Below are positions 1 through 64,000 of a stretch of 64,000 bases of DNA, one piece after another. The notes under the pieces are model-generated. The model was not told the DNA's origin. It searched no databases and was given only the letters and a program-made list of their open reading frames with translations. The stretch's first letter is position 1. The number at the start of each line of letters is the position of its first letter. Position numbers and translations under genes: made by a program. The DNA is from Streptomyces sp. NBC_00582 (GTDB lineage: Bacteria > Actinomycetota > Actinomycetes > Streptomycetales > Streptomycetaceae). Location: contig NZ_CP107772.1 of NCBI RefSeq assembly GCF_036345155.1, positions 1,488,001 through 1,552,000 on the forward strand. The letters run 5' to 3'.

Positions 1-1902
1 GTCGTCCGAGACGCGCCGAAGGCCGACCTGAGCCGTGTCCTGCTCGTCGGCCACTCGCGCGGCGGCGAGGGCGTCAACCGGGCCGCGATGGACAGCCTCT
101 ACCCGGCGCCCGCCGCGCAGGACGGCTACCGGGGCCCGGTCCGCTGGAAGATCCGCGGCACCGTGCTCATCGGACCCACGATCTTCGGCCAGAACCCGGT
201 CGCCGACGTCCCGTCCGCGACGATCCTGCCCGGCTGCGACGGCGATGTGTCCGATCTCCAGGGCGAGGTGTACGCCGACGGCACGCGTGGTGTCAGCAAG
301 GGCAACGCCCTGCACAGCGCCGTGTACGTGATCGGCGCCAACCACAACTTCTTCAACACGGAGTGGACGCCGGGCAAGGCCGAGGCGCCCGCGTTCGACG
401 ACTTCGGGGAGGACCCGGAGAGCACCGACCGCGACGCGGTGTGCTCCACGGGCACCCGCACCCGGCTGACCGGCGACCAGCAGCACAAGGCGGGCGCCAC
501 CTACATCGCCGCCGCGGCCCGGCTGTTCGTGGCGGGCGACGACCGGGTGCGCCCGCTCCTCGACGGCACCGGCCGGCGCGCCCCCTCGGCCGACCCGGCC
601 CGGGTGCTGACCCACGCAGTGGGCGCCCGCCGCACCGGCGGCCTCCTGCCCGACGCCGGGGTGAAGGTGTCCGGCGGCCGGCTGTGCGCGGCGATCGACC
701 CCGCCCCGGCCAAGGCCTGCCTCGGCGAGGCCGACAAGGGGTCGTCCCCGCACTTCGCCTGGTGGGCGCTGGAGAAGGAGGCCGGCCGCGGCGCGGTCGC
801 GCTGAAGTGGTCCGCGCCCGGCACGGCGACCAGGGTCACCCCCGCCAAGCCGCTCTCCCTGTCCGGCGCCAAGAACCTGACGCTGCGCGTCTTCGTGCCG
901 CCGAACACCACCGGCACCAAGCTGGACGTGTCGCTCACCGACTCCGCCGGTCACCGGGCGAAGCTCGGACAGGTCAAGGTCGACGGGCTGCCCGGCACCG
1001 AGCGCACCGCCTCGTACTGGGCGCGCGAGGTGCGGGTTCCGCTGACCGCCGCCACCCGCGCCGGGTTCGACCTCAAGCACGTCAAGTCCCTCGAGCTGAC
1101 CCCGCGTTCACGCTCCGGGAAGGCCTGGCTGATGGACGCCTGGGGCTGGGCGCCCGGCACCCCGGCGGTCACGACGGCGGCGCTGCCGCGGGTCGACATC
1201 GGCCGGCTGACGGTCGAGGAGGGCGACTCCGGCACCCGCACCTACCGCATCCCGGTCGAGGTCACCGGACACGGCACCGGCACGGTCCGCTTCAGCGTCC
1301 TCGACCCGGACACCGGCCGGGCCGTGGACAAGCTGGTCACGGTACGCCCGGGGACGAATCCGGTCGACGTACCGGTCAAGGTCACGGGGGACACCCGGTT
1401 CGGCTACGACAAGCGGTACGACCTCGTCGCCAAGGCCGTGCGCGGCGCGGTCGTCGGCACGTACGCGGGCGGCGTCACCGCGCTGAACGACGACCCGGCG
1501 CCGAAGGTGACCCTGACGCCGGTCACGGACAAGGTGACCGAGGGCGGGACGCTGACCTGGCGGATCACCCTCTCCGAACCGGCCGACGTGGACATCTGGC
1601 AGCCCGTCCGGGTGCTGCCGGTCACGGAGGGCACCGAGCTGTCCACCAAGGACGTGGACCCGCAGTGGCTGCTGGACTGGTCCGGTGACGTACCCGACCC
1701 GGAGCGTCCGCTGTCCAGGGCGAACCTGTGGGCGTGGATGGGCATCCCGGCCGGGACCACGACCGCCGACTTCATCGTGAAGACGGTGAAGGACCAGGTG
1801 GCCGAGCCGGTCGAGTCGATGCGGCTGGCGCTGACGGACGACAACGCCGACCCGCTGCCGGACCAGCCGGTGCTGACGGGGACGGTCGAGGACGCGCCGT
1901 AG
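1..1902 (+). CDS. Secreted-type alpha/beta-hydrolase with C-terminal Calx-beta-like domains (5' end outside window)
   Basis: The reading frame is open from the first base, so the N-terminus is missing. The visible start carries a nucleophile elbow, GHSRGGEG, with the putative catalytic Ser at bases 55-57. A later GANHNFFN segment is a good candidate for the catalytic His. The C-terminal half (from about base 1190) contains two beta-rich stretches. The first has VEEGDSGTR and the second an LNDDPAP linker, both typical of Calx-beta-like modules that mediate adhesion or Ca binding. This suggests an extracellular esterase or lipase-like enzyme, but the substrate cannot be told. It ends at a TAG just before a strong hairpin. 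The family is fairly sure and the function is not. Confidence 0.75.
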   Translation, partial: VVRDAPKADLSRVLLVGHSRGGEGVNRAAMDSLYPAPAAQDGYRGPVRWKIRGTVLIGPTIFGQNPVADVPSATILPGCDGDVSDLQGEVYADGTRGVSKGNALHSAVYVIGANHNFFNTEWTPGKAEAPAFDDFGEDPESTDRDAVCSTGTRTRLTGDQQHKAGATYIAAAARLFVAGDDRVRPLLDGTGRRAPSADPARVLTHAVGARRTGGLLPDAGVKVSGGRLCAAIDPAPAKACLGEADKGSSPHFAWWALEKEAGRGAVALKWSAPGTATRVTPAKPLSLSGAKNLTLRVFVPPNTTGTKLDVSLTDSAGHRAKLGQVKVDGLPGTERTASYWAREVRVPLTAATRAGFDLKHVKSLELTPRSRSGKAWLMDAWGWAPGTPAVTTAALPRVDIGRLTVEEGDSGTRTYRIPVEVTGHGTGTVRFSVLDPDTGRAVDKLVTVRPGTNPVDVPVKVTGDTRFGYDKRYDLVAKAVRGAVVGTYAGGVTALNDDPAPKVTLTPVTDKVTEGGTLTWRITLSEPADVDIWQPVRVLPVTEGTELSTKDVDPQWLLDWSGDVPDPERPLSRANLWAWMGIPAGTTTADFIVKTVKDQVAEPVESMRLALTDDNADPLPDQPVLTGTVEDAP

Positions 1903-1916
1903 GCAGTCGTCGCGCA

Positions 1917-1949
1917 GGGGGGCATGGACCAGGCCGGTCCATGCCCCCC
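1917..1949. terminator. Bidirectional hairpin terminator
   Basis: A 14-bp perfect stem (ggggggcatggacc with ggtccatgcccccc) and a 5-nt loop sit between the convergent hydrolase and oxidoreductase genes. T-rich sequence follows on the plus strand. Confidence 0.85.
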
Positions 1950-1964
1950 TTCCGTTTTCCGTGC

Positions 1965-2345
1965 TCAGAGCGTGATGCGGATGCCGACCGTCCCGTCCAG
2001 TCCGCGCCGCAGCCGGCTGCCCAGGAGCGTCAGCCGCCCCAGGACACCGTACTTGCGGGCGAGCAGCGTGCGGTAGCGGGCGGTCGTCCCGGCGTCGCAG
2101 ATCTCCGCGGTGGCCGGGATCTGCTCGCCGGTGGGGTTGCCGCGTACGTCACAAGGGCCGACGAGGACGTCGCCGCGGGCCCGGATCCGCTTCACCTTCC
2201 AGGCATCGGCGGCCGACCAGGCCCCCAGCGTGTCCCCGTCCCGCACCACCCACACCGGGGTGGCGACCCCGCTGCCGTTCTTCCGGTAGCTGGTGATCAG
2301 CAGATACTTACCCGCCCCGAGCCGTTCGAGCGCGTTGTCGTCCAT
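1965..2345 (-). CDS. PPOX-class (split-barrel FMN/F420) oxidoreductase family protein
   Basis: This is a 126-residue protein of the pyridoxamine-phosphate-oxidase-like split-barrel fold, seen in actinomycetes as F420- or FMN-dependent oxidoreductases. The central part reads GKYLLITSYRKNGSGVATPV, then VRDGDTLGAW and KVKRIRARGDVLVGPC. These are the usual cofactor-binding strands, in which R and K contact the phosphate. The start was set at MDDNALERL because the family begins just ahead of the first strand. An upstream in-frame Met would add 23 residues that look like non-coding sequence. It lies 10 bp downstream of the broken ORF on the same strand. The substrate is unknown, and small size and family make F420 plausible but unproven. 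Confidence 0.85.
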   Translation of the reverse strand: MDDNALERLGAGKYLLITSYRKNGSGVATPVWVVRDGDTLGAWSAADAWKVKRIRARGDVLVGPCDVRGNPTGEQIPATAEICDAGTTARYRTLLARKYGVLGRLTLLGSRLRRGLDGTVGIRITL

Positions 2346-2355
2346 GCCGCGCAGT

Positions 2356-2773
2356 CTATGAGGCGGCGCCCCGAAAGGAGCACGGGGGAACGGCTCGACC
2401 GGCCACGACGGCACCGCAGCCGAACGTCGTCGACCGCTGTCCCATCAGCCGGGCCTGTTCGACGATCCCGGCCTGTTCGACGACCCCGGCCGGGTCGAGC
2501 GCCTCGGGCCCGTCGTCGCCGATCGCGGGACGGCCGTCCGGGGCGGGGTGCTCGGCCCACTCGTGGAAGAGGTACGCGGCGAACAGGCACGGAGTCGTGG
2601 AGCCCGCCGCCGAGCGGATCGCCGCCGGGGCGGCCGAGCAGCCTGCCCCGGGCGCCCGGGCAGGCGACCACGACGGCGTAGGTGGTCCAGCCGCGTTCGT
2701 GGGAGCCGGGCACGGTCGGCAGCAGGGCGGTGTCGATCGCCGCGGAGACGGCAGTGGCGTCGAAGACGTCCAT
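2356..2773 (-). pseudogene. Hypothetical protein broken by a frameshift
   Basis: One minus-strand frame begins MDVFDATAVSAAID and reads well through SHERGWTTYAVVVACPG. The sequence then looks protein-like only in another frame (TTPCLFAAYLFHEWAEHP, later ALDPAGVVEQAGIVEQARLM) until a TAG at 2358-2356. The switch falls at about 2620-2665 in a C/G-rich run. An 18-bp direct duplication at about 2453-2489 produces the repeated VVEQAG/IVEQA. I do not recognise the family. It could be a real frameshift or a sequencing error, and the neighbouring truncated aminotransferase favours decay. It lies 81 bp downstream of that fragment on the same strand. Confidence 0.45.
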
Positions 2774-2854
2774 ACCGACTCCGGTCCGGGCGTGCCTCGC
2801 CGCCGGGGGACCCGCCGAGGCCCACCGTGCCGCGTCGACGGGTCGTGCCACGGA

Positions 2855-3370
2855 TCAGCGCAGGGCGGCCGCCATCCGGCGCACGCCCTCGGTGAGGATC
2901 TCCGGCGAGGTGGCCAGATTCAGCCGCACATGTCCGGCTCCCCCGGTGCCGAAGTCGGGTCCGCGGCTCAGCGCCACCCGGCCGCGCTCCAGGAAGACCG
3001 CGGCCGGGTCGTCGCCGAGGCCCAGGGCACGGCAGTCCAGCCACGCGAGGTACGTGCCCTGCGCCGGCCGGTGCCGGACACCCGGCAGATGATCGGCCAG
3101 CAGCTCGGCGAGCAGCCGCCGATGGGCGTCGAGGGCGGTCAGCAGCGCGTCCAGCCAGGCCGTCCCCTCGCTCAGCGCGGCGGTGTGGGCGAGCACACCG
3201 ACATGGCTCGGGCCGTGGGAGACCTCCTCGGGCAGCCGGGCCAGATCGGCGGCGGCGCCGGGGCCGGCCACGGCCAGGGCCGCCTTGAGCCCGGCCAGGT
3301 TCCACGCCTTGGAGGCCGACATCAGCGACAGACCGCGCTCCGCGCCCGGTACGGCGCGGTCCCGGGCGGT
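2855..3370 (-). pseudogene. 5'-truncated MalY/PatB-type aminotransferase (cystathionine beta-lyase-like)
   Basis: Only the C-terminal half of a fold-type I PLP enzyme is present. It starts with PGAERGLSL, then the PLP-lysine motif [13 protein letters not shown], and runs to the end of the small domain ([20 protein letters not shown], containing the Arg that binds the substrate carboxylate). Such enzymes are about 390 residues long, but here only about 170 codons remain. Going upstream, homology-like sequence stops at about 3368 and an in-frame stop follows at 3374-3376. The sequence beyond belongs to a different truncated gene on the other strand. The half that is left cannot bind cofactor properly, so it is almost certainly non-functional. 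Confidence 0.8.
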
Positions 3371-3842
3371 CGCCTATCGGGACGGAATCGACGCCGACGG
3401 GCCCGCCCCGCTCGTCCCTCCGCTCAATCCCCTGCTGCCTTCCGTGCTGCGCACGGCGGCGTACTGGAGCCGCGGCGGGCGGCCGGTCCGGCTCGCCCAC
3501 GACCGGCAGAACATGCTCACACCGCGGCGGATCGCCTGGATCGAACGCGCGGCGCGGCGGGAGGGCATCGCGCTCACCGGACTCCGGCTCGTCGTCGCCC
3601 GGGATGACGCCCGGGTGCAGCTCGCCGACTTCCTCGCCGGGATCGCCCGCAGCATCGCCTCCGACGAGCTGAACGGCCGCGGCGACCCGGCGCTCACCGC
3701 CCTGCTGCGCCCCTGCACCGGTGCCTCGGCCGTGTGGGGCGACGCGCGGAGCTGGGCCCTGCTCCGGCCGGCGGCGACGGAATCCGGGCATCCCGGCACG
3801 GATTCCAAAGGACCCGCCACCGGCGCCAACACACTTGCTTAG
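3371..3842 (+). pseudogene. 5'-truncated hypothetical protein, DUF3800-like C-terminal part
   Basis: A plus-strand frame becomes protein-like at about 3371 ([12 protein letters not shown]) and continues through VRLAHDRQNMLTPRRI and VQLADFLAGIARSI to a TAG at 3840-3842. The 'HDRQN...LTPRRI' and 'VQLADFLAG' pieces resemble the C-terminal half of the DUF3800 family, whose N-terminal acidic motif is absent here. The frame does extend upstream to 3183, but that part is antisense to the aminotransferase fragment and is not protein-like. The 5' part has therefore been lost at the same junction that truncated the neighbouring aminotransferase. The family call is moderate. Confidence 0.5.
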
Positions 3843-3914
3843 ATTGCTTGTTGACCGCACGCATTCCACCGCGCCGTTCTTCGCCCCCGCCCTCCTGCCG
3901 TCGGAGCCGAACCC

Positions 3915-4736
3915 ATGACATCCGTGACACCCTCACCGGAGAACTCCCGTATCGACATCACCCAGCCGCACACGGCCCGTATCTGGAACTACTGGCTGGG
4001 CGGCAAGGACCACTACGAGGTCGACCGGGTCGCCGGTGACCGGATCCGGGAGTTACACCCGGACATCGGCGCGTACGCGCGCGCCGACCGGCTCTTCCTG
4101 GGCCGTGCCGTCACGCATCTGGTCGCCGAGGCCGGGATCCGCCAGTTCCTCGACGTCGGCACCGGACTGCCGACGGCGGACAACACCCACGAGGTGGCCC
4201 AGCGGCTGGCACCGGACGCCCGGGTCGTCTACGTGGACAACGACCCGCTGGTCCTGGCCCACGCCCGGGCCCTGCTCACCAGCACCCCCGAAGGCCGGAC
4301 CGACTACCTCGACGAGGACCTGCGCAACACCGACGCGATCCTCCGGCACGCCGAGAAGACACTGGACCTGACCGAGCCTGTCGCGCTGATGCTGCTCGGC
4401 GTGGTCATCTTCGTCGGCGACGACGAGGACCCGTACGGGCTGGTGCGACGGCTGCTCGACCGGCTGCCGCCGGGCAGCCATCTGGTGCTGTCGCACACGG
4501 TCACCCATCCGGCGATGCCGGACGTGGACGAGGCCGTGAGGTTCTGGAACGAGCACGGCACCCCGAAGCTGACCCAGCGCACCCCGGAGCGGGTGGCCGG
4601 TTTCTTCGACGGCCTGGAGCTGCTGGAACCGGGCGTGGTGTCGTGCTCGCGCTGGCGGCCCGCACCGGAGGGGACCGGTTGGGCAGGGGAGCCGGAGGAG
4701 GTCGCGATGTTCGGCGGGGTGGCACGAAAACACTGA
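3915..4736 (+). CDS. SAM-dependent methyltransferase, DUF574 (Methyltransf_19) family
   Basis: This 273-residue protein has the characteristic DUF574 opening: ITQPHTARIWNYWLGGKDHY, then the SAM-binding loop FLDVGTGLPTADNTHEVAQ and an acidic strand end, VVYVDNDPLV. These proteins are abundant in Streptomyces. Their targets are largely unknown, though several sit beside conservon or signalling genes. A GGAG at about 3902 precedes the ATG by a normal distance. Residue 47 is encoded by TTA (4053-4055), the rare codon read by the bldA tRNA. If the host regulates as other Streptomyces do, translation may be delayed to the onset of development. No operon partner is evident. Confidence 0.9.
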   Translation: MTSVTPSPENSRIDITQPHTARIWNYWLGGKDHYEVDRVAGDRIRELHPDIGAYARADRLFLGRAVTHLVAEAGIRQFLDVGTGLPTADNTHEVAQRLAPDARVVYVDNDPLVLAHARALLTSTPEGRTDYLDEDLRNTDAILRHAEKTLDLTEPVALMLLGVVIFVGDDEDPYGLVRRLLDRLPPGSHLVLSHTVTHPAMPDVDEAVRFWNEHGTPKLTQRTPERVAGFFDGLELLEPGVVSCSRWRPAPEGTGWAGEPEEVAMFGGVARKH

Positions 4737-4860
4737 CCCGATGTGATCACTTCCGGGGTGAACACGGCCGGGTCCTCGCACGTATGGGGATGAGGGCACT
4801 CAACGACCGGAGCGCCCCGCGGTGTTGGAGCCGCACGACCGGGGTTTTCGGGAGCTGGGC

Positions 4861-6258
4861 ATGAGGCACGCACGACGACGGATCGTCCGGCGAGTGACAC
4901 GGCTGGCGGCAGTCGGCGGACTCCTCCTGGGCGGGACCATGGTCACCCAGGCGGCCATGGCCACGGAGACGCCCTCCGGCGCGGCGACGGAGCGCAGCAC
5001 CCCGGAGTCCGTCGTCACCAACCCCGGGACGGCGCTGGTCAAGAAGCTGGGCACCGCGCGCACCGCGGGGACCTGGCTCGACGACGAGGGGCGCCCGGTC
5101 GTGGCGGTCACCGACGACAGGTCGGCCGCCACGGTGCGCGAGGCGGGCGCCGAGCCGAAGCTCGTGGACCACAGCATGAACGAGCTGAAGTCGGCGACGG
5201 CCACGCTGCGTTCGGCTCCCAAGGTGCCCGGGACGGCGTGGGTCACGGACTACAAGACCAACCAGGTGATCGTGCAGGCCGACAGCACGGTGTCGGCCAC
5301 CGACTGGGCGAGCCTGACGAAGACCGCGGCGGACATCGGCAGTTACGTCCGTATGGAGCGCACCGCGGGGAAGTTCACCACCCGGGTCAACGGCGCCCAG
5401 CCGATCCTGTCGACCGGCGGGCGCTGTTCGGCCGGGTTCAACGTGACGAACGGGACGAACGACTTCATCCTCACCGCCGGTCACTGCGGTCCGACCGGTT
5501 CGACCTGGTTCTCCGACAACACGGCCCAGCAGCAGGTGGGCCAGACCGTCCAGCAGAGCTTCCCGGTCAACGACTTCTCGCTCGTGCAGTACGCGAGCGG
5601 CAAGGCCGGCGACGGCGCCGACGTCGTGGCGATCGGCGACGGCAACGGGGTGCGCATCACGGGGACGGGCGACGCGGCCGTGGGCCAGCGGGTGTTCCGC
5701 AGCGGCAGCACCACCGGGCTGAAGGACGGACAGGTCACCGGCCTCGACGCGACGGTGAACTATCCGGAGGGCACGGTCAGCGGGCTGATCGAGACGAACG
5801 TGTGCGCCGAACCGGGGGACAGTGGCGGGCCGATGTTCTCGGAGGGCATCGCGCTCGGCATCACCTCGGGCGGCAGCGGTGACTGCACGACGGGCGGTAC
5901 GACGTTCTTCCAGCCGGTGACGCGGGCGCTGGCGCAGCTCGGGGTGACGCTCATCGTGGCGGCGCCGTCGGGCAACGGGCAGGGCGGCGGCACCCCGCCG
6001 TCCGGTGCTCCCCAGCCCTCCCTCTCCCCCACCCAGGCGGCGATCGCGCCGGGTTCGACCTCGCCGGGCTCGACGACCCCGGTGACGGGGATCGGCGGCG
6101 GGACGTCCCTCGCCGCCCGGCTCACCGACCCGAACAACATCGGCCCGGGCCTGCTGGTCATCGGCGGCAGTCTGATCGCCCTGGTCGCCACCCGGTACAT
6201 CCGCGCCGAACAGGACCGCAAGGCCTACCGGGACTACTACTCGGCGACTTGGGGCTGA
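4861..6258 (+). CDS. Secreted S1-family serine protease (streptogrisin/alpha-lytic type) with C-terminal membrane anchor
   Basis: The 465-residue precursor starts with a twin-Arg-rich n-region (MRHARRRIVRR) and a hydrophobic stretch ending in AMA. A propeptide of about 130 residues follows. The chymotrypsin-fold domain has His208 in LTAGHC, Asp238 in VNDFSLVQY and Ser321 in PGDSGGP. After the domain comes a Pro/Ser/Gly/Thr-rich linker (about 375-415), then a hydrophobic segment LLVIGGSLIALVATRYI and a basic tail ending in Y and W. The mature enzyme is therefore probably tethered to the membrane rather than released. The ATG at 4861 was chosen for the GGGAG at 4850-4854. A start 13 codons earlier adds no signal-like sequence. 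A paralogue lies at 40.9-42.5 kb. Confidence 0.9.
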   Translation: MRHARRRIVRRVTRLAAVGGLLLGGTMVTQAAMATETPSGAATERSTPESVVTNPGTALVKKLGTARTAGTWLDDEGRPVVAVTDDRSAATVREAGAEPKLVDHSMNELKSATATLRSAPKVPGTAWVTDYKTNQVIVQADSTVSATDWASLTKTAADIGSYVRMERTAGKFTTRVNGAQPILSTGGRCSAGFNVTNGTNDFILTAGHCGPTGSTWFSDNTAQQQVGQTVQQSFPVNDFSLVQYASGKAGDGADVVAIGDGNGVRITGTGDAAVGQRVFRSGSTTGLKDGQVTGLDATVNYPEGTVSGLIETNVCAEPGDSGGPMFSEGIALGITSGGSGDCTTGGTTFFQPVTRALAQLGVTLIVAAPSGNGQGGGTPPSGAPQPSLSPTQAAIAPGSTSPGSTTPVTGIGGGTSLAARLTDPNNIGPGLLVIGGSLIALVATRYIRAEQDRKAYRDYYSATWG

Positions 6259-6299
6259 GCCGCGCGGGAGCCGGAGCGGAGAAACGAGGCAAACGAAAA

Positions 6300-6320
6300 G
6301 GGCACCCGCTCGGGGTGCCC
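6300..6320. terminator. Hairpin terminator between convergent genes
   Basis: Perfect 8-bp stem (gggcaccc with gggtgccc) and a 5-nt loop, flanked by A-rich sequence on the left. It can serve both the protease (plus) and the small gene (minus). Confidence 0.7.
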
Positions 6321-6337
6321 GCTTCGGCCTACGAGGC

Positions 6338-6511
6338 TCAGACCGCGTTCAGCGGCTGCGGGGCCGCGGCGGCCCACTCCAGGACGAGCCGCTGGTACTC
6401 AGCACGCTGCTCGACACTCAGTGTCCCGCCCGACCGCAGCCACAGGGCCCGGATCTCCTCGTTGACCTCGTCAGCCGAACGATCGGAAACGGTTTCAACA
6501 GTGGTGGACAT
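6338..6511 (-). CDS. Small conserved actinomycete protein (57 aa)
   Basis: The 57-residue acidic protein begins MSTTVETVSDRSADEVNEEI and continues ALWLRSGGTLSVEQRAEYQRL. It has two amphipathic helices and no membrane segment. Composition and codon use look genuine. I recall very similar short proteins of unknown function in Streptomyces genomes, but I cannot name a family. The start is the ATG at 6511. An alternative ATG four codons upstream (MLHT) is possible. It is downstream of and on the same strand as the ROK regulator, with a 107-bp gap. Function unknown. Confidence 0.7.
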   Translation of the reverse strand: MSTTVETVSDRSADEVNEEIRALWLRSGGTLSVEQRAEYQRLVLEWAAAAPQPLNAV

Positions 6512-6618
6512 GGTGTGAAGCATACGGCGCCCGGAGTGAAGGCCACGTGAGTAAGTACGGATAATTCGGTCATTCCGTACCGTGTTACTGATCACGTCCC
6601 CCTGTCCACCCCCATCTG

Positions 6619-7797
6619 TCAACCCCCCTCCGGCAGTTCGCCCCGCGCGACCCCCAACACCAGCACCTGAATGGCCAGTACGGCGGCGCCGCGAGCCCAG
6701 TCGTGGAAGTCGGACACCTTGGTCTCCAGGTCGACCGGAGCGGCGAGCGGATGCCGGTGGGAGCGAATGGTCTCGGCCACCGTGACGCCCCCCACCTCCA
6801 TGAGGCCGACCCCCTCGCCGGCCAGGAGGATCTTCTGCGGCATGGCGAAGTTCGCGATCTGCGCCACCAGCGTGCCCAGGGCACGGGCCGCCTCCTCCAC
6901 GACCCGGGCGGGCAGGGGTTCGCCGTCGGCGGCGCGGGCGAGGATCTCCTCGTAGGTCCAGGCGCGGCCGGTGGCGGCCTGGACCTGGTAGCGGATGTTG
7001 GGGATGGTGAGCAGCGAGACGGCGCTGCCGCGTTCGCCGTCGGGGGTGAGCGGCCCGTGGGGGTTCACGATCCAGTGGCGGCCGAAGCCGCGGTCCTCCT
7101 CGGCGCACGGGACCCGCTTGCCACCGAGGACCAGGCCGTAGCCCAGGCCGGCGCCGATGGTGAGGACGGCGAAGCGGTCGAGGCCGCGGCCGGCGCCGAA
7201 CCAGGTCTCGGCCTCGACGAGGGCGGCGACGTCGTTCTCGACGACCACGGGCAGTCCGGTGCGCTCCTCGGTGAGCGCGGCGAGCGGCACGTCCCGCCAG
7301 CCGAGGTAGACCGACTCGCCGACCACGGCACGGTCCACGACGAGCCCGCCGACCCCGATGCCGATGCCGGCGATCCCGGGGTGGGCGCGGGACAGTTCCT
7401 CGGTCATCGCACCGAGGAGGGCGACGACCTCGGCGGGGTCGCGGCCGGTGAGCGGGCGGTCGTGGCGGGCGACGATGTCGCTCCTGAGGGTGGTGACGAC
7501 GCCGTAGACCCGGTCCGCGGTGATCTTGAAGCCGAGGAACGAGCGGGATCCGGCGACCACGTCGAGCGGTTGCGAGGGGCGGCCCTGCCGCACCTCCGCC
7601 GGACCTCCCCCCTCGGCGACCTCGACGAGCAGCCCCGACTCGATCAGGGGTTTGGTCAGCCGGGTCAGGCTGCCGGCGGAGAGGTCGAGCCGACGGGCGA
7701 GGTCGGTGCGCGACAGCGGCCCGTGGACGAGCACCTCGATCGCGACCGAGCGCTCTCCCGGGCTCAGCGGCAGCCAACTGGCGGTACGTGCGGTCAT
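6619..7797 (-). CDS. ROK-family transcriptional regulator
   Basis: Residues 1-80 form a winged helix-turn-helix (PLSRTDLARRLDLSAGSLTRL). They are followed by an actin-like ROK domain with IGIGVGGLV, VVENDVAALVEAE and LTIGAGLGYGLVLGG. Such proteins sense sugars or sugar phosphates and repress uptake or catabolic genes. The Cys cluster that binds zinc in most ROK proteins (CxCGxxGC) is replaced by PDGERGS, so the inducer domain is atypical. The gene is divergent from the Gfo/Idh/MocA dehydrogenase. Two inverted copies of a 15-bp site lie in the shared promoter region, so it very likely controls that gene and itself. The start is the ATG at 7797. Confidence 0.92.
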   Translation of the reverse strand: MTARTASWLPLSPGERSVAIEVLVHGPLSRTDLARRLDLSAGSLTRLTKPLIESGLLVEVAEGGGPAEVRQGRPSQPLDVVAGSRSFLGFKITADRVYGVVTTLRSDIVARHDRPLTGRDPAEVVALLGAMTEELSRAHPGIAGIGIGVGGLVVDRAVVGESVYLGWRDVPLAALTEERTGLPVVVENDVAALVEAETWFGAGRGLDRFAVLTIGAGLGYGLVLGGKRVPCAEEDRGFGRHWIVNPHGPLTPDGERGSAVSLLTIPNIRYQVQAATGRAWTYEEILARAADGEPLPARVVEEAARALGTLVAQIANFAMPQKILLAGEGVGLMEVGGVTVAETIRSHRHPLAAPVDLETKVSDFHDWARGAAVLAIQVLVLGVARGELPEGG

Positions 7798-7836
7798 GCG
7801 GGTCAGTCTCCCCCAGCGCCGGAGGGCGGGTTTTTT

Positions 7837-7935
7837 CTTTCAGAGCAAAAGTATCAGGCGCCACTCGCCACGAGGACGCACCTGGAAAGACTCACCAACG
7901 ACCCCCTTGACGGCCAGATTCTTTTGCACTGAAAG
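7837..7935. promoter_or_regulatory. Paired ROK operator sites in the divergent promoter
   Basis: ctttcagagcaaaag (7837-7851) recurs as its reverse complement, cttttgcactgaaag (7921-7935), with 14 of 15 bases matching and 69 bp between. Each copy is itself CTTT...AAAG symmetric, as ROK operators tend to be. One copy lies 39 bp from the regulator start and the other 50 bp from the dehydrogenase start. Confidence 0.7.
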
Positions 7936-7985
7936 TAAGTAGCCCAGCCTTCAACGACCAGCTCCCCAGTGAAGGGCACCCTCAC

Positions 7986-9188
7986 ATGACGTTCTCGCTC
8001 GGCATCGTCGGGGCCGGCCAGTTCTCCGGCCAGTTCGCGACGCTGTTCCAGGCCCACCCCGGCGTAGGTGACGTGTACGTCACCGATCTGCTGCCCGAGC
8101 GGGCCGAACAACTCGTCTCTGCGCAGGGGCTCGCCGGCACCTTCCCCTCGTACGAGGCGATGCTGGAGTCACCGGCGGTCGACGCCGTCGCGATCTTCAC
8201 CCAGCGCTGGACCCACGGCCCCCTGGTGCTCCAGGGGCTGAACGCCGGCAAGCACGTGTACTCCGCCGTCCCCATGGCGATCAGCACGGAGGAGATCGCG
8301 GCGATCATCGACGCCGTCAGGGCGACCGGGCTGACGTACATGATGGGCGAGACCAGCCAGTACAACCCGGCGACCGTGCACGCCCGCAACCAGATCGCCG
8401 AGGGCGCCTTCGGGCGGCTCTTCTACGCCGAGGGCGACTACGTCCACGACATGGACCTCGGGTTCTACGACGCGTACCGGTACAGCGGTGGTGAGGACTG
8501 GAAGGCCACCGCCAGCTATCCCCCGCTGCTGTACCCGACGCACTCGGTGGGCGGGGTGCTGGGCGCCTGGCAGACGCACGCGGTGAGCGTGTCGGCGATC
8601 GGGGTGGTGGACGAGCGCGGCGACGGCGTCTTCGACAAGGACGTCAGCCGGTTCGGGAACGACTTCTCCAACGCGACCGCGCTGTTCGAGGTAGCGGGCG
8701 GCGGCTCGTTCCGTACGAACGAGTTCCGGCGGGTGGGCTATCCCTCGCACATCCGGGAGTCCCGTTTCCGCTTCTTCGGTACGGAGGCGAGCATGGAGCA
8801 GCTCGCCACGGTGGCACTGTGGCAGGACAAGCAGGGCGTCAAGGACATCAGCGAGCTCCTGGAGCCCAAGCCCACCCTCTCCCCCGACGACCCGTCGCTG
8901 CGGCACATCGCGCCGGAGCTGCGGGCCGCCTTCACCTCCGGCTCGGCGCCGGTGCACGACCGCTCGCGGCTGCCGCGGGAGTTCGACGAGCTGCACAACG
9001 GGCACGAGGGCAGCCACCACTTCCTGGTGGACGACTTCGTGACGGCCGTCAACACCCGCACGCTGCCGTCGGTGAACGCCTGGGTCGCGGCCCGCTACAC
9101 CCTGCCGGGCGTGATCGCGCACGAGTCGGCACGGCAGGGCGGGGTGCGGCTGGAGATCCCGGACTTCGGGGACGCGCCGGAGAGCTGA
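7986..9188 (+). CDS. Gfo/Idh/MocA-family NAD(P)-dependent oxidoreductase
   Basis: This is a 400-residue cytoplasmic dehydrogenase. The Rossmann motif is at the N-terminus (GIVGAGQFSG), followed by DLLPERAEQL and the family signature ILxHYSAVPMAI-like segment seen as GKHVYSAVPMAISTEE. The C-terminal domain starts about residue 130 (GETSQYNPATVHARN). These enzymes oxidise or epimerise sugars, inositols and related polyols. With a divergent ROK regulator the likely job is catabolism of a sugar or its derivative, but the substrate cannot be read from the sequence. A weak GAAGGG precedes the ATG. The operator at 7921-7935 overlaps its probable promoter. No transporter is adjacent, so uptake must be encoded elsewhere. 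Confidence 0.9.
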   Translation: MTFSLGIVGAGQFSGQFATLFQAHPGVGDVYVTDLLPERAEQLVSAQGLAGTFPSYEAMLESPAVDAVAIFTQRWTHGPLVLQGLNAGKHVYSAVPMAISTEEIAAIIDAVRATGLTYMMGETSQYNPATVHARNQIAEGAFGRLFYAEGDYVHDMDLGFYDAYRYSGGEDWKATASYPPLLYPTHSVGGVLGAWQTHAVSVSAIGVVDERGDGVFDKDVSRFGNDFSNATALFEVAGGGSFRTNEFRRVGYPSHIRESRFRFFGTEASMEQLATVALWQDKQGVKDISELLEPKPTLSPDDPSLRHIAPELRAAFTSGSAPVHDRSRLPREFDELHNGHEGSHHFLVDDFVTAVNTRTLPSVNAWVAARYTLPGVIAHESARQGGVRLEIPDFGDAPES

Positions 9189-9221
9189 GCCACCGGCCGG
9201 GATCCCGTGGGCCGGGTGCCG

Positions 9222-9917
9222 TCAGGTGCCCGGCTTGCGGCCGTAGACGAAGACGTCGTCGCCGTTCTTCAGCAGCGACCAGTACTTCTTGGCGGTGGCC
9301 GTCGTCATGTTGACGCAGCCGTGCGAGCCCGGCGGATTCCACATGCTGAGGTTGACCGAGTGGAAGGCCTGGCCGCCGTCGAAGAACTGGCTGTACGGCA
9401 TCGGCACGTTGTAGAGGGTCGAGACGTGGTCGATGTCACGCCAGTAGATCTTCTTCAGCCCGGTGCGGGTCTCGTATCCGTTGCGGCCCGTGCGGACCGG
9501 GACGGGGCCGTAGACGAGCCTGCTGCCGTCCTGGATCCAGCTGAGCTGGAGGGTGAGGTTGACGCAGGCGATCCGGCCCCTGTTGGTGGGGCACTTGCGG
9601 GCGGCGTTGGGGTTGTTGCCCACCGCCTTCTGCTTGTTCATGAGATCCATCACACCCCAGGTGACGGACCCGGCGTAGCCGATGTTCGGGGTGATGCCGT
9701 GCTTGTTCTGGAAGGCCTGGATGGCCCGGCAGTCGGCGGCCGACTGCCGACCGTCGACGGGCCGGCCGAGGAACTTCTCGACCTGCTTCTGGTACGGGCC
9801 GGCCTGTGTGGTGCAGGTCGCGGCCTGGGCGGGCGCGGCGCCCAGCACGAGCGTCAGCGGGGCCACCAGCCCCGTGACGCCGAGCGCGACGGCTCCTTTT
9901 CTGCGTATGTCCCCCAT
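9222..9917 (-). CDS. Secreted L,D-transpeptidase (YkuD domain)
   Basis: The 231-residue precursor has a signal peptide ending AQAA. A short N-terminal region with paired Cys follows (GRPVDGRQSAADCRAIQAFQ resembles a peptidoglycan-binding repeat). Next comes the YkuD catalytic domain, with the upstream His in AFHSVNL and the SHGCVN motif (nucleophile Cys201). Such enzymes make 3-3 cross-links in peptidoglycan or attach proteins to it, in the cell wall outside the membrane. The gene is convergent with the dehydrogenase and monocistronic as far as visible. The start is an ATG preceded by GAAAGAGGG. Confidence 0.93.
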   Translation of the reverse strand: MGDIRRKGAVALGVTGLVAPLTLVLGAAPAQAATCTTQAGPYQKQVEKFLGRPVDGRQSAADCRAIQAFQNKHGITPNIGYAGSVTWGVMDLMNKQKAVGNNPNAARKCPTNRGRIACVNLTLQLSWIQDGSRLVYGPVPVRTGRNGYETRTGLKKIYWRDIDHVSTLYNVPMPYSQFFDGGQAFHSVNLSMWNPPGSHGCVNMTTATAKKYWSLLKNGDDVFVYGRKPGT

Positions 9918-10022
9918 GGGTGCCCTCTTTCCGGCGCGGTTGCGGTCTCGACAACCTAGACCGGTGGGCGGAGGCTGTGGTTGTGGTTCCGCTCACCCTG
10001 TGACGAAACGGTGAACTTCCTG

Positions 10023-10620
10023 TCAGTACGGCACCTCCGGCGGGCACGGCGCAGGAGGCCCACCGCACGGGTCAGCACGTCCGGGCCGGCCGTGTACGGC
10101 AGCCGGAGGTGGTGGGTGAGGGGGGCGCGGTCGGCGGCGAGGTCGTCGTCCAGCAGCTCGCAGGCGATGAGCTGTTTCCAGGGGCGGTGGGGAGAGCTGC
10201 GCCTGGAGGGGGTGGGCGCACAGGTCCCGTACGAGGTCGGCGCGGGCCCGGATCCAGCCGATCCCGAGGCCGCTCCACACCGTCTTGCTCAGGGAGCCGG
10301 TCTGGATCACGCCGGGGCCGGCGAGCGGGGATTCGGCGCCGGACGGGGTGCGCAGGTCGAGGTCGCGCATCGTCTCATCGGCGATCACCGTGAGGAGGAG
10401 GCGCGCGGTCCGCGGCGGTCATGTGCGCGCCGGTGGGGTTCTGGAAGTCGGGGACGAGGTAGGCAGTCGGACGCCCCGCGTGTGGACGGCCGCCGCCAGG
10501 TGGGCGAGGTCCCGGCTGTCGCGGGCCGACACCGGCAGCGCCAGCAGACGGGCCCGGCGGCGCCGGCAGACGCGCCCGGCGGCGGCGCAGCACGGCGAGG
10601 GCGCCGTGTCCGCCCCGGTG
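10023..10620 (-). pseudogene. Decayed MocR-type (GntR/aminotransferase-fold) regulator
   Basis: Three minus-strand frames each carry a consecutive piece of one aminotransferase-like domain. LLALPVSARDSRDLAHLAAA is followed, after a shift at about 10465, by TAYLVPDFQNPTGAHMTAAD. After a second shift at about 10400 comes LLTVIADETMRDLDL, then the PLP-lysine motif GSLSKTVWSGLGIGWIRA and LVRDLCAHPLQAQLSP. The order and motifs are those of the C-terminal domain of MocR regulators. No GntR winged helix is visible upstream, so the 5' end is missing as well. With two frameshifts plus truncation this is a dead gene. Confidence 0.75.
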
Positions 10621-11081
10621 CGGCCCCCGGTCCCGCCGCCCTGCCGGACGAGGGCGCGGGGGCCGAGACGGCCCTCGCGCGGTTCGCCGAGCGGTGGGCG
10701 CCGGGCTCCTCCGGTTCCGCCGGGCCCGGCTGTCCGGGCTTCGTGACGGGCGGTGCGACGCCTGCCTCGGTCGCCGGGGACCGGCTGACGGCGGCGTACG
10801 ACCAGAACGTCTCCGGGGCCGCCGGGTCCTGGGCCGCGGCCCTGGAGCGGGAGACGGTGGCCTGGCTGCGGGAGTTTCGGACTGGGTGGGGAGCACTCGG
10901 GGGCGATGGTCACCGGAGCGACGGTGTGCCGGTCGGGGCCCGCCGGGCTCTCTCACCTCGGCGCTGTCCCGCTGAAGCCCGCCGTGCCGAGCGCGGCGCC
11001 GCCGCGCGCACGACAAGTGAAAGGATCTGCACGCGCCGTTGAGCGCCTTCACCACGTCGACGGAACGGAGACCCTGCGGGC
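10621..11081. other. Gap without a convincing gene
   Basis: Roughly 460 bp between the MocR remnant and the next gene. A plus-strand frame at about 10640-10900 (TALARFAERW, then GDRLTAAYDQNVSG and TVAWLREFRTGW) is mildly protein-like and may be another remnant. It has no clear start and I cannot assign a family. No operator or terminator stood out. Confidence 0.35.
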
Positions 11082-11618
11082 ATGTCCGCGTTCATCCAGC
11101 AACTCCCGGCTCTCATAGGGGTCGTGATCGGTGCCCTCGGTTCGTATCTGGCGGTGGTGCGCAGCGACCGGGCCCGGTTCGGGCGGGAGCAGGCGGCCCG
11201 CTGGGAGGAGCGGCGTCTTTCGGTGTACGCCGACTACGCGCAGGCGTTGAAGAGGTCGGTGATCCTCACGTACCGCGTCTCCGCGCACCTCGGCAACGAC
11301 CCGCATCCGCATCCGATGTCACTGGCGGAGGCCGAGCCGCTGCTGGCGGAGGCGACCGACGGGCGCGACCCGGCCGGGGAGGCGCTGATCATGCTGGGCA
11401 GCCGGGACGTGGTGGAGCGGGCGCGGGTGTGGGTGCGGGTGGTGATGGACATGGAAGCGTTCCTGCGGACGGGGACCGTTGACCCCGACGCCTGGCAGCG
11501 GCTCCTGGAACGGCAGCGCGCCGGCCGGGAGGGCTACTACACGGCCGTACGCGAGGACCTGGCGCTGCCGCCGGGGCATCCGGCGCGCTGGCCCTCGCTG
11601 TCGGCGTCCGGCGAGTGA
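11082..11618 (+). CDS. Membrane-anchored hypothetical protein (178 aa)
   Basis: A single N-terminal hydrophobic helix (LPALIGVVIGALGSYLAVV) is followed directly by a charged, helical cytoplasmic or periplasmic part (RFGREQAARWEERRLSVYAD). That part is rich in Arg, Glu and Ala and continues to the end. The pattern matches short conserved actinobacterial proteins of unknown function that look like coiled-coil membrane anchors. No catalytic motif can be seen. The start is the ATG at 11082, supported by GGAGACC about 8 nt upstream. It converges on the SDR gene with only 4 bp between the stop codons. Confidence 0.75.
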   Translation: MSAFIQQLPALIGVVIGALGSYLAVVRSDRARFGREQAARWEERRLSVYADYAQALKRSVILTYRVSAHLGNDPHPHPMSLAEAEPLLAEATDGRDPAGEALIMLGSRDVVERARVWVRVVMDMEAFLRTGTVDPDAWQRLLERQRAGREGYYTAVREDLALPPGHPARWPSLSASGE

Positions 11619-11622
11619 GGGC

Positions 11623-12537
11623 TCAGCGGTAGCCCGTCACGTCCGCCGGTTTCCCCGCGTCCTGGACCTCGACCAGGTAGCGCCAGGCGTCGGGGCGGCT
11701 GCCGTCGAGGTCCGTGAAGCCGTAGACGGGGGCCAGGCCTCCGCTGGAGAGGGACTGCCCGTTGAAGCGGGCCACGTCGGGGTCGGCGGCGAGGGCGGCG
11801 ACGGCCCGGCCGACGTAACGGGGCGTCTCGGAGATGGCGAAGTGGGGGTGACGGTCGAGGGCGTCGCGCCAGGTGTCCTCGGTGACCCCGAAGGCGTCGA
11901 GCATGATCTCCGAGCGCAGCCAGCCGGGGGTCAGGGCGACGGCGGTGGCGCCGCGCGGGCCCAGTTCATGACCGAGGGAGAACGCCATGCGCACCACGGA
12001 CGTCTTGGCGAGGTCGTAGAAGAGGTTGACGCGGTAGGTGGCGCGGTTGTACTCGGCGGTGCCGTCGGTCATCTCCACGACCAGGCCGCCGGGGTGGCGC
12101 AGCAGGAGCGGGAGCGCGTGGTGGCTGGTGATCGCGTGGGTCTCCACGGCGAGCCGCAGCAGTCTGAGGCCGTTGTCGAGGTCGTGCTCCCAGACGGGGG
12201 TGTCCCATTGGAAGAGGTGTTCGGCGCCCCAGATGTCGTTGACGAGGACGTCGAGCCGGCCCTGCTCGGCGTCGATGCGGTCGACGAGCGCCCTGACCCG
12301 GGTGGGTTCGAGGTGGTCGGTGGGTACGGCGATGCCGCGCCCGCCTGCCTCGGTGACCAGGTCGGCGGTGTCCTCGACGGTCTCGGGGCGGTCGTACTCG
12401 GAGCGGCGGTCGCGGGTGGTGCGTCCCGTCACGTAGACGGTGGCGCCCGCCGCGCCCAGTTCGACGGCGATCCCCCGTCCGGCGCCTCTCGTGGCTCCCG
12501 CCACCAGTGCGACCCTGCCCTCCAGCGGACCCGGCAT
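11623..12537 (-). CDS. Short-chain dehydrogenase/reductase (SDR)
   Basis: This 304-residue enzyme has a nucleotide-binding loop VAGATRGAGRG near the start, then VYVTGRTT, which is typical of NADP-preferring classical SDRs. The catalytic pair is YxxxK, seen as YDLAK in VNLFYDLAKTSVVRM. The proline-glycine turn before the substrate loop is present as LTPGWLRSE. At 304 residues it is longer than the usual 250 because of a C-terminal extension (RFNGQSLSSGGLAPVYGF). It is cytosolic, and the substrate is unknown. The start at MPGPLEGRVAL fits the fold. Reading further upstream gives Arg-rich non-coding sequence. No operon partner. Confidence 0.9.
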   Translation of the reverse strand: MPGPLEGRVALVAGATRGAGRGIAVELGAAGATVYVTGRTTRDRRSEYDRPETVEDTADLVTEAGGRGIAVPTDHLEPTRVRALVDRIDAEQGRLDVLVNDIWGAEHLFQWDTPVWEHDLDNGLRLLRLAVETHAITSHHALPLLLRHPGGLVVEMTDGTAEYNRATYRVNLFYDLAKTSVVRMAFSLGHELGPRGATAVALTPGWLRSEIMLDAFGVTEDTWRDALDRHPHFAISETPRYVGRAVAALAADPDVARFNGQSLSSGGLAPVYGFTDLDGSRPDAWRYLVEVQDAGKPADVTGYR

Positions 12538-12631
12538 GTCCGGCCTCCTCACGCGTTCCTCGGTCAGTGACACGAGGGTCGCGCGGAAGCCGGACGTCTT
12601 CTGTCGCCTTTTCCGAGGAGCTTGCCGGGTG

Positions 12632-13012
12632 TCACCCGGTGGGGCGCAGCCGGTCCGCGAGTTCGGCTTCGTCGGCCACGAACCAGAGCTGGCGGCCCCG
12701 GTTCGACTCGTACACGAAGTCACGCAGGGCGGAGGACTCCGCGAGGTGCCGGGAGATGTCGCCGACGACGGCCAGCCGCAGCCGGTACGTGGCGAACTTC
12801 TGCACGACCGCGCCCGCGACCTGCGACCGCAGCCGGAAGAACTCCTCCCCGCATCGCTCGGCGGGGACCGCGACCAGCTCCGCGTCCTGTCCCATCGCGT
12901 CGCCGACGAGATCGAGCGCGGCGCGCTCCCCGTCCAGAGCCGGCCCCTCGGGGGCGCAGCGCAGGACGCGGGTGGTGTGCAGGGTCGTGAGCGTGGTCGC
13001 GGTGGTGGTCAT
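12632..13012 (-). CDS. DUF4180 domain-containing protein
   Basis: This 126-residue protein runs over an alpha/beta domain with LVGDAMGQDAELVAVPAERC, VQKFATYRLRLAVVGDIS and FVYESNRGRQLWFV. These segments are distinctive of DUF4180, a small family often found next to regulators and suspected of stress or signalling roles. Its length equals the usual family length. Start at the ATG at 13012, since the ORF extends only 8 codons further upstream. Gaps of 94 bp downstream to the SDR start and 57 bp upstream to the MBL gene make co-transcription with the upstream pair possible. The function is not known. Confidence 0.8.
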   Translation of the reverse strand: MTTTATTLTTLHTTRVLRCAPEGPALDGERAALDLVGDAMGQDAELVAVPAERCGEEFFRLRSQVAGAVVQKFATYRLRLAVVGDISRHLAESSALRDFVYESNRGRQLWFVADEAELADRLRPTG

Positions 13013-13069
13013 GCGGCTGATCGTATGGGGGCCCACGACCGTGCGCGCGTCGCTTTCCCGCCAACGGCG

Positions 13070-13699
13070 TCAGTGTCCGCGCGCGATCCACTCCTCCAGG
13101 TGGGGTGCCTCCGCGCCGATGGTCGTGGCGTCGCCGTGGCCGGTGAGCACCTTGGTCTCGGGCGGGAGGGAGAGCAGCTTCTCCCGGATCGAGGTGATGA
13201 TCGTCGCGAAGTGGGAGTAGGAGCGGCCGGTGGCGCCGGGGCCGCCCTGGAACAGGGTGTCGCCGGTGAACAGGACGCCCAGGCCGGGGTCGTACAGGCA
13301 GACCGCGCCGGGCGCGTGCCCCGGGGTGTGCAGGACGGTCAGGTCGGCGCCGGCGGCCTCGATGACCTGCCCGTCGGCCAGATGGGCGTCGGGCTCGCGG
13401 CCCGGGTGGGTGAGCTTCCACAGCGGCAGGTCGTCGGGGTGCAGCCAGATGGTCGCGCCGGTCAGCTCCGCGAGGGCGGGGGCCGCGCCGATGTGGTCGT
13501 TGTGGGCGTGGGTGCACACGATGGCGGTCAGTCGGCGGTCGCCGACGGCCTCGGCGATGGCGGTGGCGTCATGGGCGGCGTCGATGACGATCGCCTCGTG
13601 GTCGTCGCCGACGATCCAGACGTTGTTGTCCACGTCCCAGGTGCCGCCGTCGAGGCTGAACTGGCCCGAGGTGACGAGACGTTCGATACGGGCGGCCAT
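13070..13699 (-). CDS. MBL-fold metallohydrolase coupled to mscR
   Basis: This 209-residue metallo-beta-lactamase-fold hydrolase has the metal motif THAHNDHIG, then the third His in LHTPGHAPGAVCLY, an Asp in FTGDTLFQ and a last His in LTGHGDATT. All the di-zinc ligands are present. Glyoxalase II-like and thioester hydrolases have this pattern. Its ATG overlaps the mscR stop (TGATG), so the two are translationally coupled. Mycobacteria show the same gene order (Rv2259-Rv2260). The likely job is hydrolysis of S-formylmycothiol, or another step following the dehydrogenase, to release formate and mycothiol. That assignment rests on context. Confidence 0.9.
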   Translation of the reverse strand: MAARIERLVTSGQFSLDGGTWDVDNNVWIVGDDHEAIVIDAAHDATAIAEAVGDRRLTAIVCTHAHNDHIGAAPALAELTGATIWLHPDDLPLWKLTHPGREPDAHLADGQVIEAAGADLTVLHTPGHAPGAVCLYDPGLGVLFTGDTLFQGGPGATGRSYSHFATIITSIREKLLSLPPETKVLTGHGDATTIGAEAPHLEEWIARGH

Positions 13700-14784
13700 C
13701 ACAGCACCACCACCGAGCGCAGGACGTCTCCGTGGTGCATCCGCTCGAACGCCTTCTCCACCTCGTCCAGTTGGATGGTCTCGGTGACGAACGCGGCCAG
13801 GTCCAGGCGCCCTTGCTGGTGCAGGTCGATCAGCATCGGGAAGTCACGGGAGGGCAGGCAGTCGCCGTACCAGGAGGACTTCAGGGAGCCGCCGCGCCCG
13901 AAGACGTCCAGGAGCGGGAGTTCGAGCTTCATCTCGGGGGTGGGTACGCCGACCAGGACGACCGTGCCGGCCAGGTCACGGCCGTAGAAGGCCTGCCGGT
14001 ACGTCTCCGGGCGGCCGACCGCCTCGATGACGACGTCCGCGCCGAAGCCGCCGGTCAGCTCGCGGATCGCCTCCACGGCGTCGGTCTCCTTGGAGTTGAC
14101 CGTGTGGGTGGCGCCCATCTTCTTCGCGGTCGCCAGCTTGCGGTCGTCGATGTCCACGGCGATGATCTTCGCCGCGCCCGCCAGGTTCGCCCCGGCGATC
14201 GCCGCGTCGCCCACGCCTCCGCAGCCGATCACGGCGACGGTGTCGCCGCGGCCGACGTTGCCGGTGTTGATCGCCGCACCGATGCCCGCCATCACGCCAC
14301 AGCCCAGGAGCCCGGCCACGGCCGGCGACACCGACGGGTCGACCTTGGTGCACTGCCCGGCCGCCACCAGTGTCTTCTCGGCGAAGGCGCCGATCCCGAG
14401 GGCCGGGGACAGCTCGGTGCCGTCGGTCAGGGTCATCCTCTGCCTGGCGTTGTGCGTGTCGAAGCAGTACCACGGGCGTCCCCGCAGACAGGCCCGGCAC
14501 TGCCCGCACACCGCGCGCCAGTTCAGGATGACGAAGTCACCGGGGGCGACATCCGTGACGCCCTCGCCGACCGACTCGACGACACCCGCGGCCTCGTGGC
14601 CCAGCAGGAACGGGAACTCGTCGTTGATCCCGCCCTGCTTGTAGTGCAGATCGGTGTGGCACACCCCGCACGCCTGGATCCGGACGACGGCCTCCCCGGG
14701 GCCGGGGTCGGGGATCACGATCGTCTCCACCCGTACCGGCTCGTTCCTGCCCGGTGCGATCACTCCGCGTACTTCCTGCGGCAT
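13699..14784 (-). CDS. mscR: S-(hydroxymethyl)mycothiol dehydrogenase
   Basis: This 361-residue zinc-dependent alcohol dehydrogenase oxidises the formaldehyde-mycothiol adduct, the actinobacterial counterpart of glutathione-dependent formaldehyde dehydrogenase. It shows the catalytic zinc site ([10 protein letters not shown] and [15 protein letters not shown]), the structural zinc Cys cluster ([15 protein letters not shown]) and the NAD loop [11 protein letters not shown]. The N-terminus [17 protein letters not shown] is typical of MscR. It forms a coupled operon with the MBL hydrolase downstream. The start at 14784 follows a GAAAGGGG. Formaldehyde or nitrosothiol (MscR also reduces S-nitrosomycothiol) may be the true signal. 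No regulator is adjacent. Confidence 0.92.
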
Positions 14785-14943
14785 GGTGCTGCCCCTTTCT
14801 TCGGCGGTCATCCGTCCCAGGTCCGACCCTACGCGTGACGGAGCGGTGAGAGCACGGCCGACCACCCCGGAACCCCTCCTTGCGACCACGCTCGGCGACC
14901 GCCGTCGTAGCCTGAGGGCTCCGTCCGAACGCCGAGGAGCCCC

Positions 14944-16698
14944 GTGAGCAACGCAGAGACAGCCGGCATACGGCCCCCGTGGCGGCTGCTGCTCGACTAT
15001 GTACGGCCGCACCGCTGGACCCTGCTCGCGGGGGCGCTGCTCTCGCTGGTCACCGGAGCCACCGGGCTGCTGCTGCCGCTCGTGGCACGGGGGTTGATCG
15101 ACGATCTGTCCCACGACCGCGCCATCACCGGCGCGTTGCTCGCCCTGACCGGGCTGGTCGTCGCCAACGCGGCGCTCGGGGCACTGGGTTCGTACGTGCT
15201 GCGGCGCACGGCCGAGTCGGTGGTGCTGGGCGCGCGGCGGGCGCTGTCGTCGTATCTGCTGCGGCTGCGGATCCCGGCCGTGGACCGCAGCGAGCCCGGC
15301 GACCTGATGGCCCGCATCACCTCCGACACGACCCTGCTGCGCGAGGTCACCACCGACTCACTGGTGGGCCTCGGCACCGGAGGGCTCACCCTGGCCGCGA
15401 CCGTGGTGATGATGGGGCTCGTCGACCCGGTGCTGCTCGCGGTGACCCTCGCGGTGATCCTGTGCGCGGGTGCGGTGCTCGGGCTGATCGTGCCCCGGAT
15501 CAACCGGGCGAGCCGGCAGGCGCAGGACGCGGTCGGGGTGATGGGGGCCTCGCTGGAGCGGGTGCTGGGCGCGCTGCGCACGGTGAAGGCGTCGGGCGCC
15601 GAGTACCGGGAGGAGGAGACGCTGCACACGGCCGCCGAGGAGTCGTGGCGGCAGAGCGTGCGCGCCGCCAAGTGGTCGGCGGCGGCCGGGAACACGGCGG
15701 GGCTCGCGATGCAGGGCGCGTTCATCACCGTGCTGGCGGTGGGCGGGGCACGGGTCGCGACCGGGGCGATCGGCGTCGGCACGCTGGTGGCGTTCCTGCT
15801 GTACGTCTTCTATCTGATGTCGCCGATCCAGCAGGTCGTGGGGGCGGTCACCCAGTACCAGACGGGTGCGGCGGCGCTCAGCCGGATCCAGGAGGCGCTG
15901 CGGCTGCCCGCCGAACCGGCCGCCCGGCCCGCCCCGCTGCCCTCCCCCGCCGCCGAACCCGCCTCGCTCTCCTTCACCGACGTCCGTTTCCGGTACGCCG
16001 AGGATCTGCCGTACGTCCACCACCAAGTGACGTTCGACGTCCCGGCGCGGGGCATGACGGCGTTCGTCGGACCGTCGGGCGCCGGCAAGACCACGGTGTT
16101 CTCGCTCATCGAGCGGTTCTACGACCCCGAGTCGGGCACGATCCGTCTGGACGGCCGCGCCCTCGCCGACTGGGACCTGCCGCTGCTGCGCTCGTCCATC
16201 GGGTACGTCGAGCAGGACGCGCCCGTGCTGTCCGGCTCGCTGCGCGCCAATCTGCTGCTGGGCAACCCGGAGGCGGACGACGACACCGTGCGCCGGGTGC
16301 TGAAGACGACCCGGCTGGACGGGCTGGTCGCCCGGCTGCCGCAGGGTCTCGAGACGCTGGTCGGACACCGGGGGACGAAGCTGTCCGGCGGGGAGCGGCA
16401 GCGGGTGGCCATCGCCCGCGCCCTGCTGCGCCGGCCCCGGCTGCTGCTGCTCGACGAGGCGACCTCGCAGCTCGACGCGGTGAACGAGGCGGCGCTGCGG
16501 GACACGGTCGCCGATGTCGCCCGGACGACGACGGTGCTGGTCGTCGCGCACCGGCTGTCGACGGTGACGACGGCCGACCGGATCGTGGTCATGGACGCGG
16601 GCCGGGTGCGGGCGGTGGGAACGCACCGTGAGCTGGTCACGGGCGATCCGCTCTACGCGGAGCTGGCGGCCACGCAGTTCCTGGCGACGGCGGAGTGA
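14944..16698 (+). CDS. ABC exporter, fused permease-ATPase half-transporter
   Basis: The 584-residue protein has a six-helix type-1 exporter domain (about residues 15-300) and a C-terminal ATPase with Walker [10 protein letters not shown]-loop, signature [15 protein letters not shown], Walker [10 protein letters not shown] and H-loop AHRLST. Half-transporters of this sort work as dimers and expel drugs, lipids or peptides. GTG start with a GAGGAG 4-9 nt upstream. No peptidase domain and no accessory gene are adjacent, so it probably homodimerises. The next gene converges from 16775, and a divergent promoter with mscR lies in the 159-bp gap. The substrate is unknown. Confidence 0.92.
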
Positions 16699-16774
16699 GG
16701 CGAGGGGGCCGCCGGGAGGGGGGCCGCCGCCCGGCGGGAAGCCCCGGGCGGCGGCCCCGCGGAAGACCGGCGGT

Positions 16775-17074
16775 TCAGGTCCGGATCCCGGGGAGCAGCC
16801 CGGTGACGGGGCCGGCGAGGTCGGTGACCTGGTGCAGTTCGTTCAGCTTGGTGAGCTGGTGCACGTTGTTCAGCTCGGCCAGTTGGCGGGAGACCGGGGG
16901 CAGCTCGGCCCGGTGCTCCGCCGGGAACCCGTTCGCGACGAGCGAGTCGAGCAGGGCCATCGGGCCGATCCGGCCGGTGTCGGGGGCTTCGGCCGCGTTC
17001 GCCAGGGGCGCGGCGAGGCCGGTGACCCCGGCGGCGAGAGCGGCGACGGCGACGATGCGGCGAGGGGAGATCAT
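16775..17074 (-). CDS. Small secreted protein with LNxxHQ-type repeats
   Basis: The 99-residue precursor has a clear signal peptide (RIVAVAALAAGVTGLAAPLA, cleavage near ANA). The mature part is about 70 residues, without Cys. It contains two successive related units, ELNNVHQL and KLNELHQV, followed by TDLAGPVTGLLPG. Many Streptomyces secrete small proteins with such Gly/Leu-rich tails, but I cannot place it in a named family. No RBS stands out. It is convergent with the ABC exporter. Secretion is fairly certain. The role is unknown and could be structural. Confidence 0.7.
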   Translation of the reverse strand: MISPRRIVAVAALAAGVTGLAAPLANAAEAPDTGRIGPMALLDSLVANGFPAEHRAELPPVSRQLAELNNVHQLTKLNELHQVTDLAGPVTGLLPGIRT

Positions 17075-17246
17075 GACATCGGCAACGCGGCGGGCGCCCT
17101 CGCGGACACGGGTGGCGGACCGGGCTCACTCAGGAGGCGGAGCGCGGCGGCTGCGCTTGCCGAGGTCCGCGGGGCGGAGGACGCTCGAAGGGTGAGGGAC
17201 CGGCGGCCCGGCTCCCCTCGGTCCGCGGCCCTCCTAGGAGGTCACC

Positions 17247-17615
17247 ATGGGCAGCGCGTCACGTTCCGGCTTCTCCACGGACACCTTGCGCAGAGGCGTC
17301 GAGGGATCGACCGCCTCCGATCTGCTGTCGCTCTACGCGGACGACGCGGAACTGCGCATCGTCGACCGCAACACCCAGCCCAGCAGCCCCCGGGTGCTGC
17401 ACGGCCGGGCGGAGATCGGCGAACTGCTGGAGGACGTCTACAGCCGTGACATCAAGGCGCACAAGCTGGACGAGTGCATCGTCGCGGGCGACCGGGCCGC
17501 GTTCACCGAGTCCTGCGAGTACTCGGACGGTGTGCGCGTCCTGGCCGAGTCGATGATCACGTTGCGGGACGGCAAGATCGTCGAGCAGACGATGATCCAG
17601 GCATGGGACGAGTAG
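17247..17615 (+). CDS. SnoaL-like (NTF2-fold) domain protein
   Basis: This 122-residue protein has the NTF2/SnoaL-like layout: an N-terminal helix (LLSLYADDAELRIVD), strand-turn RVLHGRAEIGELLEDVY and a C-terminal sheet SMITLRDGKIVEQTMIQAWD. Proteins of this size bind small hydrophobic ligands or catalyse isomerisations, and many are of unknown activity. A near-consensus AGGAGG 5 bp before the ATG shows it is expressed. The gene stands alone, divergent from the small secreted protein at 16775-17074. The 276-bp stretch after it and before the GH27 gene holds a GC-rich ORF-like sequence without coding signs. Confidence 0.85.
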   Translation: MGSASRSGFSTDTLRRGVEGSTASDLLSLYADDAELRIVDRNTQPSSPRVLHGRAEIGELLEDVYSRDIKAHKLDECIVAGDRAAFTESCEYSDGVRVLAESMITLRDGKIVEQTMIQAWDE

Positions 17616-17891
17616 GAAGGAAGTTCGCCGGGGTCCAGGTCACCTCCCGGCTGACCTGGACCTTTTCGGTGCGGGCCCGGCTGGGGCGGGCGCGGGGTGC
17701 CCGGCCCGCCCTGGAGGGCCCCGCCTCGGCGGCGGGCCGGCATCTGTCCGCCGCCCTGCTGCGCGCGGCGCTGAGAGCGGCCCGCCGGCCCCGCCCGCTT
17801 CCTCCCGTGCCCCGCCCGCCGCGCATCCGGCGCGGCCGGCGCCGGTGAGGCCCGGCCGGATGCTCGGCCGGCCGGGGGGACGGGCGGGTCG

Positions 17892-19850
17892 TCAGTTCAG
17901 TGACCAGCTCTGGTTGGTGGCGCCGCTGCACGACCACAGCACCAGCACGGACCGGTTGGCGGTGGCCGCCCCGTTGACGTCGAGGCACAGGCCCGCGTTG
18001 ACGTTGGTGACGGTGCCGTCGCTGTTGACGTTCCACTTCTGGTTGTTCTGGCCGTTGCAGTCCCAGATCACGACCTTGGTTCCGTTGGTGGTGCCCAGGT
18101 TGTAGGCGTCCAGGCACTTGTTGCCGTACACCACGAGCTCCTTGCGGGAGGTGTACGTCCAGGCCTGGTTCTGGCCGCCGTTGCAGTCCCAGATCTCCGC
18201 CTGGGTGCCGTTGGTGATGGTGTTGTTGTAGATGTCCAGGCAGCGGCTGGACTGCCGGCCGACGAGCTGGTTGCCGTTCATGCCCGCCAGGGGTTTGACG
18301 GTGATGTCGGCGAGCGTCGGGGCGCCCGAGAAGGTCAGGGTGTTGGACGAGCCCTTGGACAGGCCGACCAGGAGGCTGATCGTGCCCTGGCCGGCGCCGG
18401 TCGGCGGGAAGGAGACCGTGGTGGCGCCCTGGCCGTTGACCTTGAGGGTGGCGGTCTTCGCCGTGGAGGCGGTGTTGGTGTAGGCGACGTCCACGATCTT
18501 GGTGCCGGTGGCGCCCGCGGCCACGCCGGAGAAGCTCGACGTCCCGGTGTAGGTGCTGCCCGAGGCCTCGGTGCCGCCGGTGACGGTGAGCATCACCGAG
18601 CCGCCCGCCGGGACGCTCTGGGTGTAGCTCGTGCTGTACGAGCCGACGTCGGACCGGGACCACAGGTCACGCACGGTCGCGGAGGCGCTCGTCAGGCCAA
18701 GGTCGGACCAGCGGACGGTGATGTTCGCGGCGGAGGAGGTCCGGTTGAGCAGGACGACGGCCCGCTTGCCGGTGCCGGCGAGGACCTTGCCGTACACCTG
18801 GAGCCCGGTGGTGTCCTCGGCGACCTTGACGCCCTGGAGTCCGCGCGGGTCCTGGTCGACGGCGACGACCTCGGGGTTCTTGAGGATGTTCGCGGTCTCG
18901 GTGGTCATGGTGGTGAGGTCGTTGCCGGCCAGCAGCGGGGCGCCGGAGATGGCCCACAGGTTCATGTGGGTGCGGTTCTGGGCGGCGCTGAAGCCGCTCA
19001 TGCCGACCATCAGCATGTCCGGGTCGTTGTAGAAGCCGGTGTGCTGGGCGAGGGGGTGCAGGCCCTGGTCGAAGTTGGACAGCAGGTTCGTCATCGACGG
19101 CGAGTTGCCGTAGTAGACGATGTCGGTGCTGGTCCGGTACAGGGGGGCGAGACCCGGGGCCCAGTTCCAGGTGTTCTGGTAACCCCAGTTGCAGATCGAG
19201 AGGGTCAGCGGGCGGCCGGTGGCGGCCGTGGCCTTGGCGACCGCGTCGCTGATCGCCGTGTACGTCGTCGCCGCGTCGAGGCCCTCGGCGTCACCGCCGC
19301 ACCAGTCGACCTTCACGAAGTCGAAGCCCCACTTCGAGAACTGGAGCATGTCCTGCTCGTAGTGGCCCTCGCTGCCGCTGCCCGGGGCGGCGGGGCGGCC
19401 GGTCGGGTAGTAGTAGCCGCAGCCGTCCTTGCCGGCGTCCGTGTAGATGCCGGCCTTGAGGCCCTTGCTGTGGATGTAGTCGGCGATGGCGCTCATCCCG
19501 CCGGGCCACTCGGACGTGTCGACGGTGATGTTGCCGTCGCTGTCGCGGGTGCCCTGCCACCAGCCCTCGTCGATGTTGACGTACTGGTATCCGGCCGCCG
19601 GCAGACCCGCCGCGACGAACGCGTCGACCTGTGCCTTGATGACGTTGTAGTCGATCTTCGCGGCGAAGCTGTTCCAGGACGCCCAGCCCATCGGGGCGGT
19701 GGGTACCGCGATCTGCCGGGACGTCGCCGCCTGGGCGGGGGCCGGGCCGGCGAACAGAAGAGCCGCTGTCGCGGTCAGCGCCAGGGCGAGGAGGCGCACG
19801 GCTGCGGTTCTGCAGCGCGTGAGAAGGCTTGAGCGCGGTGGGGGAAGCAT
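17892..19850 (-). CDS. Secreted GH27 enzyme (alpha-galactosidase or beta-L-arabinopyranosidase) with ricin-type CBM13
   Basis: The 652-residue precursor has a signal peptide ending PAQA. The GH27 barrel shows MGWASWNSF, YVNIDEGWW, the nucleophile Asp in VKVDWCGG, the acid/base candidate in RTSTDIV and the NDPDMLMVG signature. A beta-sandwich and a jelly-roll (about 400-525) follow, then a beta-trefoil (about 527-652) with QxW repeats (QNQAWTY, NNQKWNV, TNQSWSLN). This four-domain order and the length match the Streptomyces avermitilis GH27 beta-L-arabinopyranosidase, so either specificity is possible. It acts outside the cell on arabinogalactan or galactomannan side chains. A palindrome lies upstream of the start. 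It is monocistronic. Confidence 0.93.
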   Translation of the reverse strand: MLPPPRSSLLTRCRTAAVRLLALALTATAALLFAGPAPAQAATSRQIAVPTAPMGWASWNSFAAKIDYNVIKAQVDAFVAAGLPAAGYQYVNIDEGWWQGTRDSDGNITVDTSEWPGGMSAIADYIHSKGLKAGIYTDAGKDGCGYYYPTGRPAAPGSGSEGHYEQDMLQFSKWGFDFVKVDWCGGDAEGLDAATTYTAISDAVAKATAATGRPLTLSICNWGYQNTWNWAPGLAPLYRTSTDIVYYGNSPSMTNLLSNFDQGLHPLAQHTGFYNDPDMLMVGMSGFSAAQNRTHMNLWAISGAPLLAGNDLTTMTTETANILKNPEVVAVDQDPRGLQGVKVAEDTTGLQVYGKVLAGTGKRAVVLLNRTSSAANITVRWSDLGLTSASATVRDLWSRSDVGSYSTSYTQSVPAGGSVMLTVTGGTEASGSTYTGTSSFSGVAAGATGTKIVDVAYTNTASTAKTATLKVNGQGATTVSFPPTGAGQGTISLLVGLSKGSSNTLTFSGAPTLADITVKPLAGMNGNQLVGRQSSRCLDIYNNTITNGTQAEIWDCNGGQNQAWTYTSRKELVVYGNKCLDAYNLGTTNGTKVVIWDCNGQNNQKWNVNSDGTVTNVNAGLCLDVNGAATANRSVLVLWSCSGATNQSWSLN

Positions 19851-19868
19851 GCGGCGACTCCGAGGGGA

Positions 19869-19906
19869 TTCGATATCTCGAACGAGGATCGGCAAACCGA
19901 ACGGTT
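19869..19906. promoter_or_regulatory. Candidate operator(s) upstream of the GH27 gene
   Basis: ttcgatatctcgaa (19869-19882) is a 5-bp inverted repeat with a 4-nt spacer, and aaccgaacggtt (19895-19906) follows. Both lie within 60 bp upstream of the GH27 start, in AT-richer DNA than the neighbouring genes. They could bind a sugar-responsive repressor, but no regulator gene is adjacent. Confidence 0.35.
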
Positions 19907-20043
19907 GCGCGCCGAAAGTAGGGCCGCCGGAGGGTGAAGTCAACGGCTGGGACAGAAGTGATGTGACCGGTCTCAGCAACGAAGTGGCCGCTTCCGACGG
20001 GTCGTTGACCCTGCGCGCGCCGGACGCCGCCATACTGTCCGTC

Positions 20044-21267
20044 GTGCGAGTGGCGATCATGACGGCGGGCTCCCGGGGCGACGTCGCCCCCTTCACCGGT
20101 CTGGGGCACGCGCTGGTGCGCGCGGGTCACGAGGTCACCCTGGTCACCCATGAGCGGTTCGAGCCGCTGGTGGCAGGCTCGGGGGTGGGCTTCCATCCGC
20201 TCCCGGTCGATCCTCGGGCGGAACTGGAATCGGAGCGCGGCCGGGGGCTGCACCACAGCGCCAGCGGGCCGGGGAAGCTGCTACGGGCGGTCCGGCTGGC
20301 GCGGGCGGTGGTCGGCGAGCTGACCGACGACCTGCTGGCCGCCGCGCACTCCGCCGACGCCCTGCTGGCGGCGGCGCCGCTCGCGCCCCTGGCGCACACC
20401 ATCGCCGAGGGACTGTCCCTGCCGAGCCTCGGTCTCCACCTCCAGCCCATCGCAGCCACCCGGGAGTTCGCGCCGCCCATGCTCGGTGGCGGATCCTGGG
20501 GCGCCCTCGCCAACCGTCTCGCCGGGCACGGCGTCGAACTGGCCGTCGACCGGGTCTTCGCCCCGGTCCTGCCCTCGGTCCGCGCGCGTCTCGGCCTGCC
20601 GGCCAAGGGTCCGCGATCCTGTCGGCGCGGCCCGGTCCTGCACGGTTTCAGCCCGCTGATGGTGCCGCGGCCCCGGGACTGGCGGCCGGGACTCGACATC
20701 ACCGGCTACTGGTGGCCGTACGACACCGACCGGCAACTGCCTTCCGTCCTCAGGGAGTTCCTGGACGCGGGGCCGCCTCCGGTCTTCGTCGGCCTGGGCA
20801 GCGCGACGGTGCCCGATCCCCACCGGCTGAGCGGCGAGATCGTACGGGCGCTGCGGCTGGCCGGGCTGCGCGGGGTGATCCAGCGCGGCTGGGCCGGGCT
20901 CGCGGCCGACGGTGACGACATCCTGACCGTCGACGAGGTGCCGCACTCCCTGCTCTTCCCGGAGACGGCCGCGGTGGTCCACCACTGCGGCGCGGGCACC
21001 ACGGCGGCCGGCGTCCGCGCGGGCGTCCCGGCCGTACCGGTCCCGATCCAGTTCGACGAGGGCTTCTGGGCCGAACGCCTGGTCACGGCGGGGGTGGCTC
21101 CCCGGACGGTCCCCCTGCGCCACCTGACCGCCGAAGCCCTGGCGACAGCCCTCACCCAGGCCACCGGCGAGCCCCGGTACACCGCCCGGGCGAGGGAGTT
21201 GGGCACCCGGGTACGCGCGGAGGACGGATCGGGCCGAGCGGTGGAGGCGGTGGCCCGGCTGGCGTGA
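20044..21267 (+). CDS. GT1 family glycosyltransferase (UDP-glycosyltransferase-like)
   Basis: This 407-residue GT-B enzyme has an N-terminal acceptor domain (IMTAGSRGDVAPF near the start, as in sterol and macrolide glycosyltransferases). Its C-terminal donor domain carries PPVFVGLGS and VHHCGAGTTAAGVRAG, the nucleotide-sugar motif. It probably moves a hexose to a small aglycone or lipid in the cytosol. Such genes in Streptomyces often glycosylate macrolides or sterols for resistance or export. The GTG at 20044 was chosen because the conserved N-terminus starts there. The ORF extends upstream but without coding character. It is divergent from the GH27 gene. The acceptor is unknown. Confidence 0.88.
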   Translation: MRVAIMTAGSRGDVAPFTGLGHALVRAGHEVTLVTHERFEPLVAGSGVGFHPLPVDPRAELESERGRGLHHSASGPGKLLRAVRLARAVVGELTDDLLAAAHSADALLAAAPLAPLAHTIAEGLSLPSLGLHLQPIAATREFAPPMLGGGSWGALANRLAGHGVELAVDRVFAPVLPSVRARLGLPAKGPRSCRRGPVLHGFSPLMVPRPRDWRPGLDITGYWWPYDTDRQLPSVLREFLDAGPPPVFVGLGSATVPDPHRLSGEIVRALRLAGLRGVIQRGWAGLAADGDDILTVDEVPHSLLFPETAAVVHHCGAGTTAAGVRAGVPAVPVPIQFDEGFWAERLVTAGVAPRTVPLRHLTAEALATALTQATGEPRYTARARELGTRVRAEDGSGRAVEAVARLA

Positions 21268-21428
21268 GAACACCGACCGAGGCGGGACGCCCACCCGCCG
21301 ACAGCGGCTTCCCCGGCTCCGGCAACGGCGCGACCGGCACCGGATGGACGATCCCCCGGCCGACGGCGGCACCCTCCACTCAGGCGACAGCACGACCGCC
21401 GCCCACCCCGCACCCGGCGGAAGCAGCG

Positions 21429-22124
21429 CTAGCTCGTCTCCGGTGTCCAGCCCGGTGGGCGCAGTATGCCCAGGAGTTGGCGGACCAGTTCGTCGACCAC
21501 CTCGTCCAGGGTGGCGTCGACCCAGCCGGCGGTCCAGTCGTGGAGGAGGCCGTTGACGCTGCCGATGAAGGCCGTGGAGGCGAGGCCGTAGTCGCGCGGG
21601 GCCGCCTCCCCGCGGGCGGCCGCGGCCGTGGCCTCCGCGCGGATCAGGTCGATCCAGCGGGAGCGGCGGGCGAGGCGCTGTTCCTCCAGGCGGGGGCTGA
21701 CCCCGACGATCTCGACGAAGGTGATGCGGATGCGGCGCGGGTCCGAGGTGACATTGCCGGCGTAGGCGCGGAAGATCGCCGTGACCCGTTCGGCCAGCGG
21801 CAGGCCCTGCGCCGCGGCGAAGGCGGCCACCACCGCCTCCTCCGCCCAGTCGTTGACCTGGAGATGGAGGGCGGCGAGGACGTCCTCGAGGGTGCGGAAC
21901 TCCTCGTAGAACTGGCGGGTCGACAGTCCGGCGGCCTCACTGAGGGCCGCGACCGTCGTGCCGCGGTAGCCGGGCGTGTCCCCGAACAGCCGCAGCGCGG
22001 CCTCCAGGAACCTCCCGCGCCGCTCGGCCTGCCGCTCGGCCGCGGTCTTTCCGCCGTACCGCCCGGTCGGCGCCCTGAGCCTGCCCGTCACCGCACCCTC
22101 CCGAGTCGCTCCGTGCTCCCCCAT
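21429..22124 (-). CDS. TetR-family transcriptional regulator
   Basis: This 231-residue protein has an N-terminal HTH (about residues 30-80: FLEAALRLFG, TTVAALSEAAGLSTRQFYEE) and an all-helical ligand domain ending PPGWTPETS. It is divergent from the secreted beta-propeller. A 16-bp inverted repeat lies in the shared region, 48 bp from its own start. TetR proteins usually repress themselves and the neighbour. The ATG at 22124 was chosen; a TTG two codons upstream is the alternative. The ligand cannot be inferred. Confidence 0.9.
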   Translation of the reverse strand: MGEHGATREGAVTGRLRAPTGRYGGKTAAERQAERRGRFLEAALRLFGDTPGYRGTTVAALSEAAGLSTRQFYEEFRTLEDVLAALHLQVNDWAEEAVVAAFAAAQGLPLAERVTAIFRAYAGNVTSDPRRIRITFVEIVGVSPRLEEQRLARRSRWIDLIRAEATAAAARGEAAPRDYGLASTAFIGSVNGLLHDWTAGWVDATLDEVVDELVRQLLGILRPPGWTPETS

Positions 22125-22171
22125 GGCCAATTTTGTCGTGCACAGAGTCTTGTGGCGAAGGGCACCCCTTC

Positions 22172-22187
22172 CTTACTTTCCAGTAAG
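22172..22187. promoter_or_regulatory. Candidate TetR operator between divergent genes
   Basis: cttactttccagtaag: 5-bp arms (cttac/gtaag) around a 6-nt spacer, the usual size of a TetR site. It lies between the TetR gene (start 22124) and the beta-propeller gene (start 22280). The adjacent tacagtctga could serve as a -10 region for the plus-strand gene. Confidence 0.55.
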
Positions 22188-22279
22188 TACAGTCTGAACG
22201 CAGCCGTGTTCAGATTCGTGCTGCGTCGAGCCGCTCAGCCCGCCCCACCCGTTTCCCCACTCCGGAGGAGTGAGCACTC

Positions 22280-23524
22280 ATGGCCGCCTTCAGACCCGCG
22301 CACCTCTGTGCCGTAGCCGCCGCCCTCGTCCTGTCCGTCACCGCCCCCGCGACCACGGCCCAGGCCGCGTCCGGCGCCGCACTGCGCGAGGTGCTGTTCG
22401 TCGGCAACAACTGGGAGGGCACCGCGGACGTCATCAAGTCCACCGGTGACTTCGCGAAGGTCGGCCGGATCAATGTGATCCCCGACAAGGACGCGCGGAT
22501 GGCGGAGATCAACGCCGACCCCATCAAGTGGATCTACTTCACGGCCATCCGCAACGGCGTCGGCGAGGGCCACGACCAGTTCGTGGACGACATGTACTCC
22601 ACGCCGGACGGGAAGTCGGTGGTGGTCTCGCGGCCCAGCTTCGCCGACGTGGTCTCCATCAACCTGTCCACCGGTGCCATCAACTGGCGCTTCCCGGTGT
22701 CCGGTTACCGCTCCGACCACATGGCCGTCTCGCCCGACGGCACCCGTGTCGCGGTCTCCGCCTCGACCGCCAACACCGTGCATGTGCTGGACATCAACAC
22801 GGGCAAGCAGGTGGGGTCGTTCGCCACCGGCGACAAGCCGCACGAGAACATCTTCACCAAGGACGGCAAGTACATCTACAACATGGCGATCGGCGATGTG
22901 AACACCGATCTCGACGCGCCGTGGCTGGACTGGACGAAGGGCGACCGGCGCATCACGGTGGTCGACGCGACCACCTACAAGCAGGTCAAGATCATCGACA
23001 TGCGCCAGAAGCTGGACGCGATCGGCCTCACGGACTACTCGGACGCGGTCCGCCCGGCGGTGTTCTCGCCGGACGAGTCCAAGCTCTACTTCCAGGTGTC
23101 GTTCTTCAACGGGTTCTTCGAGTACGACCTCGCCAGTGACAGGATCACCCGCACCAAGACCCTGCCGAAGAACCCCGCGACGAGCGACGACCGCACCACG
23201 TACGTCAACGACTCCCGCCACCACGGTCTGTCGATGAGCCCGGACGGCAGCAAGCTGTGCGTCGCGGGCACCATGGACGACTACGCGACGGTCGTGAACC
23301 GCAGCACCCTCCAGGAGGGCCCGCTGGTCACCGCGTCCAAGCCGTACTGGGCCACGGTCAGCGGCGACGGCAAGGACTGTGTGATCTCCGAGAGCGGCGC
23401 CGACCAGGTCACCGCGATCGACTTCGCCACCGGCCAGAAGGTCCTGTCGATCCCGGTGGGCGACCACCCGCAGCGGGTGCGGCTCGGTCATGTCGCGGCC
23501 GACTGGACGGGCACCGGAAGCTGA
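22280..23524 (+). CDS. Secreted YncE-type beta-propeller protein
   Basis: The 414-residue precursor has a Sec signal (ending AQAA). It then has repeated propeller blades recognisable as SPDGTRVAVSASTANTVHVL, TGKQVGSFATGDKPHE, SPDESKLYFQ and SPDGSKLCVAG. A last blade closes the ring (AIDFATGQKVLSIPVG). YVTN/YncE propellers are extracytoplasmic and often bind ligands or nucleic acid, so this may be a binding protein rather than an enzyme. A GGAGGAG 10 nt upstream supports the ATG. It is divergent from the TetR gene and probably under its control. A strong terminator follows. Confidence 0.85.
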   Translation: MAAFRPAHLCAVAAALVLSVTAPATTAQAASGAALREVLFVGNNWEGTADVIKSTGDFAKVGRINVIPDKDARMAEINADPIKWIYFTAIRNGVGEGHDQFVDDMYSTPDGKSVVVSRPSFADVVSINLSTGAINWRFPVSGYRSDHMAVSPDGTRVAVSASTANTVHVLDINTGKQVGSFATGDKPHENIFTKDGKYIYNMAIGDVNTDLDAPWLDWTKGDRRITVVDATTYKQVKIIDMRQKLDAIGLTDYSDAVRPAVFSPDESKLYFQVSFFNGFFEYDLASDRITRTKTLPKNPATSDDRTTYVNDSRHHGLSMSPDGSKLCVAGTMDDYATVVNRSTLQEGPLVTASKPYWATVSGDGKDCVISESGADQVTAIDFATGQKVLSIPVGDHPQRVRLGHVAADWTGTGS

Positions 23525-23536
23525 CGGAGCACAGAC

Positions 23537-23573
23537 GGAAGGGGGGTGGGCGCCGGGCGCCCGCCCCCCTTCC
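23537..23573. terminator. Strong bidirectional hairpin terminator
   Basis: A 16-bp stem (ggaaggggggtgggcg with cgcccgccccccttcc, one G-T pair) and a 5-nt loop lie between the convergent propeller and GH5 genes. Confidence 0.85.
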
Positions 23574-23588
23574 GCGTTCGTGCCGCCC

Positions 23589-25448
23589 CTATCCGATCTT
23601 CGACGCCACCCACGCCGCGAGTTCGCTGCGGGCCGCGGCCAGCAGGGTCGCGGACGGCGAGGTCGCGCCGTTGGTGACCAGCGCGTAGTGCAGGACGCCG
23701 GAGTCGGTGGTGCCGAGCAGCAGTCGGCGGCTGCCCGTACCGCCCGGCTCCGCGGCGGCGGCGATCTTCGTCGATGAGGTGTACGCCGGCGGGCCGTACA
23801 CCGTGCCGAGGTCGGAGACGACCGTGGTGGACGCGGTCGGGAAGGAGGCGGGCAGATGCAGCTCCGTGGGCGCGGTCCCGCCGTTGGACCGCCACACCAG
23901 CACGCTGTACTGGCCCGAGCCGACGAGCGAGGCCACGTTCGGCAGACTGCTCGGGACCGGGTTCCAGGTGAGCGTGGTGGAGCCGTCGCGGGAGCGGTCC
24001 TCGTAGGTGAAGGCGACCGTGGAGCCGGAGGTGGCGCTCGGGTAGACCCGGTCGAGCAGCCGGGCGTCCTGACGGAGCGTCGCCACACCGCTGTCGTCGA
24101 GGCGTACGGCGGAGAGGTCCTCGTCGTTCCAGCCGTCGCCGGAGGTCTGCACCTTGCTCGCGTTGCCGTTCATCAGCTCGTGGTGCCGGCCGTTGTAGAT
24201 GTCCCACTGCCATTGGGAACCGGAGAGCACCGGCCCCGAAGTGGCGGGGGTGGTCCACCAGTTGGCACCCTTCACCCGGCTGTCCAGGGCCTGGTACATC
24301 GCCTTCAGGACGGTGGGCGCCTTGCCGGCGGTGCTGCCGTTCAGGGGATGGCCGAACTCGCTGACGACGGCCGTCGTCCCGAGCGCCGACGCCCGGTCAC
24401 GGACGGTGCCGAAGTCGCCGACGTACTGGCCGTCCGCGGCGTTGCCCCACATCAGGATCCCGGAGATGGCCTTCTGGTCGTAGAAGTGGGTGTTGAAGAC
24501 GTACCGGGACCCGATCGTGCCCGCGTCGAGGAGGCCGCCCTCCTCCTTGCTGACGTTGCCGTTCCAGAAGAGGTTCGGCTCGACGAAGGCGGGTTTGTCC
24601 GTCCAGCCGGCCGCGTCCATCCGGGCGCGGAACTTGACGTAGAAGGGCCACAGCAGGTCGCGTTCCCAGGTGCGGCTGGCCTGGCCGGAGTCGTAGGTGC
24701 CGGCGTAGGGCTCGTTGTAGGGGTCGAAGCCGACGACTCCGGTGAACTCCTCGGCGGTGAGGTTGGCCTTGATGTACGCCATGGTCTTCTGGGCGGTGGC
24801 CAGGAAGTAGTCCTGGAGGCCGTAGGCGTTGTGCCAGAAGTCGTACTGGGCCTTCGTCACCGCGCTGTTCTGGGTGATGTTCTGGCCCCATGTGAAGCAG
24901 ATGCCGCAGGACTCGGCGGGGTAGTTGCCGAGCGCCACCGCCCAGGCGGGGGCGCCGTCGCCGGTGTACCAGCTTCCCGAGTTGAACAGGTAGCGGGAGT
25001 ACAGGTCCTGGTGGAAGTCGGGGTAGACCCGGATGCCCGCGTCGAGGAAGGCCTGCATCTGGGCGGTGGCGGAGGCCAGGTACGCGGTGTCGACCTGGCC
25101 CTTCACCGGTTCGGCGTAGGCCCAGGAGAGCAGGAAGCGGACGGCGTTGCCGCCGCCGAGGGCGCGCAGGGCGGTCGCCGACTTCTTGGCGTCGGCGACC
25201 GAGGCGAACGGCAGGCCCTTGTTCTCGTCGAGTTTCGTCTCGCCGGAGACGTTGTAGCCGCGCAGTACGACCTCACGGCCGTTTCCGTCGAGGAAGCGGC
25301 CGTTCGACACGGTGAGCGCCGTGCCGTCGAACGAGAGGGAATCGGGGACGGTGGCCGCGGCGGCGGGCGTGCCCGCCGCCGTCAGGAAACCGCAGAGTCC
25401 GCAGAGGACAACCAGAACAGCGAGCAGACGTGCCCGGACATTCGGCAT
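23589..25448 (-). CDS. Secreted GH5 glycoside hydrolase, endoglycosylceramidase-like
   Basis: The 619-residue precursor has a signal peptide (LLAVLVVLCGLCGFLTAAG, cleavage near AAA). The GH5 barrel shows NAVRFLLSW, YPDFHQDLYSRY, the acid/base Glu in FDPYNEPYAG and the nucleophile Glu in VVSEFGHPLNG. A C-terminal beta-domain (about 490-619) follows. The FHQDLYSRY and NEPYAG contexts match endoglycosylceramidases, which release glycans from glycolipids, better than cellulases. The enzyme acts outside the cell. The start MPNVRARL was chosen because a TetR-like palindrome lies further upstream. Three glycanases (GH27, GH5, GH9) in one window suggest a saprophyte. Confidence 0.88.
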   Translation of the reverse strand: MPNVRARLLAVLVVLCGLCGFLTAAGTPAAAATVPDSLSFDGTALTVSNGRFLDGNGREVVLRGYNVSGETKLDENKGLPFASVADAKKSATALRALGGGNAVRFLLSWAYAEPVKGQVDTAYLASATAQMQAFLDAGIRVYPDFHQDLYSRYLFNSGSWYTGDGAPAWAVALGNYPAESCGICFTWGQNITQNSAVTKAQYDFWHNAYGLQDYFLATAQKTMAYIKANLTAEEFTGVVGFDPYNEPYAGTYDSGQASRTWERDLLWPFYVKFRARMDAAGWTDKPAFVEPNLFWNGNVSKEEGGLLDAGTIGSRYVFNTHFYDQKAISGILMWGNAADGQYVGDFGTVRDRASALGTTAVVSEFGHPLNGSTAGKAPTVLKAMYQALDSRVKGANWWTTPATSGPVLSGSQWQWDIYNGRHHELMNGNASKVQTSGDGWNDEDLSAVRLDDSGVATLRQDARLLDRVYPSATSGSTVAFTYEDRSRDGSTTLTWNPVPSSLPNVASLVGSGQYSVLVWRSNGGTAPTELHLPASFPTASTTVVSDLGTVYGPPAYTSSTKIAAAAEPGGTGSRRLLLGTTDSGVLHYALVTNGATSPSATLLAAARSELAAWVASKIG

Positions 25449-25490
25449 GTCCACTACAGTCGGGCGCTTTCCGGACACCGTCAATACATC

Positions 25491-25504
25491 TGACTCACGA
25501 GTAA
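25491..25504. promoter_or_regulatory. Palindrome upstream of the GH5 gene
   Basis: tgactcacgagtaa contains the perfect inverted repeat actc-ac-gagt and lies 43 bp upstream of the GH5 start. It is short and could be chance. Confidence 0.3.
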
Positions 25505-25561
25505 GGTTGAACATCGTTCACCTCTTGGGGGGTCCTTCGCCCCGGGCGTCCATCGCCCACC

Positions 25562-27520
25562 TCACGCACCCGTGCGGCCGGACACGTTCAGGAGGTACTC
25601 CTTCCTGTCGAGCGGGTTGAGGTCGGTGCGCGGCCGCTCCGGGACCACCCCGTGGACCACGGGCGCGTAGTGGTCGAAAGCGCTCTCCCACTCGCCCTCG
25701 CCCCGGGTCAGCCCTGGAACGCGCTGCTCCAGGCCGTGCACCCGGGCGGCCGGCACGGCTCCCTCCAGCAGGCACCACCCGTCCCGCACGTCCGTCGCGT
25801 CCGGTACGGCCCGCAGCGCGGCGAGCACCGGCAGCAGGGCGCCCAGGGTGTCCGCCGGTGCCCGGAGCCGGAAGCGGTGCATGGGCTCGTACACCTGGGT
25901 GCCCGCCCGGCGCAGCGCCTCGACCAGGACCAGCGGGGTCAGCCCCCGGAAGTCGTACCCGGTGCTGGACATGCTCTTGTCGAAACCCTGGTGGGCGTGG
26001 CTCTGGCGGGGCCAGTAGCCGGAGTGGGTCATGGTGACCGCGCAATCGGTGACCTGCCAGCCGTGCAGGCCCTCGCCGAGGGTGGCGCGGACGGTGTCCT
26101 CGACCGCCTTGAAGAAGGCGTACGGCATCGCGCCCAGCTCCACCTCCAGGGCGAAGGTGACCCCTGCGCCGGGCGGGGCCGGGTCGACGCGCAGGCCGAC
26201 GGTGGCGAGGAACGGGTTGGCGTCCTTCTTGATGAACTCGGCGGCCGCCCCGGTCCCGGCCGGGCGTTCCACGCACAGGGGCGTCGTCTCGCGGAAGGTG
26301 ACAGGGAGGCCGTAGTCGTCGGCCAGGGTCGCCTGGATCACCTCCTTCTGCACCTCGCCGTACAACGACACGGAGGTCTCCTGCCGGACCTCGTCGTGGC
26401 GCAGGGCGATCAGCGGGTCCTGTTCGGCCAGTTGGGTGAGGGCGAGGTGCAGCGAGCGGCGGTCGGCGCCCGGGCCGGGCACGACGACCGTCTCCAGGGT
26501 CGGAGGGGCGAACACCCGGCCGTACTCCCGGTGCGGTGCGCCGAGGCTGTCGCCGACGCGGACGTCCGTGAGTCCCCACAGCCGGGCGATCCGGCCCGCC
26601 GCGACCGTCTCCTCACGCACGTCGGTGCCGTGGTCGAAGACGCCGATCGCGGTGACCTTGCCCGCGGTCTCCGCGTACGGGACGCGGTCGCGGGTGCGCA
26701 GGGTGCCGGAGAAGAGCCGGGCGTAGGCGATCTTCTCCCCGGCCGGGCCGCGCTCCACCTTGAAGACCGATCCGGAGAGCGGCCCCTCGGGGTCTCCCTC
26801 GGCACCCGGCAGCAACTCCTTGATGCCGGCGACGAGTTCGGGCACCCCGGCGCCGGTCGCGGCGGAGCCGAAGTACACCGGGTGGACCAGGGTGCGGCCG
26901 GTCCCGTCGACGAGGGCGGCATGGATCCGTCCGGGGGTGAGGGTGCCGTCGACGTACGCGGCGAGGAGGTCGTCGTCGAGCTCCGTGAGGACGTCCGCCG
27001 GCACGGGGGCCGGATCGAAGGAGGCCTCGCGCGTCCCGATCCCGCTCACGGTCCCCATGGGGACCACGGGCACCGCCAGCCGCTCGGTGAGTTCCCTCAG
27101 CAGACCGGTGTCGCGGGCGCCCCGCCGGTCGATCTTGTTGACGAAGACCAGCGTGGGGATGCCGAGGCGGCGCAGGGTGCGCATGAGGATCCTGGTCTGC
27201 GCCTGGACGCCCTCGACGGCCGACACGACGAGGACGGCCCCGTCGAGCACGCCGAGGACCCGCTCCACCTCGGCGATGAAGTCGGGGTGACCGGGGGTGT
27301 CGATGAGGTTGACGGTGACGTCGTCGACCGGGAACGAGACGACGGCGGACTTGATGGTGATGCCGCGCTGCCGCTCCAGCGCGAGCGTGTCGGTCCGGGT
27401 GCTGCCGGCGTCGACGCTGCCGATCTCGTCGATGATCCCGGCGGAGTGCAGCAGCCGCTCGGTGAGGCTGGTCTTACCGGCGTCGACGTGGGCGAGGATC
27501 CCGAGGTTGAGCAGATGCAC
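25562..27520 (-). CDS. Tetracycline-resistance ribosomal protection protein, OtrA/TetM type
   Basis: The 652-residue EF-G-like GTPase has a G1 motif AHVDAGKTS, the switch segment RQRGITIKSAVVSF, G3 DTPGH and G4 NKID. The usual EF-G domains II-V follow, with the family-specific DDYGLPVTFRET and TGYDFRGLTPLVL (the tet-like C-terminal domain IV/V). These proteins remove tetracyclines from the 30S A-site. The length is right for the Streptomyces type (OtrA, TetM/W/O/S). GTG start at 27520, with AAAGGA 11 nt upstream. An ATG 12 nt further up is out of frame. It is divergent from xdhC, and no biosynthetic cluster is adjacent, so this is self-standing resistance. Confidence 0.92.
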   Translation of the reverse strand: MHLLNLGILAHVDAGKTSLTERLLHSAGIIDEIGSVDAGSTRTDTLALERQRGITIKSAVVSFPVDDVTVNLIDTPGHPDFIAEVERVLGVLDGAVLVVSAVEGVQAQTRILMRTLRRLGIPTLVFVNKIDRRGARDTGLLRELTERLAVPVVPMGTVSGIGTREASFDPAPVPADVLTELDDDLLAAYVDGTLTPGRIHAALVDGTGRTLVHPVYFGSAATGAGVPELVAGIKELLPGAEGDPEGPLSGSVFKVERGPAGEKIAYARLFSGTLRTRDRVPYAETAGKVTAIGVFDHGTDVREETVAAGRIARLWGLTDVRVGDSLGAPHREYGRVFAPPTLETVVVPGPGADRRSLHLALTQLAEQDPLIALRHDEVRQETSVSLYGEVQKEVIQATLADDYGLPVTFRETTPLCVERPAGTGAAAEFIKKDANPFLATVGLRVDPAPPGAGVTFALEVELGAMPYAFFKAVEDTVRATLGEGLHGWQVTDCAVTMTHSGYWPRQSHAHQGFDKSMSSTGYDFRGLTPLVLVEALRRAGTQVYEPMHRFRLRAPADTLGALLPVLAALRAVPDATDVRDGWCLLEGAVPAARVHGLEQRVPGLTRGEGEWESAFDHYAPVVHGVVPERPRTDLNPLDRKEYLLNVSGRTGA

Positions 27521-27688
27521 GAGCGGTCATGTCCTTTGGAGTGGGGGTCGTTCCTTCCGGGAGGGACATGAACGCGGTGCGCATCTCTGCTCCTGATCTT
27601 TCGGGTCGGTACCCGCGATCTGCGGGGACCGTGACCCGCGCAGTGCACCAGAGCGGCGGGCGGGACGGCAACGGATTAACGTTCACAC

Positions 27689-28825
27689 GTGCGCGAGATT
27701 ATGCCGGTGCTGAGCGGGTGGTTCGGCGCCGGTGTGCCGTTCGGGCTGGCCACCGTGGTCGCGGTCAGCCGCAGCGCGCCGCGCGCCCCCGGGGCGGCGA
27801 TGGCGGTGGGGCCGGACGACGAGGTCGTCGGCAGTGTGTCCGGGGGGTGTGTGGAGGGCGCGGTGTTCGAGCTCGCCCAGGAGGTCGTGGCGAGCGGGCG
27901 GGCCCGCCTGGAGACGTTCGGATACAGCGACGCCGACGCGTTCGCGGTCGGGCTGACCTGCGGCGGGGAGCTCACCGTGCTGGTACGGCCCGTGACGCCC
28001 GCGCTGGATCCCGCCTTCGGCGCGCTCGCCGCCTCGGTCGCCGCGGGCGAGCCGGTGACCCTGGCGACGGTGACCGACGGCCCCGCCCCGCGCGGCGCGG
28101 CCCTCGCGGTCTGGCCGGACCGTGTCTCGGGTTCGCTCGGCGCGGAGGGCCTGGACGTGGCGGTCACGGCCGACGCGCGCGGGGAACTCGCCCTCGGCGC
28201 CACCGGGCTGCGGCACTACGGGCCGAGCGGACAACGGCGCGAGGACGCGGTCGCGGTGTTCCTGCACTCCTTCGCGCCGCCGCCGCGCATGCTGGTGTTC
28301 GGGGCGATCGACTACGCGGCGGCCGTCGCCCGCCTCGGGGACTTCCTGGGCTACCGGGTCACGGTGTGCGACGCCCGCCCGGTGTTCGCGACGCCGAGCC
28401 GTTTCCCGGAGGGCGTCGAGGTGGTCGTGGACTGGCCGCACCGCTATCTGCGGGGCACCGAGACCGACGGACGCACGGTGATCTGCGTCCTCACCCACGA
28501 TCCGAAGTTCGACGTGCCGCTTCTCGAGGAGGCGCTGCGCCGGCCGGCCGCCTACATCGGGGCGATGGGCAGCCGGCGCACCCACGACGACCGGCGCCGG
28601 CGGCTCGTGGAGGCGGGGCTGGACGAACGGGAGCTGGCCCGGCTGCGCTCACCCGTGGGGCTGGACCTCGGCGCCCGGACGCCCGAGGAGGTCGCGGTGT
28701 CGGTGGCCGCCGAGATCGTCGCGCTGCGCTGGGGCGGCACGGGCGCTCCGCTGACGGGAACGGTGGGCGCGATCCACGACCGGGCACGGCCGCCCTCCGA
28801 CCATCGACCACCCCCAAAAATCTGA
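27689..28825 (+). CDS. XdhC/CoxI family protein
   Basis: This 378-residue protein has the N-terminal XdhC domain (SVSGGCVEGAVFELAQEV, with the conserved Cys) and a C-terminal Rossmann-like part, VFGAIDYAAAVARLGDFLGY. The family signature YIGAMGSRRTHDDR follows. XdhC chaperones insert the sulfurated molybdenum cofactor into xanthine dehydrogenase-type enzymes in the cytosol. No xanthine dehydrogenase subunit gene is visible here, so its client must be elsewhere. ATG at 27689 without a strong SD. GTG 'VREIM' variants are possible. Confidence 0.92.
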   Translation: MREIMPVLSGWFGAGVPFGLATVVAVSRSAPRAPGAAMAVGPDDEVVGSVSGGCVEGAVFELAQEVVASGRARLETFGYSDADAFAVGLTCGGELTVLVRPVTPALDPAFGALAASVAAGEPVTLATVTDGPAPRGAALAVWPDRVSGSLGAEGLDVAVTADARGELALGATGLRHYGPSGQRREDAVAVFLHSFAPPPRMLVFGAIDYAAAVARLGDFLGYRVTVCDARPVFATPSRFPEGVEVVVDWPHRYLRGTETDGRTVICVLTHDPKFDVPLLEEALRRPAAYIGAMGSRRTHDDRRRRLVEAGLDERELARLRSPVGLDLGARTPEEVAVSVAAEIVALRWGGTGAPLTGTVGAIHDRARPPSDHRPPPKI

Positions 28826-28909
28826 TGAATTTATGACAATCCGGGTGTGTGGGACCGGCGGGGGCTGGGTAGTCGCACCTTCATCCATCCCCGCCACGGA
28901 AGGAGGTCC

Positions 28910-29029
28910 GTGAAGCACAGCAGACTCGCAGCAGCCGGGCCGCCCCGGACCGTATCGGCCGGGCGCGGCCCGGTTTTCGCGTCACCGGGGTTCAGCGGGG
29001 CGGCAGCCGGTGCAGGACGACGTCCGTGA
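28910..29029 (+). CDS. Possible small leader ORF or truncated gene start (39 aa)
   Basis: A near-consensus GGAAGGAGG stands 4 nt before a GTG. The encoded peptide begins MKHSRLAAAGPP, which looks like the first residues of a signal peptide but loses that character at once. A rho-independent hairpin with a T-run lies inside the ORF (28959-28977). The last 38 bp overlap the phosphoesterase gene antisense. Either this is a transcript leader or small RNA, or the 5' stub of a lost secreted-protein gene. The RBS is the only strong sign. Confidence 0.3.
   Translation: MKHSRLAAAGPPRTVSAGRGPVFASPGFSGAAAGAGRRP
28959..28977 (+). terminator. Rho-independent terminator
   Basis: Stem ccgggc/gcccgg with gcg loop and TTTT directly after. 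It would end transcripts coming from xdhC or from the small leader ORF. Confidence 0.7.
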
Positions 29030-29492
29030 GCCGGCCGTCGGCCACCGAGAGCGTGAGGTAGGTGCAGTGCGGCTGGCGGCGGCGGTCGGTCGGGGAGCCC
29101 GGGTTGAGCAGCCGCAGTCCGCCGGGTGCGGTGCTGTCCCAGGGGATGTGGCTGTGGCCGAAGACGAGGACGTCGAGGTCGGGGAAGCGGGCGGCGCAGC
29201 GGGCCTCGCGGCCCTGGGCGGGGCCGGTCTCGTGGACCACGCCGAAGCGCAGCCCGCCCAGGTCGGCGCGGGCCACCTCGGGCAGCCGCGCGCGCAGTGC
29301 GGGGCCGTCGTTGTTGCCGTACACCCCGATCAGCCGTCGGCTGCGGGCCTGCAACAGGTCGAGGGTGGCCGTGTCGACCCAGTCCCCCGCGTGCACGACG
29401 ACGTCCGCCTCGGGCAGCTCGTCGAGCAGCGGCTCCGGGAGCGCCTTGGCGCGCCGGGGGAGGTGGGTGTCGGACATCAGCAGCAGTCGCAC
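28992..29492 (-). CDS. YfcE-type metallophosphoesterase
   Basis: This 166-residue calcineurin-like phosphoesterase carries all the metal motifs in order: LLMSDTHLPR, VVHAGDWVD, YGNNDGPALRA, GVVHETGP and VFGHSHIPWDS. This subfamily (YfcE/MJ0936) hydrolyses phosphodiesters in vitro, and its physiological substrate is not settled. Cytosolic. The length is normal. The end overlaps the antisense leader ORF. The start is the ATG at 29492, and its promoter lies in the 206-bp gap shared with the GT2 gene. Confidence 0.9.
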   Translation of the reverse strand: MRLLLMSDTHLPRRAKALPEPLLDELPEADVVVHAGDWVDTATLDLLQARSRRLIGVYGNNDGPALRARLPEVARADLGGLRFGVVHETGPAQGREARCAARFPDLDVLVFGHSHIPWDSTAPGGLRLLNPGSPTDRRRQPHCTYLTLSVADGRLTDVVLHRLPPR

Positions 29493-29698
29493 GGGGCCAG
29501 GCTACGCGCGTGCGGGCGCCGCTTCCCCCGACCGGACCAAGGCCGGAAGTCGGCTCCACGGCCCCCGTACCCCGCAACGGCGGGCAACGGCTCATGAACG
29601 CTCGGGGAACAGGACAGGTGACCGAGCGGCGGCGGAGTTAGCATCGGGCCACGCGCCAACCGCCCTGCGGCACAGATCCAGAGGGGGCCAGGAGCCCG

Positions 29699-31618
29699 AT
29701 GCCGGTCAAGGTCAGCGTCATCGTCCCCGTCTACAACCCCGGTCCCTACATCGAGGACTGTGTCGCGTCGCTGCTCCGGCAGTCACTGCCGCCCGACGCG
29801 TACGAAGTGATCTTCGTGGACGACGGCTCCACCGACGCCACCCCGGCGCGTCTCGACGCGCTCGCCGCCGAGGACCCCCGGGTGCGGGTCATCCACCAGG
29901 AGAACTCCGGCTGGTCGGGCAAGCCCCGCAACGTCGGCATCGACGCCGCCCGGGGCGAGTACGTCATGTTCGTCGACAACGACGACCACCTCGGCGACGA
30001 GGCCCTGGAGCGGATGTACGCGTACGGGGTCGCCCACGACGCCGATGTCGTCGTCGGGAAGATGGTCGGCCGGGGCCGCGGGGTGCCGGTGGAGCTGTTC
30101 CGGGTGAACCGGCCGAAGGCGAGCGTCGAGAACGCGCCGCTGATCGACAGCCTGACCCCGCACAAGATGGTCCGCCGGGCGTTCCTGGAGCGCACCGGGC
30201 TGCGCTTCCCGGAGGGGCGGCGGCGCCTGGAGGACCATGTCTTCGTCACCGAGGCCTATCTGCGCGCGGACAACGTGTCGGTGCTCTCCGACTACGTCTG
30301 CTATTACCACGTACGCCGCGACGACGACGCGAACGCGGGTTTCCAGCGCTTCGACCCGGCCGGGTACTTCAAGAACCTCCGTGAGGCCCTCGACGTCGTC
30401 GAGAAGTACACCGAGCCGGGCCCCCTGCGCGACCGGCTCTTCCGGCGCTGGCTCCGTGTGGAGATGGTGGAGCGGCTGCGCGGCCGGAAATTCCTGAACC
30501 TGCCCGAGGCCTACCGCAAGGAGCTCTTCGCGGAGATCCACGCGGTGGTCGTGGAGCGCTTCGGCCCGGGCGTCGCGGCACCGCTGCAGCCCACCCAGCG
30601 GGTGGTGGCCGCACTGGTGGCGGACGGGCGTTACGACGACGTCGTCGCGTTCGCCGAGTGGGAGGCCGGGGTGGCGCTCACCGTCGACCCGGAGGACGTC
30701 CGCTGGGAGGACGGGGTGCTGCGGCTGGCGTTCGCCGCCGAGCTGACGCACGACGGCGGACCGATGACGTTCCCGGCCGCCGGGGGCTCCCCGCAGTGGC
30801 CGCCGAGGGACGTCGGGGAGGCGGTGCGGTGGCTCGGCGAGGACACGGTCGGCCGGTTCGGCAGGGCCCGGCCCGACCTGCTGCTGCGCGACCGGGCCAG
30901 CGCGGCGCAGTACTTCCATCCGGTGGAGGTGGTCCGGGAGACGGTTCCGGCCGGGGACGGCAGCCGGGTGCGGCTGGTGCTGCGGGGGACGGCGACCGTC
31001 GACCCCGCGGACCGGGCGGTGCTGCCGGGCGACGGGCTGTGGGACGCGTATGTGCGGGTCGGGCTCGGCGGCTGGACGAAGGAGCTGCGGCTGGGCCCGG
31101 CGCCCCGCCACGACCGTCCCGCCCCGCCGGCCGGAGTCGTGGCGGGACGGGTGATCCTGCCGTACTGGACCGACCGGCACGCCAGTCTCGCCCTGGACGT
31201 CGGCCGCGCGGGCAGGCGGCTGGGCCTCGGCCGGCTGGTGCCCGGGGACGTCTCGGTCGCCGGGGAGCGGATCGGTGTGGACCTGCCGCTGTATGTGCCC
31301 GTCCGCACGGGGGCGCTGCTGCGGCTGAGCGGGCCGGGATCCCACGACGTGCCCGCGGTGCTGTTGCCCGGGGGGCGGCTGGAGGCCGGGGTGCCGGTCG
31401 CCGACCTCGGCGGGCGCACCTGGCGCATGGCGCTGTGCCTCACGCCGGACGGGCCGGACGCGCGGTTCCATCCCCTGGCGGTGGCGCTGCGGGTCGGGGC
31501 GGACGGGGTGCGGGTCGTGCCGGCGCCGCGGCCCGGGGGGCTGCGGCGGCTGGGGCGGCGGGTGCGGCGGCTTGTGCACCGGGTGCTTGGTCGTGTGGTG
31601 CGGGGCGGGGGGCGCTGA
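29699..31618 (+). CDS. GT2 family glycosyltransferase with long C-terminal region
   Basis: The 639-residue protein has an N-terminal GT-A domain of about 230 residues with IVPVYNPGPYIEDCV, FVDDGSTDATP (nucleotide-binding Asp) and FVDNDDHLGDEAL (DxD metal site). An uncharacterised part of about 400 residues follows, ending in an Arg-rich tail. Such large GT2 enzymes in actinomycetes often build cell-wall teichoic or teichuronic-acid-type glycopolymers. AGGAG just before the ATG is a good RBS. About 400 bp downstream, after an unusual repeat array, lies a minus-strand dTDP-deoxysugar operon, a natural source of sugar donor. The link is inference. Confidence 0.88.
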   Translation: MPVKVSVIVPVYNPGPYIEDCVASLLRQSLPPDAYEVIFVDDGSTDATPARLDALAAEDPRVRVIHQENSGWSGKPRNVGIDAARGEYVMFVDNDDHLGDEALERMYAYGVAHDADVVVGKMVGRGRGVPVELFRVNRPKASVENAPLIDSLTPHKMVRRAFLERTGLRFPEGRRRLEDHVFVTEAYLRADNVSVLSDYVCYYHVRRDDDANAGFQRFDPAGYFKNLREALDVVEKYTEPGPLRDRLFRRWLRVEMVERLRGRKFLNLPEAYRKELFAEIHAVVVERFGPGVAAPLQPTQRVVAALVADGRYDDVVAFAEWEAGVALTVDPEDVRWEDGVLRLAFAAELTHDGGPMTFPAAGGSPQWPPRDVGEAVRWLGEDTVGRFGRARPDLLLRDRASAAQYFHPVEVVRETVPAGDGSRVRLVLRGTATVDPADRAVLPGDGLWDAYVRVGLGGWTKELRLGPAPRHDRPAPPAGVVAGRVILPYWTDRHASLALDVGRAGRRLGLGRLVPGDVSVAGERIGVDLPLYVPVRTGALLRLSGPGSHDVPAVLLPGGRLEAGVPVADLGGRTWRMALCLTPDGPDARFHPLAVALRVGADGVRVVPAPRPGGLRRLGRRVRRLVHRVLGRVVRGGGR

Positions 31619-31620
31619 GG

Positions 31621-31957
31621 CGGTTGTTCGGGTGCGGCTGCGTGGTGGCTTGGTCGCGCCGTTCCCCGCGCCCCTTACGGGGCGCTGAGGCGGTTGTTCG
31701 GGTGCGGCTGCGTGGTGGCTTGGTCGCGCCGTTCCCCGCGCCCCCTTCGGGGCCCTGAGGCGGTTGTTCGGGTGCGGATGCGTCGTGGCCTGGTCGCGCC
31801 GTTCCCCGCGCCCCTTTCGGGGCGCTGAGGCGGTTGTTCGGGTGCGGATGCGTCGTGGCTCGGTCGCGCCGTTCCCCGCGCCCCTTTCGGGGCGCTAAGG
31901 CGGTTGTTCGGGTGCGGATGCGTCGTGGCTTGGTCGCGCAGTTCCCCGCGACCCTGA
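31621..31957. repeat. 70-bp tandem repeat array, 4.8 copies
   Basis: The unit begins cggttgttcgggtgcgg at 31621, 31691, 31761, 31831 and 31901, a period of exactly 70 bp. The last copy breaks off at about 31957. Each full copy ends in a GC hairpin such as gcgcccctttcggggcgc. Copies differ at a handful of positions (for example ctgcgtggtgg in copies 1-2 against atgcgtcgtgg in 3-5). Stops in several frames rule out coding. It starts directly after the GT2 stop codon and may act as a reinforced terminator or as a recombination-prone spacer. A similar 'gcgcagttccccgcgcccc' motif is common between genes in Streptomyces. Confidence 0.9.
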
Positions 31958-32026
31958 CAAGGCAGGCGCTGTCCTGGAAAACCACGCGTAGTTCGCCCGC
32001 GCCCCCGAAGTTGCAGGGGCGTTGGG

Positions 32027-32830
32027 TCAGGCGTCGGGTGTGAGGTGGCCGAGGGTGGCGCGCAGTGCGTCCCAGCCCTTGGCTCGGGGGAGGCCCCGGT
32101 TGCGGGCTCGGGTCAGGGGGCGCCAGAAGCCGGCCTCCAGCAGGGTCTCCGGGGGGATCGCGCGAACGCGGTCCAGGACGCTCTCGGGGACCTTCTGCGG
32201 GTCGGGCACGTCGTACTCGGCGAGGATCTCGTCGTACTTCCGGCTCAGGACCCGGCTGCGCGGGTCGGCGCCGAAGACGACGAGCTGACCGGTGGGCCGG
32301 GTGTCGACGAGGACCGTGACGAGGTCGGGGCGGTACCGGTTCAGGATCTCGGTGACCTTGAAGACGTCGCCGGTCCAGGCGGTGGTGTGGCGGTCGCGGG
32401 CCGCCTCGTCGACGCTGCGCGGCAGCATGTCGTCGAACACGATCACACTCGACCAGTCGGAGTGCCGCTCGACGTTGATGAAGTCGCGCAGCGCGTACTC
32501 GAACAGGTGCATGCCGTCGATGAAGGAGAGGTCGAGGGTGGTGCGCCGCCAGTGGCCGAGGGGCCGGCGGCCGCGCCGCAGGTTGCGCCAGGGGTGCCGG
32601 CCGCCCTTGAGGTGCTGGAGCGGGTTGTCGCGGGCGAAGAAGTCGTCGCTGGTGGCCTGCACCAGATGGACGTCGCAGCGGATCTCGCAGGTCACCTTGA
32701 ACGCGGGGTCGACGGCGATGCTGGGAACACGGGACAGACGCAGGCTGCGGCCGTCGTTGACCCCGATCTCCAGGTAGTTGCGGTTGGCGGTGACCTTGTG
32801 CAGTTCCCGCAGGAACTCATGGCGTTTCAC
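32027..32830 (-). CDS. Class I SAM-dependent methyltransferase of the sugar operon
   Basis: The 267-residue protein has a SAM motif YLEIGVNDGRSLRLS, then LSFIDGMHLFEYALRDFINV and VIVFDDMLPRS. This is the layout of the Methyltransf_24-type enzymes that modify sugars or exopolysaccharides. It starts at a GTG overlapping the rfbD stop by 4 bp (GTGA), so it is coupled to the deoxysugar genes. That makes O-methylation of the deoxysugar or of a glycan its likely job. It is the last gene of the operon, ending 70 bp from the repeat array. Confidence 0.82.
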   Translation of the reverse strand: MKRHEFLRELHKVTANRNYLEIGVNDGRSLRLSRVPSIAVDPAFKVTCEIRCDVHLVQATSDDFFARDNPLQHLKGGRHPWRNLRRGRRPLGHWRRTTLDLSFIDGMHLFEYALRDFINVERHSDWSSVIVFDDMLPRSVDEAARDRHTTAWTGDVFKVTEILNRYRPDLVTVLVDTRPTGQLVVFGADPRSRVLSRKYDEILAEYDVPDPQKVPESVLDRVRAIPPETLLEAGFWRPLTRARNRGLPRAKGWDALRATLGHLTPDA

Positions 32831-33708
32831 GAACGGACTCCTTGGGTCTCCTTGCGGATGAGCGGCAGTGCTTCGTGCAGGGCGGCGCGCCAGTCCCGCA
32901 GGGGAGGAAGGCCGGTCTCGGACCAGCGGGCGTGGCCCAGCACGCTGTAGGCGGGGCGCGGGGCGGGCCGGGGGAAGGCGTCGCTGGTGGTGGGGCGCAC
33001 CCGGTCGGGGTCGGCGTCGATCCGCCGGAAGATCTCGCGGGTCAGCTCGTACCAGCTCGCCTCGCCCGCGGCGGTGGCGTGCAGGATCCCGGTGGCGGTA
33101 CGGCCGGTGCGCGGGCCCAGGTCGGCGATGCGGGTGGCGACGTCGGCGCTCCAGGTCGGCTGGCCGCGCTGGTCGTCGACCACGTCGAGGGTGTCCCGGC
33201 GGGCCTCCAGACCGAGCATGGTGCGCACGAAGCTGGGGCCGTGGACGCCGTAGAGCCAGGCCGTGCGCAGGACGACCGAGGCGTCCGGGAGCGCGGTGAG
33301 AACGGCCCGCTCGCCGGCGAGTTTGGTGCGGCCGTAGGCGGTGCGCGGGGCCGGGGGGTGGTCCTCGGGGTAGGGGGTGGTGGCGTCCCCGGCGAAGACG
33401 TAGTCGGTGGAGACGTGGATCAGGCGGGCGCCGTGCGCGGCGCAGGCCCGGGCGAGCAGCCGGGGGCCGTCGCCGTTGATCCGCAGGGCGCGGGCCTCGT
33501 CGGTCTCGGCGTCGTCGACGGCGGTGTACGCGGCGCAGTTGACGACCAGGTCGGGGCGGTGCGCGGCGAAGGCCCGGTCCACCTGCTCCGGGCGGGTGAT
33601 GTCCAGGCCGGTGTGGTCGAGCCCGGTCACGTCCTCGCCGCGCCGGGCCAGTTCCTCGACGGTGTCGCGGCCGAGCAGACCGCCGGCGCCGGTGACGAGC
33701 CATCTCAT
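32827..33708 (-). CDS. rfbD: dTDP-4-dehydrorhamnose reductase (RmlD)
   Basis: This 293-residue extended SDR has the NADPH loop VTGAGGLLGRD, the segment VDDAETDEARALRING and the catalytic YxxxK as YGRTKLAGE. It catalyses the last step to dTDP-L-rhamnose, reduction of dTDP-4-keto-L-rhamnose. Overlaps by 4 bp with rfbB upstream and with the methyltransferase downstream place it in a coupled operon. The epimerase RmlC that must act before it is not in the window. Confidence 0.92.
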   Translation of the reverse strand: MRWLVTGAGGLLGRDTVEELARRGEDVTGLDHTGLDITRPEQVDRAFAAHRPDLVVNCAAYTAVDDAETDEARALRINGDGPRLLARACAAHGARLIHVSTDYVFAGDATTPYPEDHPPAPRTAYGRTKLAGERAVLTALPDASVVLRTAWLYGVHGPSFVRTMLGLEARRDTLDVVDDQRGQPTWSADVATRIADLGPRTGRTATGILHATAAGEASWYELTREIFRRIDADPDRVRPTTSDAFPRPAPRPAYSVLGHARWSETGLPPLRDWRAALHEALPLIRKETQGVRS

Positions 33709-34673
33709 GCGGTGTGCGCTCCCCGTTTCAGCGGCTCCCACCAGTCGCGGTGGTTGCGGTACCAGGCGACGGTGTCGGCGAGGCCGCTCGCGAAGTCGTG
33801 GTGGGGCCGGTAGCCCAGTTCGGTGCGGGCCTTGGTCCAGTCGACGCTGTAGCGCAGGTCGTGGCCCTTGCGGTCGGGCACGTGGTCGACGCGGTCCCAG
33901 TCGGCGCCGCAGGCCTCCAGCAGCAGGACGGTCAGCTCGCGGTTGCTGAGCTCGGTGCCGCCGCCGAGGTTGTAGACCTCGCCGGGGCGGCCCTGGGTCC
34001 GTACGAGGTCGACGCCCCGGCAGTGGTCCTCGACGTGCAGCCAGTCGCGCACGTTGCGTCCGTCGCCGTAGAGGGGGACCCGCTCGCCGTCCAGGAGGTT
34101 GGTGACGAACAGCGGGATCACCTTCTCGGGGAACTGGTGGGGGCCGTAGTTGTTGGAGCAGCGGGTGACGCGGACGTCCAGGCCGTGGGTGCGGTGGTAG
34201 GCGAGGGCGATCAGGTCGGAGGAGGCCTTGGAGGCGGAGTACGGCGAGGTCGGGCCGAGGGGGTGGCTCTCGGGCCAGGAGCCGGTCTCGATGGAGCCGT
34301 AGACCTCGTCGGTGGAGACGTGCACGAACGGTCCGACGCCGTGCCGCAGGGCCGCGTCGAGCAGGGTCTGGGTGCCGAGCACATTGGTGCGGACGAACGT
34401 CGCGGCGCCCTCGATGGAGCGGTCCACGTGGGACTCGGCGGCGAAGTGGACGATCTGGTCGGCTCCGGCGGTCAGCTTGTCGACGAGGTCGGCGTCGCAG
34501 ACGTCGCCCTGCACGAACTCCAGGCGGGGGTGGCCGACGGGCAGGTTGGTGAGGGTGCCCGCGTAGGTGAGCTTGTCCAGGACGGTGACGTCGAGGGCGC
34601 TGTCGCGGGCGAGGAGGCCGCGGACGTACGTGGAGCCGATGAATCCGGCGGCTCCGGTGACGAGGAGGTTCAT
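33705..34673 (-). CDS. rfbB: dTDP-glucose 4,6-dehydratase (RmlB)
   Basis: The 322-residue extended SDR has VTGAAGFIGSTYVR, VHFAAESHVDRSIE and the catalytic segment STDEVYGSIE followed by YSASKASSDLI. It converts dTDP-glucose to dTDP-4-keto-6-deoxyglucose, the branch point for rhamnose and for antibiotic deoxysugars. It overlaps both neighbours by 4 bp. The length matches the family. Confidence 0.95.
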   Translation of the reverse strand: MNLLVTGAAGFIGSTYVRGLLARDSALDVTVLDKLTYAGTLTNLPVGHPRLEFVQGDVCDADLVDKLTAGADQIVHFAAESHVDRSIEGAATFVRTNVLGTQTLLDAALRHGVGPFVHVSTDEVYGSIETGSWPESHPLGPTSPYSASKASSDLIALAYHRTHGLDVRVTRCSNNYGPHQFPEKVIPLFVTNLLDGERVPLYGDGRNVRDWLHVEDHCRGVDLVRTQGRPGEVYNLGGGTELSNRELTVLLLEACGADWDRVDHVPDRKGHDLRYSVDWTKARTELGYRPHHDFASGLADTVAWYRNHRDWWEPLKRGAHTA

Positions 34674-35737
34674 GTGTGGATCTGTACCTTGCTGTGGTCG
34701 CCGAGGACGAGACGGTGGGCACTCGGCACGCCGGGCGCCGGGGTGACTTCCACATGTCGGCCGATCAGGGAGTTCTCGATCCGGCCCACGCCGTCGATGG
34801 AGGAGTCGCGCAGCACGATGGAGAACTCCAGCTCGCTGTCGGTGATCCGGCAGTTCTCCGCGACGGAGGTGAAGGGGCCGACGTAGGAGTCGCGGACCTC
34901 GGTGCCCGCGCCGATGACGACGGGTCCGACGAGCCGTGAGTTGACGATCCGGGCGCCCGCCTCGACGACCACGCGGCCGACGGTCTCGGAGGCCTCGTCG
35001 ACCTCGCCGTCGATCCTCGGTTCGAGGCCCTCCAGGACGGTCCGGTTGACCTCCAGCATGTCGACGACGTTCCCGGTGTCCTTCCAGTAGCCCTTGATGA
35101 TCGTGGAGCGCACGTCGGCGCCCTCGTCGAGGAGCCGCTGGAGGGCGTGGGTGATCTCCAGTTCGCCGCGCCGGGACGGGCGGATGGCGCGTACGGCGGC
35201 GTGGATGGCCGGGGTGAAGAGGTAGACGCCGACGAGCGCGAGGTCGCTCTTGGGCCGTTCGGGTTTCTCCTCCAGGCCGACGACCTGACCGTCCGCGTCG
35301 AGCTCGGCGACGCCGAAGGCGCGCGGGTCGGGGACGCGGGTGAGGAGGATCTGGGCGTCGGGGCGGGTCCGGCGGAACTCGTCGACGAGGTCGGTGATGC
35401 CGCCGACGATGAAGTTGTCGCCGAGGTACATCACGAAGTCGTCGTCGCCGAGGTAGTCGCGGGCCACCATGACCGCGTGGGCGAGGCCGAGGGGCCGCTC
35501 CTGCGGGATGTAGGTGACGGCGAGCCCGAAGCGGGAGCCGTCGCCGACGGCTTCGCGGATCTCGTCGGCCGTGTCGCCGACGATCACCCCCACCTCGGTG
35601 ACGCCCGCGGCGGCGATCGACTCCAGGCCGTAGAAGAGCACGGCCTTGTTGGCCACGGGGACGAGTTGTTTGGCCGAGGTGTGGGTGATCGGCCTGAGTC
35701 GGGTACCGGCACCGCCGGACAGCACGAGAGCCTTCAT
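34670..35737 (-). CDS. rfbA: Glucose-1-phosphate thymidylyltransferase (long RmlA/StrD type)
   Basis: This 355-residue nucleotidyltransferase carries GGAGTRLRPITHTSAKQ, the catalytic YLGDNFIVGG (metal Asp) and VGVYLFTPAIH. A C-terminal hexapeptide-repeat (left-handed beta-helix) domain covers about 245-355. It makes dTDP-glucose from glucose-1-phosphate and dTTP. The long form with the beta-helix is the StrD-like type found with antibiotic and cell-wall sugars, against about 290 residues for enterobacterial RmlA. It is first in the operon, and AGAGGTGAGG precedes the ATG. Confidence 0.93.
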   Translation of the reverse strand: MKALVLSGGAGTRLRPITHTSAKQLVPVANKAVLFYGLESIAAAGVTEVGVIVGDTADEIREAVGDGSRFGLAVTYIPQERPLGLAHAVMVARDYLGDDDFVMYLGDNFIVGGITDLVDEFRRTRPDAQILLTRVPDPRAFGVAELDADGQVVGLEEKPERPKSDLALVGVYLFTPAIHAAVRAIRPSRRGELEITHALQRLLDEGADVRSTIIKGYWKDTGNVVDMLEVNRTVLEGLEPRIDGEVDEASETVGRVVVEAGARIVNSRLVGPVVIGAGTEVRDSYVGPFTSVAENCRITDSELEFSIVLRDSSIDGVGRIENSLIGRHVEVTPAPGVPSAHRLVLGDHSKVQIHT

Positions 35738-35794
35738 CGCCTCACCTCTGCTCCCGGGACGCCCGGATGCCCGGATCGTGGGGTTACGTGTCGT

Positions 35795-35977
35795 TCAGTC
35801 CTCACCCCTGACGATGTTCCATTCCGGGCCGGAGCGCATCCCGGGCGGTGTGCCGGGGCCGACGCGGGCGGGCAGGCACGTACGCAGGGCCCACAGGTCG
35901 CGGCGCAGCCGGCGGGCACGGGCCCAGCCGGTCTCCGCCCGGCGTACGGCGGTCTTCTCCTCGATGTGCGAGGTCAC
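35795..35977 (-). CDS. Small basic hypothetical protein (60 aa)
   Basis: The 60-residue protein starts TSHIEEKTAVRRAETG from a GTG and is rich in Arg and Trp (RRLRRDLWALRTCLPARV). A purine-rich segment aaaggtgatgag lies upstream, but its spacing is loose. It is in line with the SpoIIE gene upstream (87-bp gap) and with rfbA downstream (57-bp gap). No family is recognised. Short length and Arg-richness mean it could be chance. Its position in a line of same-strand genes favours it. Confidence 0.5.
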   Translation of the reverse strand: MTSHIEEKTAVRRAETGWARARRLRRDLWALRTCLPARVGPGTPPGMRSGPEWNIVRGED

Positions 35978-36064
35978 GGGGTCTCATCACCTTTCGGGTG
36001 GCCCACGGAGCGTCTTCCGTGGCACCACGGAGGGGCGAGTACCCGTACCGGTGGTACGGACACG

Positions 36065-38470
36065 TCAGCCCTCGACGGGCACCTCGGCCCAGACCTGTTT
36101 GCCGCCGCTGACCGGGAGGGTGCCCCAGGCCTCGGAGACGGCCTCCACGAGGAGGATGCCGCGGCCACCGGTGGCCTCCCAGCCGAGGTTGGGCTTGACG
36201 GGCGTACGGGGCGAGGTGTCGGTGAGGGCGACCCGCAGCCGGTTGTTGACGAGGGTGAGGTCGAGGCGGACCCGGCCGTCGGTGTGCACCAGGGCGTTGG
36301 TGACGAGTTCGGAGACCACGAGCAGGACGGTGTCCACGGCGTCCCCGGACACCCCCCAGGAGCGCAGGGTGCGCCGGGTGAAGCGGCGGGCCTGCCGGGC
36401 CGCCTCCGGCACCCGCCACACGGTCCAGCCCTCGCGCAGGGGCTTGACGGCCATGCCGTCGTAGCGCATCAGCAGCAGGGCCACGTCGTCGGCGCGGTGG
36501 GCGCCGCCGAGCAGGGCGTCGGCGACGAGGCCCAGGTCGGCGGGGTCGGAGGCGGACAGTTCCTCGGCGAGCCGGGCCAGTCCGGTGTCGATGTCGAGGG
36601 CGGCGGACTCCACGAGCCCGTCCGTGGTCAGGGCGATGACCGTGCCGGGCAGCAGCCGCAGCGGGGTCATCGGGAACTCGGTGCGGTCCAGTACGCCGAG
36701 CGGGGGACCGCCCTCGCCCTCGGCGAGCTCGGTCGATCCGTCCGGGTGGCGCAGCACCGGTGGCGGGTGTCCGGCGCGCACGCACCAGCCGGTGCCCGAC
36801 TCCATGTCGATGTCGACGTAGGCGCAGGTGGCGAACAGGTCGGTCTCCAGCTCCGTCAGGAGCCGGTTGGCGTGGGCGACGACCACGTCCGGGGGGTGGC
36901 CCTCTGCTGCGTAGGCGCGCAGGGCGGTGCGCATCTGGCCCATCAGGGTGGCGGCGGCGGCGCTGTGGCCCTGGACGTCGCCGATGACGAGGGCCACGTG
37001 GTGGTCGGGGAGCGGGATCACGTCGTACCAGTCGCCGCCGACCTCCAGTCCGGCGGTGGCGGGCAGATAGCGGGCGACGGCGACCCCGCCGGGGAGCGCG
37101 GGCAGCCGGCGCGGAAGGAGCTGGCGCTGGAGCATGCCGACGAGTTCGTGCTCGGCGTCGAAGGCGTGGGCGCGCAGCAGGGCTTGTCCGGCGAGCCCGG
37201 CGGAGGCGGTGAGCAGGGCGCGTTCCTCGGGGCCGAAGTCGTGCGGGCTGTCCCAGCCGATGAGACAGGCGCCCGCCATACGGCCCGCGGCGGGCAGCGG
37301 GAGGACGGCGAGGCCGCCGGGGCCGACCTCGGCGAGGGCGGGTTCCAGTGCACCGGCGCCGGCGGGCCAGATCCGGGCGCGGCCCCCGCGCAGCGCGGCC
37401 GCGAGGGTGGGCATGGCGCGCACGGGCGCGTCGGGCCACTCGCCGCGCCACTCCGAGCGCCACAGCTCGGGCCAGGCCTCGGGGTCGGGCGGGTCGAGGA
37501 CGATGACGACGAGGCGTTCGTTCTCCAGCTCGGCGAGCGCGATCCGGTCGGCCCGCAGCGGCTCGCGCAGCGCGGTGACGACGGCCTGGCTGACGTCCCG
37601 TACGGTGCCGGCGGTGGCGAGGGCGGCGGCCAGGCGCTGGACCCGCGCCACGTCGGTGACCTCGGCGCGCAGGGTGGAGGCGTCGGCGACGGTGCCGACG
37701 AGCCGGGGCGGCCGGTCCTCGCCGCCGGGCAGGAGCCGGCCGCGCAGCCGCAGCCAGCGGGGCGGGGCGTCGGGCTGCAGGACCCGGAACTCCAGTTCGC
37801 GTTCGCCGATCGACATGTGGTCGGCCTCGACGACGGACATCAGCGAGGGCAGGTCCTCGGGGACCGTGCGGGCGAGCAGGGTCTCCACCCGGCCGTCGAA
37901 GTCCTCCCGGCCCATGCCGAACAGCTCCAGCAGGGTGTCGCCGACCTCGACCCGGCCGGTGTCCATGGCGAGACCGAAGGAGCCGGCGCCCGCTGCGCCC
38001 TCCGTGTCGGCGGTGGGGAGCGCGGGCGCGGCGAGGGCCTCCGCGACGAGGGCGAGACAGGCGCGGTCGTCGTCGTCGAAGCCGGCGGGGCGGTCGCTGA
38101 CGGCGAGCAGCGGACCGTCCCGGCCGCCGGGCACGGGCAGCGCCGCCAGATGGACGTCGCGGACGGACATCCGCCACTCCGGGGCACCCTCGGCGAGGTG
38201 TTCCGGTCCCAGCCACACCGGGCGTCCGGTGCGGTGGGCGTCGGCGACCGGGGAGCGCCCGTCGGCGGGGTAGCTCTCGCGCAGCCCGTACAGGGCCCCG
38301 GGCACGCCCGCCGACTCGGTCAGCCGCAGGGGTCCGCCGTCCTCGCCGGCGGTGTACACGGCGGCGAGGGAGGCTCCCGTGAAGACGAGCGCCTGTTCGA
38401 GGACGCGCCGCACCCGCTCCGGGGAGGCGGGATCGGCCGTGATCGTCTTGAGGGCGATTTCGGCACGCAC
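36065..38470 (-). CDS. SpoIIE/PP2C phosphatase with PAS/GAF sensors and RsbW-like ATPase domain
   Basis: This 801-residue soluble signalling protein has, in order, an N-terminal GAF/PAS-like region (1-300), a middle GAF (about 300-410), the PP2C phosphatase (about 425-650; VGGDWYDVIPLP and VIGDVQGHSAAAA, metal Asp) and a C-terminal HATPase_c of the anti-sigma kind (VVSELVTNALVHTDG, TGGRGILLVEAV). The same chain can phosphorylate and dephosphorylate anti-sigma-factor antagonists, as in partner switching. GTG at 38470 follows AAGGGGA. An earlier start gives non-coding-like residues. A second phosphatase lies divergently. A STAS partner candidate lies at 53526. Confidence 0.88.
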   Translation of the reverse strand: MRAEIALKTITADPASPERVRRVLEQALVFTGASLAAVYTAGEDGGPLRLTESAGVPGALYGLRESYPADGRSPVADAHRTGRPVWLGPEHLAEGAPEWRMSVRDVHLAALPVPGGRDGPLLAVSDRPAGFDDDDRACLALVAEALAAPALPTADTEGAAGAGSFGLAMDTGRVEVGDTLLELFGMGREDFDGRVETLLARTVPEDLPSLMSVVEADHMSIGERELEFRVLQPDAPPRWLRLRGRLLPGGEDRPPRLVGTVADASTLRAEVTDVARVQRLAAALATAGTVRDVSQAVVTALREPLRADRIALAELENERLVVIVLDPPDPEAWPELWRSEWRGEWPDAPVRAMPTLAAALRGGRARIWPAGAGALEPALAEVGPGGLAVLPLPAAGRMAGACLIGWDSPHDFGPEERALLTASAGLAGQALLRAHAFDAEHELVGMLQRQLLPRRLPALPGGVAVARYLPATAGLEVGGDWYDVIPLPDHHVALVIGDVQGHSAAAATLMGQMRTALRAYAAEGHPPDVVVAHANRLLTELETDLFATCAYVDIDMESGTGWCVRAGHPPPVLRHPDGSTELAEGEGGPPLGVLDRTEFPMTPLRLLPGTVIALTTDGLVESAALDIDTGLARLAEELSASDPADLGLVADALLGGAHRADDVALLLMRYDGMAVKPLREGWTVWRVPEAARQARRFTRRTLRSWGVSGDAVDTVLLVVSELVTNALVHTDGRVRLDLTLVNNRLRVALTDTSPRTPVKPNLGWEATGGRGILLVEAVSEAWGTLPVSGGKQVWAEVPVEG

Positions 38471-38715
38471 GGGTCCCCTTCCGCGCCCCGCAGCACCCTC
38501 ACTGGCCACGTCCGCAATTACAGCGCGTATGAGACCGCCGCGCAGCCCCTCCGGAGCGCACGACCACCCCCGCCGCCACCGCTTTCCCCGCGCCGCGCGC
38601 CCTGCCGCGCCTGCGTCGCCCCGCCCGCCGCGCGTTCGCCGTGCGCCGTGGGCCGTCTGGGGGCAGATTTGGAGCCGGAACCCGGGGTGGCCGGTGGACC
38701 GAGGAGGTGGTCGCC

Positions 38716-40857
38716 GTGTCCGACGGGCTGGAGGCCGGTCAGGCGACCGCACCCGTGCGGTCGCCGGTGGGCAGGCCGCTGCTGTCCCTGGCGCTGACCT
38801 CGATGATGGACGCGGTCGGCGCGCACTCGGGTGCGGTGTATCTGCGGCCGGGCGACGAACCGGTGCTCCAGATGGCGGTGACCGCGGGCCTGCCCCGTTC
38901 GTTCGCGGCGCCCTGGGAGCGGGTCGGCCTGAACGCGCCGATCCCGGTGGCGGAGGCGGTGCGGGAACGGCGGCTGGTGTGGGTCGGCGGGGAGGAGGAC
39001 ATGGCCCGCCGCTATCCCCGGATCGCGGTCGTGCTGCCGTACCCCTTCGCGCTGGCGGCGATGCCGGTGGCGACGGAGGCGCGGGCGTACGGCGCGGTGT
39101 ACGTGACCTGGCCCAGTTCGCATCCGCCGGAGCTGTCCGAGCGGGAGCGCGAGGAGCTGACGGCGGGCTGCGAGCGGCTGGCGGTGCGACTGGAGCGGAC
39201 GGTGGCGGAGAACCGTACGCTGCGGGTCGAGTCGGATCTGATGGACGCGTGGTCGATCGGCGGCACCGCGGACACCCTCGGCACCGTGGAGGCGGCCCGG
39301 ATGGTGGCCCGGCTGCCGTACGGGCTGTGTTCGCTGGACCTGAGCGGGCGGGTGGGCTTCGCCAACGCGGCGGCGGCGGAACTGCTCGGGGCGCCGGTGC
39401 AACGGCTGCTCGGGGTGCAGCTGTGGGCGGCGGTGCCCTGGCTCAACGATCCCTCGTACGAGGAGCGCTACCGGGCGGCGCTGATCGGTCAGGCACCCGT
39501 GTCGTTCGTGGCGCTGCGGCCGCCCTCGGACTGGCTGTCGTTCCGGCTGTATCCGAGCACCACGGGGATCAGTGTGCGGATCACCCGGGCCCGCAACGTC
39601 TCGGAGCCCCGGCCGTCGCCGGCCCGTCCGGGCGACGCGCCGACCCGGCTGGTGTCGATGTCGCAGGCGCTGAGCCTCGCGGGGGCGCTGACCGAGACGG
39701 TGACCGTGCAGGACGTGGTGGGTCTGGTCGCGGACGAGATCGCGCCGACCGTGGGCAGCCAGGCGCTGGCGCTGCTCGGGGCGCGGGCGGGCCGGCTGCA
39801 CGTGCTGGGCCATCACGGGTATCCCGACCCGCGGGTGGTGGAGCGGTTCGACGGGATGCCGCTGTCGGCCGGGACGCCGGGCGCGCACGCCGTCGCCCAC
39901 GGCGTCCCGGCGTTCTTCGCGTCCCGGCGGCAGTTGGAGCAGCTGTATCCGGCCAAGCGCTCCACCCCGGACGGCTTCGCGGCCTGGGCGTACCTGCCGC
40001 TGATCGCCTCGGGCCGCCCGGTGGGCGCGTGTGTGCTGACGTACGCGGAACCGCACGAGTTCTCCACGCACGAGCGGGCGGTGCTGACCAGTCTGGCCGG
40101 GCTGATCGCGCAGGCCCTGGACCGGGCCCTGCTCTACGACGTCAAGCACCAGCTCGCGCACGGCCTGCAGGCGGCCCTCCTCCCCCACTCGCTGCCTCCG
40201 CTGCCCGGTGTGCAGGCGACCGCCCGCTATCTGCCGGCCACCCGGGGCATGGAGATCGGCGGCGACTTCTACGACCTGGTGCCGTCCCGGCCGCAGGCGG
40301 CGGCGGTGATCGGGGACGTCCAGGGCCACAACGTGACGGCGGCCGGGCTGATGGGCCAGCTCCGGACGGCCGTACGGGCGTACACGACCGTCGGGCAGGA
40401 GCCGGCGGAGGTGATGCGCAGCACCAACCGGCTGCTGATCGACCTGGGGTCGGAGCTGTTCGCGAGCTGTCTGTATCTGCGGCTGGACCCGGAACACGGC
40501 CGGGCGGTGATGGCGCGGGCCGGGCATCCCCCGCCGCTGCTGCGCCGGGCGGACGGACAGGTGCGGGTCCTCGACCTCGCGGGCGGTCCGCTGCTGGGCA
40601 TCGACGGGGCGGCGACGTATCCGACGACGGAGGTGGAACTCGCCCCCGGTTGTGTCCTCGCGCTGTACACCGACGGGCTGATCGAGACACCGGGGGTGGA
40701 CATCGAGGACGCGGTCGCCGCTCTGGGGCGGCGGCTGGGCGCGGTCGGCGACCGTCCGCTGGAGGAGCTGGCCGACGAGCTGGTGAGGCCGTACGCGGCG
40801 GCCGAGGAGCGGATCGACGACGTGGCGCTGCTGTTGCTGCGGGCCGGGGATCGGTGA
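38716..40857 (+). CDS. SpoIIE/PP2C phosphatase with GAF-PAS-GAF sensors
   Basis: The 713-residue protein runs GAF (about 20-165), PAS (about 195-300), GAF (about 320-465) and PP2C (about 485-713; EIGGDFYDLVPSR, VIGDVQGHNVTAAG, then YTDGLIETPG and DDVALLLL). Unlike the divergent paralogue, it lacks the C-terminal ATPase domain, so it can only dephosphorylate. Likely target: a phosphorylated STAS anti-anti-sigma. GTG with AGGAGG 8 nt upstream is the obvious start. The two genes share a promoter region of about 245 bp. A perfect terminator hairpin follows. Confidence 0.9.
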   Translation: MSDGLEAGQATAPVRSPVGRPLLSLALTSMMDAVGAHSGAVYLRPGDEPVLQMAVTAGLPRSFAAPWERVGLNAPIPVAEAVRERRLVWVGGEEDMARRYPRIAVVLPYPFALAAMPVATEARAYGAVYVTWPSSHPPELSEREREELTAGCERLAVRLERTVAENRTLRVESDLMDAWSIGGTADTLGTVEAARMVARLPYGLCSLDLSGRVGFANAAAAELLGAPVQRLLGVQLWAAVPWLNDPSYEERYRAALIGQAPVSFVALRPPSDWLSFRLYPSTTGISVRITRARNVSEPRPSPARPGDAPTRLVSMSQALSLAGALTETVTVQDVVGLVADEIAPTVGSQALALLGARAGRLHVLGHHGYPDPRVVERFDGMPLSAGTPGAHAVAHGVPAFFASRRQLEQLYPAKRSTPDGFAAWAYLPLIASGRPVGACVLTYAEPHEFSTHERAVLTSLAGLIAQALDRALLYDVKHQLAHGLQAALLPHSLPPLPGVQATARYLPATRGMEIGGDFYDLVPSRPQAAAVIGDVQGHNVTAAGLMGQLRTAVRAYTTVGQEPAEVMRSTNRLLIDLGSELFASCLYLRLDPEHGRAVMARAGHPPPLLRRADGQVRVLDLAGGPLLGIDGAATYPTTEVELAPGCVLALYTDGLIETPGVDIEDAVAALGRRLGAVGDRPLEELADELVRPYAAAEERIDDVALLLLRAGDR

Positions 40858-40867
40858 CCAGCCGGAC

Positions 40868-40907
40868 GTGAACGGTCCGGCCCCCGCCGGAGGGCCGGAC
40901 CGTTCAC
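40868..40907. terminator. Perfect 16-bp hairpin, bidirectional terminator
   Basis: gtgaacggtccggccc pairs perfectly with gggccggaccgttcac around an 8-nt loop, between the convergent phosphatase and protease genes. Confidence 0.9.
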
Positions 40908-40941
40908 TTGGTTCCGGTGGTCAGCGTGTGCTGACGCGGTG

Positions 40942-42480
40942 TCAGTGCGACTCGTTCACGCCCGAGCCGCCCTCGACACCGTTGTTGTCCTGCGCGTCGG
41001 CGCCGTTCTGGTCCTGGGCGCCGTTGCCGGCCTCCTGGCCGTTGCCGGCCTCGTCGCCGCCCTGGACGGCCTCGCCGGTGTTGTCGTCGATACCGTCACC
41101 GTTCTCGTCCACGGCACCCGCACCGGCGTTGTCGTCGCCGCCCTGGACGGCCTCGCCGGTGTTGTCGTCGATACCGTCACCGTTCTCGTCCACGGCACCC
41201 ACGCCGGCGTTGTCGTCGCCGCCTTGGACGGCCTCGCCGGTGTTGTCGTCGATACCGTCACCGTTCTCGTCCACGGCACCCGCACCGGCGTTGTCACCGC
41301 CGACCCCGTCTCCGGCGCCGACACCGCCGCCGTCACCGAGGGTCGCGCCGGTCGCCTGCAGGGCGGTGGTCACCGGCTGGAAGAAGGTCTCGCCGCCGGC
41401 CTGGCAGTCACCGCTGCCGCCCGAGGTCAGGCCTATCGCCTGGCCGTCCTGGGTGAACAGGGGGCCGCCGCTGTCGCCGGGCTCGGCGCAGACGTTCGTC
41501 TGGATGAGGCCGTTGACGGTGTCGACGCCGTTGGGGTCGGTCTCGCTCTGGAAGTTGACCGTGGCGTCGAGGGCGAGCACCTGGCCGTCGTTGAGGCCGG
41601 TGGTGCTGCCCATCCGGAAGACCTGGGTGCCCACGACCGCGTCGGCGGCCTGCGAGATGGCGACGGTCTGCTGGCCGACATTGACCTCGCTCGGCGCCTC
41701 GGTGTTCGGGTCGTCGTACTTCACGAGTGCGAAGTCGCCGTCGCCGGGGAAGGTCGCCTGGTCGACCGTGGCGATCGGCTGGCCGGTCTCGGAGTCGGAC
41801 CACTGCTTGGCGGCCACACCGCAGTGGCCGGCGGTCAGGAAGGCCGGGCTTCCGTCACTCGCGGTGACGTTGAAGCCGAGGGAGCAGCGGACCGTGCCGC
41901 CCTCCGCCTGGGCGAAGATGGCGTCACCGCCGGAGACCTTCGTGGAGAAGGTGCCGGCCGACTTCTTGAGGGTCGCCATGCCCGACCCGAGCTTCGCGAC
42001 CGTGGACTGGATTTTGTCCCAGTTGTTGCCGGTGACCGTGGAGTCGGCGGTGACCAGGATCTTGTCCGTCTTCGGGTCGACGGCCCAGGCGGTGCCGGGG
42101 AGGGTCGCCTCCGCCTTCAGCGTCTTGGCGGCGGCCGCGAGTTCGGCCGCGCTGTTCTCCACCTGGCGGACCTTGGCGCCGGCCTTCTCGGCCTGGACGA
42201 TGACGTTGTTGTCGTCGCCGTCGACGTTCACGACGTTGATCACGAGCTGCTGGCCGTCGGAGTCGTAGTACGAACCGGCGAAGGCGTCACCGAGCAGCTC
42301 CTCGAGCTGTGCGGCGAGGTCCGAGGCGTCGCCCGACTTCAGGGTCTTGACGGAGGCGGCGTTGTTGGAGCCGTCCTGGGAGGCGTTGGCCTGGGGAAGC
42401 AGGATGGCCGCTGCTCCGAGCGCCGCGACACCACCGACCGCGATGATGGCCTTGCGCTTCGTAACTCGCTTGTGACTCAA
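40942..42480 (-). CDS. Secreted S1-family serine protease with C-terminal Ca-binding-like Asp/Gly repeats
   Basis: The 512-residue precursor has a signal (KAIIAVGGVAALGAAAILL), a propeptide and a chymotrypsin-fold domain with His219 (LTAGHC), Asp249 (GDGDFALVKY) and Ser337 (PGDSGGP). An unusually acidic tail of about 120 residues follows. It holds three near-identical 27-residue units centred on DENGDGIDDNTGE, the D-x-N-x-D-G-x-x-D pattern of Ca-binding thrombospondin-3-like repeats. These units arise from 81-bp DNA repeats. TTG start with GGAGGT 8 nt upstream. It is divergent from, but 755 bp away from, the peptide-export locus. Any role in processing that peptide is speculation. Confidence 0.9.
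   Translation of the reverse strand: MSHKRVTKRKAIIAVGGVAALGAAAILLPQANASQDGSNNAASVKTLKSGDASDLAAQLEELLGDAFAGSYYDSDGQQLVINVVNVDGDDNNVIVQAEKAGAKVRQVENSAAELAAAAKTLKAEATLPGTAWAVDPKTDKILVTADSTVTGNNWDKIQSTVAKLGSGMATLKKSAGTFSTKVSGGDAIFAQAEGGTVRCSLGFNVTASDGSPAFLTAGHCGVAAKQWSDSETGQPIATVDQATFPGDGDFALVKYDDPNTEAPSEVNVGQQTVAISQAADAVVGTQVFRMGSTTGLNDGQVLALDATVNFQSETDPNGVDTVNGLIQTNVCAEPGDSGGPLFTQDGQAIGLTSGGSGDCQAGGETFFQPVTTALQATGATLGDGGGVGAGDGVGGDNAGAGAVDENGDGIDDNTGEAVQGGDDNAGVGAVDENGDGIDDNTGEAVQGGDDNAGAGAVDENGDGIDDNTGEAVQGGDEAGNGQEAGNGAQDQNGADAQDNNGVEGGSGVNESH
41059..41300. repeat. 81-bp coding tandem repeats in the protease tail
   Basis: Three copies in register (for example ctcgccggtgttgtcgtc recurs every 81 bp) encode the DENGDGIDDNTGE units. 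Copies are almost identical at the DNA level, which points to recent expansion or gene conversion. Confidence 0.85.
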
Positions 42481-43235
42481 AAAACTCGACCTCCTGGGGG
42501 ACGGGGTCTGGCTGCCGGTCGTCGACAGCTCCGTACAGCGGCGCCTGGTTGGCCATGAGTACGCGGGCTGCACGGGGTGCGTTCAATCGCGTTTGCCAAT
42601 TGCCTTTGCGCAATGCGGAATCGGCCATGACCGTGTCCTGACCGGGCCATGGGGAGGGAACCGCCCATACCGCGACGACCGCCCGCGAAGCAGACGGGAT
42701 CCTTCCAGGACACGACCGTCGACATCCCGCCAGGCGCACAGGCCCCCCACAGCGTCGGCTTGATCGGATGTCTCGATCCCGACAGCTCCGGCCGCGGCGC
42801 CGGACCACGCACGGTGAGCAGGCCGTCACGCTCGGCGGTCGTCGGAGAATCTGCACACCGATTGCCCAACCGGGTCACCGGAAGCGGGGATTCTGCACAA
42901 CTCCCGGGGGTCGCACACGCCATTGGGGCAGGAGTGTCGGATTCGCCGCGACAGCCCCCGCCGCTCATCCGAGCGAATCCGGCCAAAGTCGTGAAGGAGT
43001 CGGCGACAAGTCGTGCGCGCGCCTGCACCGTTTGCCGCCGGAGTGCCGCAAGTTCCCAGGTGAGGCCGGTGATTGATTGGAAGCGGGCCCGGCGGACCTG
43101 CTTTCATCCATCGCACCGCAGGGTTCGGACGCCTCCCGGAAACGGGGGTTCGGCCCTGACGGTCGCGGCCGTCATCTGTCCCCAGAGGGGGCCGCTCCCC
43201 CCTTGTGAGATATCCATATGAAGGGAAGTTCCCCC
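42481..43235. other. Long intergenic region between protease and peptide-export genes
   Basis: About 755 bp with lower coding character than the neighbours. ORFs here have odd composition and no RBS, and I consider it non-coding. It contains the promoters of both flanking divergent genes and a palindrome (43157-43174). Two copies of tctgcaca (42850-42900) stand nearby. I found no second peptide gene in it. Confidence 0.6.
43157..43174. promoter_or_regulatory. Candidate operator of the peptide-export operon
   Basis: tgacggtcgcggccgtca: perfect 6-bp arms (tgacgg/ccgtca) around a 6-nt spacer, 62 bp upstream of the peptide start, in the expected promoter position. No regulator gene is adjacent. 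Confidence 0.45.
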
Positions 43236-43451
43236 ATGAACTCCACCCCCCAGGTTGAGACCGTCGAGATCTCCGACGCGGACCTCGACAACGTCTCCGG
43301 CGGTCTGTCCGTGAACGCCCTCGGCACCGTCACGGGCCTGGTGGACGGCATCGCCCCGGTCTCCGGCCTGGTCAACACGGCCGTCGGCACCGTCGAGGGC
43401 GTCACCGGCCTGAGCACCGCCCCGGTCGCCAACCTGGTCGCCGGTCTCTGA
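43236..43451 (+). CDS. Double-glycine-leader peptide precursor (bacteriocin/RiPP-like)
   Basis: This 71-residue peptide has a 23-residue acidic leader, MNSTPQVETVEISDADLDN followed by VSGG, of the ComC/class II bacteriocin type cut after Gly-Gly. The 48-residue core begins LSVNALGTVTGLVDG and ends APVANLVAGL. It is Gly/Val/Thr/Leu-rich, has no Cys, Lys, Arg or aromatic residue, and contains a loose internal repeat (VNALGTVTGLV / VNTAVGTVEGV). The ATG at 43236 was chosen for the gaaggg RBS upstream; a second ATG six codons earlier is possible. The export genes start 84 bp downstream. With no Cys it cannot form lanthionine. The core could be an unmodified membrane-active or aggregating peptide. 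Confidence 0.8.
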   Translation: MNSTPQVETVEISDADLDNVSGGLSVNALGTVTGLVDGIAPVSGLVNTAVGTVEGVTGLSTAPVANLVAGL

Positions 43452-43535
43452 TCACACCCCGTGTGACCTCCCGAGTCCCGGAGCCCCCACCCGGCTCCGG
43501 GACTCGTCGGCGTCCCGACCCCTCGAGAGAAGCCC

Positions 43536-44342
43536 GTGCAGTTCCGCCAACAGGCCCTCGCCAAGCTCCAGTCACCGGAGGAACTCGACCTGCCGGTGCG
43601 TTTCGCGCGCCCACAGGGCCGGCTGGTGCTGGCCGTGACCGTCGCCGTCCTGGCGGCCGCCTCCGGGTGGGCGGTGACCGGCTCGGTCGCCTCCACGGTG
43701 AGCGCGCCCGCCGTCCTCACCCACGGCGAGGGCAGCTACCTCCTGCAGAGCCCGGCCGCCGGCCAGGTCACCGCCGTCCTCGCCAAGGAGGGCGAACGGC
43801 TGCCCGCCGACTCCCCCGTGCTGAAGGTCCGTACGGCCGACGGGGAGGCCGTCGTGCGCACGGTCGCCGCGGGCCGGATCACCGCCCTCGCCGTCACGCT
43901 CGGCCAGATCCTCTCCACCGGCGCGAACGTCGCGGCCGTGGAGAAGGTCGCGGGCGCCGACGACCCGCTGTACGCGACGGTGTACGTACCGGCCCGGAAC
44001 GCCGCGTCGATCCCCGAGGACGCGGCCGTCGACCTGACCGTGCAGACCGTGCCCGCCCAGGAGTACGGCGTGCTGCGCGGCCATGTGAAGTCGGTGGACC
44101 GTACGGCCCAGTCGGCGCAGCAGATCTCCGCGTTCCTCGGCGACAGCCGGCTCGGCGAGCAGTTCACCGAGGACGGACGTCCGGTGGCGGTGCTCGTACG
44201 GCTCGACACGTCGGCGTCCACGAAGAGCGGCTACCGGTGGTCGTCGGCGGACGGGCCGCCGTACACGATCGGTTCCATGACCATGGCCACCGGTTCGATC
44301 CGGCTGGCCGACCAGCGCCCCGTCGATTGGCTGCTTCCGTGA
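43536..44342 (+). CDS. HlyD-like secretion protein of an NHLP/NHLM bacteriocin export system
   Basis: The 268-residue protein opens with FRQQALAKLQSPEELDLP, the hallmark N-terminus of NHLM-type secretion proteins, then a single membrane helix (LVLAVTVAVLAAASGWAV). A biotinyl-lipoyl-like barrel follows (SPAAGQVTAVLAKEGERL, VAAGRITALAVTLGQIL). It bridges the ABC transporter and the cell envelope, though this is a Gram-positive host without an outer membrane. GTG start. Its stop overlaps the next gene's start by 4 bp (GTGA). Adaptor proteins of this type occur almost only with peptide exporters, which supports the function of the locus. Confidence 0.88.
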   Translation: MQFRQQALAKLQSPEELDLPVRFARPQGRLVLAVTVAVLAAASGWAVTGSVASTVSAPAVLTHGEGSYLLQSPAAGQVTAVLAKEGERLPADSPVLKVRTADGEAVVRTVAAGRITALAVTLGQILSTGANVAAVEKVAGADDPLYATVYVPARNAASIPEDAAVDLTVQTVPAQEYGVLRGHVKSVDRTAQSAQQISAFLGDSRLGEQFTEDGRPVAVLVRLDTSASTKSGYRWSSADGPPYTIGSMTMATGSIRLADQRPVDWLLP

Positions 44343-46561
44343 CCACCGCCGAGCGGACCCGGAGCCGACGGCGCGCGGCGCCGCCCCGGCGCACGGTCCC
44401 CAGGAGCCGTACGAAGACGGTCCGCACCCCGACCGTGCTGCAGATGGAGGCCGTGGAGTGCGGCGCCGCCTCCCTCGCGATGGTCCTCGGCCACTACGGC
44501 CGGCATGTCCCGCTGGAGGAACTGCGCATCGCGTGCGGTGTCTCGCGCGACGGCTCGCGCGCCGGCAACCTGCTGAAGGCGGCGCGGGGTTACGGCCTGA
44601 CGGCCAAGGGCATGCAGATGGACCTGGCGGCCCTCGCCGAGGTGAGGGCGCCCGCCATCCTGTTCTGGGAGTTCAACCACTACGTCGTCTACGACGGCAT
44701 GGGCCGCCGCTTCGGCCGCCGGGGCGTGTACGTCAACGACCCCGGCAAGGGGCGGCGGTTCGTGCCGATGGAGGACTTCGACGGCAGCTTCACCGGTGTC
44801 GTGCTGGTGCTGGAGCCCGGCGAGGGGTTCGAACGCGGCGGACGCCGGCCGGGGGTGCTGGGCGCGATGCCGGCCCGGCTGCGCGGCACGGCGGGCACCC
44901 TGCCGGCCGCGGTGCTGGCGAGTCTGCTGCTGGTGCTGGTCGGTGCCGCCGTCCCGGCGCTGAGCCGGACCTACATCGACCTGTTCCTGATCGGCGGTCA
45001 GACCTCGCTGCTGGGGGTGCTGTTCGCGTCCATGGGCACCTGTGTCCTGCTGACGGTCGCGCTGACCTGGCTGCAACAGGCCAACCTGCACCACGGCCGC
45101 ATCATCTCCTCCACGCTCTCCAGCGCCCGGTTCCTGCGCCATCTGCTGCGGCTGCCGGTGACGTTCTTCTCCCAGCGCAGCCCGGCCGACCTGGTGCAGC
45201 GCCTCCAGTCGAACGACGCCGTCGCCGAGACCCTCGCCCGCGATCTGGCCTCGGCGGGCGTGGACGCGATCGTCGTCGTCCTGTACGCGGTCCTCCTCTA
45301 CACCTACGACCCGCAGCTCACGTTCGTCGGCATCGGTGTGGCGCTGCTGAACGTCGTCGCCATGCGGATCGTGGTCCGGATGCGCGCGACCCGGACGGCG
45401 AAGCTGCGCGCGGACACCGCACGGCTCACCAACACGGCGTACACCGGGCTGCAGTTGATCGAGACGATGAAGGCGACCGGCGGGGAGGACGGCTACTTCC
45501 GCAAGTGGGCGGGGCAGCACGCCACCACGCTGGAGGAGCAGCAGCGGCTCGGGGTGCCGAGCGCCTGGCTGGGCGTGGTCGCGCCGACGCTCGCCACCCT
45601 CAACAGCGCGCTGATCCTGTGGATCGGCGGGATGCGGGCCATCGAGGGCCATGTCTCCGTGGGGCTGCTGGTCGCCTTCCAGGCGCTGGTCGCCCGTTTC
45701 ACGGCGCCGCTGACCCGCCTCAACGGGGTGGCGGGCCGGATCCAGGACTTCGCGGCGGACGTGGCCCGGCTCAAGGACGTGGAGAGCTTCCGCGCCGACC
45801 CGCTCTACGACCGTCGCACGGGCGCCGACTCCACCCGCCGGCTCCGGGGGCATGTCGAGCTGGAGGACGTCACGTTCGGCTACAGCCCGCTGGACAAGCC
45901 CCTGCTGTCGGGGTTCGACCTGAGCGTCGGCCCCGGGCAGCAGGTGGCGCTGGTCGGCGGCTCGGGCAGCGGGAAGTCGACGGTCTCCCGGCTGCTGTCC
46001 GGTCTGTACACGCCCTGGGAGGGCGTGATCCGGATCGACGGACAGCGGCTGGAGGACATCCCGCGCGGGGCGCTCGCCTCCTCCGTCTCCTTCGTCGACC
46101 AGGAGGTGTTCCTCTTCGAGGGCACCGTCCGCGACAACGTGGCGCTGTGGGACCCGTCCATCCCGGACGACGCGGTGGTCGAGGCGCTGCGGGACGCGGC
46201 GCTGTACGACGTCGTCATGCGCCGGCCCGGCGGCATCACCGCCAGGGTCGAGCAGGACGGCCGCAACTTCTCCGGTGGTCAGCGTCAACGCCTGGAGATC
46301 GCGCGGGCGTTGGTGCGCAGGCCCAGCATCCTCGTCCTGGACGAGGTGACGAGCGCGCTGGACGCGGAGACGGAGCTGGTCGTGATGGACAACCTGCGCC
46401 GGCGCGGCTGCGCCTGTGTGGTGATCGCCCATCGGCTGAGCACGGTCCGCGACAGCGACGAGATCGTGGTGCTCCAGCACGGCACGATCGTCGAGCGCGG
46501 GCGGCACGAGGACCTCGTCGCGCGCGGCGGGGCGTACGCGGCGCTGGTCAGGGAGCGGTGA
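44339..46561 (+). CDS. Peptidase-containing ABC transporter (C39 PCAT, NHLP type)
   Basis: The 740-residue protein has an N-terminal C39 protease (catalytic Cys41 in VECGAASLAMVLGHYGRH, His in FNHYVVYDG, Asp in VNDPGKGRRF), a six-helix exporter domain (about 180-470) and an ATPase with Walker A GGSGSGKST, signature FSGGQRQRLEIARAL, Walker B LVLDEVTS and H-loop AHRLST. C39 domains cut double-glycine leaders during export, exactly what the small peptide carries. The preceding 30 residues are basic. It is coupled by 4-bp overlaps to both neighbours. It probably heterodimerises with the next ABC protein. Confidence 0.93.
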   Translation: MTTAERTRSRRRAAPPRRTVPRSRTKTVRTPTVLQMEAVECGAASLAMVLGHYGRHVPLEELRIACGVSRDGSRAGNLLKAARGYGLTAKGMQMDLAALAEVRAPAILFWEFNHYVVYDGMGRRFGRRGVYVNDPGKGRRFVPMEDFDGSFTGVVLVLEPGEGFERGGRRPGVLGAMPARLRGTAGTLPAAVLASLLLVLVGAAVPALSRTYIDLFLIGGQTSLLGVLFASMGTCVLLTVALTWLQQANLHHGRIISSTLSSARFLRHLLRLPVTFFSQRSPADLVQRLQSNDAVAETLARDLASAGVDAIVVVLYAVLLYTYDPQLTFVGIGVALLNVVAMRIVVRMRATRTAKLRADTARLTNTAYTGLQLIETMKATGGEDGYFRKWAGQHATTLEEQQRLGVPSAWLGVVAPTLATLNSALILWIGGMRAIEGHVSVGLLVAFQALVARFTAPLTRLNGVAGRIQDFAADVARLKDVESFRADPLYDRRTGADSTRRLRGHVELEDVTFGYSPLDKPLLSGFDLSVGPGQQVALVGGSGSGKSTVSRLLSGLYTPWEGVIRIDGQRLEDIPRGALASSVSFVDQEVFLFEGTVRDNVALWDPSIPDDAVVEALRDAALYDVVMRRPGGITARVEQDGRNFSGGQRQRLEIARALVRRPSILVLDEVTSALDAETELVVMDNLRRRGCACVVIAHRLSTVRDSDEIVVLQHGTIVERGRHEDLVARGGAYAALVRER

Positions 46562-49374
46562 GTCCCGTGCAGGACGGTGATGTCGTCCTCGGCGCGCTGG
46601 GCGGGACGGGTGCGCGCGTCGACTGCGCCGGCTTCGGCCGCCTCGACCTCGAGGGCCCCCAGGTGCTGTGGCTGGTCACGTCCGGTGCCCTGGACCTGTT
46701 CGCGGTGGACGCCGAACAGCAGGGCCACTGGCACCACCTGGGCCGTCTGGAGGCGGGCGCGCTGCTGCTCGGTCCGGTCTCCGGGCCGCAACACACCCTG
46801 ATCGCCCGCCCGTCGCGCGACTGTGTGGTGCACCGCATCGGTCTGCGCGAGCTGTACCGGCCCGCCGGCACCCAGACCTGGTCCTACGACGAGTACGGCA
46901 ACCCGCGGTACGTGCCGCCGACGTCGAGCCCGCTGGAGTACGCGCTCGCGCTCGGCGTCGGCCGCGGTCTGACCGTCCTCTTCCAGGCACCGACGGCCTC
47001 GGAGCAGCCGGCCGAGGTGACCGACGACGACGTGTTCTGGATGCAGGTCCCGCCGGGGAGCGTGCGGTACGGCTCCCTCTACGGCGCGGAGGCGGCCGCC
47101 GACCTGCTGATGGACCCGGCGGTGTGGCAGAGCATGGTCGACCAGCAGTACCGCCTGCTGACCACGCTGGACCGCTGGATCGAGCAGGTGGAGCGCACCC
47201 ACGAGACGCGTGCCGCCGCCGGGATCAAGGCGGGCGAGGCGGTCCGGGCGCAGGCCGACCGGACCCTGCTCGCCGCGATCGGCGGCAAGGGGGGCCGGCG
47301 CACCACGCCCGCCGACGCGGACGCCACCTTCGCCGCCTGCCGGCTGGTCGCCGAGGCGGCCGGGATCGTCCTCGCGGAGCCCGCGCGGGCGGGGGCCGGT
47401 GACGACCGTCTCGACCCGGTCGAGCAGGTGGCCCTGGCCTCCCGGGTGCGTACCCGTGCGGTACGGCTCGACGGGCGCTGGTGGCGCGACGACGTGGGCC
47501 CGCTGGTCGGCCACCGGGCGCTGTCCGGGGCCCCGGTCGCGCTGCTCTGGCGGCGCGGCGGGTATGTCGCCGTCCACCCGGCGACCGGGCGGGAGACCCC
47601 GGTCGAGAAGGCGAACGCCGAGGAGTTCGAGCCGCGGGCCGTGATGTTCTACCGGCCGCTGCCCGAACGGGGTTTGAGCCCGCTGGGCCTGCTGCGGTTC
47701 AGCATGCGCGGCACCGGCGGCGATCTGGGCAACATGCTGCTGAGCGGGCTGGTGACGGTGGCGATCGGGGCGCTGGTGCCGATCGCGACGGGCAAGGTGC
47801 TCGGCGCGTACGTGCCGAGGGCACAGGCGGGGGCGATCGCGCAGATGTGTCTGGCCGTGATGGTCAGCGGGGTGGTCGCGGCGGCGTTCCTGCTGTTGCA
47901 GAACCTCACCATCCTGCGGCTGGAGGGCCGGATCGAGTCGACGCTCCAACCGGCCGTGTGGGACCGGCTGTTGAGGCTGCCGACGACGTTCTTCGCCGAG
48001 CGGTCCACGGGTGAGCTGGCCAGTGCCGCCATGGGCGTCAGCGCGATCCGCCGGCTGCTGGCGGGGCTCGGCCCCTCGGTGGCGCAGTCGGTGACCGTCG
48101 GCGCGATGAACCTGGGGCTGCTGCTGTGGTACAGCGTGCCGATGGCGCTGGCGGCGATCGGCATGCTCGTCGTGATCGCGGGGGTGTTCCTGGGGCTCGG
48201 GCTGTGGCAGGTGCGGTGGCAGCGGCGGCTGGTGGTGCTCTCCAACCAGCTCAACAACCAGGCGTTCCAGACCCTGCGGGGTCTGCCGAAGCTGCGGGTG
48301 GCGGCCGCCGAGAACTACGCGTACGCGGCCTGGGCGGAACGGTTCGCGCGCAGCCGTGAGCTCCAGCAGCGGCTCGGCCGGATCAAGAACCTCACCACCG
48401 TGCTGGGCGCGGTGTACCTGCCGCTGTGTTCCCTGCTGATGTTCATGCTGCTGGCCGGTCCGGCGCGCGGCGCGCTGTCGGCGGCGGACTTCCTCACCTT
48501 CAACACGTCGATGACACTGCTGCTGACCTCGGTCACCTCGCTGACCGGCGCCTTCGTGGCGGCGGTGGGCGCGCTGCCGCTGTTCGAGGAGATCCGCCCG
48601 GTGCTGGAGGCGACGCCGGAGGTCCGCTCGGCGAGCACCCGGCCGGCCCCGCTCTCCGGCGCCCTGGAGGCCCGGCGGCTCTCCTTCCGCTACTCCGACG
48701 ACGGCCCGCTCGTCCTCGACGACGTCTCCTTCGAGGTCCGGCCGGGCGAGTTCGTGGCGGTCGTCGGCCCCAGCGGCTGCGGCAAGTCGACGCTGCTGCG
48801 TCTGCTCATCGGCTTCGACAGGCCGGTCTCGGGCAGTGTCCTCTACGACGGCCAGGACCTGGCCGCCCTCGACCGGTCGGCGGTGCGCCGGAGTTGCGGT
48901 GTGGTGCTGCAGCACGCGCAGCCGTTCACCGGGTCGATCCTGGACGTCATCTGCGGCACCGAGGCCTACACCCCGGAGGAGGCGATGGCGGCCGCCGAAC
49001 TGGCGGGGCTCGCGGAGGACATCCGGCGGATGCCGATGGGGCTGCACACCATCGTCTCCGGCAGCGGCTCGGTCTCCGGCGGCCAGCGCCAGCGGCTGAT
49101 GATCGCCCAGGCCCTCATCCGCCGGCCGCGCATCCTGTTCTTCGACGAGGCGACCAGCGCCCTGGACAACGACACCCAGCGCACGGTCATGGAGAGCACC
49201 CGCAAGCTGAACGCCACCCGGATCGTCATCGCCCACCGGCTGTCGACGGTGCTGGACGCCGACCGGGTCGTCGTGATGGAGAACGGGAAGATCACCCAGC
49301 AGGGGCCGCCCGCCCGGCTCCTCGCGGACACGGGCGGGCGGCTGCACGAGCTGGTGCGACGGCAGTTGACGTAG
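46558..49374 (+). CDS. NHLP-type bacteriocin export ABC transporter, permease-ATPase without peptidase
   Basis: The 938-residue protein has an N-terminal region of about 370 residues without known motif (contains QTWSYDEYGNPRYVPPTSS and WFR-like WWRDDVGPLVGH). Next come a six-helix exporter domain (about 400-680) and an ATPase with Walker A GPSGCGKST, signature VSGGQRQRLMIAQAL, Walker B LFFDEATS and H-loop AHRLST. This long N-terminus marks the second ABC partner of NHLM/NHLP systems. It starts at GTG overlapping the upstream stop. The pair most likely works as a heterodimer, the first subunit cutting the leader. No downstream gene shares the strand before 50.4 kb. Confidence 0.9.
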   Translation: MSPVQDGDVVLGALGGTGARVDCAGFGRLDLEGPQVLWLVTSGALDLFAVDAEQQGHWHHLGRLEAGALLLGPVSGPQHTLIARPSRDCVVHRIGLRELYRPAGTQTWSYDEYGNPRYVPPTSSPLEYALALGVGRGLTVLFQAPTASEQPAEVTDDDVFWMQVPPGSVRYGSLYGAEAAADLLMDPAVWQSMVDQQYRLLTTLDRWIEQVERTHETRAAAGIKAGEAVRAQADRTLLAAIGGKGGRRTTPADADATFAACRLVAEAAGIVLAEPARAGAGDDRLDPVEQVALASRVRTRAVRLDGRWWRDDVGPLVGHRALSGAPVALLWRRGGYVAVHPATGRETPVEKANAEEFEPRAVMFYRPLPERGLSPLGLLRFSMRGTGGDLGNMLLSGLVTVAIGALVPIATGKVLGAYVPRAQAGAIAQMCLAVMVSGVVAAAFLLLQNLTILRLEGRIESTLQPAVWDRLLRLPTTFFAERSTGELASAAMGVSAIRRLLAGLGPSVAQSVTVGAMNLGLLLWYSVPMALAAIGMLVVIAGVFLGLGLWQVRWQRRLVVLSNQLNNQAFQTLRGLPKLRVAAAENYAYAAWAERFARSRELQQRLGRIKNLTTVLGAVYLPLCSLLMFMLLAGPARGALSAADFLTFNTSMTLLLTSVTSLTGAFVAAVGALPLFEEIRPVLEATPEVRSASTRPAPLSGALEARRLSFRYSDDGPLVLDDVSFEVRPGEFVAVVGPSGCGKSTLLRLLIGFDRPVSGSVLYDGQDLAALDRSAVRRSCGVVLQHAQPFTGSILDVICGTEAYTPEEAMAAAELAGLAEDIRRMPMGLHTIVSGSGSVSGGQRQRLMIAQALIRRPRILFFDEATSALDNDTQRTVMESTRKLNATRIVIAHRLSTVLDADRVVVMENGKITQQGPPARLLADTGGRLHELVRRQLT

Positions 49375-49403
49375 CCTCAGGAGACTGTGGGGGCCGCCGT
49401 GGA

Positions 49404-50324
49404 TCAGGTCGCTCCGGGCACCGGCGCCCCGGAGGGGAAGCCGGCCGCGAGACAGGCCCGGTAGTACGCCTCCCAGGATCGGGTGCCCCCGTCCGGTGCG
49501 GCCGCCGGACCACCCGCCGCCCTGGTGTCCAGCGCGGCCAGGCACACCTCCCAGCCGGCGGCGTTGCGCGCGGCGGCGTCGGCGCGTTCCAGGACGTCGG
49601 TGAGGGTGAGGCGGGTGCGTTCGTCGCCGTCGGGTTCGAGATCGAAGTGGAGTTCGTCGCCGCCCCAGGCGAAGGACAGATGGCTGAGCGCGTCCACCGC
49701 GAGGACCCTGCCGGTCGACTCGGGCAGGTTCGGATCCCCGCTGAAGTGGATCGTGCCGCCGGGACGCAGGTCCACCGCCACCCGGGACGGGAACCAGTGG
49801 GCCAGTTCGGCCGGGTCGGTGACGAACCGCCAGACGCGGGCGACCGGATGGGCGTAGGTGCGGGTGAAGCGGACCGCGGGCCGTCCGTCGTCCAGGGTGA
49901 GATGGACGCCCGTGAGGTCGGAGGGGTCCACGCCGTACTGCTCCCGGCCGTACAGGTGGAGCTGGATGCCGTCGGGGTCGTCGAAGACGAGCAGCGGGCC
50001 GAGGGTGGCCTCGATCAGGGGGGAGTGCGGGACGCCGAGCGCGTCGAGGTGGGCGGCCCAGGCCTCGACCGCGGCCCGGTCGCGGACCGCGAAGCTCACG
50101 GGATCGAAGTTCCGGCAGCCGAGGGCCGCCTCCGGGTTGACCCGGAGGGCGAGCAGGGTGTCCCCCAGCCCCGGGAGCGGGCCGCCGACCCCGCGCAGCA
50201 CACCCTCGGCGTCGGGGAACTCGAGGGTGACCCGGAAGCCGAGGACCCTGGCGTACCAGTCGCGGGCCCGGTCGAGGTCGGTGACGGGGATCTTCACATG
50301 GTGGATTCCGGCGAGTTCCGGCAT
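49404..50324 (-). CDS. Fusion protein: VOC (glyoxalase-like) domain plus SRPBCC/AHSA1 domain
   Basis: The 306-residue protein joins an N-terminal glyoxalase-like fold (HHVKIPVTDLDRARDWYARVL, ending FDDPDGIQLHLYG) to a C-terminal AHSA1-type START-like domain (VRFTRTYAHPVARVWRFVTDP, then HWFPSRVAVDLRPGG). The first domain often binds metal and small molecules, for example drugs, and the second binds hydrophobic ligands. Such fusions in Streptomyces are of unknown role, possibly resistance. The ATG at 50324 agrees with the fold. It is convergent with the export operon at 49374, 29 bp from stop to stop. Confidence 0.85.
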   Translation of the reverse strand: MPELAGIHHVKIPVTDLDRARDWYARVLGFRVTLEFPDAEGVLRGVGGPLPGLGDTLLALRVNPEAALGCRNFDPVSFAVRDRAAVEAWAAHLDALGVPHSPLIEATLGPLLVFDDPDGIQLHLYGREQYGVDPSDLTGVHLTLDDGRPAVRFTRTYAHPVARVWRFVTDPAELAHWFPSRVAVDLRPGGTIHFSGDPNLPESTGRVLAVDALSHLSFAWGGDELHFDLEPDGDERTRLTLTDVLERADAAARNAAGWEVCLAALDTRAAGGPAAAPDGGTRSWEAYYRACLAAGFPSGAPVPGAT

Positions 50325-50362
50325 GGGGTCCACGCTACGGCCGCCCCGGCGACCCCCGCTAA

Positions 50363-50421
50363 CGAAACTTTGCCGTTTCGCTGAAAGTGGTCTAGCCTCG
50401 ATGTGTACGAAACAGTTTCGT
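50363..50421. promoter_or_regulatory. Two palindromic operators upstream of the MFS exporter
   Basis: acgaaacagtttcgt (50407-50421) is a perfect inverted repeat (acgaaac-a-gtttcgt). The same half-site recurs as cgaaac...gtttcg at 50363-50380 with a 6-nt spacer. TetR repressors of drug exporters typically bind GAAACnGTTTC-like sites. No TetR gene is adjacent. Confidence 0.6.
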
Positions 50422-50479
50422 TTACGTGTTCTTTGCCCTGCCTGCTCCCACCGCACCGAACGCCCTGGAGTGGTTCCCC

Positions 50480-51979
50480 ATGTCCTCGAAGACCTTGACG
50501 GACGGCGCCCGCACGGGCGCCGAGCCGGCGCCGCCCGCTTCCACCAGGAAGTGGTGGATCCTCGCGGTCGTCGCCCTGGCCCAGCTCATGGTGGTGCTGG
50601 ACGCCACCATCGTGAACATCGCCCTCCCCTCGGCCCAGGCGGACCTCGGGTTCTCCGACGGCAACCGGCAGTGGATCGTCACCGCGTACGCGCTGGCGTT
50701 CGCCTCGCTGCTGCTGCTCGGCGGCCGGATCGCGGACCTCTTCGGCCGCAAGACCGCCTTCCTCGTCGGGGTCGTCGGCTTCGCCGCGGTCTCCGCGCTG
50801 GGCGGCGCCGCCACCAACTTCGAGATGCTCGTCACCGCCCGTGCCCTCCAGGGCGCCTTCGGCGCGCTGCTCGCACCGGCCGCGCTCTCCCTGCTCAACA
50901 CGACGTTCACCGACGCCAAGGAGCGGGCCAAGGCGTTCAGCGTCTACGGCGCCATCGCCGGCGCGGGCGGCGCGGTGGGCCTGCTGCTCGGCGGCATCCT
51001 GACCGACGCCCTGGACTGGCGCTGGACCCTCTACGTCAACGTGGCCATCGCCGTCCTCGCCTTCGCGGGCGGCTGGATCCTGCTGACCAACCACCGCGAC
51101 GCCGGCGGCTCCAAGCTGGACGTCCCCGGCACCGTCCTGGTCGCCGCCGGGCTGTTCTCCCTGGTCTACGGCTTCTCCAACGCCGAGACGCACGACTGGG
51201 GCTCCGCGCTGACCTGGGGCTTCCTGATAGCGGGCGGGGTGCTGCTGGTGGCGTTCGCCTGGTGGCAGACCCGCGCGGAGCACCCGCTGCTGCCGCTGCG
51301 CATCCTGCTCGACCGCAACCGCGCCGCCTCCTTCTTCGCCGTGCTGATCTCCGGTGCGGGCATGTTCGGCGTGTTCCTCTTCCTCACCTACTACCTCCAG
51401 CTCAACCTGGGCTTCAGCCCGACGAAGACCGGTGTGGCGTTCCTGCCGATGGTCGCCGCGCTGATGGTGACGGCACAGGTCGGCACGACGGTCCTGGTGC
51501 CCCGTATGGGACCGAAGGCGGTCATCCCGCTGGGCTTCGCGGTCGCGGCGGCCGGTATGGCCTGGCTGACCGGGATCGGCGTGGGGTCCGACTACACGAG
51601 CGCGGTGCTGCCGCAGCTGGTCGTCACCGGTGTCGGCCTCGGCCTGGTCATGCCGCCCGCCATGCAGATGGCCACCGGCGGGGTCGCCGCCGAGGACGCG
51701 GGCGTGGCGTCCGCGACGGTCAACGCCATGCAGCAGGTGGGCGGTTCGATCGGCACGGCCCTGCTGAACACCCTGGCCGCGAGCGCCGCGACCGACTACC
51801 TGGCCGGCCGGGACGCCACCAGCAAGCTGGTCCAGGCGCAGGCGACCATCGAGAGCTACACCACCGCCTTCTGGTGGTCGGCCGGCCTGTTCACGGCGGG
51901 TGCGCTGATCGCGTTCCTGCTGTTCCGCCGCGGAGTGCCGCAGCAGGACGCGGACGCGGCCCCGGTCGTCCACATGTAG
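50480..51979 (+). CDS. DHA2-type MFS drug:H+ antiporter (14-TM)
   Basis: The 499-residue protein opens at WWILAVVALAQLMVVLDATI with the DHA2 motif LMVVLDATIVNIALP. Motif A, GGRIADLFGRKT, lies between helices 2 and 3, and about 14 hydrophobic segments follow. These proteins expel cationic drugs, dyes and antibiotics. A weak RBS precedes ATG at 50480; an earlier Met in the same frame would add 18 residues and is less likely. Two inverted-repeat operators lie in the promoter. The repressor must come from elsewhere or from a lost neighbour. Substrates cannot be predicted. Confidence 0.92.
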   Translation: MSSKTLTDGARTGAEPAPPASTRKWWILAVVALAQLMVVLDATIVNIALPSAQADLGFSDGNRQWIVTAYALAFASLLLLGGRIADLFGRKTAFLVGVVGFAAVSALGGAATNFEMLVTARALQGAFGALLAPAALSLLNTTFTDAKERAKAFSVYGAIAGAGGAVGLLLGGILTDALDWRWTLYVNVAIAVLAFAGGWILLTNHRDAGGSKLDVPGTVLVAAGLFSLVYGFSNAETHDWGSALTWGFLIAGGVLLVAFAWWQTRAEHPLLPLRILLDRNRAASFFAVLISGAGMFGVFLFLTYYLQLNLGFSPTKTGVAFLPMVAALMVTAQVGTTVLVPRMGPKAVIPLGFAVAAAGMAWLTGIGVGSDYTSAVLPQLVVTGVGLGLVMPPAMQMATGGVAAEDAGVASATVNAMQQVGGSIGTALLNTLAASAATDYLAGRDATSKLVQAQATIESYTTAFWWSAGLFTAGALIAFLLFRRGVPQQDADAAPVVHM

Positions 51980-52032
51980 TCCCTGTGTGAGGGGCACACC
52001 GCCCCGGAGTCCGGGAGCCGCGCCGGGGAACG

Positions 52033-52066
52033 AGGAGCCACCGCCCGTGAGGGAGGTGGCTCCTTT
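52033..52066 (+). terminator. Rho-independent terminator of the MFS gene
   Basis: Stem aggagccacc/ggtggctcct with a 12-nt loop, followed by TTT. Confidence 0.75.
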
Positions 52067-52125
52067 CGTATGCACTCCCGCGTACTCCCGCGTAGGGAAT
52101 CGGCCGTCTGGGTACTCGCCGGGCC

Positions 52126-53130
52126 ATGAGAATCAGCGTGCTGGACGTGGGATCGAACACGGTGCGGCTGGTGGTGGCGGACGCCGAGGGCGGGGTGCCG
52201 CTCCCGGTGCACACCGCGAAGTGGCGGCTGCGCCTGTCCCAACAGGTCCGGCCCGGCGCCGCCGTCCCCGAGGAGGCCGTGGAACGACTGGTGGCCGCGG
52301 TCGCCTCGGCGGCCCGGACCGCGGACCGTTGGGGTGCCGCGGGTCCCCTGGCCTTCGCCACCGCCGTGGTGCGCGCCGCCCCCAACCAGGCGGAGGTGCT
52401 GCGGACGGTCCGCACCCGGACCGGGGTCGCGCTGTGCACCATGCCGGGCGAGCTGGAGGCGGAGCTGACCTTCCTCGGGGCGCGCCGCTGGATGGGCTGG
52501 CGGTCCGGGCCGCTCGCCCTGCTCGACATCGGCGGGGGCTCGTTCGAGGTGGCGTTCGGCCGCGGCCGGCTGCCGGACTTCGTGGCCTCGCTGCCGCTCG
52601 GGGCGAGCCGGCTCACGCATGACTTCTTCGTCGACGAGGACCCGCCCTCCCCCGACCAGGTCCGGGCGCTGCGCCGCAGGGTCCGCCATCAGCTCCGGGA
52701 CGTGGCCGCCCGGATCCGCTGGGAGGGCCCGCGCACGGCGGTGGCCACCTCCCGCACGTTCCAGCAGCTCGGCCGGTTGTGCGGATCCCTGCCGGGCCGG
52801 CACGGCCCGTTCGTGGACCGCACCCTGGACCGACGCGACCTGCGCACGGCCGTCGACCGGCTCGCCGCCCTGCCCGCCGCCCGACGCGCCGAGCTCCCCG
52901 GCATCTCCGCACCGCGCGCCGGACAGAGCCTGGCCGGGGCGGTGGTCGGCCACACGGCGATGAAACTCGCGGGGCTGCGGACGGTCACGGTCTGCCCCTG
53001 GGCGATCCGCGAGGGCGTCATGCTGCGGCACATCGAGGACGGCGCAGCCTGGTGGGCGCAGGTCAGTCGCGTCGCCGACAGCCCGACCGGACCCCCCGAG
53101 CCGGTCCCGCTGCGCGTCGCGCGACACTGA
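52126..53130 (+). CDS. Ppx/GppA family phosphatase
   Basis: The 334-residue protein has the two actin-fold phosphate loops, VLDVGSNTVRLVV near the N-terminus and LLDIGGGSFEVAFG at about 128, with the conserved Glu between (ELEAELTFLGARR). Family members cleave polyphosphate (exopolyphosphatase) or pppGpp. Which one applies here cannot be decided, since the C-terminal HD-like domain of E. coli Ppx is absent. Cytosolic. The C-terminal WAIREGVMLRHIEDG is typical of the actinobacterial form. ATG at 52126 without a strong RBS. The downstream small gene lies 35 bp away. Confidence 0.9.
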   Translation: MRISVLDVGSNTVRLVVADAEGGVPLPVHTAKWRLRLSQQVRPGAAVPEEAVERLVAAVASAARTADRWGAAGPLAFATAVVRAAPNQAEVLRTVRTRTGVALCTMPGELEAELTFLGARRWMGWRSGPLALLDIGGGSFEVAFGRGRLPDFVASLPLGASRLTHDFFVDEDPPSPDQVRALRRRVRHQLRDVAARIRWEGPRTAVATSRTFQQLGRLCGSLPGRHGPFVDRTLDRRDLRTAVDRLAALPAARRAELPGISAPRAGQSLAGAVVGHTAMKLAGLRTVTVCPWAIREGVMLRHIEDGAAWWAQVSRVADSPTGPPEPVPLRVARH

Positions 53131-53165
53131 ACAGCCCGGAAGACACCCGATGTGAGGAGCCGGCC

Positions 53166-53381
53166 ATGTCCGACGACCGCGAACCGCCCGGGACCGCGCT
53201 CGAAGAGGTCCTGCGGGAGATAGAGGACGCCGAGGCCCGCGCCGACGACCCCGAGAGGGAGCGGCGGCGCCGCCGGGGCGAGGCCGCCGAGGCCATCACC
53301 CCCAACCAACGGGCCCAGGAGAGGTCCCAGGGCGACGAGTCCACCGGCGACGAACCACCTCGACACTCCAACGACAAGTGA
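53166..53381 (+). CDS. Small charged hypothetical protein (71 aa)
   Basis: The 71-residue protein is almost entirely polar and charged: it begins MSDDREPPGTALEEVL and continues EDAEARADDPERERRR. It is probably intrinsically disordered or a coiled coil. GAGGAG stands 7 nt before ATG. It lies 35 bp after the Ppx gene on the same strand, so the two may form an operon. I do not recognise the family. Confidence 0.65.
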   Translation: MSDDREPPGTALEEVLREIEDAEARADDPERERRRRRGEAAEAITPNQRAQERSQGDESTGDEPPRHSNDK

Positions 53382-53525
53382 CAGACCTGAAATTCACCGG
53401 GACGAGTGAACTAGATCTTGCGCCCGGCCGCGCAGGGATGCTGCGCGCTCCGGCGGGGTAGCTACCGGCTCCGAAGGCCGGCCTTGACGCCGGTCCCGCA
53501 AGCCCCCTGCCGAGGTGGAACGGAC

Positions 53526-53882
53526 ATGACGCCACCGGCCACTCCCCCTGCCCGTACTCGTGTCAACGGTCCCTACACCGTGGTGGAGCTGGCGGGCGAG
53601 ATAGATCTCGCGACGGCCGGTTCCGTCGCGGACCACCTGGACGCGGCGACGGCCTCGGCGGCTGTCGACGTGCTGGTGGATCTGCGCGGGGTGGAGTTCT
53701 TCGACTGTTCGGGGCTGCGGGTGCTGTGCCGGGCCCAGGACCGGGCGGTGCGGGGCGGCGGGCGGTTGCGGATCGTCTGCGACCAGCCGTATCTGCGCCG
53801 GCTGTTGGGCGCGACGGGCCTGCTGGGCCGCTTCCCGCCGCTCGCCTCGCTCCCCGACGGTCTGCCGGACCGTACGCCCTGA
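53526..53882 (+). CDS. STAS-domain anti-sigma-factor antagonist
   Basis: The 118-residue protein has the STAS fold with the phospho-acceptor segment VEFFDCSGLRVL (Ser) and EIDLATAGSVADHLD before it. In actinomycetes such proteins are dephosphorylated by SpoIIE phosphatases and then bind the anti-sigma factor. The two SpoIIE genes 13-17 kb away could act on it, though many paralogues exist in one genome. GAGGTGGAAC precedes the ATG. A very long terminator hairpin follows (53931-53976). Confidence 0.9.
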   Translation: MTPPATPPARTRVNGPYTVVELAGEIDLATAGSVADHLDAATASAAVDVLVDLRGVEFFDCSGLRVLCRAQDRAVRGGGRLRIVCDQPYLRRLLGATGLLGRFPPLASLPDGLPDRTP

Positions 53883-53930
53883 CCGGTCCGGACCGCCCGC
53901 GAGCGGCCCGGACACTCCGTACGCGATGAC

Positions 53931-53976
53931 CCCAGGGGCCGGCGGGCGGCCCCACTCCGCCCGTCCGGCCCCTGGG
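53931..53976. terminator. Long bidirectional terminator
   Basis: The stem cccaggggccgg/ccggcccctggg is extended by cgggcgg/ccgcccg, giving 19 bp with one T bulge, between the convergent STAS and SSI genes. Confidence 0.85.
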
Positions 53977-54068
53977 TTGCGAGATCGCGGTCGTCCCGTG
54001 TCCATTGGCCCGCACTCCCCACGTCACAGGCCTGTCGCGGCGTCCACGGGAGCCACGCGATCCCGGTC

Positions 54069-54503
54069 TCAGAAGGCGAAGAGACTGCTCTCGGCAGCGT
54101 TCTTCACACATTCGTTGGCGAACGTGCGCTCGAAGGCGATCCGCTTGCCCTGCCACACCCCGTCGACGGTCACGACGACGGGGTCGTACTGCTTGGTGCA
54201 CATCGCGTCACCCGGACCCGCGAGGGCAGCCGGGTCACCGCCGACGGCGCGCAGTTCCGCGCAGGCCGGGGCGGGCGCGGGATGGGTCCCGGAGGGGCCC
54301 GGCATACAGCTCAGGGTGACGGCCCGGGCGGCGCCCGCGGTCGCGGCGGTCTCGCCGTGGCCGAGGGTGAGCACCAGCGCCGAGGGTGCGTAGAGCGAGG
54401 CGGGGGCGGCGGCCGGGGCGGCGAGCGCGGCCCCGGTCAGGGGAGCGCAGACGGTGGCGGCCGTGAGGCCGAGGGTCGCCGCCCAGCGCGCGGTGTTCCG
54501 CAT
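54069..54503 (-). CDS. Subtilisin inhibitor-like protein (SSI family), P1 Lys
   Basis: The 144-residue precursor has a signal peptide ([15 protein letters not shown], cleavage near AAA). Mature SSI follows, with the classic [14 protein letters not shown] start, two Cys pairs ([11 protein letters not shown] and [14 protein letters not shown] and NECVKN) and the [16 protein letters not shown] core. The reactive-site loop reads M-C-T-K-Q, so P1 is Lys104 of the precursor, not the Met of the original SSI. Plasminostreptin-type inhibitors with Lys at P1 favour trypsin-like proteases. Secreted dimer. The ATG at 54503 is 8 nt from GGAAGG; the Met three codons upstream is too close to it. Confidence 0.95.
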
Positions 54504-54838
54504 TGTGTGCATCCTTCCGCTTGATTCGGGGGTGTGCCGTGCCGGCCCGATCGGAGCCGAACGCGGCGACCGCGAGTCTGCCGAGTCCACGGCGGAAACT
54601 CACATCGACCCCACGGGTTTCAGTAACCTTGCGTATTGAATCAGTGGCGTGAAGTCACGGACTTCGAACGTTCCAACGCCGGAAGCAAGCGCTTCATGAT
54701 CCCTTCCGTCGGCCGGATGGCCGGATTCCACGGGTTCGTTAATCGGCCTGAAACATTCCGCTCCTGCCCTCTTTCCGCTCTCGGCTGACCCCTTCGCGAC
54801 CCCTTGTGTTCATGGACCACTGGAGTAATCGTCATTAC
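54504..54838. other. Intergenic region
   Basis: This stretch of 335 bp between the divergent SSI and the hypothetical gene has less GC than its surroundings. It contains the SSI promoter. No ORF or strong palindrome seen. Confidence 0.5.
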
Positions 54839-55414
54839 ATGATTACTTCGGAGCAGAGAGAGAAGCTGAGGGGTTGGTTCGCCGGGCGGCTGCCCGACGA
54901 CCTGTTCGAGGAACTCGTCGAGGTCGTGGTGGACCGCGAGGAGATCACCGTGATCGGCCGGGTCCCCGCGCCGCGGCTCGCCGACGACGCCCCGGCCGCC
55001 GAGCGGGAGGCGGCCGTCACGGCCCGGATCCAGGAGTTCCGGGAGCGCACCCGGGAGGCCCGGATGGCCGTGGCCCGGGACGCCGAGCACCGGTTCGGCC
55101 GGAAGGTGTCCTGGGGCGTGGTGTGCGACGGGGAGCGCGCTCTGTTCACCCACATCGCGGCGCCGGTGATGACCCGGCTGCGGCAGCCCGAGCGCCAGGT
55201 CCTGGACACCCTGATCGCCGGCGGTGTGGCGCGCAGCCGCAGCGACGCGCTCGCCTGGTGCGTCCGGCTGGTCCAGCGGCACACCGACGACTGGCTCACC
55301 GAGCTGCGGGAGTCCCTGGAGCACGTCCAGCGGGTACGGGCCCAGGGGCCGGACACGGAGGAGGTGACCGACCACCGGGACGATTCGTCCTCTCGGAACA
55401 CGGAAGAAGGATGA
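54839..55414 (+). CDS. Conserved hypothetical protein (191 aa)
   Basis: The 191-residue protein begins MITSEQREKLRGWFAGRLP, continues with helical, charged sequence (REEITVIGRV, ARIQEFRERTREARMAVARDAEHRF) and ends DTEEVTDHRDDSSSRN. In between, LIAGGVARSRSDALAWCVRLV resembles a ribbon-helix-helix C-terminal piece as in small antitoxins. No named family. The start at 54839 is chosen over a GTG 11 codons earlier. Its stop is directly followed by a fragment of a permease, so the 3' flank is rearranged. Confidence 0.6.
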   Translation: MITSEQREKLRGWFAGRLPDDLFEELVEVVVDREEITVIGRVPAPRLADDAPAAEREAAVTARIQEFRERTREARMAVARDAEHRFGRKVSWGVVCDGERALFTHIAAPVMTRLRQPERQVLDTLIAGGVARSRSDALAWCVRLVQRHTDDWLTELRESLEHVQRVRAQGPDTEEVTDHRDDSSSRNTEEG

Positions 55415-55660
55415 TCCGGCGTCCTCTTCACCAACGTCCCGGGCCGGTTCGTCGGTCCGCTGGGCGATCTGGCGAACGGCATCGACATCAGCCCGCCGCT
55501 GTCCCTGGCCGTCGCCGCCGTCCTCCACCTCGCGCTGCTGCGGCTGTTCCCCGAGCCCCGGGCGGCGTACGGGCCCGAGGGGCCACGCCTCGCCCGCGCC
55601 GTGGAGGTGCCGGTTCCGCCGATCACCGGTCCCGGCGCGGCGGTTGACGCGGGGGCGTTG
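55415..55660 (+). pseudogene. C-terminal remnant of an NCS1-type cytosine/purine permease
   Basis: A plus-strand frame from 55415 encodes GVLFTNVPGRFVGPLGDL, then ISPPLSLAVAAVLHLALLRLF and PEPRAAYGPEGPRLARAVEV. This is the typical end of NCS1 (CodB-like) permeases: the last membrane helix and the FPEPR tail. The 5' part of about 400 residues is missing, the fragment begins at the stop of the preceding gene, and the 3' end runs without a stop into the IS110 element. Two events are therefore recorded: a deletion on the left and an insertion on the right. Confidence 0.7.
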
Positions 55661-55675
55661 ATGCTCCTATTGCTG

Positions 55676-56890
55676 TCAAGTGGTCTGGATCCAGTCGCGG
55701 TAGGCATGGGCGAGGTCGTCGTCTCGGCTGAGGCCTCGTTCAAGTCTGGAGATGGTGGTGGGCCAGACGCCGAAGTGCTGGGCGACGGCGGTGAGGGTGA
55801 TGTTCTTTGCTTGCCGTAGGGGCCGCAGGTCGGCGATGCCGGGGACGGTGACGGTAGTGGTGAGGCAGCGGAAGATCTCCCGGGCGATGGCTCGTTTCAG
55901 GAGCCGGATGATCTCCTTCTTCGTCCGGCCGGCAGCTGTCTGGCGGGCCACGTATGCGCGGGTTGTGGCGTCGCTGGACATGCGGACGAGAGCGATGCGG
56001 TAGAGAGCCGCGTTGGCGTCCCGGTCGCCGCCCCGGGACAGGCGGTGCCGGTTCGTTCTGCCGCTGGAGGCGGGGACCGGGGCAACGCCGCACAGGGCGG
56101 CGAAGGATGCCTCGGTCCGCATGCGTTCGGGGTTGCCTCCGGCGGTGACCAGCAGCTGTGCCGCGGTGTCGGGGCCGACGCCGTAGGCGGCTCGCAGGCC
56201 GGGGTTGTGGGCACTGACCTCGCTGTCCAGGGCCCGGGTCAGGGCCTCGTGTTCGGCGGTCAGCTCCTTGACGCGTCGGGCGAGGATCTTCAGCGCGGTG
56301 AGGACCGCGGTGTGCACCGCGTCCCCGGCCGGTCGTAGCCGGGCCAGGGCATCAGTGCGGTCTGTCCCGCTGAGCTGCCTGTATTTGGCGCGGATGGTCT
56401 CGGGTGCGGTGAAGAGGAGGTGGGTTATCTGGTTCAGGGCGGCGGTGCGTGCCTTGACGGCGGAGCGGGCGGCGTTGTGCAGGGCGCGTATGCCGGAAAT
56501 GGTGTCGTCCTTGGGCGCGGCCTGGGCGCGTCCGGACAGGGCGGCGCGGGCGGCGGCGTAGGCGTCGATGGGGTCGGACTTGCCGATGCGGCGGCGTTCG
56601 GCCCGGTCGGGCCGGTTGACCTCCACGACGTGAAGGCGCGCTGAGCGGGCGGCGCGGGTGAAGCCGGCGCCGTAGGAGGCGGTGCCTTCCACGCCGATCG
56701 CGCTCACGTTTCCGTGGGCGGTCAGGAAGGCCAGGGCCGCGGCGTATCCAGCGGCGGTGGTACTGAACTCGGCGTCCGCGAGGTGGCCTCCGTTGTCGCT
56801 GATCACCGCAACGTGAATGGTGTCGGCGTGGGAGTCGACCCCACCGAACACGTCCTGGTCCGCGGTGTCCTCCACAACCTCTGATGTCAT
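55676..56890 (-). CDS. IS110-family transposase
   Basis: The 404-residue DEDD transposase has the RuvC-like N-terminal domain (FGGVDSHADTIHVAVI, first catalytic Asp), the DPIDAYAAARAAL segment and the C-terminal Tnp domain with CGVAPVPASSGRT (catalytic Ser). The C-terminus is longer than in many relatives and holds a helix-turn-helix-like end (NITLTAVAQHFGVWPTTI). The start MTSEVVED was chosen at the first Met with family-like sequence. The element interrupts the permease remnant. It probably uses a bridge RNA encoded in its non-coding end. Confidence 0.9.
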   Translation of the reverse strand: MTSEVVEDTADQDVFGGVDSHADTIHVAVISDNGGHLADAEFSTTAAGYAAALAFLTAHGNVSAIGVEGTASYGAGFTRAARSARLHVVEVNRPDRAERRRIGKSDPIDAYAAARAALSGRAQAAPKDDTISGIRALHNAARSAVKARTAALNQITHLLFTAPETIRAKYRQLSGTDRTDALARLRPAGDAVHTAVLTALKILARRVKELTAEHEALTRALDSEVSAHNPGLRAAYGVGPDTAAQLLVTAGGNPERMRTEASFAALCGVAPVPASSGRTNRHRLSRGGDRDANAALYRIALVRMSSDATTRAYVARQTAAGRTKKEIIRLLKRAIAREIFRCLTTTVTVPGIADLRPLRQAKNITLTAVAQHFGVWPTTISRLERGLSRDDDLAHAYRDWIQTT

Positions 56891-57210
56891 GCTGATGGTG
56901 CCTTCCCAACCGGAGGTGGGCACCGGCCGGGCGGCGCAGACAGGACATTGAAGGGGCTTCTGGACCAAGCTCCTGACTTGTTGAATTGAGCCCAGATGCT
57001 CGGTCTGCAGCCGTAGCGTCCAGGGTGTCGGTCGGCACGGGCCCGCAGTGCTCCTTGCCGCCTTCGGGCTGGCTCACTGATAGCGTGCCGCCGCCGGCCG
57101 ACACCCGCGCGGTGTGGCTCGACAGAGGCATGAAGGTGACACGGTGACTTCAAGTCAGGGTGCCCACCGCACTCCCCTTCCTGTCTCATCGAGTGCGAGG
57201 GCACCAGACT
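56891..57210. other. Non-coding interval between divergent IS110 transposases; possible bridge RNA region
   Basis: It is 320 bp long, in front of both transposase genes. IS110-group elements encode a guide ('bridge') RNA in the non-coding end ahead of the transposase. GC-rich inverted pieces such as gcaccggccgg near 56930 and gccgccgccggccg near 57090 are compatible with structured RNA. I cannot fold it by hand, and the border between the two elements is not marked. Confidence 0.4.
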
Positions 57211-58245
57211 GTGATCCTGATCGGCATCGATCCCCACAAGTCGTCCCACACCGCCGTCGCCGTCGACGCCGCCGGCCACCAGGTGGCCCAGCGCCGGTTC
57301 GTCGTCAACGCCGGGACCTTCCGCCAGCTGACGCGCTGGTGCGAGCAGTGGCCCGACCGTCGTTTCGCGGTCGAGGGTGCCGGCGGCCTGGGCCGCTCGG
57401 TCGCCCAGCAGCTGGCCGCCGCGGGCGAGACCGTGGTCGACGTGCCCTCCACCTTGTCGGCCCGGGCCCGGCTGCTGGCCACCGGCGGTGACCGCAAGAC
57501 CGACGCGAAGGACGCCCTCCACGTCGCCCAGGTCGCCCTCTTCCGCCATGATCTGCGACCCGTGGTCCAGGAAGACCAGACCACGATCCTGCGGCTGCTG
57601 ACCGAGCGGCGGGACGACCTGGTCCACGAGCGCACCCGCGTCCTCAACCGACTTCACGCCGTCTTGCGCGATCTCCTGCCCGGCGGAGCACCCACCGGCC
57701 TGTCGGCCGACAAGGCCGCCGCCCTGATGAAGGCGATCCGGCCGGTCACGGCCACCGACAACTGCCGCCGCGACATAGCCCGTGATTTGCTGGCCGACCT
57801 GCGCAGACTGGACCGGCAGGTCAAGGACAACGAAACCGAGATGCGCGAGGCCGTCGCCGCGACTCACACCACGCTGACTACCCTGCCGGGGCTGGGGACC
57901 GTGCTGGCCGCGAAGGTCCTCGGCCACATCGGGGACATCAGGCGCTTCCCCACAGAGCATCACTTCGCCAGCTATACCGGCAGCGCGCCCCTGGACGCCT
58001 CCAGCGGCAACAACGTCCGCCACCGGCTCAACACCGGTGGCAACCGTGCGCTGAACTCGGTCCTGCACACCATCGCCGTCTGCCAGATCCGCGACGGCGG
58101 GCGCGGGCAGGACTACTACCTCCGCAAGATCAGTGAGGGGAAGACGCCTTCGGAGGCCCGCAGGGCTCTCAAGCGACGGTTGTCCAACGTGGTCTACCGG
58201 ATCATGAAACGCGACCACCGGACTCATCTCGCTCAAGCCGCTTGA
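57211..58245 (+). CDS. IS110-family transposase
   Basis: The 344-residue DEDD transposase has LIGIDPHKSSHTAVAVD (first Asp), FAVEGAGGLG (Glu), KTDAKDALH (Asp) and the C-terminal domain PGLGTVLAAKVLGHIGD with YTGSAPLDASSGN (Ser). It differs strongly from the neighbour, so two separate elements have landed here. GTG at 57211 was chosen; an in-frame GTG at 57160 is possible. Intact and apparently functional. Confidence 0.9.
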   Translation: MILIGIDPHKSSHTAVAVDAAGHQVAQRRFVVNAGTFRQLTRWCEQWPDRRFAVEGAGGLGRSVAQQLAAAGETVVDVPSTLSARARLLATGGDRKTDAKDALHVAQVALFRHDLRPVVQEDQTTILRLLTERRDDLVHERTRVLNRLHAVLRDLLPGGAPTGLSADKAAALMKAIRPVTATDNCRRDIARDLLADLRRLDRQVKDNETEMREAVAATHTTLTTLPGLGTVLAAKVLGHIGDIRRFPTEHHFASYTGSAPLDASSGNNVRHRLNTGGNRALNSVLHTIAVCQIRDGGRGQDYYLRKISEGKTPSEARRALKRRLSNVVYRIMKRDHRTHLAQAA

Positions 58246-58421
58246 CACACAGAGGCGCTATCAGGTCATGTTCCGCCCGGCCGGAGCCATGAGAACAGGT
58301 CCCGGCGGCCGGACAGAACAACCGGAAGACAGCCCAGCAGGGCGTCAGTCAGACCCCGAGCCACGGCCGCCGGAACCTGAGTATCAGCATCAATGTCAGA
58401 CCCGGCCTCTACCGTGCGGGC

Positions 58422-59126
58422 ATGACTCATTTCGTGTTGGTGCCGGGCGCGTTCCTGGGGGCGTGGGCCTGGGACGAGGTGGCGGCCCGGTTGCGCGCCG
58501 CCGGGGACGAGGCCCATCCCCTGACGCTGTCCGGCCTCGCCGAGAAGGCCGGGGTGCCCGCCGGACAGCAGACGCATGTGCGGGACGTCGTGGCCGAGGT
58601 GGAGCGCCTCGGCGTACGGGACGTGGTGCTGGTCGGGCACAGCTACTCGGGGATCCCGGTGGGCCAGGCGGCCGAGCGGCTCGGCGACCGGCTCGCCAGG
58701 GTGGTGTACGTGGACGCGAGCGTCCCGTTCACCGGGGAGTCCTTCCTGTCGGGCTGGGACAGCGACCACGTCCGCGCGGCGATCGAGGCGAACGCGGGCG
58801 TCTGGCCCCCGCTCGGTGCCGACGACTGCGTGGGGCAGGACCTGACCGACGAGCAGATCGCCGGGGTGCTCGCCCGGGCCACCGCGCATCCCGGGGCCAC
58901 CCTCACCGAGCCCGCGGAGCTCGAGGGTTCCGCGGGCGACCTTCCCTCGACGTACATCAAGTGCCTGCTCGACGGGGACGCCCCGCCGCCGGCCGTGGCG
59001 GAACTCCTCAAGGGCGACACCTGGGAGCTGGTGGAGATGGACACCGGCCACTGGCCGATGTTCTCCCGCCCCGCCGAACTGGCCCGGATCCTGCGCGCGT
59101 CGGTCGCCGCGCACCAGGGGGTGTAA
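58422..59126 (+). CDS. Alpha/beta-fold hydrolase
   Basis: The 234-residue protein has the oxyanion start HFVLVPGAFLGAWAWDEV, the nucleophile elbow VLVGHSYSGIPVGQA (Ser) and the final His in MDTGHWPMFSRP. These short cytosolic hydrolases include esterases and methylesterases such as the MES type, and the substrate is unknown. An Asp that completes the triad is not certain (VVYVDASVPF). The TAA stop overlaps the base of a long hairpin element. ATG at 58422 without an obvious RBS. Confidence 0.88.
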   Translation: MTHFVLVPGAFLGAWAWDEVAARLRAAGDEAHPLTLSGLAEKAGVPAGQQTHVRDVVAEVERLGVRDVVLVGHSYSGIPVGQAAERLGDRLARVVYVDASVPFTGESFLSGWDSDHVRAAIEANAGVWPPLGADDCVGQDLTDEQIAGVLARATAHPGATLTEPAELEGSAGDLPSTYIKCLLDGDAPPPAVAELLKGDTWELVEMDTGHWPMFSRPAELARILRASVAAHQGV

Positions 59127-59135
59127 CACCCCCTT

Positions 59136-59298
59136 GGGGGTGTTTCGAAAGTCCCGCACAGCACCCGCGGCGCCCGGCACGTACTCGCGCCGCACCGGCC
59201 GAAACCCCAAGTACGTCCAGTACGAGGGCTTTCGTCCGGCACGCCGAGAGCACGCACCGGACACCGCGGGCACCGCACAGGACTTTCGAAACACCCCC
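59136..59298. repeat. 163-bp near-perfect inverted repeat (long hairpin element)
   Basis: Two 79-bp arms face each other with a 5-nt loop (59215-59219) and no indel. The outer 25 bp, gggggtgtttcgaaagtcc onward, are nearly identical. Counting by hand, 60 of 79 positions are Watson-Crick pairs. Of 19 mismatches, 13 are transitions and all 13 become G.U pairs in the RNA read from the minus strand (73 of 79 pairs), but none does in plus-strand RNA. A shorter hairpin (aacaccccc-tt-gggggtgtt, 59125-59144) shares its left arm. It lies between a hydrolase and the oxidase gene and is not coding. Confidence 0.85.
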
Positions 59299-59371
59299 TG
59301 GCCGCCCCCTTACTACCCGCCGGTATCGTCGCCGTGCGCGCGGGCTCGACGACGAGAGGCGGTTGGCACGG

Positions 59372-60541
59372 ATGGCCAAGCACTGGGCGGACTTCCAGTA
59401 CGAGATCTATCTCCACGGGATGACCGGCAGGGTGCCCCGGCTGCCCACCGACCTGACCCGGCTCGAGGAGCTGACCGAGCGGCGGCTCGGGCCGGGTCCG
59501 GTCGGGTATGTGGCGGGCAGCGCGGGGGACGGCAGCACGGCCCGGGCGAACCGCGCGGCCCTGGAGCGCCGCCGGATCGTGCCGCGCATGCTGCGGGACG
59601 TCCATGAGCGGGATCTGTCGGTCGAGGTGCTGGGCCGCGCGCTGCCCGCGCCGCTGGCGCTCGCCCCGGTCGGGGTACTGTCGATCATGCATCCGGAGGC
59701 GGAGTCGGCGGCGGCCCGGGCGGCGGCCGCGCAGGGGGTGCCGTACATCCTGTCGTCCGCCTCCAGCACCCCGATGGAACAGGTCGCCGAGGCGATGGGG
59801 GACGCCGAGCGCTGGTTCCAGCTCTACTGGTCCAAGGACCGCGAGGTGGCGCGGAGTTTCCTGAACCGGGCGAGGGCGAGCGGCTTCACGGTGCTCGTGG
59901 TCACCCTCGACACCCCCATGCTGGCCTGGCGGCCGCGCGACCTCGACCAGGCGTATCTGCCGTTCCTGCACGGCGTCGGCACCGCCAACTACTTCTCGGA
60001 CCCGGCCTTCCGGGCGGGCCTGGCCAAACCGCCGGCCGAGGATCCCGACGCGGCCGTGCTGCACTTCCTCGGCCTGTTCGCGGACCCCGCGAAGACCTGG
60101 CCCGACCTCGCGTTCCTGCGGGAGAACTGGGACGGCCCGATCGTCCTCAAGGGCATCCTGCACCCGGACGACGCCCGGCTCGCCGCGGACGCCGGGATGG
60201 ACGGTGTGGTCGTCTCCAACCACGGCGGGCGGCAGGTGGCCGGTTCGATCGGCGCCGCCGACGCGCTGCCCCGGGTGGCACGGGCCGTGGGCGACCGGCT
60301 GACCGTCCTGTTCGACAGCGGTGTCCGCACCAGCGACGACGTCTTCAAGGCCCTCGCCCTCGGCGCCCGGGCGGTCCTCCTGGGCCGCCCCTACGTCTAC
60401 GGCCTCGGCCTCGACGGACAGCCCGGCGTCGAACACGTGATCCGCTGCCTGCTCGCCGAGTTCGACCTCACGCTGGCTCTGTCCGGCCACGCCACACCGA
60501 CGACGGTGGGCCCCGAGGACCTGGCCGAGGACGGGGAGTAG
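59372..60541 (+). CDS. FMN-dependent alpha-hydroxy-acid oxidase/lactate 2-monooxygenase family
   Basis: The 389-residue TIM-barrel flavoenzyme shows YILSSASSTPMEQVAEA and FQLYWSKDREVA, both FMN contacts. The catalytic His and neighbouring Arg are in VVSNHGGRQVAGS, and the closing GVRTSDDVFKALALGAR segment binds the FMN phosphate. Actinobacterial members include lactate 2-monooxygenase (lactate to acetate and CO2) and oxidases that give peroxide. ATG at 59372 fits the family start (MAKHWADFQYEIYLHGMTG). Upstream lies the long hairpin. Substrate uncertain. Confidence 0.9.
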   Translation: MAKHWADFQYEIYLHGMTGRVPRLPTDLTRLEELTERRLGPGPVGYVAGSAGDGSTARANRAALERRRIVPRMLRDVHERDLSVEVLGRALPAPLALAPVGVLSIMHPEAESAAARAAAAQGVPYILSSASSTPMEQVAEAMGDAERWFQLYWSKDREVARSFLNRARASGFTVLVVTLDTPMLAWRPRDLDQAYLPFLHGVGTANYFSDPAFRAGLAKPPAEDPDAAVLHFLGLFADPAKTWPDLAFLRENWDGPIVLKGILHPDDARLAADAGMDGVVVSNHGGRQVAGSIGAADALPRVARAVGDRLTVLFDSGVRTSDDVFKALALGARAVLLGRPYVYGLGLDGQPGVEHVIRCLLAEFDLTLALSGHATPTTVGPEDLAEDGE

Positions 60542-60578
60542 ACCCCGGCAGGGCCCCCACCGCCACCCGGGTCGGCTC

Positions 60579-62204
60579 TCAGGCCGTTCCCTCCTCCAGG
60601 TCCACGCGCTGGGCCGAGGGCGGGGCGTCCGTGCCGGTGACGGCGAGGGAGCCGGGGGTGGCGGAGGCGCTGTCGGGCAGCCAGCGCTGGGCGTCGGAGT
60701 GGTCGCGGACCTTCACCACGACGTCGGCGCCCGCCTCGGAGCCGGCGGTGGTCAGCGCGAGCGCGTCGTCCCAGCGGGGCAGCAACTCGCCCTGGACGGT
60801 GAAGTCGTAGCGGACGTCGTCCGCGCGGGTGTCCCCGGCGTCCACGCAGGCGCCGAGGATGACGACACCCGCGTCGGCGTGGGAGTCCACGCACAGATCG
60901 GACTGGGCCGCGCTGCGGAGCTGACCGTCCGCGCCGTACGACCACTGCTGGGTGGCGTCGGTTCCGCAGGCGGCGAGTTCCAGGGCCGCGCCGGCCTCGG
61001 CCTTGCCCCGGACGTCCAGGCAGAGGTCGGCCTCGGCGTCGCGGAGCCGGGTCCGCTGGGGTGCGGTGGGGAGCTGGACGGTACCGGGGGTCGTCGGGGA
61101 GGCGGTGGCGGCCGGGGCGTCGGGGGCGGGGACGGCACCGCTGGTGGAGGCGGCCGGGTCGGTGCCGCCGTCGTCCGCCCACATCCCGGCGGCGAGGAGG
61201 GTGGTCAGCAGTCCCGCCGAGGCGAGACCCACACCGGTGAACAGGGCGCGCGGGGACCGTGTTCCGTCGGCCGCGCGGCGGCGCGGCGAGGGGATGCGCG
61301 AGAGGAGCCCGCCGCCGCGGGGACCGCCGCCCCGGTGCCGGGCGGAGCCCCTGAGCCGCACGGGCTGCTGGGCGCGGCCGGGGCGCGAGTCGTGATAGCG
61401 GCGGGCGCCCCAGCCGAGGACGGCCTCGGCGAGCAGGACGCCGAGTCCGTCCTCGAAGTGACCGAGCTGTTCGGCGGCGGCCCGGCAGTAGCGGCATTCG
61501 TCGAGATGCCTGCGGACGTCCGGCAGCAGGTCGCCGCCCCGGCGGATGGGCACGTCGAGGAGTCGGTTGTAGAAGCGGCACTCCTTGCTCGGGGCGAGGT
61601 CCCGGTGGGCGCGGACGAGTCCCTCGCGGAGCTTGTCGCGGGCCTGTTCGTACACGCCGGTGACCATCTCGGTGTCCATGCCGAGGAGTCCGGCGGCGGC
61701 CGTGATCGGTTCGGCCTCCACCTCCACGTGCCACAGGACGCAGCGGCCGACCGCGGGCAGGCTCTGGAAGGAGCGCTCGGCGAGCACCCGGTTGTCCGGG
61801 GTCATGGACTTCGCGGCCCGCATCCCCCGGGCCCCGGCGGGCTTCGTCAGCACCGGCAGAACGCCGGATATGTTCTCGTCGGCGGCCCACAGCCGGGCCA
61901 TGTCCCGCACGGTCACCAGCAGTCGGGGGCGCAGCGCGGTGCCCGGCTCGCCCAGCTTCAGCCGGTCGAAGACCTGGTGGACGGCTGCCGCGGTGAGCAT
62001 GTTCGAGACGTTCCCGGAGGACGCGAGGCAGATCACCGCGTACTCGTGGACCGGCCGCCAGTGCCGGGCGATCAGCAGCGCCGTGGACTCGGCGACCTCG
62101 CTGTCCGTGCCGCCGCGGATCCCTGCGGCGAGGGACTCGTCGGATTCTCCGGGGCCACCGCCGGGCGGCGGGTAGAGAGGGCGAGGCGGCTGCGCGGTCG
62201 GCAC
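60579..62204 (-). CDS. Sigma-factor-like/zinc-finger protein with membrane helix and ricin-type lectin domain
   Basis: The 541-residue protein has four parts. Residues about 20-130 and 135-210 look like sigma region 2 and region 4 (the latter LPAVGRCVLWHVEVE, then AAGLLGMDTEMVTGVYEQAR). At about 235-250 a HLDECRYC (H-x3-C-x2-C) is the zinc-binding motif of ZAS anti-sigma factors. A membrane helix follows (VGLASAGLLTTLLAAGM, about 320-345), then a beta-trefoil (about 395-541; LCLDVRGKAEAG, ATQQWSYG, LCVDSHADAG). It resembles a sigma/anti-sigma pair in one chain with an extracellular carbohydrate sensor. GTG start. Confidence 0.72.
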   Translation of the reverse strand: MPTAQPPRPLYPPPGGGPGESDESLAAGIRGGTDSEVAESTALLIARHWRPVHEYAVICLASSGNVSNMLTAAAVHQVFDRLKLGEPGTALRPRLLVTVRDMARLWAADENISGVLPVLTKPAGARGMRAAKSMTPDNRVLAERSFQSLPAVGRCVLWHVEVEAEPITAAAGLLGMDTEMVTGVYEQARDKLREGLVRAHRDLAPSKECRFYNRLLDVPIRRGGDLLPDVRRHLDECRYCRAAAEQLGHFEDGLGVLLAEAVLGWGARRYHDSRPGRAQQPVRLRGSARHRGGGPRGGGLLSRIPSPRRRAADGTRSPRALFTGVGLASAGLLTTLLAAGMWADDGGTDPAASTSGAVPAPDAPAATASPTTPGTVQLPTAPQRTRLRDAEADLCLDVRGKAEAGAALELAACGTDATQQWSYGADGQLRSAAQSDLCVDSHADAGVVILGACVDAGDTRADDVRYDFTVQGELLPRWDDALALTTAGSEAGADVVVKVRDHSDAQRWLPDSASATPGSLAVTGTDAPPSAQRVDLEEGTA

Positions 62205-62627
62205 TGAGCGGTTCCTTTGGTACGTACCTGTTGGTGCGACGGGGAGCGTGTGCTCGCACCACGGGCGTCACACAGGGACCCGGCCGTCACCCCCCGCTCG
62301 GAAGGTTCACCATTGCACAACTAAGTCGCGCGCAACAAGGCGCGAGGACAACCTGCCCCTTGTTGAAAGGAAGTCGACAACAAGGGCGGCCGAATGCCCC
62401 CCGGTACGCCCTTCGTCCGTTCTTGCGCCCCGTGTGAAAGAGACGCACGCGCGGGGGTGTCGCGCACCTTCCCGAGGGGGGCGGCGCGTAGTGGACTGGA
62501 CCCCGGCCACTTCCTCGGAGGCCCCGCGCAGGACGGCGGCTCTCCTGCGCGCCACGGCCGCCGGCCCTGTTCCTCCCGCCCTGGGCCGGCGGCCCCAACC
62601 ATGCCCGGGGACAAGCCGGGACGTCGG
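62205..62627. other. Intergenic region with clustered CAACAAGG sites
   Basis: This stretch of 423 bp contains cccttgttg (62357-62365) facing caacaaggg (62378-62386), a perfect 9-bp inverted repeat with a 12-nt spacer, and a third copy caacaagg at 62333-62340. These sites lie 130-180 bp upstream of the sigma-like gene. No ORF with coding character. Confidence 0.5.
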
Positions 62628-63005
62628 CTATATCTGCCAGGACCGCAGCCGGTCGGCGGCCCCGTACACATCGGTCTTGCCGTCGATCAGGTCACGGGCG
62701 AGGTCGACGAGGGCGCCGTAGGGCGGGTCGATGCCGACGCCGCTGACGAACATGTAGGCCACCGCGGTCGCACAGGCGAACCGGGCGTTGGCCGAGGGCA
62801 GGGGCTTGAGCAGGGTGAGGGTGTGCAGCAGGGCCGCGGCCCGCCAGGCCGGGTCGGAGTCGACGCCGAGCCGGGGCGGGTCGACCCGGTGCCGGGCGAC
62901 GGCGGCGACCAGCGCGGAGAAGTCGTTGACGGTGGGCTGGTCCGGAAGGACCTCTTCGTGGCGCTGGAGCAGCCAGGGCACGTCGATGTGGATGACGGGT
63001 GTCAT
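62628..63005 (-). CDS. Fic/Doc-family toxin-like protein with degenerate active-site motif
   Basis: The 125-residue protein is helical, with the Fic/Doc-like core LLHTLTLLKPLPSANARFA followed by AVAYMFVSGVGIDPP. The canonical motif is HPFxDGNKRxA; here the His is Lys and N-K-R is N-A-R (KPLPSANARFA), so AMPylation or kinase activity is in doubt. It is the second gene of an antitoxin-toxin pair, with a 3-bp gap. ATG at 63005. The toxin label comes from context and fold. It may be an inactive relative. Confidence 0.7.
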   Translation of the reverse strand: MTPVIHIDVPWLLQRHEEVLPDQPTVNDFSALVAAVARHRVDPPRLGVDSDPAWRAAALLHTLTLLKPLPSANARFACATAVAYMFVSGVGIDPPYGALVDLARDLIDGKTDVYGAADRLRSWQI

Positions 63006-63008
63006 CGG

Positions 63009-63254
63009 TCAGGCGACCCGCCCCTCGCCCTTGACGGAGGGTTCGTCGTCGGGGAAGGCCGCCGCGAACTCGTCGGCGTGCGAGGCGAAGAACGTGCGGA
63101 ACGCCTCCGCCCCCTCCTGCAGCGCCCGGTGCCGCGCGATGTCGGCGGCGGCCGCCTCCCGTACGAGCGCCTTCATCGACGTACCGCGCTCCTTGGCGAT
63201 CTGCCGCAGGTCCTCCAGCTCGCGATCGCTGAACTCCACATTGAGGGCTGGCAT
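63009..63254 (-). CDS. Ribbon-helix-helix antitoxin
   Basis: The 81-residue protein opens with MPALNVEFSDRELEDLRQIA, then RGTSMKALVREAAAADI, the strand-helix-helix of MetJ/Arc-type DNA-binding proteins. A C-terminal tail (AFRTFFASHADEFAAAF) follows that would wrap the toxin. It lies just ahead of the Fic-like gene, the usual order. A long inverted repeat lies upstream. Probably autoregulatory. Confidence 0.8.
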   Translation of the reverse strand: MPALNVEFSDRELEDLRQIAKERGTSMKALVREAAAADIARHRALQEGAEAFRTFFASHADEFAAAFPDDEPSVKGEGRVA

Positions 63255-63261
63255 GCCCTCA

Positions 63262-63324
63262 CGGTACCGCCCGGGTACTTACTCGTAAATATCCCCAGGT
63301 CACGTGAGTGTCCGGGCGGTACCG
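63262..63324. promoter_or_regulatory. 13-bp inverted repeat upstream of the antitoxin gene
   Basis: cggtaccgcccgg (63262-63274) faces ccgggcggtaccg (63312-63324), perfect 13-bp arms 37 bp apart. A second palindrome, tcacgtga, sits between them. It lies between the end of the GH9 gene and the antitoxin start, so it could be an operator, a terminator loop, or both. Confidence 0.5.
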
Positions 63325-63333
63325 AAGGCGTGC

Positions 63334-64000
63334 CTACCCTTGGTCGGCGACAAAGGACGCCAGCCGGGCCAGGGCGGCGTTCCAGTTGATCGCGGTCTCG
63401 TTCGTGGACCAGGACTGGATGTCGTCGATGTAGCAGAACTGGCCCACGCACCCCTGGAGCTTGCTCTGCGCGTAGGGGTCCTGGATGCTCGAGTTCGCGC
63501 CGCCCGCGAGGGTGCCCTTCGGCGGGTCCGGGAGGGTCGGGTCGAGCTGGTGGGCGTACCAGCGGCTGTGCTGGTGGTGGGAGGCGACCTCGCCGTAGCC
63601 GGTGACGTACGACTGGTTGAGCGCGTTGCGGCCGAGGACGTAGTCCATGCTCTGGACGGCCCCGTCGCGGTACTTCGCGGCGCCGGTGAGGTCGTAGGCG
63701 GTGGCGATGACGACCGCGTTGTTGAGGACCTGGTGGCTGGAGCCCCAGTCGTAGCGGTTGCCGTCGGGTGCGTAGGGCATGCCGTACGGCTGGCCCTCGA
63801 GGGTGGCCAGGTACTTCTGCGCGCCCTTCACCACCGACGCGCGCACCGTGTCGCGGCCCGGCAGCCGGCTGGGGACGAGGGCGAGGTCGAGGCGGCCGGC
63901 GGCGGCCGTGCGGGACCAGTCGAAGCCGGTGGGGGCGAAGATGTCGGCGGTGTGGACGGGGGAGGTGAGCACCTGGTCGCGGAACTGCCGCTCGCCCGTG
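63334..64000 (-). CDS. C-terminal part of a GH9 endoglucanase (5' end outside window)
   Basis: The frame is open to the window edge ([14 protein letters not shown] at the top), so more than half is missing. What is left is the end of the (alpha/alpha)6 barrel: [60 protein letters not shown] and the catalytic Glu in [19 protein letters not shown]. These match GH9 cellulases and related glucanases. It is secreted, judging from the family. The stop at 63334 lies close to the inverted repeat. No cellulose-binding module follows in the C-terminal part. Confidence 0.88.

Follow-up and report, generated by a model that had tools for sequence, protein, structure and literature searches.

A peptide gene and the exporter genes behind it in Streptomyces sp. 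NBC_00582 probably encode a dedicated double-glycine secretion system, in which one exporter serves co-regulated, unmodified secreted peptides. Export and the presence of a regulon are well supported by sequence comparison, and the surface role proposed for the peptides is inferred from their composition and from expression data of one species. As far as the literature was searched, the leader family, the orphan cargo, the promoter and operator patterns and the co-occurrence across 295 genomes are new here.

Precursor peptide and exporter genes

The window, i.e. the whole stretch of 64,000 nucleotides that was analysed, contains a precursor gene at 43236-43451 (+ strand), encoding 71 amino acids that read MNSTPQVETVEISDADLDNVSGG and then the core LSVNALG...LVAGL. 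The leader (43236..43304, +) spans 23 codons and ends in VSGG; the core (43305..43451, +) spans 48 codons plus the stop, is rich in Val, Gly, Thr, Leu and Ala, and contains no Cys, Lys or Arg. Translation thus confirms the original prediction of a 71-residue precursor with a short leader and a Cys-free core of 48 residues. A longer reading of 77 amino acids starts at 43218; the ATG at 43236 is favoured because of the probable ribosome-binding sequence GAAGGGAAG at 43220..43228 (+). The locus is not a product of chance, since 656 homologous proteins were found at E ≤ 0.01 (among 699 candidates) and a HlyD gene followed the precursor in all 80 named loci, which were selected for presence of the precursor. 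In a plasmid collection, 2 of 72,556 records matched.

No Pfam or NCBIfam model matched the precursor at E ≤ 1e-3, so that Pfam gave no sign of homology to chaplins, rodlins or SapB at this threshold, and no nitrile hydratase- or Nif11-like leader model matched even at E ≤ 1. The NCBIfam matches at E ≤ 1 were ATP synthase alpha (0.0011) and models of the amyloid chaperone FapA (0.0078 and 0.03), all far under their cut-offs, and a sequence search of the PDB returned nothing meaningful (top E 0.13, ATP synthase alpha). Structure prediction with AlphaFold gave an all-helical model of poor quality (pLDDT 58). The structural signals did not establish the suggested self-assembly of the peptide: they were this model, the amphipathic-helix moment computed for exporter-linked cores, and the FapA matches.

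Three exporter genes follow on the + strand, and the predicted series of a HlyD-like gene, a C39-ABC gene and a long second ABC gene joined by GTGA overlaps was verified at both junctions. The short NHLM-like HlyD-type adaptor (43536..44342, 268 aa; Pfam HlyD_3) scored just below the cut-off of TIGR03794 (143.5 against 156.2 bits), its best stretch covering profile positions 254-417 of 421. The C39-peptidase ABC exporter (44339..46561, 740 aa) and the second ABC permease/ATPase (46558..49374, 938 aa) both exceeded their NHLM cut-offs (TIGR03796, 1018.4 against 853.3 bits; TIGR03797, 873 against 709.4 bits), so that assignment to the NHLM type holds for both ABC genes. The former is related over its full length to the solved peptidase-containing transporters 4ry2 and 8vp3, and its Cys41, His114 and Asp134 are all retained in 121 of 122 homologues, the last one being unread at those positions.

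Modification enzymes and neighbouring genes

The original prediction held that no modification enzyme lies near the locus. In a Pfam scan of selected open frames between 34.7 and 57 kb of the window, no LanM, YcaO, radical SAM enzyme or cyclase was recognised, and the part from 53.1 to 55.6 kb was without any family; the same Pfam library detected YcaO in a locus of another genus of the same family (L253). As no LanM was recognised among the scanned window frames, and Cys occurred in 0 of 131 distinct exporter-linked cores, we rejected a class II lanthipeptide, and the label 'type A2 lantipeptide' that databases give the peptide seems mistaken. A TOMM peptide is likewise unsupported, with no YcaO cyclodehydratase among the scanned window frames. 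The locus is real but not new, and some three in four of the sampled Streptomyces genomes have it.

The exporter resembles NHLM/NHLP systems in its C39-ABC subunit (TIGR03796), second ABC subunit (TIGR03797), HlyD-like partner and Gly-Gly cleavage, as far as passages of PMC2887384 describe them. It differs in that the window leader has 23 residues instead of about 70-83, the precursor has neither a nitrile hydratase-like nor a Nif11-like part, no modification enzyme was recognised and the cores are Cys-free. In the L253 locus, two precursors lie in tandem, and one or both have a long NHLP-type leader ending LETRELSEADLDSVAGG, which led us to reject it as a case of a short leader like that of the window; one precursor there matched TIGR03793 at E 3.9e-11 (42.6 bits, under the cut-off of 50.9). 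The short window leader resembles the last ~17 residues of this long leader. The Cys-rich cores of L253, where a related exporter is accompanied by YcaO and ThcOx-type genes, are what speaks for a RiPP modified on Ser/Thr or the backbone by an enzyme encoded elsewhere, as does the statement in passages of PMC2887384 that NHLP precursors can sit far from their enzymes and exporter. We nevertheless consider such a RiPP improbable, because no enzyme was recognised at the window locus, among 10 proteins encoded next to 7 orphan loci, or at promoter and operator matches (which cover only genes with those patterns), and because all 131 linked cores are free of Cys.

A divergent gene for a secreted alpha-lytic/streptogrisin-type serine protease (40942..42573, - strand; Pfam Trypsin and Pro_Al_protease) neighbours the precursor. 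It was kept in 73 of 77 eligible close loci, but is not a core part of the system, since, of 20 divergent loci, only one has it as a neighbour. Of 71 loci, 70 had at least one SpoIIE-type region upstream, and 22 had more than one.

Distribution and properties of the core

Among 295 Streptomyces genomes, the leader was found in 218, HlyD in 220 and both in 217, leaving one genome with the leader only, three with HlyD only and 74 with neither; scoring per genome was limited to first-look candidates (8 in the HlyD search, 28 in the leader search), so that absences stand as lower bounds. The leader-only genome is 79% complete and contains an orphan-type leader, the HlyD match being absent. A HlyD gene without a full-length precursor match occurred in 26 genomes, in 23 of which a peptide with this leader but another core lay directly upstream of HlyD. 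An order-level search was positive in 210 of 293 genomes; the matches fell into 3 of 9 genera, which belong to the same family, and no claim of absence outside this family is made. The proposed search of the core across Streptomyces thus returned a conserved leader and exporter, with a core that is near-identical in most close species and different in distant ones, where it is altered yet still hydrophobic, anionic and Cys-free.

All 131 linked cores are hydrophobic, with a mean net charge of -2.1 and a mean GRAVY of +1.0; in 127 the C-terminus is Gly followed by Leu, Ile, Val, Ala or Met, and Lys and Arg are absent from 118. These properties bear on the unlikely reading as an unmodified class II-type bacteriocin, whose core would permeabilise competitors. 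Its layout of double-glycine leader, core and C39 exporter is indeed that of class II, and according to passages of PMC2887384 the leaders of the TIGR01847 type are also short and acidic, end in E-L/I-S-x-x-x-L-x-x-V/I-x-G-G and undergo C39 processing. Databases and papers label the peptide a lantipeptide or bacteriocin (passages of PMC5733086), and the Pfam model Bacteriocin_IIc gave a match far below its cut-off (11.8 against 27.1 bits, E 0.24). However, the cationic core of such bacteriocins was not found: Lys and Arg are missing from the window core, 13 of 131 linked cores contain either, and the mean charge is negative, so that the earlier idea of a toxin fits poorly. In addition, no immunity gene was recognised among the window neighbours (small open frames were outside the search), two distinct ABC subunits are encoded, and the core is near-identical in most close species, so that kin would be hit.

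Also rather unlikely is a secreted signal or pheromone to which conspecific neighbours would respond. Some double-glycine peptides with C39-ABC exporters are pheromones, the sequence relatives include ComA, and distant clades retain the leader but differ in the core. Against it, the window's own neighbours include no recognised sensor kinase or receptor, and the core, at 48 residues, is long, very hydrophobic and almost the same across many species.

Codon analysis of 92 distinct sequences (1,500 sampled pairs) gave a dN/dS of 0.24 for the leader and 0.55 for the core, with 1.1 in residues 24-35 (the first 12 of the core), 0.32 in 36-55 and 0.59 in 56-71; only the contrast was used, because the counting method ignores codon bias. 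An exceptionally conserved core, which identities of 85-94% had seemed to indicate, was rejected on these values. Some of the core is thus free to change, as would not be expected of a rigid assembly.

Upstream elements, hairpin and orphan peptides

Conserved promoter and operator elements and orphan cargo peptides had been missed in the original prediction. A conserved footprint marks an operator-like direct repeat with a 22-bp period, GTGAAG-N16-GTGCGC-N4-CTGCAC, at 42991..43028 (+). The exact pattern gave 29 matches in 28 of 40 genomes, and was missing from 12, with none for the reversed-pattern control; all 29 lay upstream of a leader peptide, only one of them at an orphan. Sequence conservation likewise points to a promoter-like element, GATTGG-N18-TGCTTTCATCC, at 43075..43109 (+), whose commonest form elsewhere is GATTGG-N17/18-TGCTTTGATCC. 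Of 30 genomes searched with this pattern, 18 yielded a total of 27 matches, and the reversed control yielded none. All but one of the matches were at leader peptides, 17 of them linked to an exporter and 9 at orphans; the exact form was missing from 12 of 30 genomes, including that of the window, whose copy deviates. The -10-like motif was absent in 7 of 15 orphan upstream regions even when two mismatches were allowed. MtrA was rejected as the regulator, its consensus GTAACC-N5-GTAACC in passages of PMC12323332 being unlike the 22-bp GTGAA repeat.

The gap of 84 bases between precursor and HlyD contains a strong hairpin with a 13-bp stem (43473..43505, +), identified by folding energy (43446-43540, MFE -44.5 against -29.2 for shuffled sequences, z -5.06). 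An inverted repeat of at least 10 bp was found in 43 of 80 loci, and in 54 of these 80 the repeat was longer than in any of 20 shuffles. An intrinsic terminator was not called, as the hairpin has no T-run, and Rfam gave no matches at E ≤ 1 within 42574-43560. The hairpin is possibly an attenuator or a 3' stabiliser, which would raise the mRNA of the peptide above that of the exporter.

More than one leader peptide was found in 97 of the 218 leader-positive genomes. Half of the 20 Streptomyces leader regions fetched (12-19 kb each) lacked a homologue of the window-type exporter, as 5 of 20 regions from other genera lacked HlyD. Together with the leader that these orphans share and the promoter that some of them share, this suggests one exporter for a jointly regulated group of peptides at the surface or outside the cell. 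The orphan cores (n = 19; GRAVY 0.61) are unlike the linked ones, with Cys in 3 and a Gly-Leu-type end in 2, and therefore need not share their function.

The S. coelicolor counterpart and proposed mechanism

Judged by gene order and size, the window locus is almost certainly the ortholog of SCO0753-0756 in S. coelicolor. The same order is found there, from the secreted protease SCO0752 through a 77-aa hydrophobic Cys-free peptide, a HlyD homologue and two ABC genes to the exopolyphosphatase SCO0757; in the window, a glyoxalase/AHSA1 gene and an MFS gene intervene between the second ABC gene and Ppx. According to passages of PMC6629963, the peptide there lacks Cys, may be surface-active and depends on the Sco5282/Sco5283 two-component system. 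They report sco0753 as the top induced gene in a strain with activated Sco5282, in which growth was dispersed; all four genes rose together, the peptide gene most, and were almost silent in the null mutant. This joint response indirectly supports the predicted co-transcription of the precursor with the exporter genes, and the link to an envelope-related two-component system also speaks against a bacteriocin. The earlier idea of a surface coat, like the locus, had thus been published before. The orphan cargo and the leader family do not appear in these passages, and the terms 'motif', 'direct repeat' and 'binding site' do not occur in the main text of PMC6629963. Elsewhere, sco0756 was up in a mutant of ppm1, encoding polyprenol phosphate mannose synthase (passages of PMC5882110), and a little lower (0.6-fold) when a copper metallochaperone was mutated (passages of PMC6414726), which does not fit a simple envelope-stress story.

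For the dedicated secretion system favoured here, we envisage that the C39 domain would cut after Gly-Gly and that the exporter would release the unmodified 48-aa core. The same exporter would also serve orphan leader peptides lying away from exporter genes, and leader, promoter and exporter would mark out a single regulon of secreted peptides. Its activator is probably the OmpR-type regulator Sco5283 or its ortholog, which would act at the putative operator. The anionic, hydrophobic, helix-prone peptides would act on the surface or matrix of the producer, affecting hyphal envelope, dispersal or hydrophobicity, rather than as bacteriocins. With this putative function, they would join SapB, chaplins and rodlins, which are likewise small hydrophobic secreted products tied to the hyphal surface. 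SapB carries lanthionines, and chaplins and rodlins use Sec signals.

The leader-exporter pair occurs in 217 of the 295 Streptomyces genomes sampled, and its S. coelicolor counterpart is, in passages of PMC6629963, the most strongly induced gene of a strain whose pellets have an altered morphology, and pellet morphology matters in fermentation. As the leader predicts cargo and the promoter predicts co-regulation, both provide a search handle for orphan secreted peptides, which genome-mining rules built on modification enzymes would miss. We tentatively propose, as a possibility short of an even chance, that the Streptomycetaceae have a previously undescribed dispersed peptide class, in which one enzyme-free NHLP-derived exporter and a promoter/operator read by an envelope two-component system would serve one to five hydrophobic anionic cargo peptides per species; these would condition the hyphal surface and may be a counterpart of chaplins and SapB reached by another route.

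Results

The precursor gene (43236–43451, + strand, 71 codons), part of an 11.1-Mb genome, encodes a 23-residue leader ending in VSGG and a 48-residue core, and is followed on the same strand by genes for HlyD (43536–44342), C39-ABC (44339–46561) and a second ABC protein (46558–49374). The GTGA overlaps that the original prediction placed among the exporter genes are both present (HlyD/C39-ABC and C39-ABC/second ABC), and the 84 bases between precursor and HlyD contain a strong hairpin (z −5.06). The two ABC proteins match the NCBIfam NHLM export pair above the curated cut-off, and HlyD scores slightly below its own NCBIfam cut-off. Of 122 homologues, 121 conserve the C39 residues Cys41, His114 and Asp134; in the other, these positions were not read. 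Neither Pfam nor NCBIfam gave the precursor a family at E ≤ 1e-3; at E ≤ 1 its only matches lie far below cut-off, for instance FapA amyloid chaperone at 0.0078 and Bacteriocin_IIc at 0.24. The leader is very likely removed and the peptide exported.

Upstream of the precursor lies a secreted-type serine protease gene (40942–42573, − strand), whose product carries a tandem repeat, DNAGAGAVDENGDGIDDNTGEAVQGG, at its C-terminus beyond the catalytic domain. This is preceded by two SpoIIE-type PAS/GAF phosphatase genes (36065–38752, −; 38641–40857, +). Downstream of the exporter are an exopolyphosphatase (Ppx) gene, an open frame with matches to glyoxalase/bleomycin-resistance and AHSA1/polyketide-cyclase domains (49404–50456, −) and an IS110-family transposase (55676–56968, −). 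Among 80 named loci, which were selected for the presence of the precursor, HlyD follows the precursor in all 80, and the ABC genes follow in each of the 79 loci of sufficient length. Of the other neighbours, the protease was found at 73 of 77 loci, Ppx at 57 of 73, an MFS gene at 34 of 76 and the glyoxalase gene at 24 of 77. An upstream SpoIIE-type region occurs at least once in 70 of 71 loci and at least twice in 22 of 71. SpoIIE phosphatase genes are common in Streptomyces, and their proximity to the peptide may therefore be due to chance. Across 20 Streptomyces loci that are more divergent, the leader peptide is always followed by HlyD, and the exporter is complete in 18 (the other two contigs end); the protease is adjacent in one.

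Among 295 Streptomyces genomes, the whole precursor was matched in 195 (E ≤ 1e-3), HlyD in 220 (E ≤ 1e-20) and the leader, searched as a profile of 28 positions, in 218 (E ≤ 1e-4). In 23 of the 26 genomes with HlyD and no precursor match, a leader peptide with a different core lies immediately upstream of HlyD. Leader and HlyD occur together in 217 genomes, and neither was matched in 74. HlyD alone was found in three (G028, G038 and G188), where its matches are weaker, and the leader alone in one (G001), which is 79% complete. An orphan-type leader peptide stands in region L129 of G001, a genome in which HlyD was not matched: either the assembly lacks the exporter, or an orphan has survived without it.

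Two or more leader matches, and at most five, occur in 97 of the 218 leader-positive genomes; the genome studied here has a single significant one. In 20 Streptomyces regions with weaker matches, the exporter adjoins the peptide in ten, and no homologue of this exporter was found within the 12–19 kb examined in the other ten. Ten neighbour proteins from seven loci of such orphans (leader peptides away from an exporter) included no RiPP enzyme and no exporter, and were ordinary: SpoIIE phosphatases, a permease, an amidohydrolase, an acyl-CoA dehydrogenase and others. Orphan peptides of one locus family (L164, L166 and L169) and of L170 also adjoin SpoIIE phosphatase genes.

Blocks far upstream of the start codon are common to the window and 79 close relatives, and reappear in divergent species and ahead of several orphans. 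The sequence TGCTTTGATCC, allowing two mismatches, lies upstream of 125 of 147 exporter-linked and 8 of 15 orphan peptides, compared with 38 of 1,620 shuffled sequences. The promoter pattern TTGG-N14-17-SRTGCTTTSATC gave 27 matches in 18 of 30 chosen genomes, its reversed control none; 26 of the 27 stand ahead of a leader peptide, of which 17 adjoin the exporter and 9 are orphans, region L284 being the exception. The exact pattern is absent from the other 12 genomes, the window's among them. A direct repeat, GTGAAG-N16-GTGnnC-N3-5-CTGCAC, gave 29 matches in 28 of 40 genomes and none when reversed; all precede a leader peptide, 28 at the exporter locus and one at an orphan. The window copy lies at 42991–43028. 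The 5′ untranslated region also holds, at 43165–43197, a conserved inverted sequence, GCGGCC...GGGGGCCGC, ahead of the ribosome-binding site, without a match in Rfam.

The set of 131 distinct exporter-linked cores, to which close relatives contribute many, has a median length of 48 residues and contains no Cys; any Lys or Arg occurs in only 13 of them. Net charge averages −2.1 and GRAVY +1.0, and in 127 the C-terminal pair is Gly followed by Leu, Ile, Val, Ala or Met. The 19 distinct orphan cores are less hydrophobic (GRAVY 0.61); Cys occurs in three and the Gly-Leu-type end in only two. In 92 close sequences, dN/dS is 0.24 for the leader and 0.55 for the core, indicating stronger purifying selection on the leader; within the core, the middle is constrained (0.32) and the start free (1.1). 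The core is maintained, being neither hypervariable nor frozen. The hydrophobic moment of the window core exceeded shuffled controls at 100–105 degrees (p 0.003 for 18-residue windows at 105 degrees and 0 of 300 shuffles for 24-residue windows, among 16 combinations tried), with no signal at 160–180 degrees. Together with an all-helical AlphaFold model of low confidence, this weakly hints at an amphipathic helix.

Discussion

In S. coelicolor, SCO0752 is a secreted protease (PMC6295645), SCO0753 a 77-residue hydrophobic peptide without Cys, SCO0754 a HlyD homologue, SCO0755-0756 ABC genes and SCO0757 an exopolyphosphatase (PMC6629963). The gene order is the same as in the window, and from order and size we infer that the window locus is orthologous to SCO0753-0756; homologues in S. 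violaceoruber and S. ambofaciens records share 92–93% identity. Since the locus is already in print, it is not a discovery.

According to PMC6629963, sco0753 is the single most induced gene (>60-fold) in a strain with activated Sco5282 kinase, and its operon is nearly silent in the null mutant. The partner regulator, Sco5283, is of the OmpR type. To act, an activator of the OmpR type would require a repeat with 22-bp spacing ahead of a poor promoter; the direct repeat is a candidate site that fits such an activator.

The leader is present in 9 of 17 sampled genera of the Streptomycetaceae (95 of 200 genomes). Twenty regions from other genera comprise 14 with a full exporter, five without HlyD and one YcaO/ThcOx cluster (L253). 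Two HlyD-less regions, L256 and L267, have a distant, partial ABC match (27–33%). In L252, a single full exporter is preceded by two leader peptides that differ in their cores. L253 encodes two tandem precursors (8900–9560), each with a leader end resembling the window's short leader and with Cys-rich cores (..CCCCSPCCCCT and ..SCSCSPCCTST), beside YcaO, a ThcOx-type dehydrogenase, HlyD and C39-ABC. In the one precursor scanned, the leader is long and of the NHLP type (TIGR03793 at E 3.9e-11, under its cut-off), with LETRELSEADLDSVAGG at its end, ahead of the Cys-rich core. L253 is a TOMM relative of the enzyme-free export system, and suggests that the short leader may be a remnant of a longer NHLP leader. 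The detection of YcaO and ThcOx there means that the Pfam scan was capable of seeing a modification enzyme where one is present. The secreted product is likely unmodified, and a RiPP modified in trans has lower odds.

A bacteriocin is also a less probable reading. The S. coelicolor locus bears that label in PMC5733086, where it is up in an aor1 mutant, and in PMC6414726, where sco0756 is at 0.6-fold; sco0756 is induced in a ppm1 mutant (PMC5882110). PMC6629963, remarking on the missing Cys, proposes a role at the hyphal surface. The core composition and the published link to regulation and morphology make a surface or envelope role our best guess, a signal being less probable. A cargo regulon, in which peptides would share leader, promoter and exporter, is supported by the sequence patterns for the O1-type orphans (MNSAPQV..., 5 of the 9 orphan promoter matches) and for the MNLTP.../MNFTP... 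group (4 of 9), whose cores contain one Cys; it is less supported for the remaining orphans.
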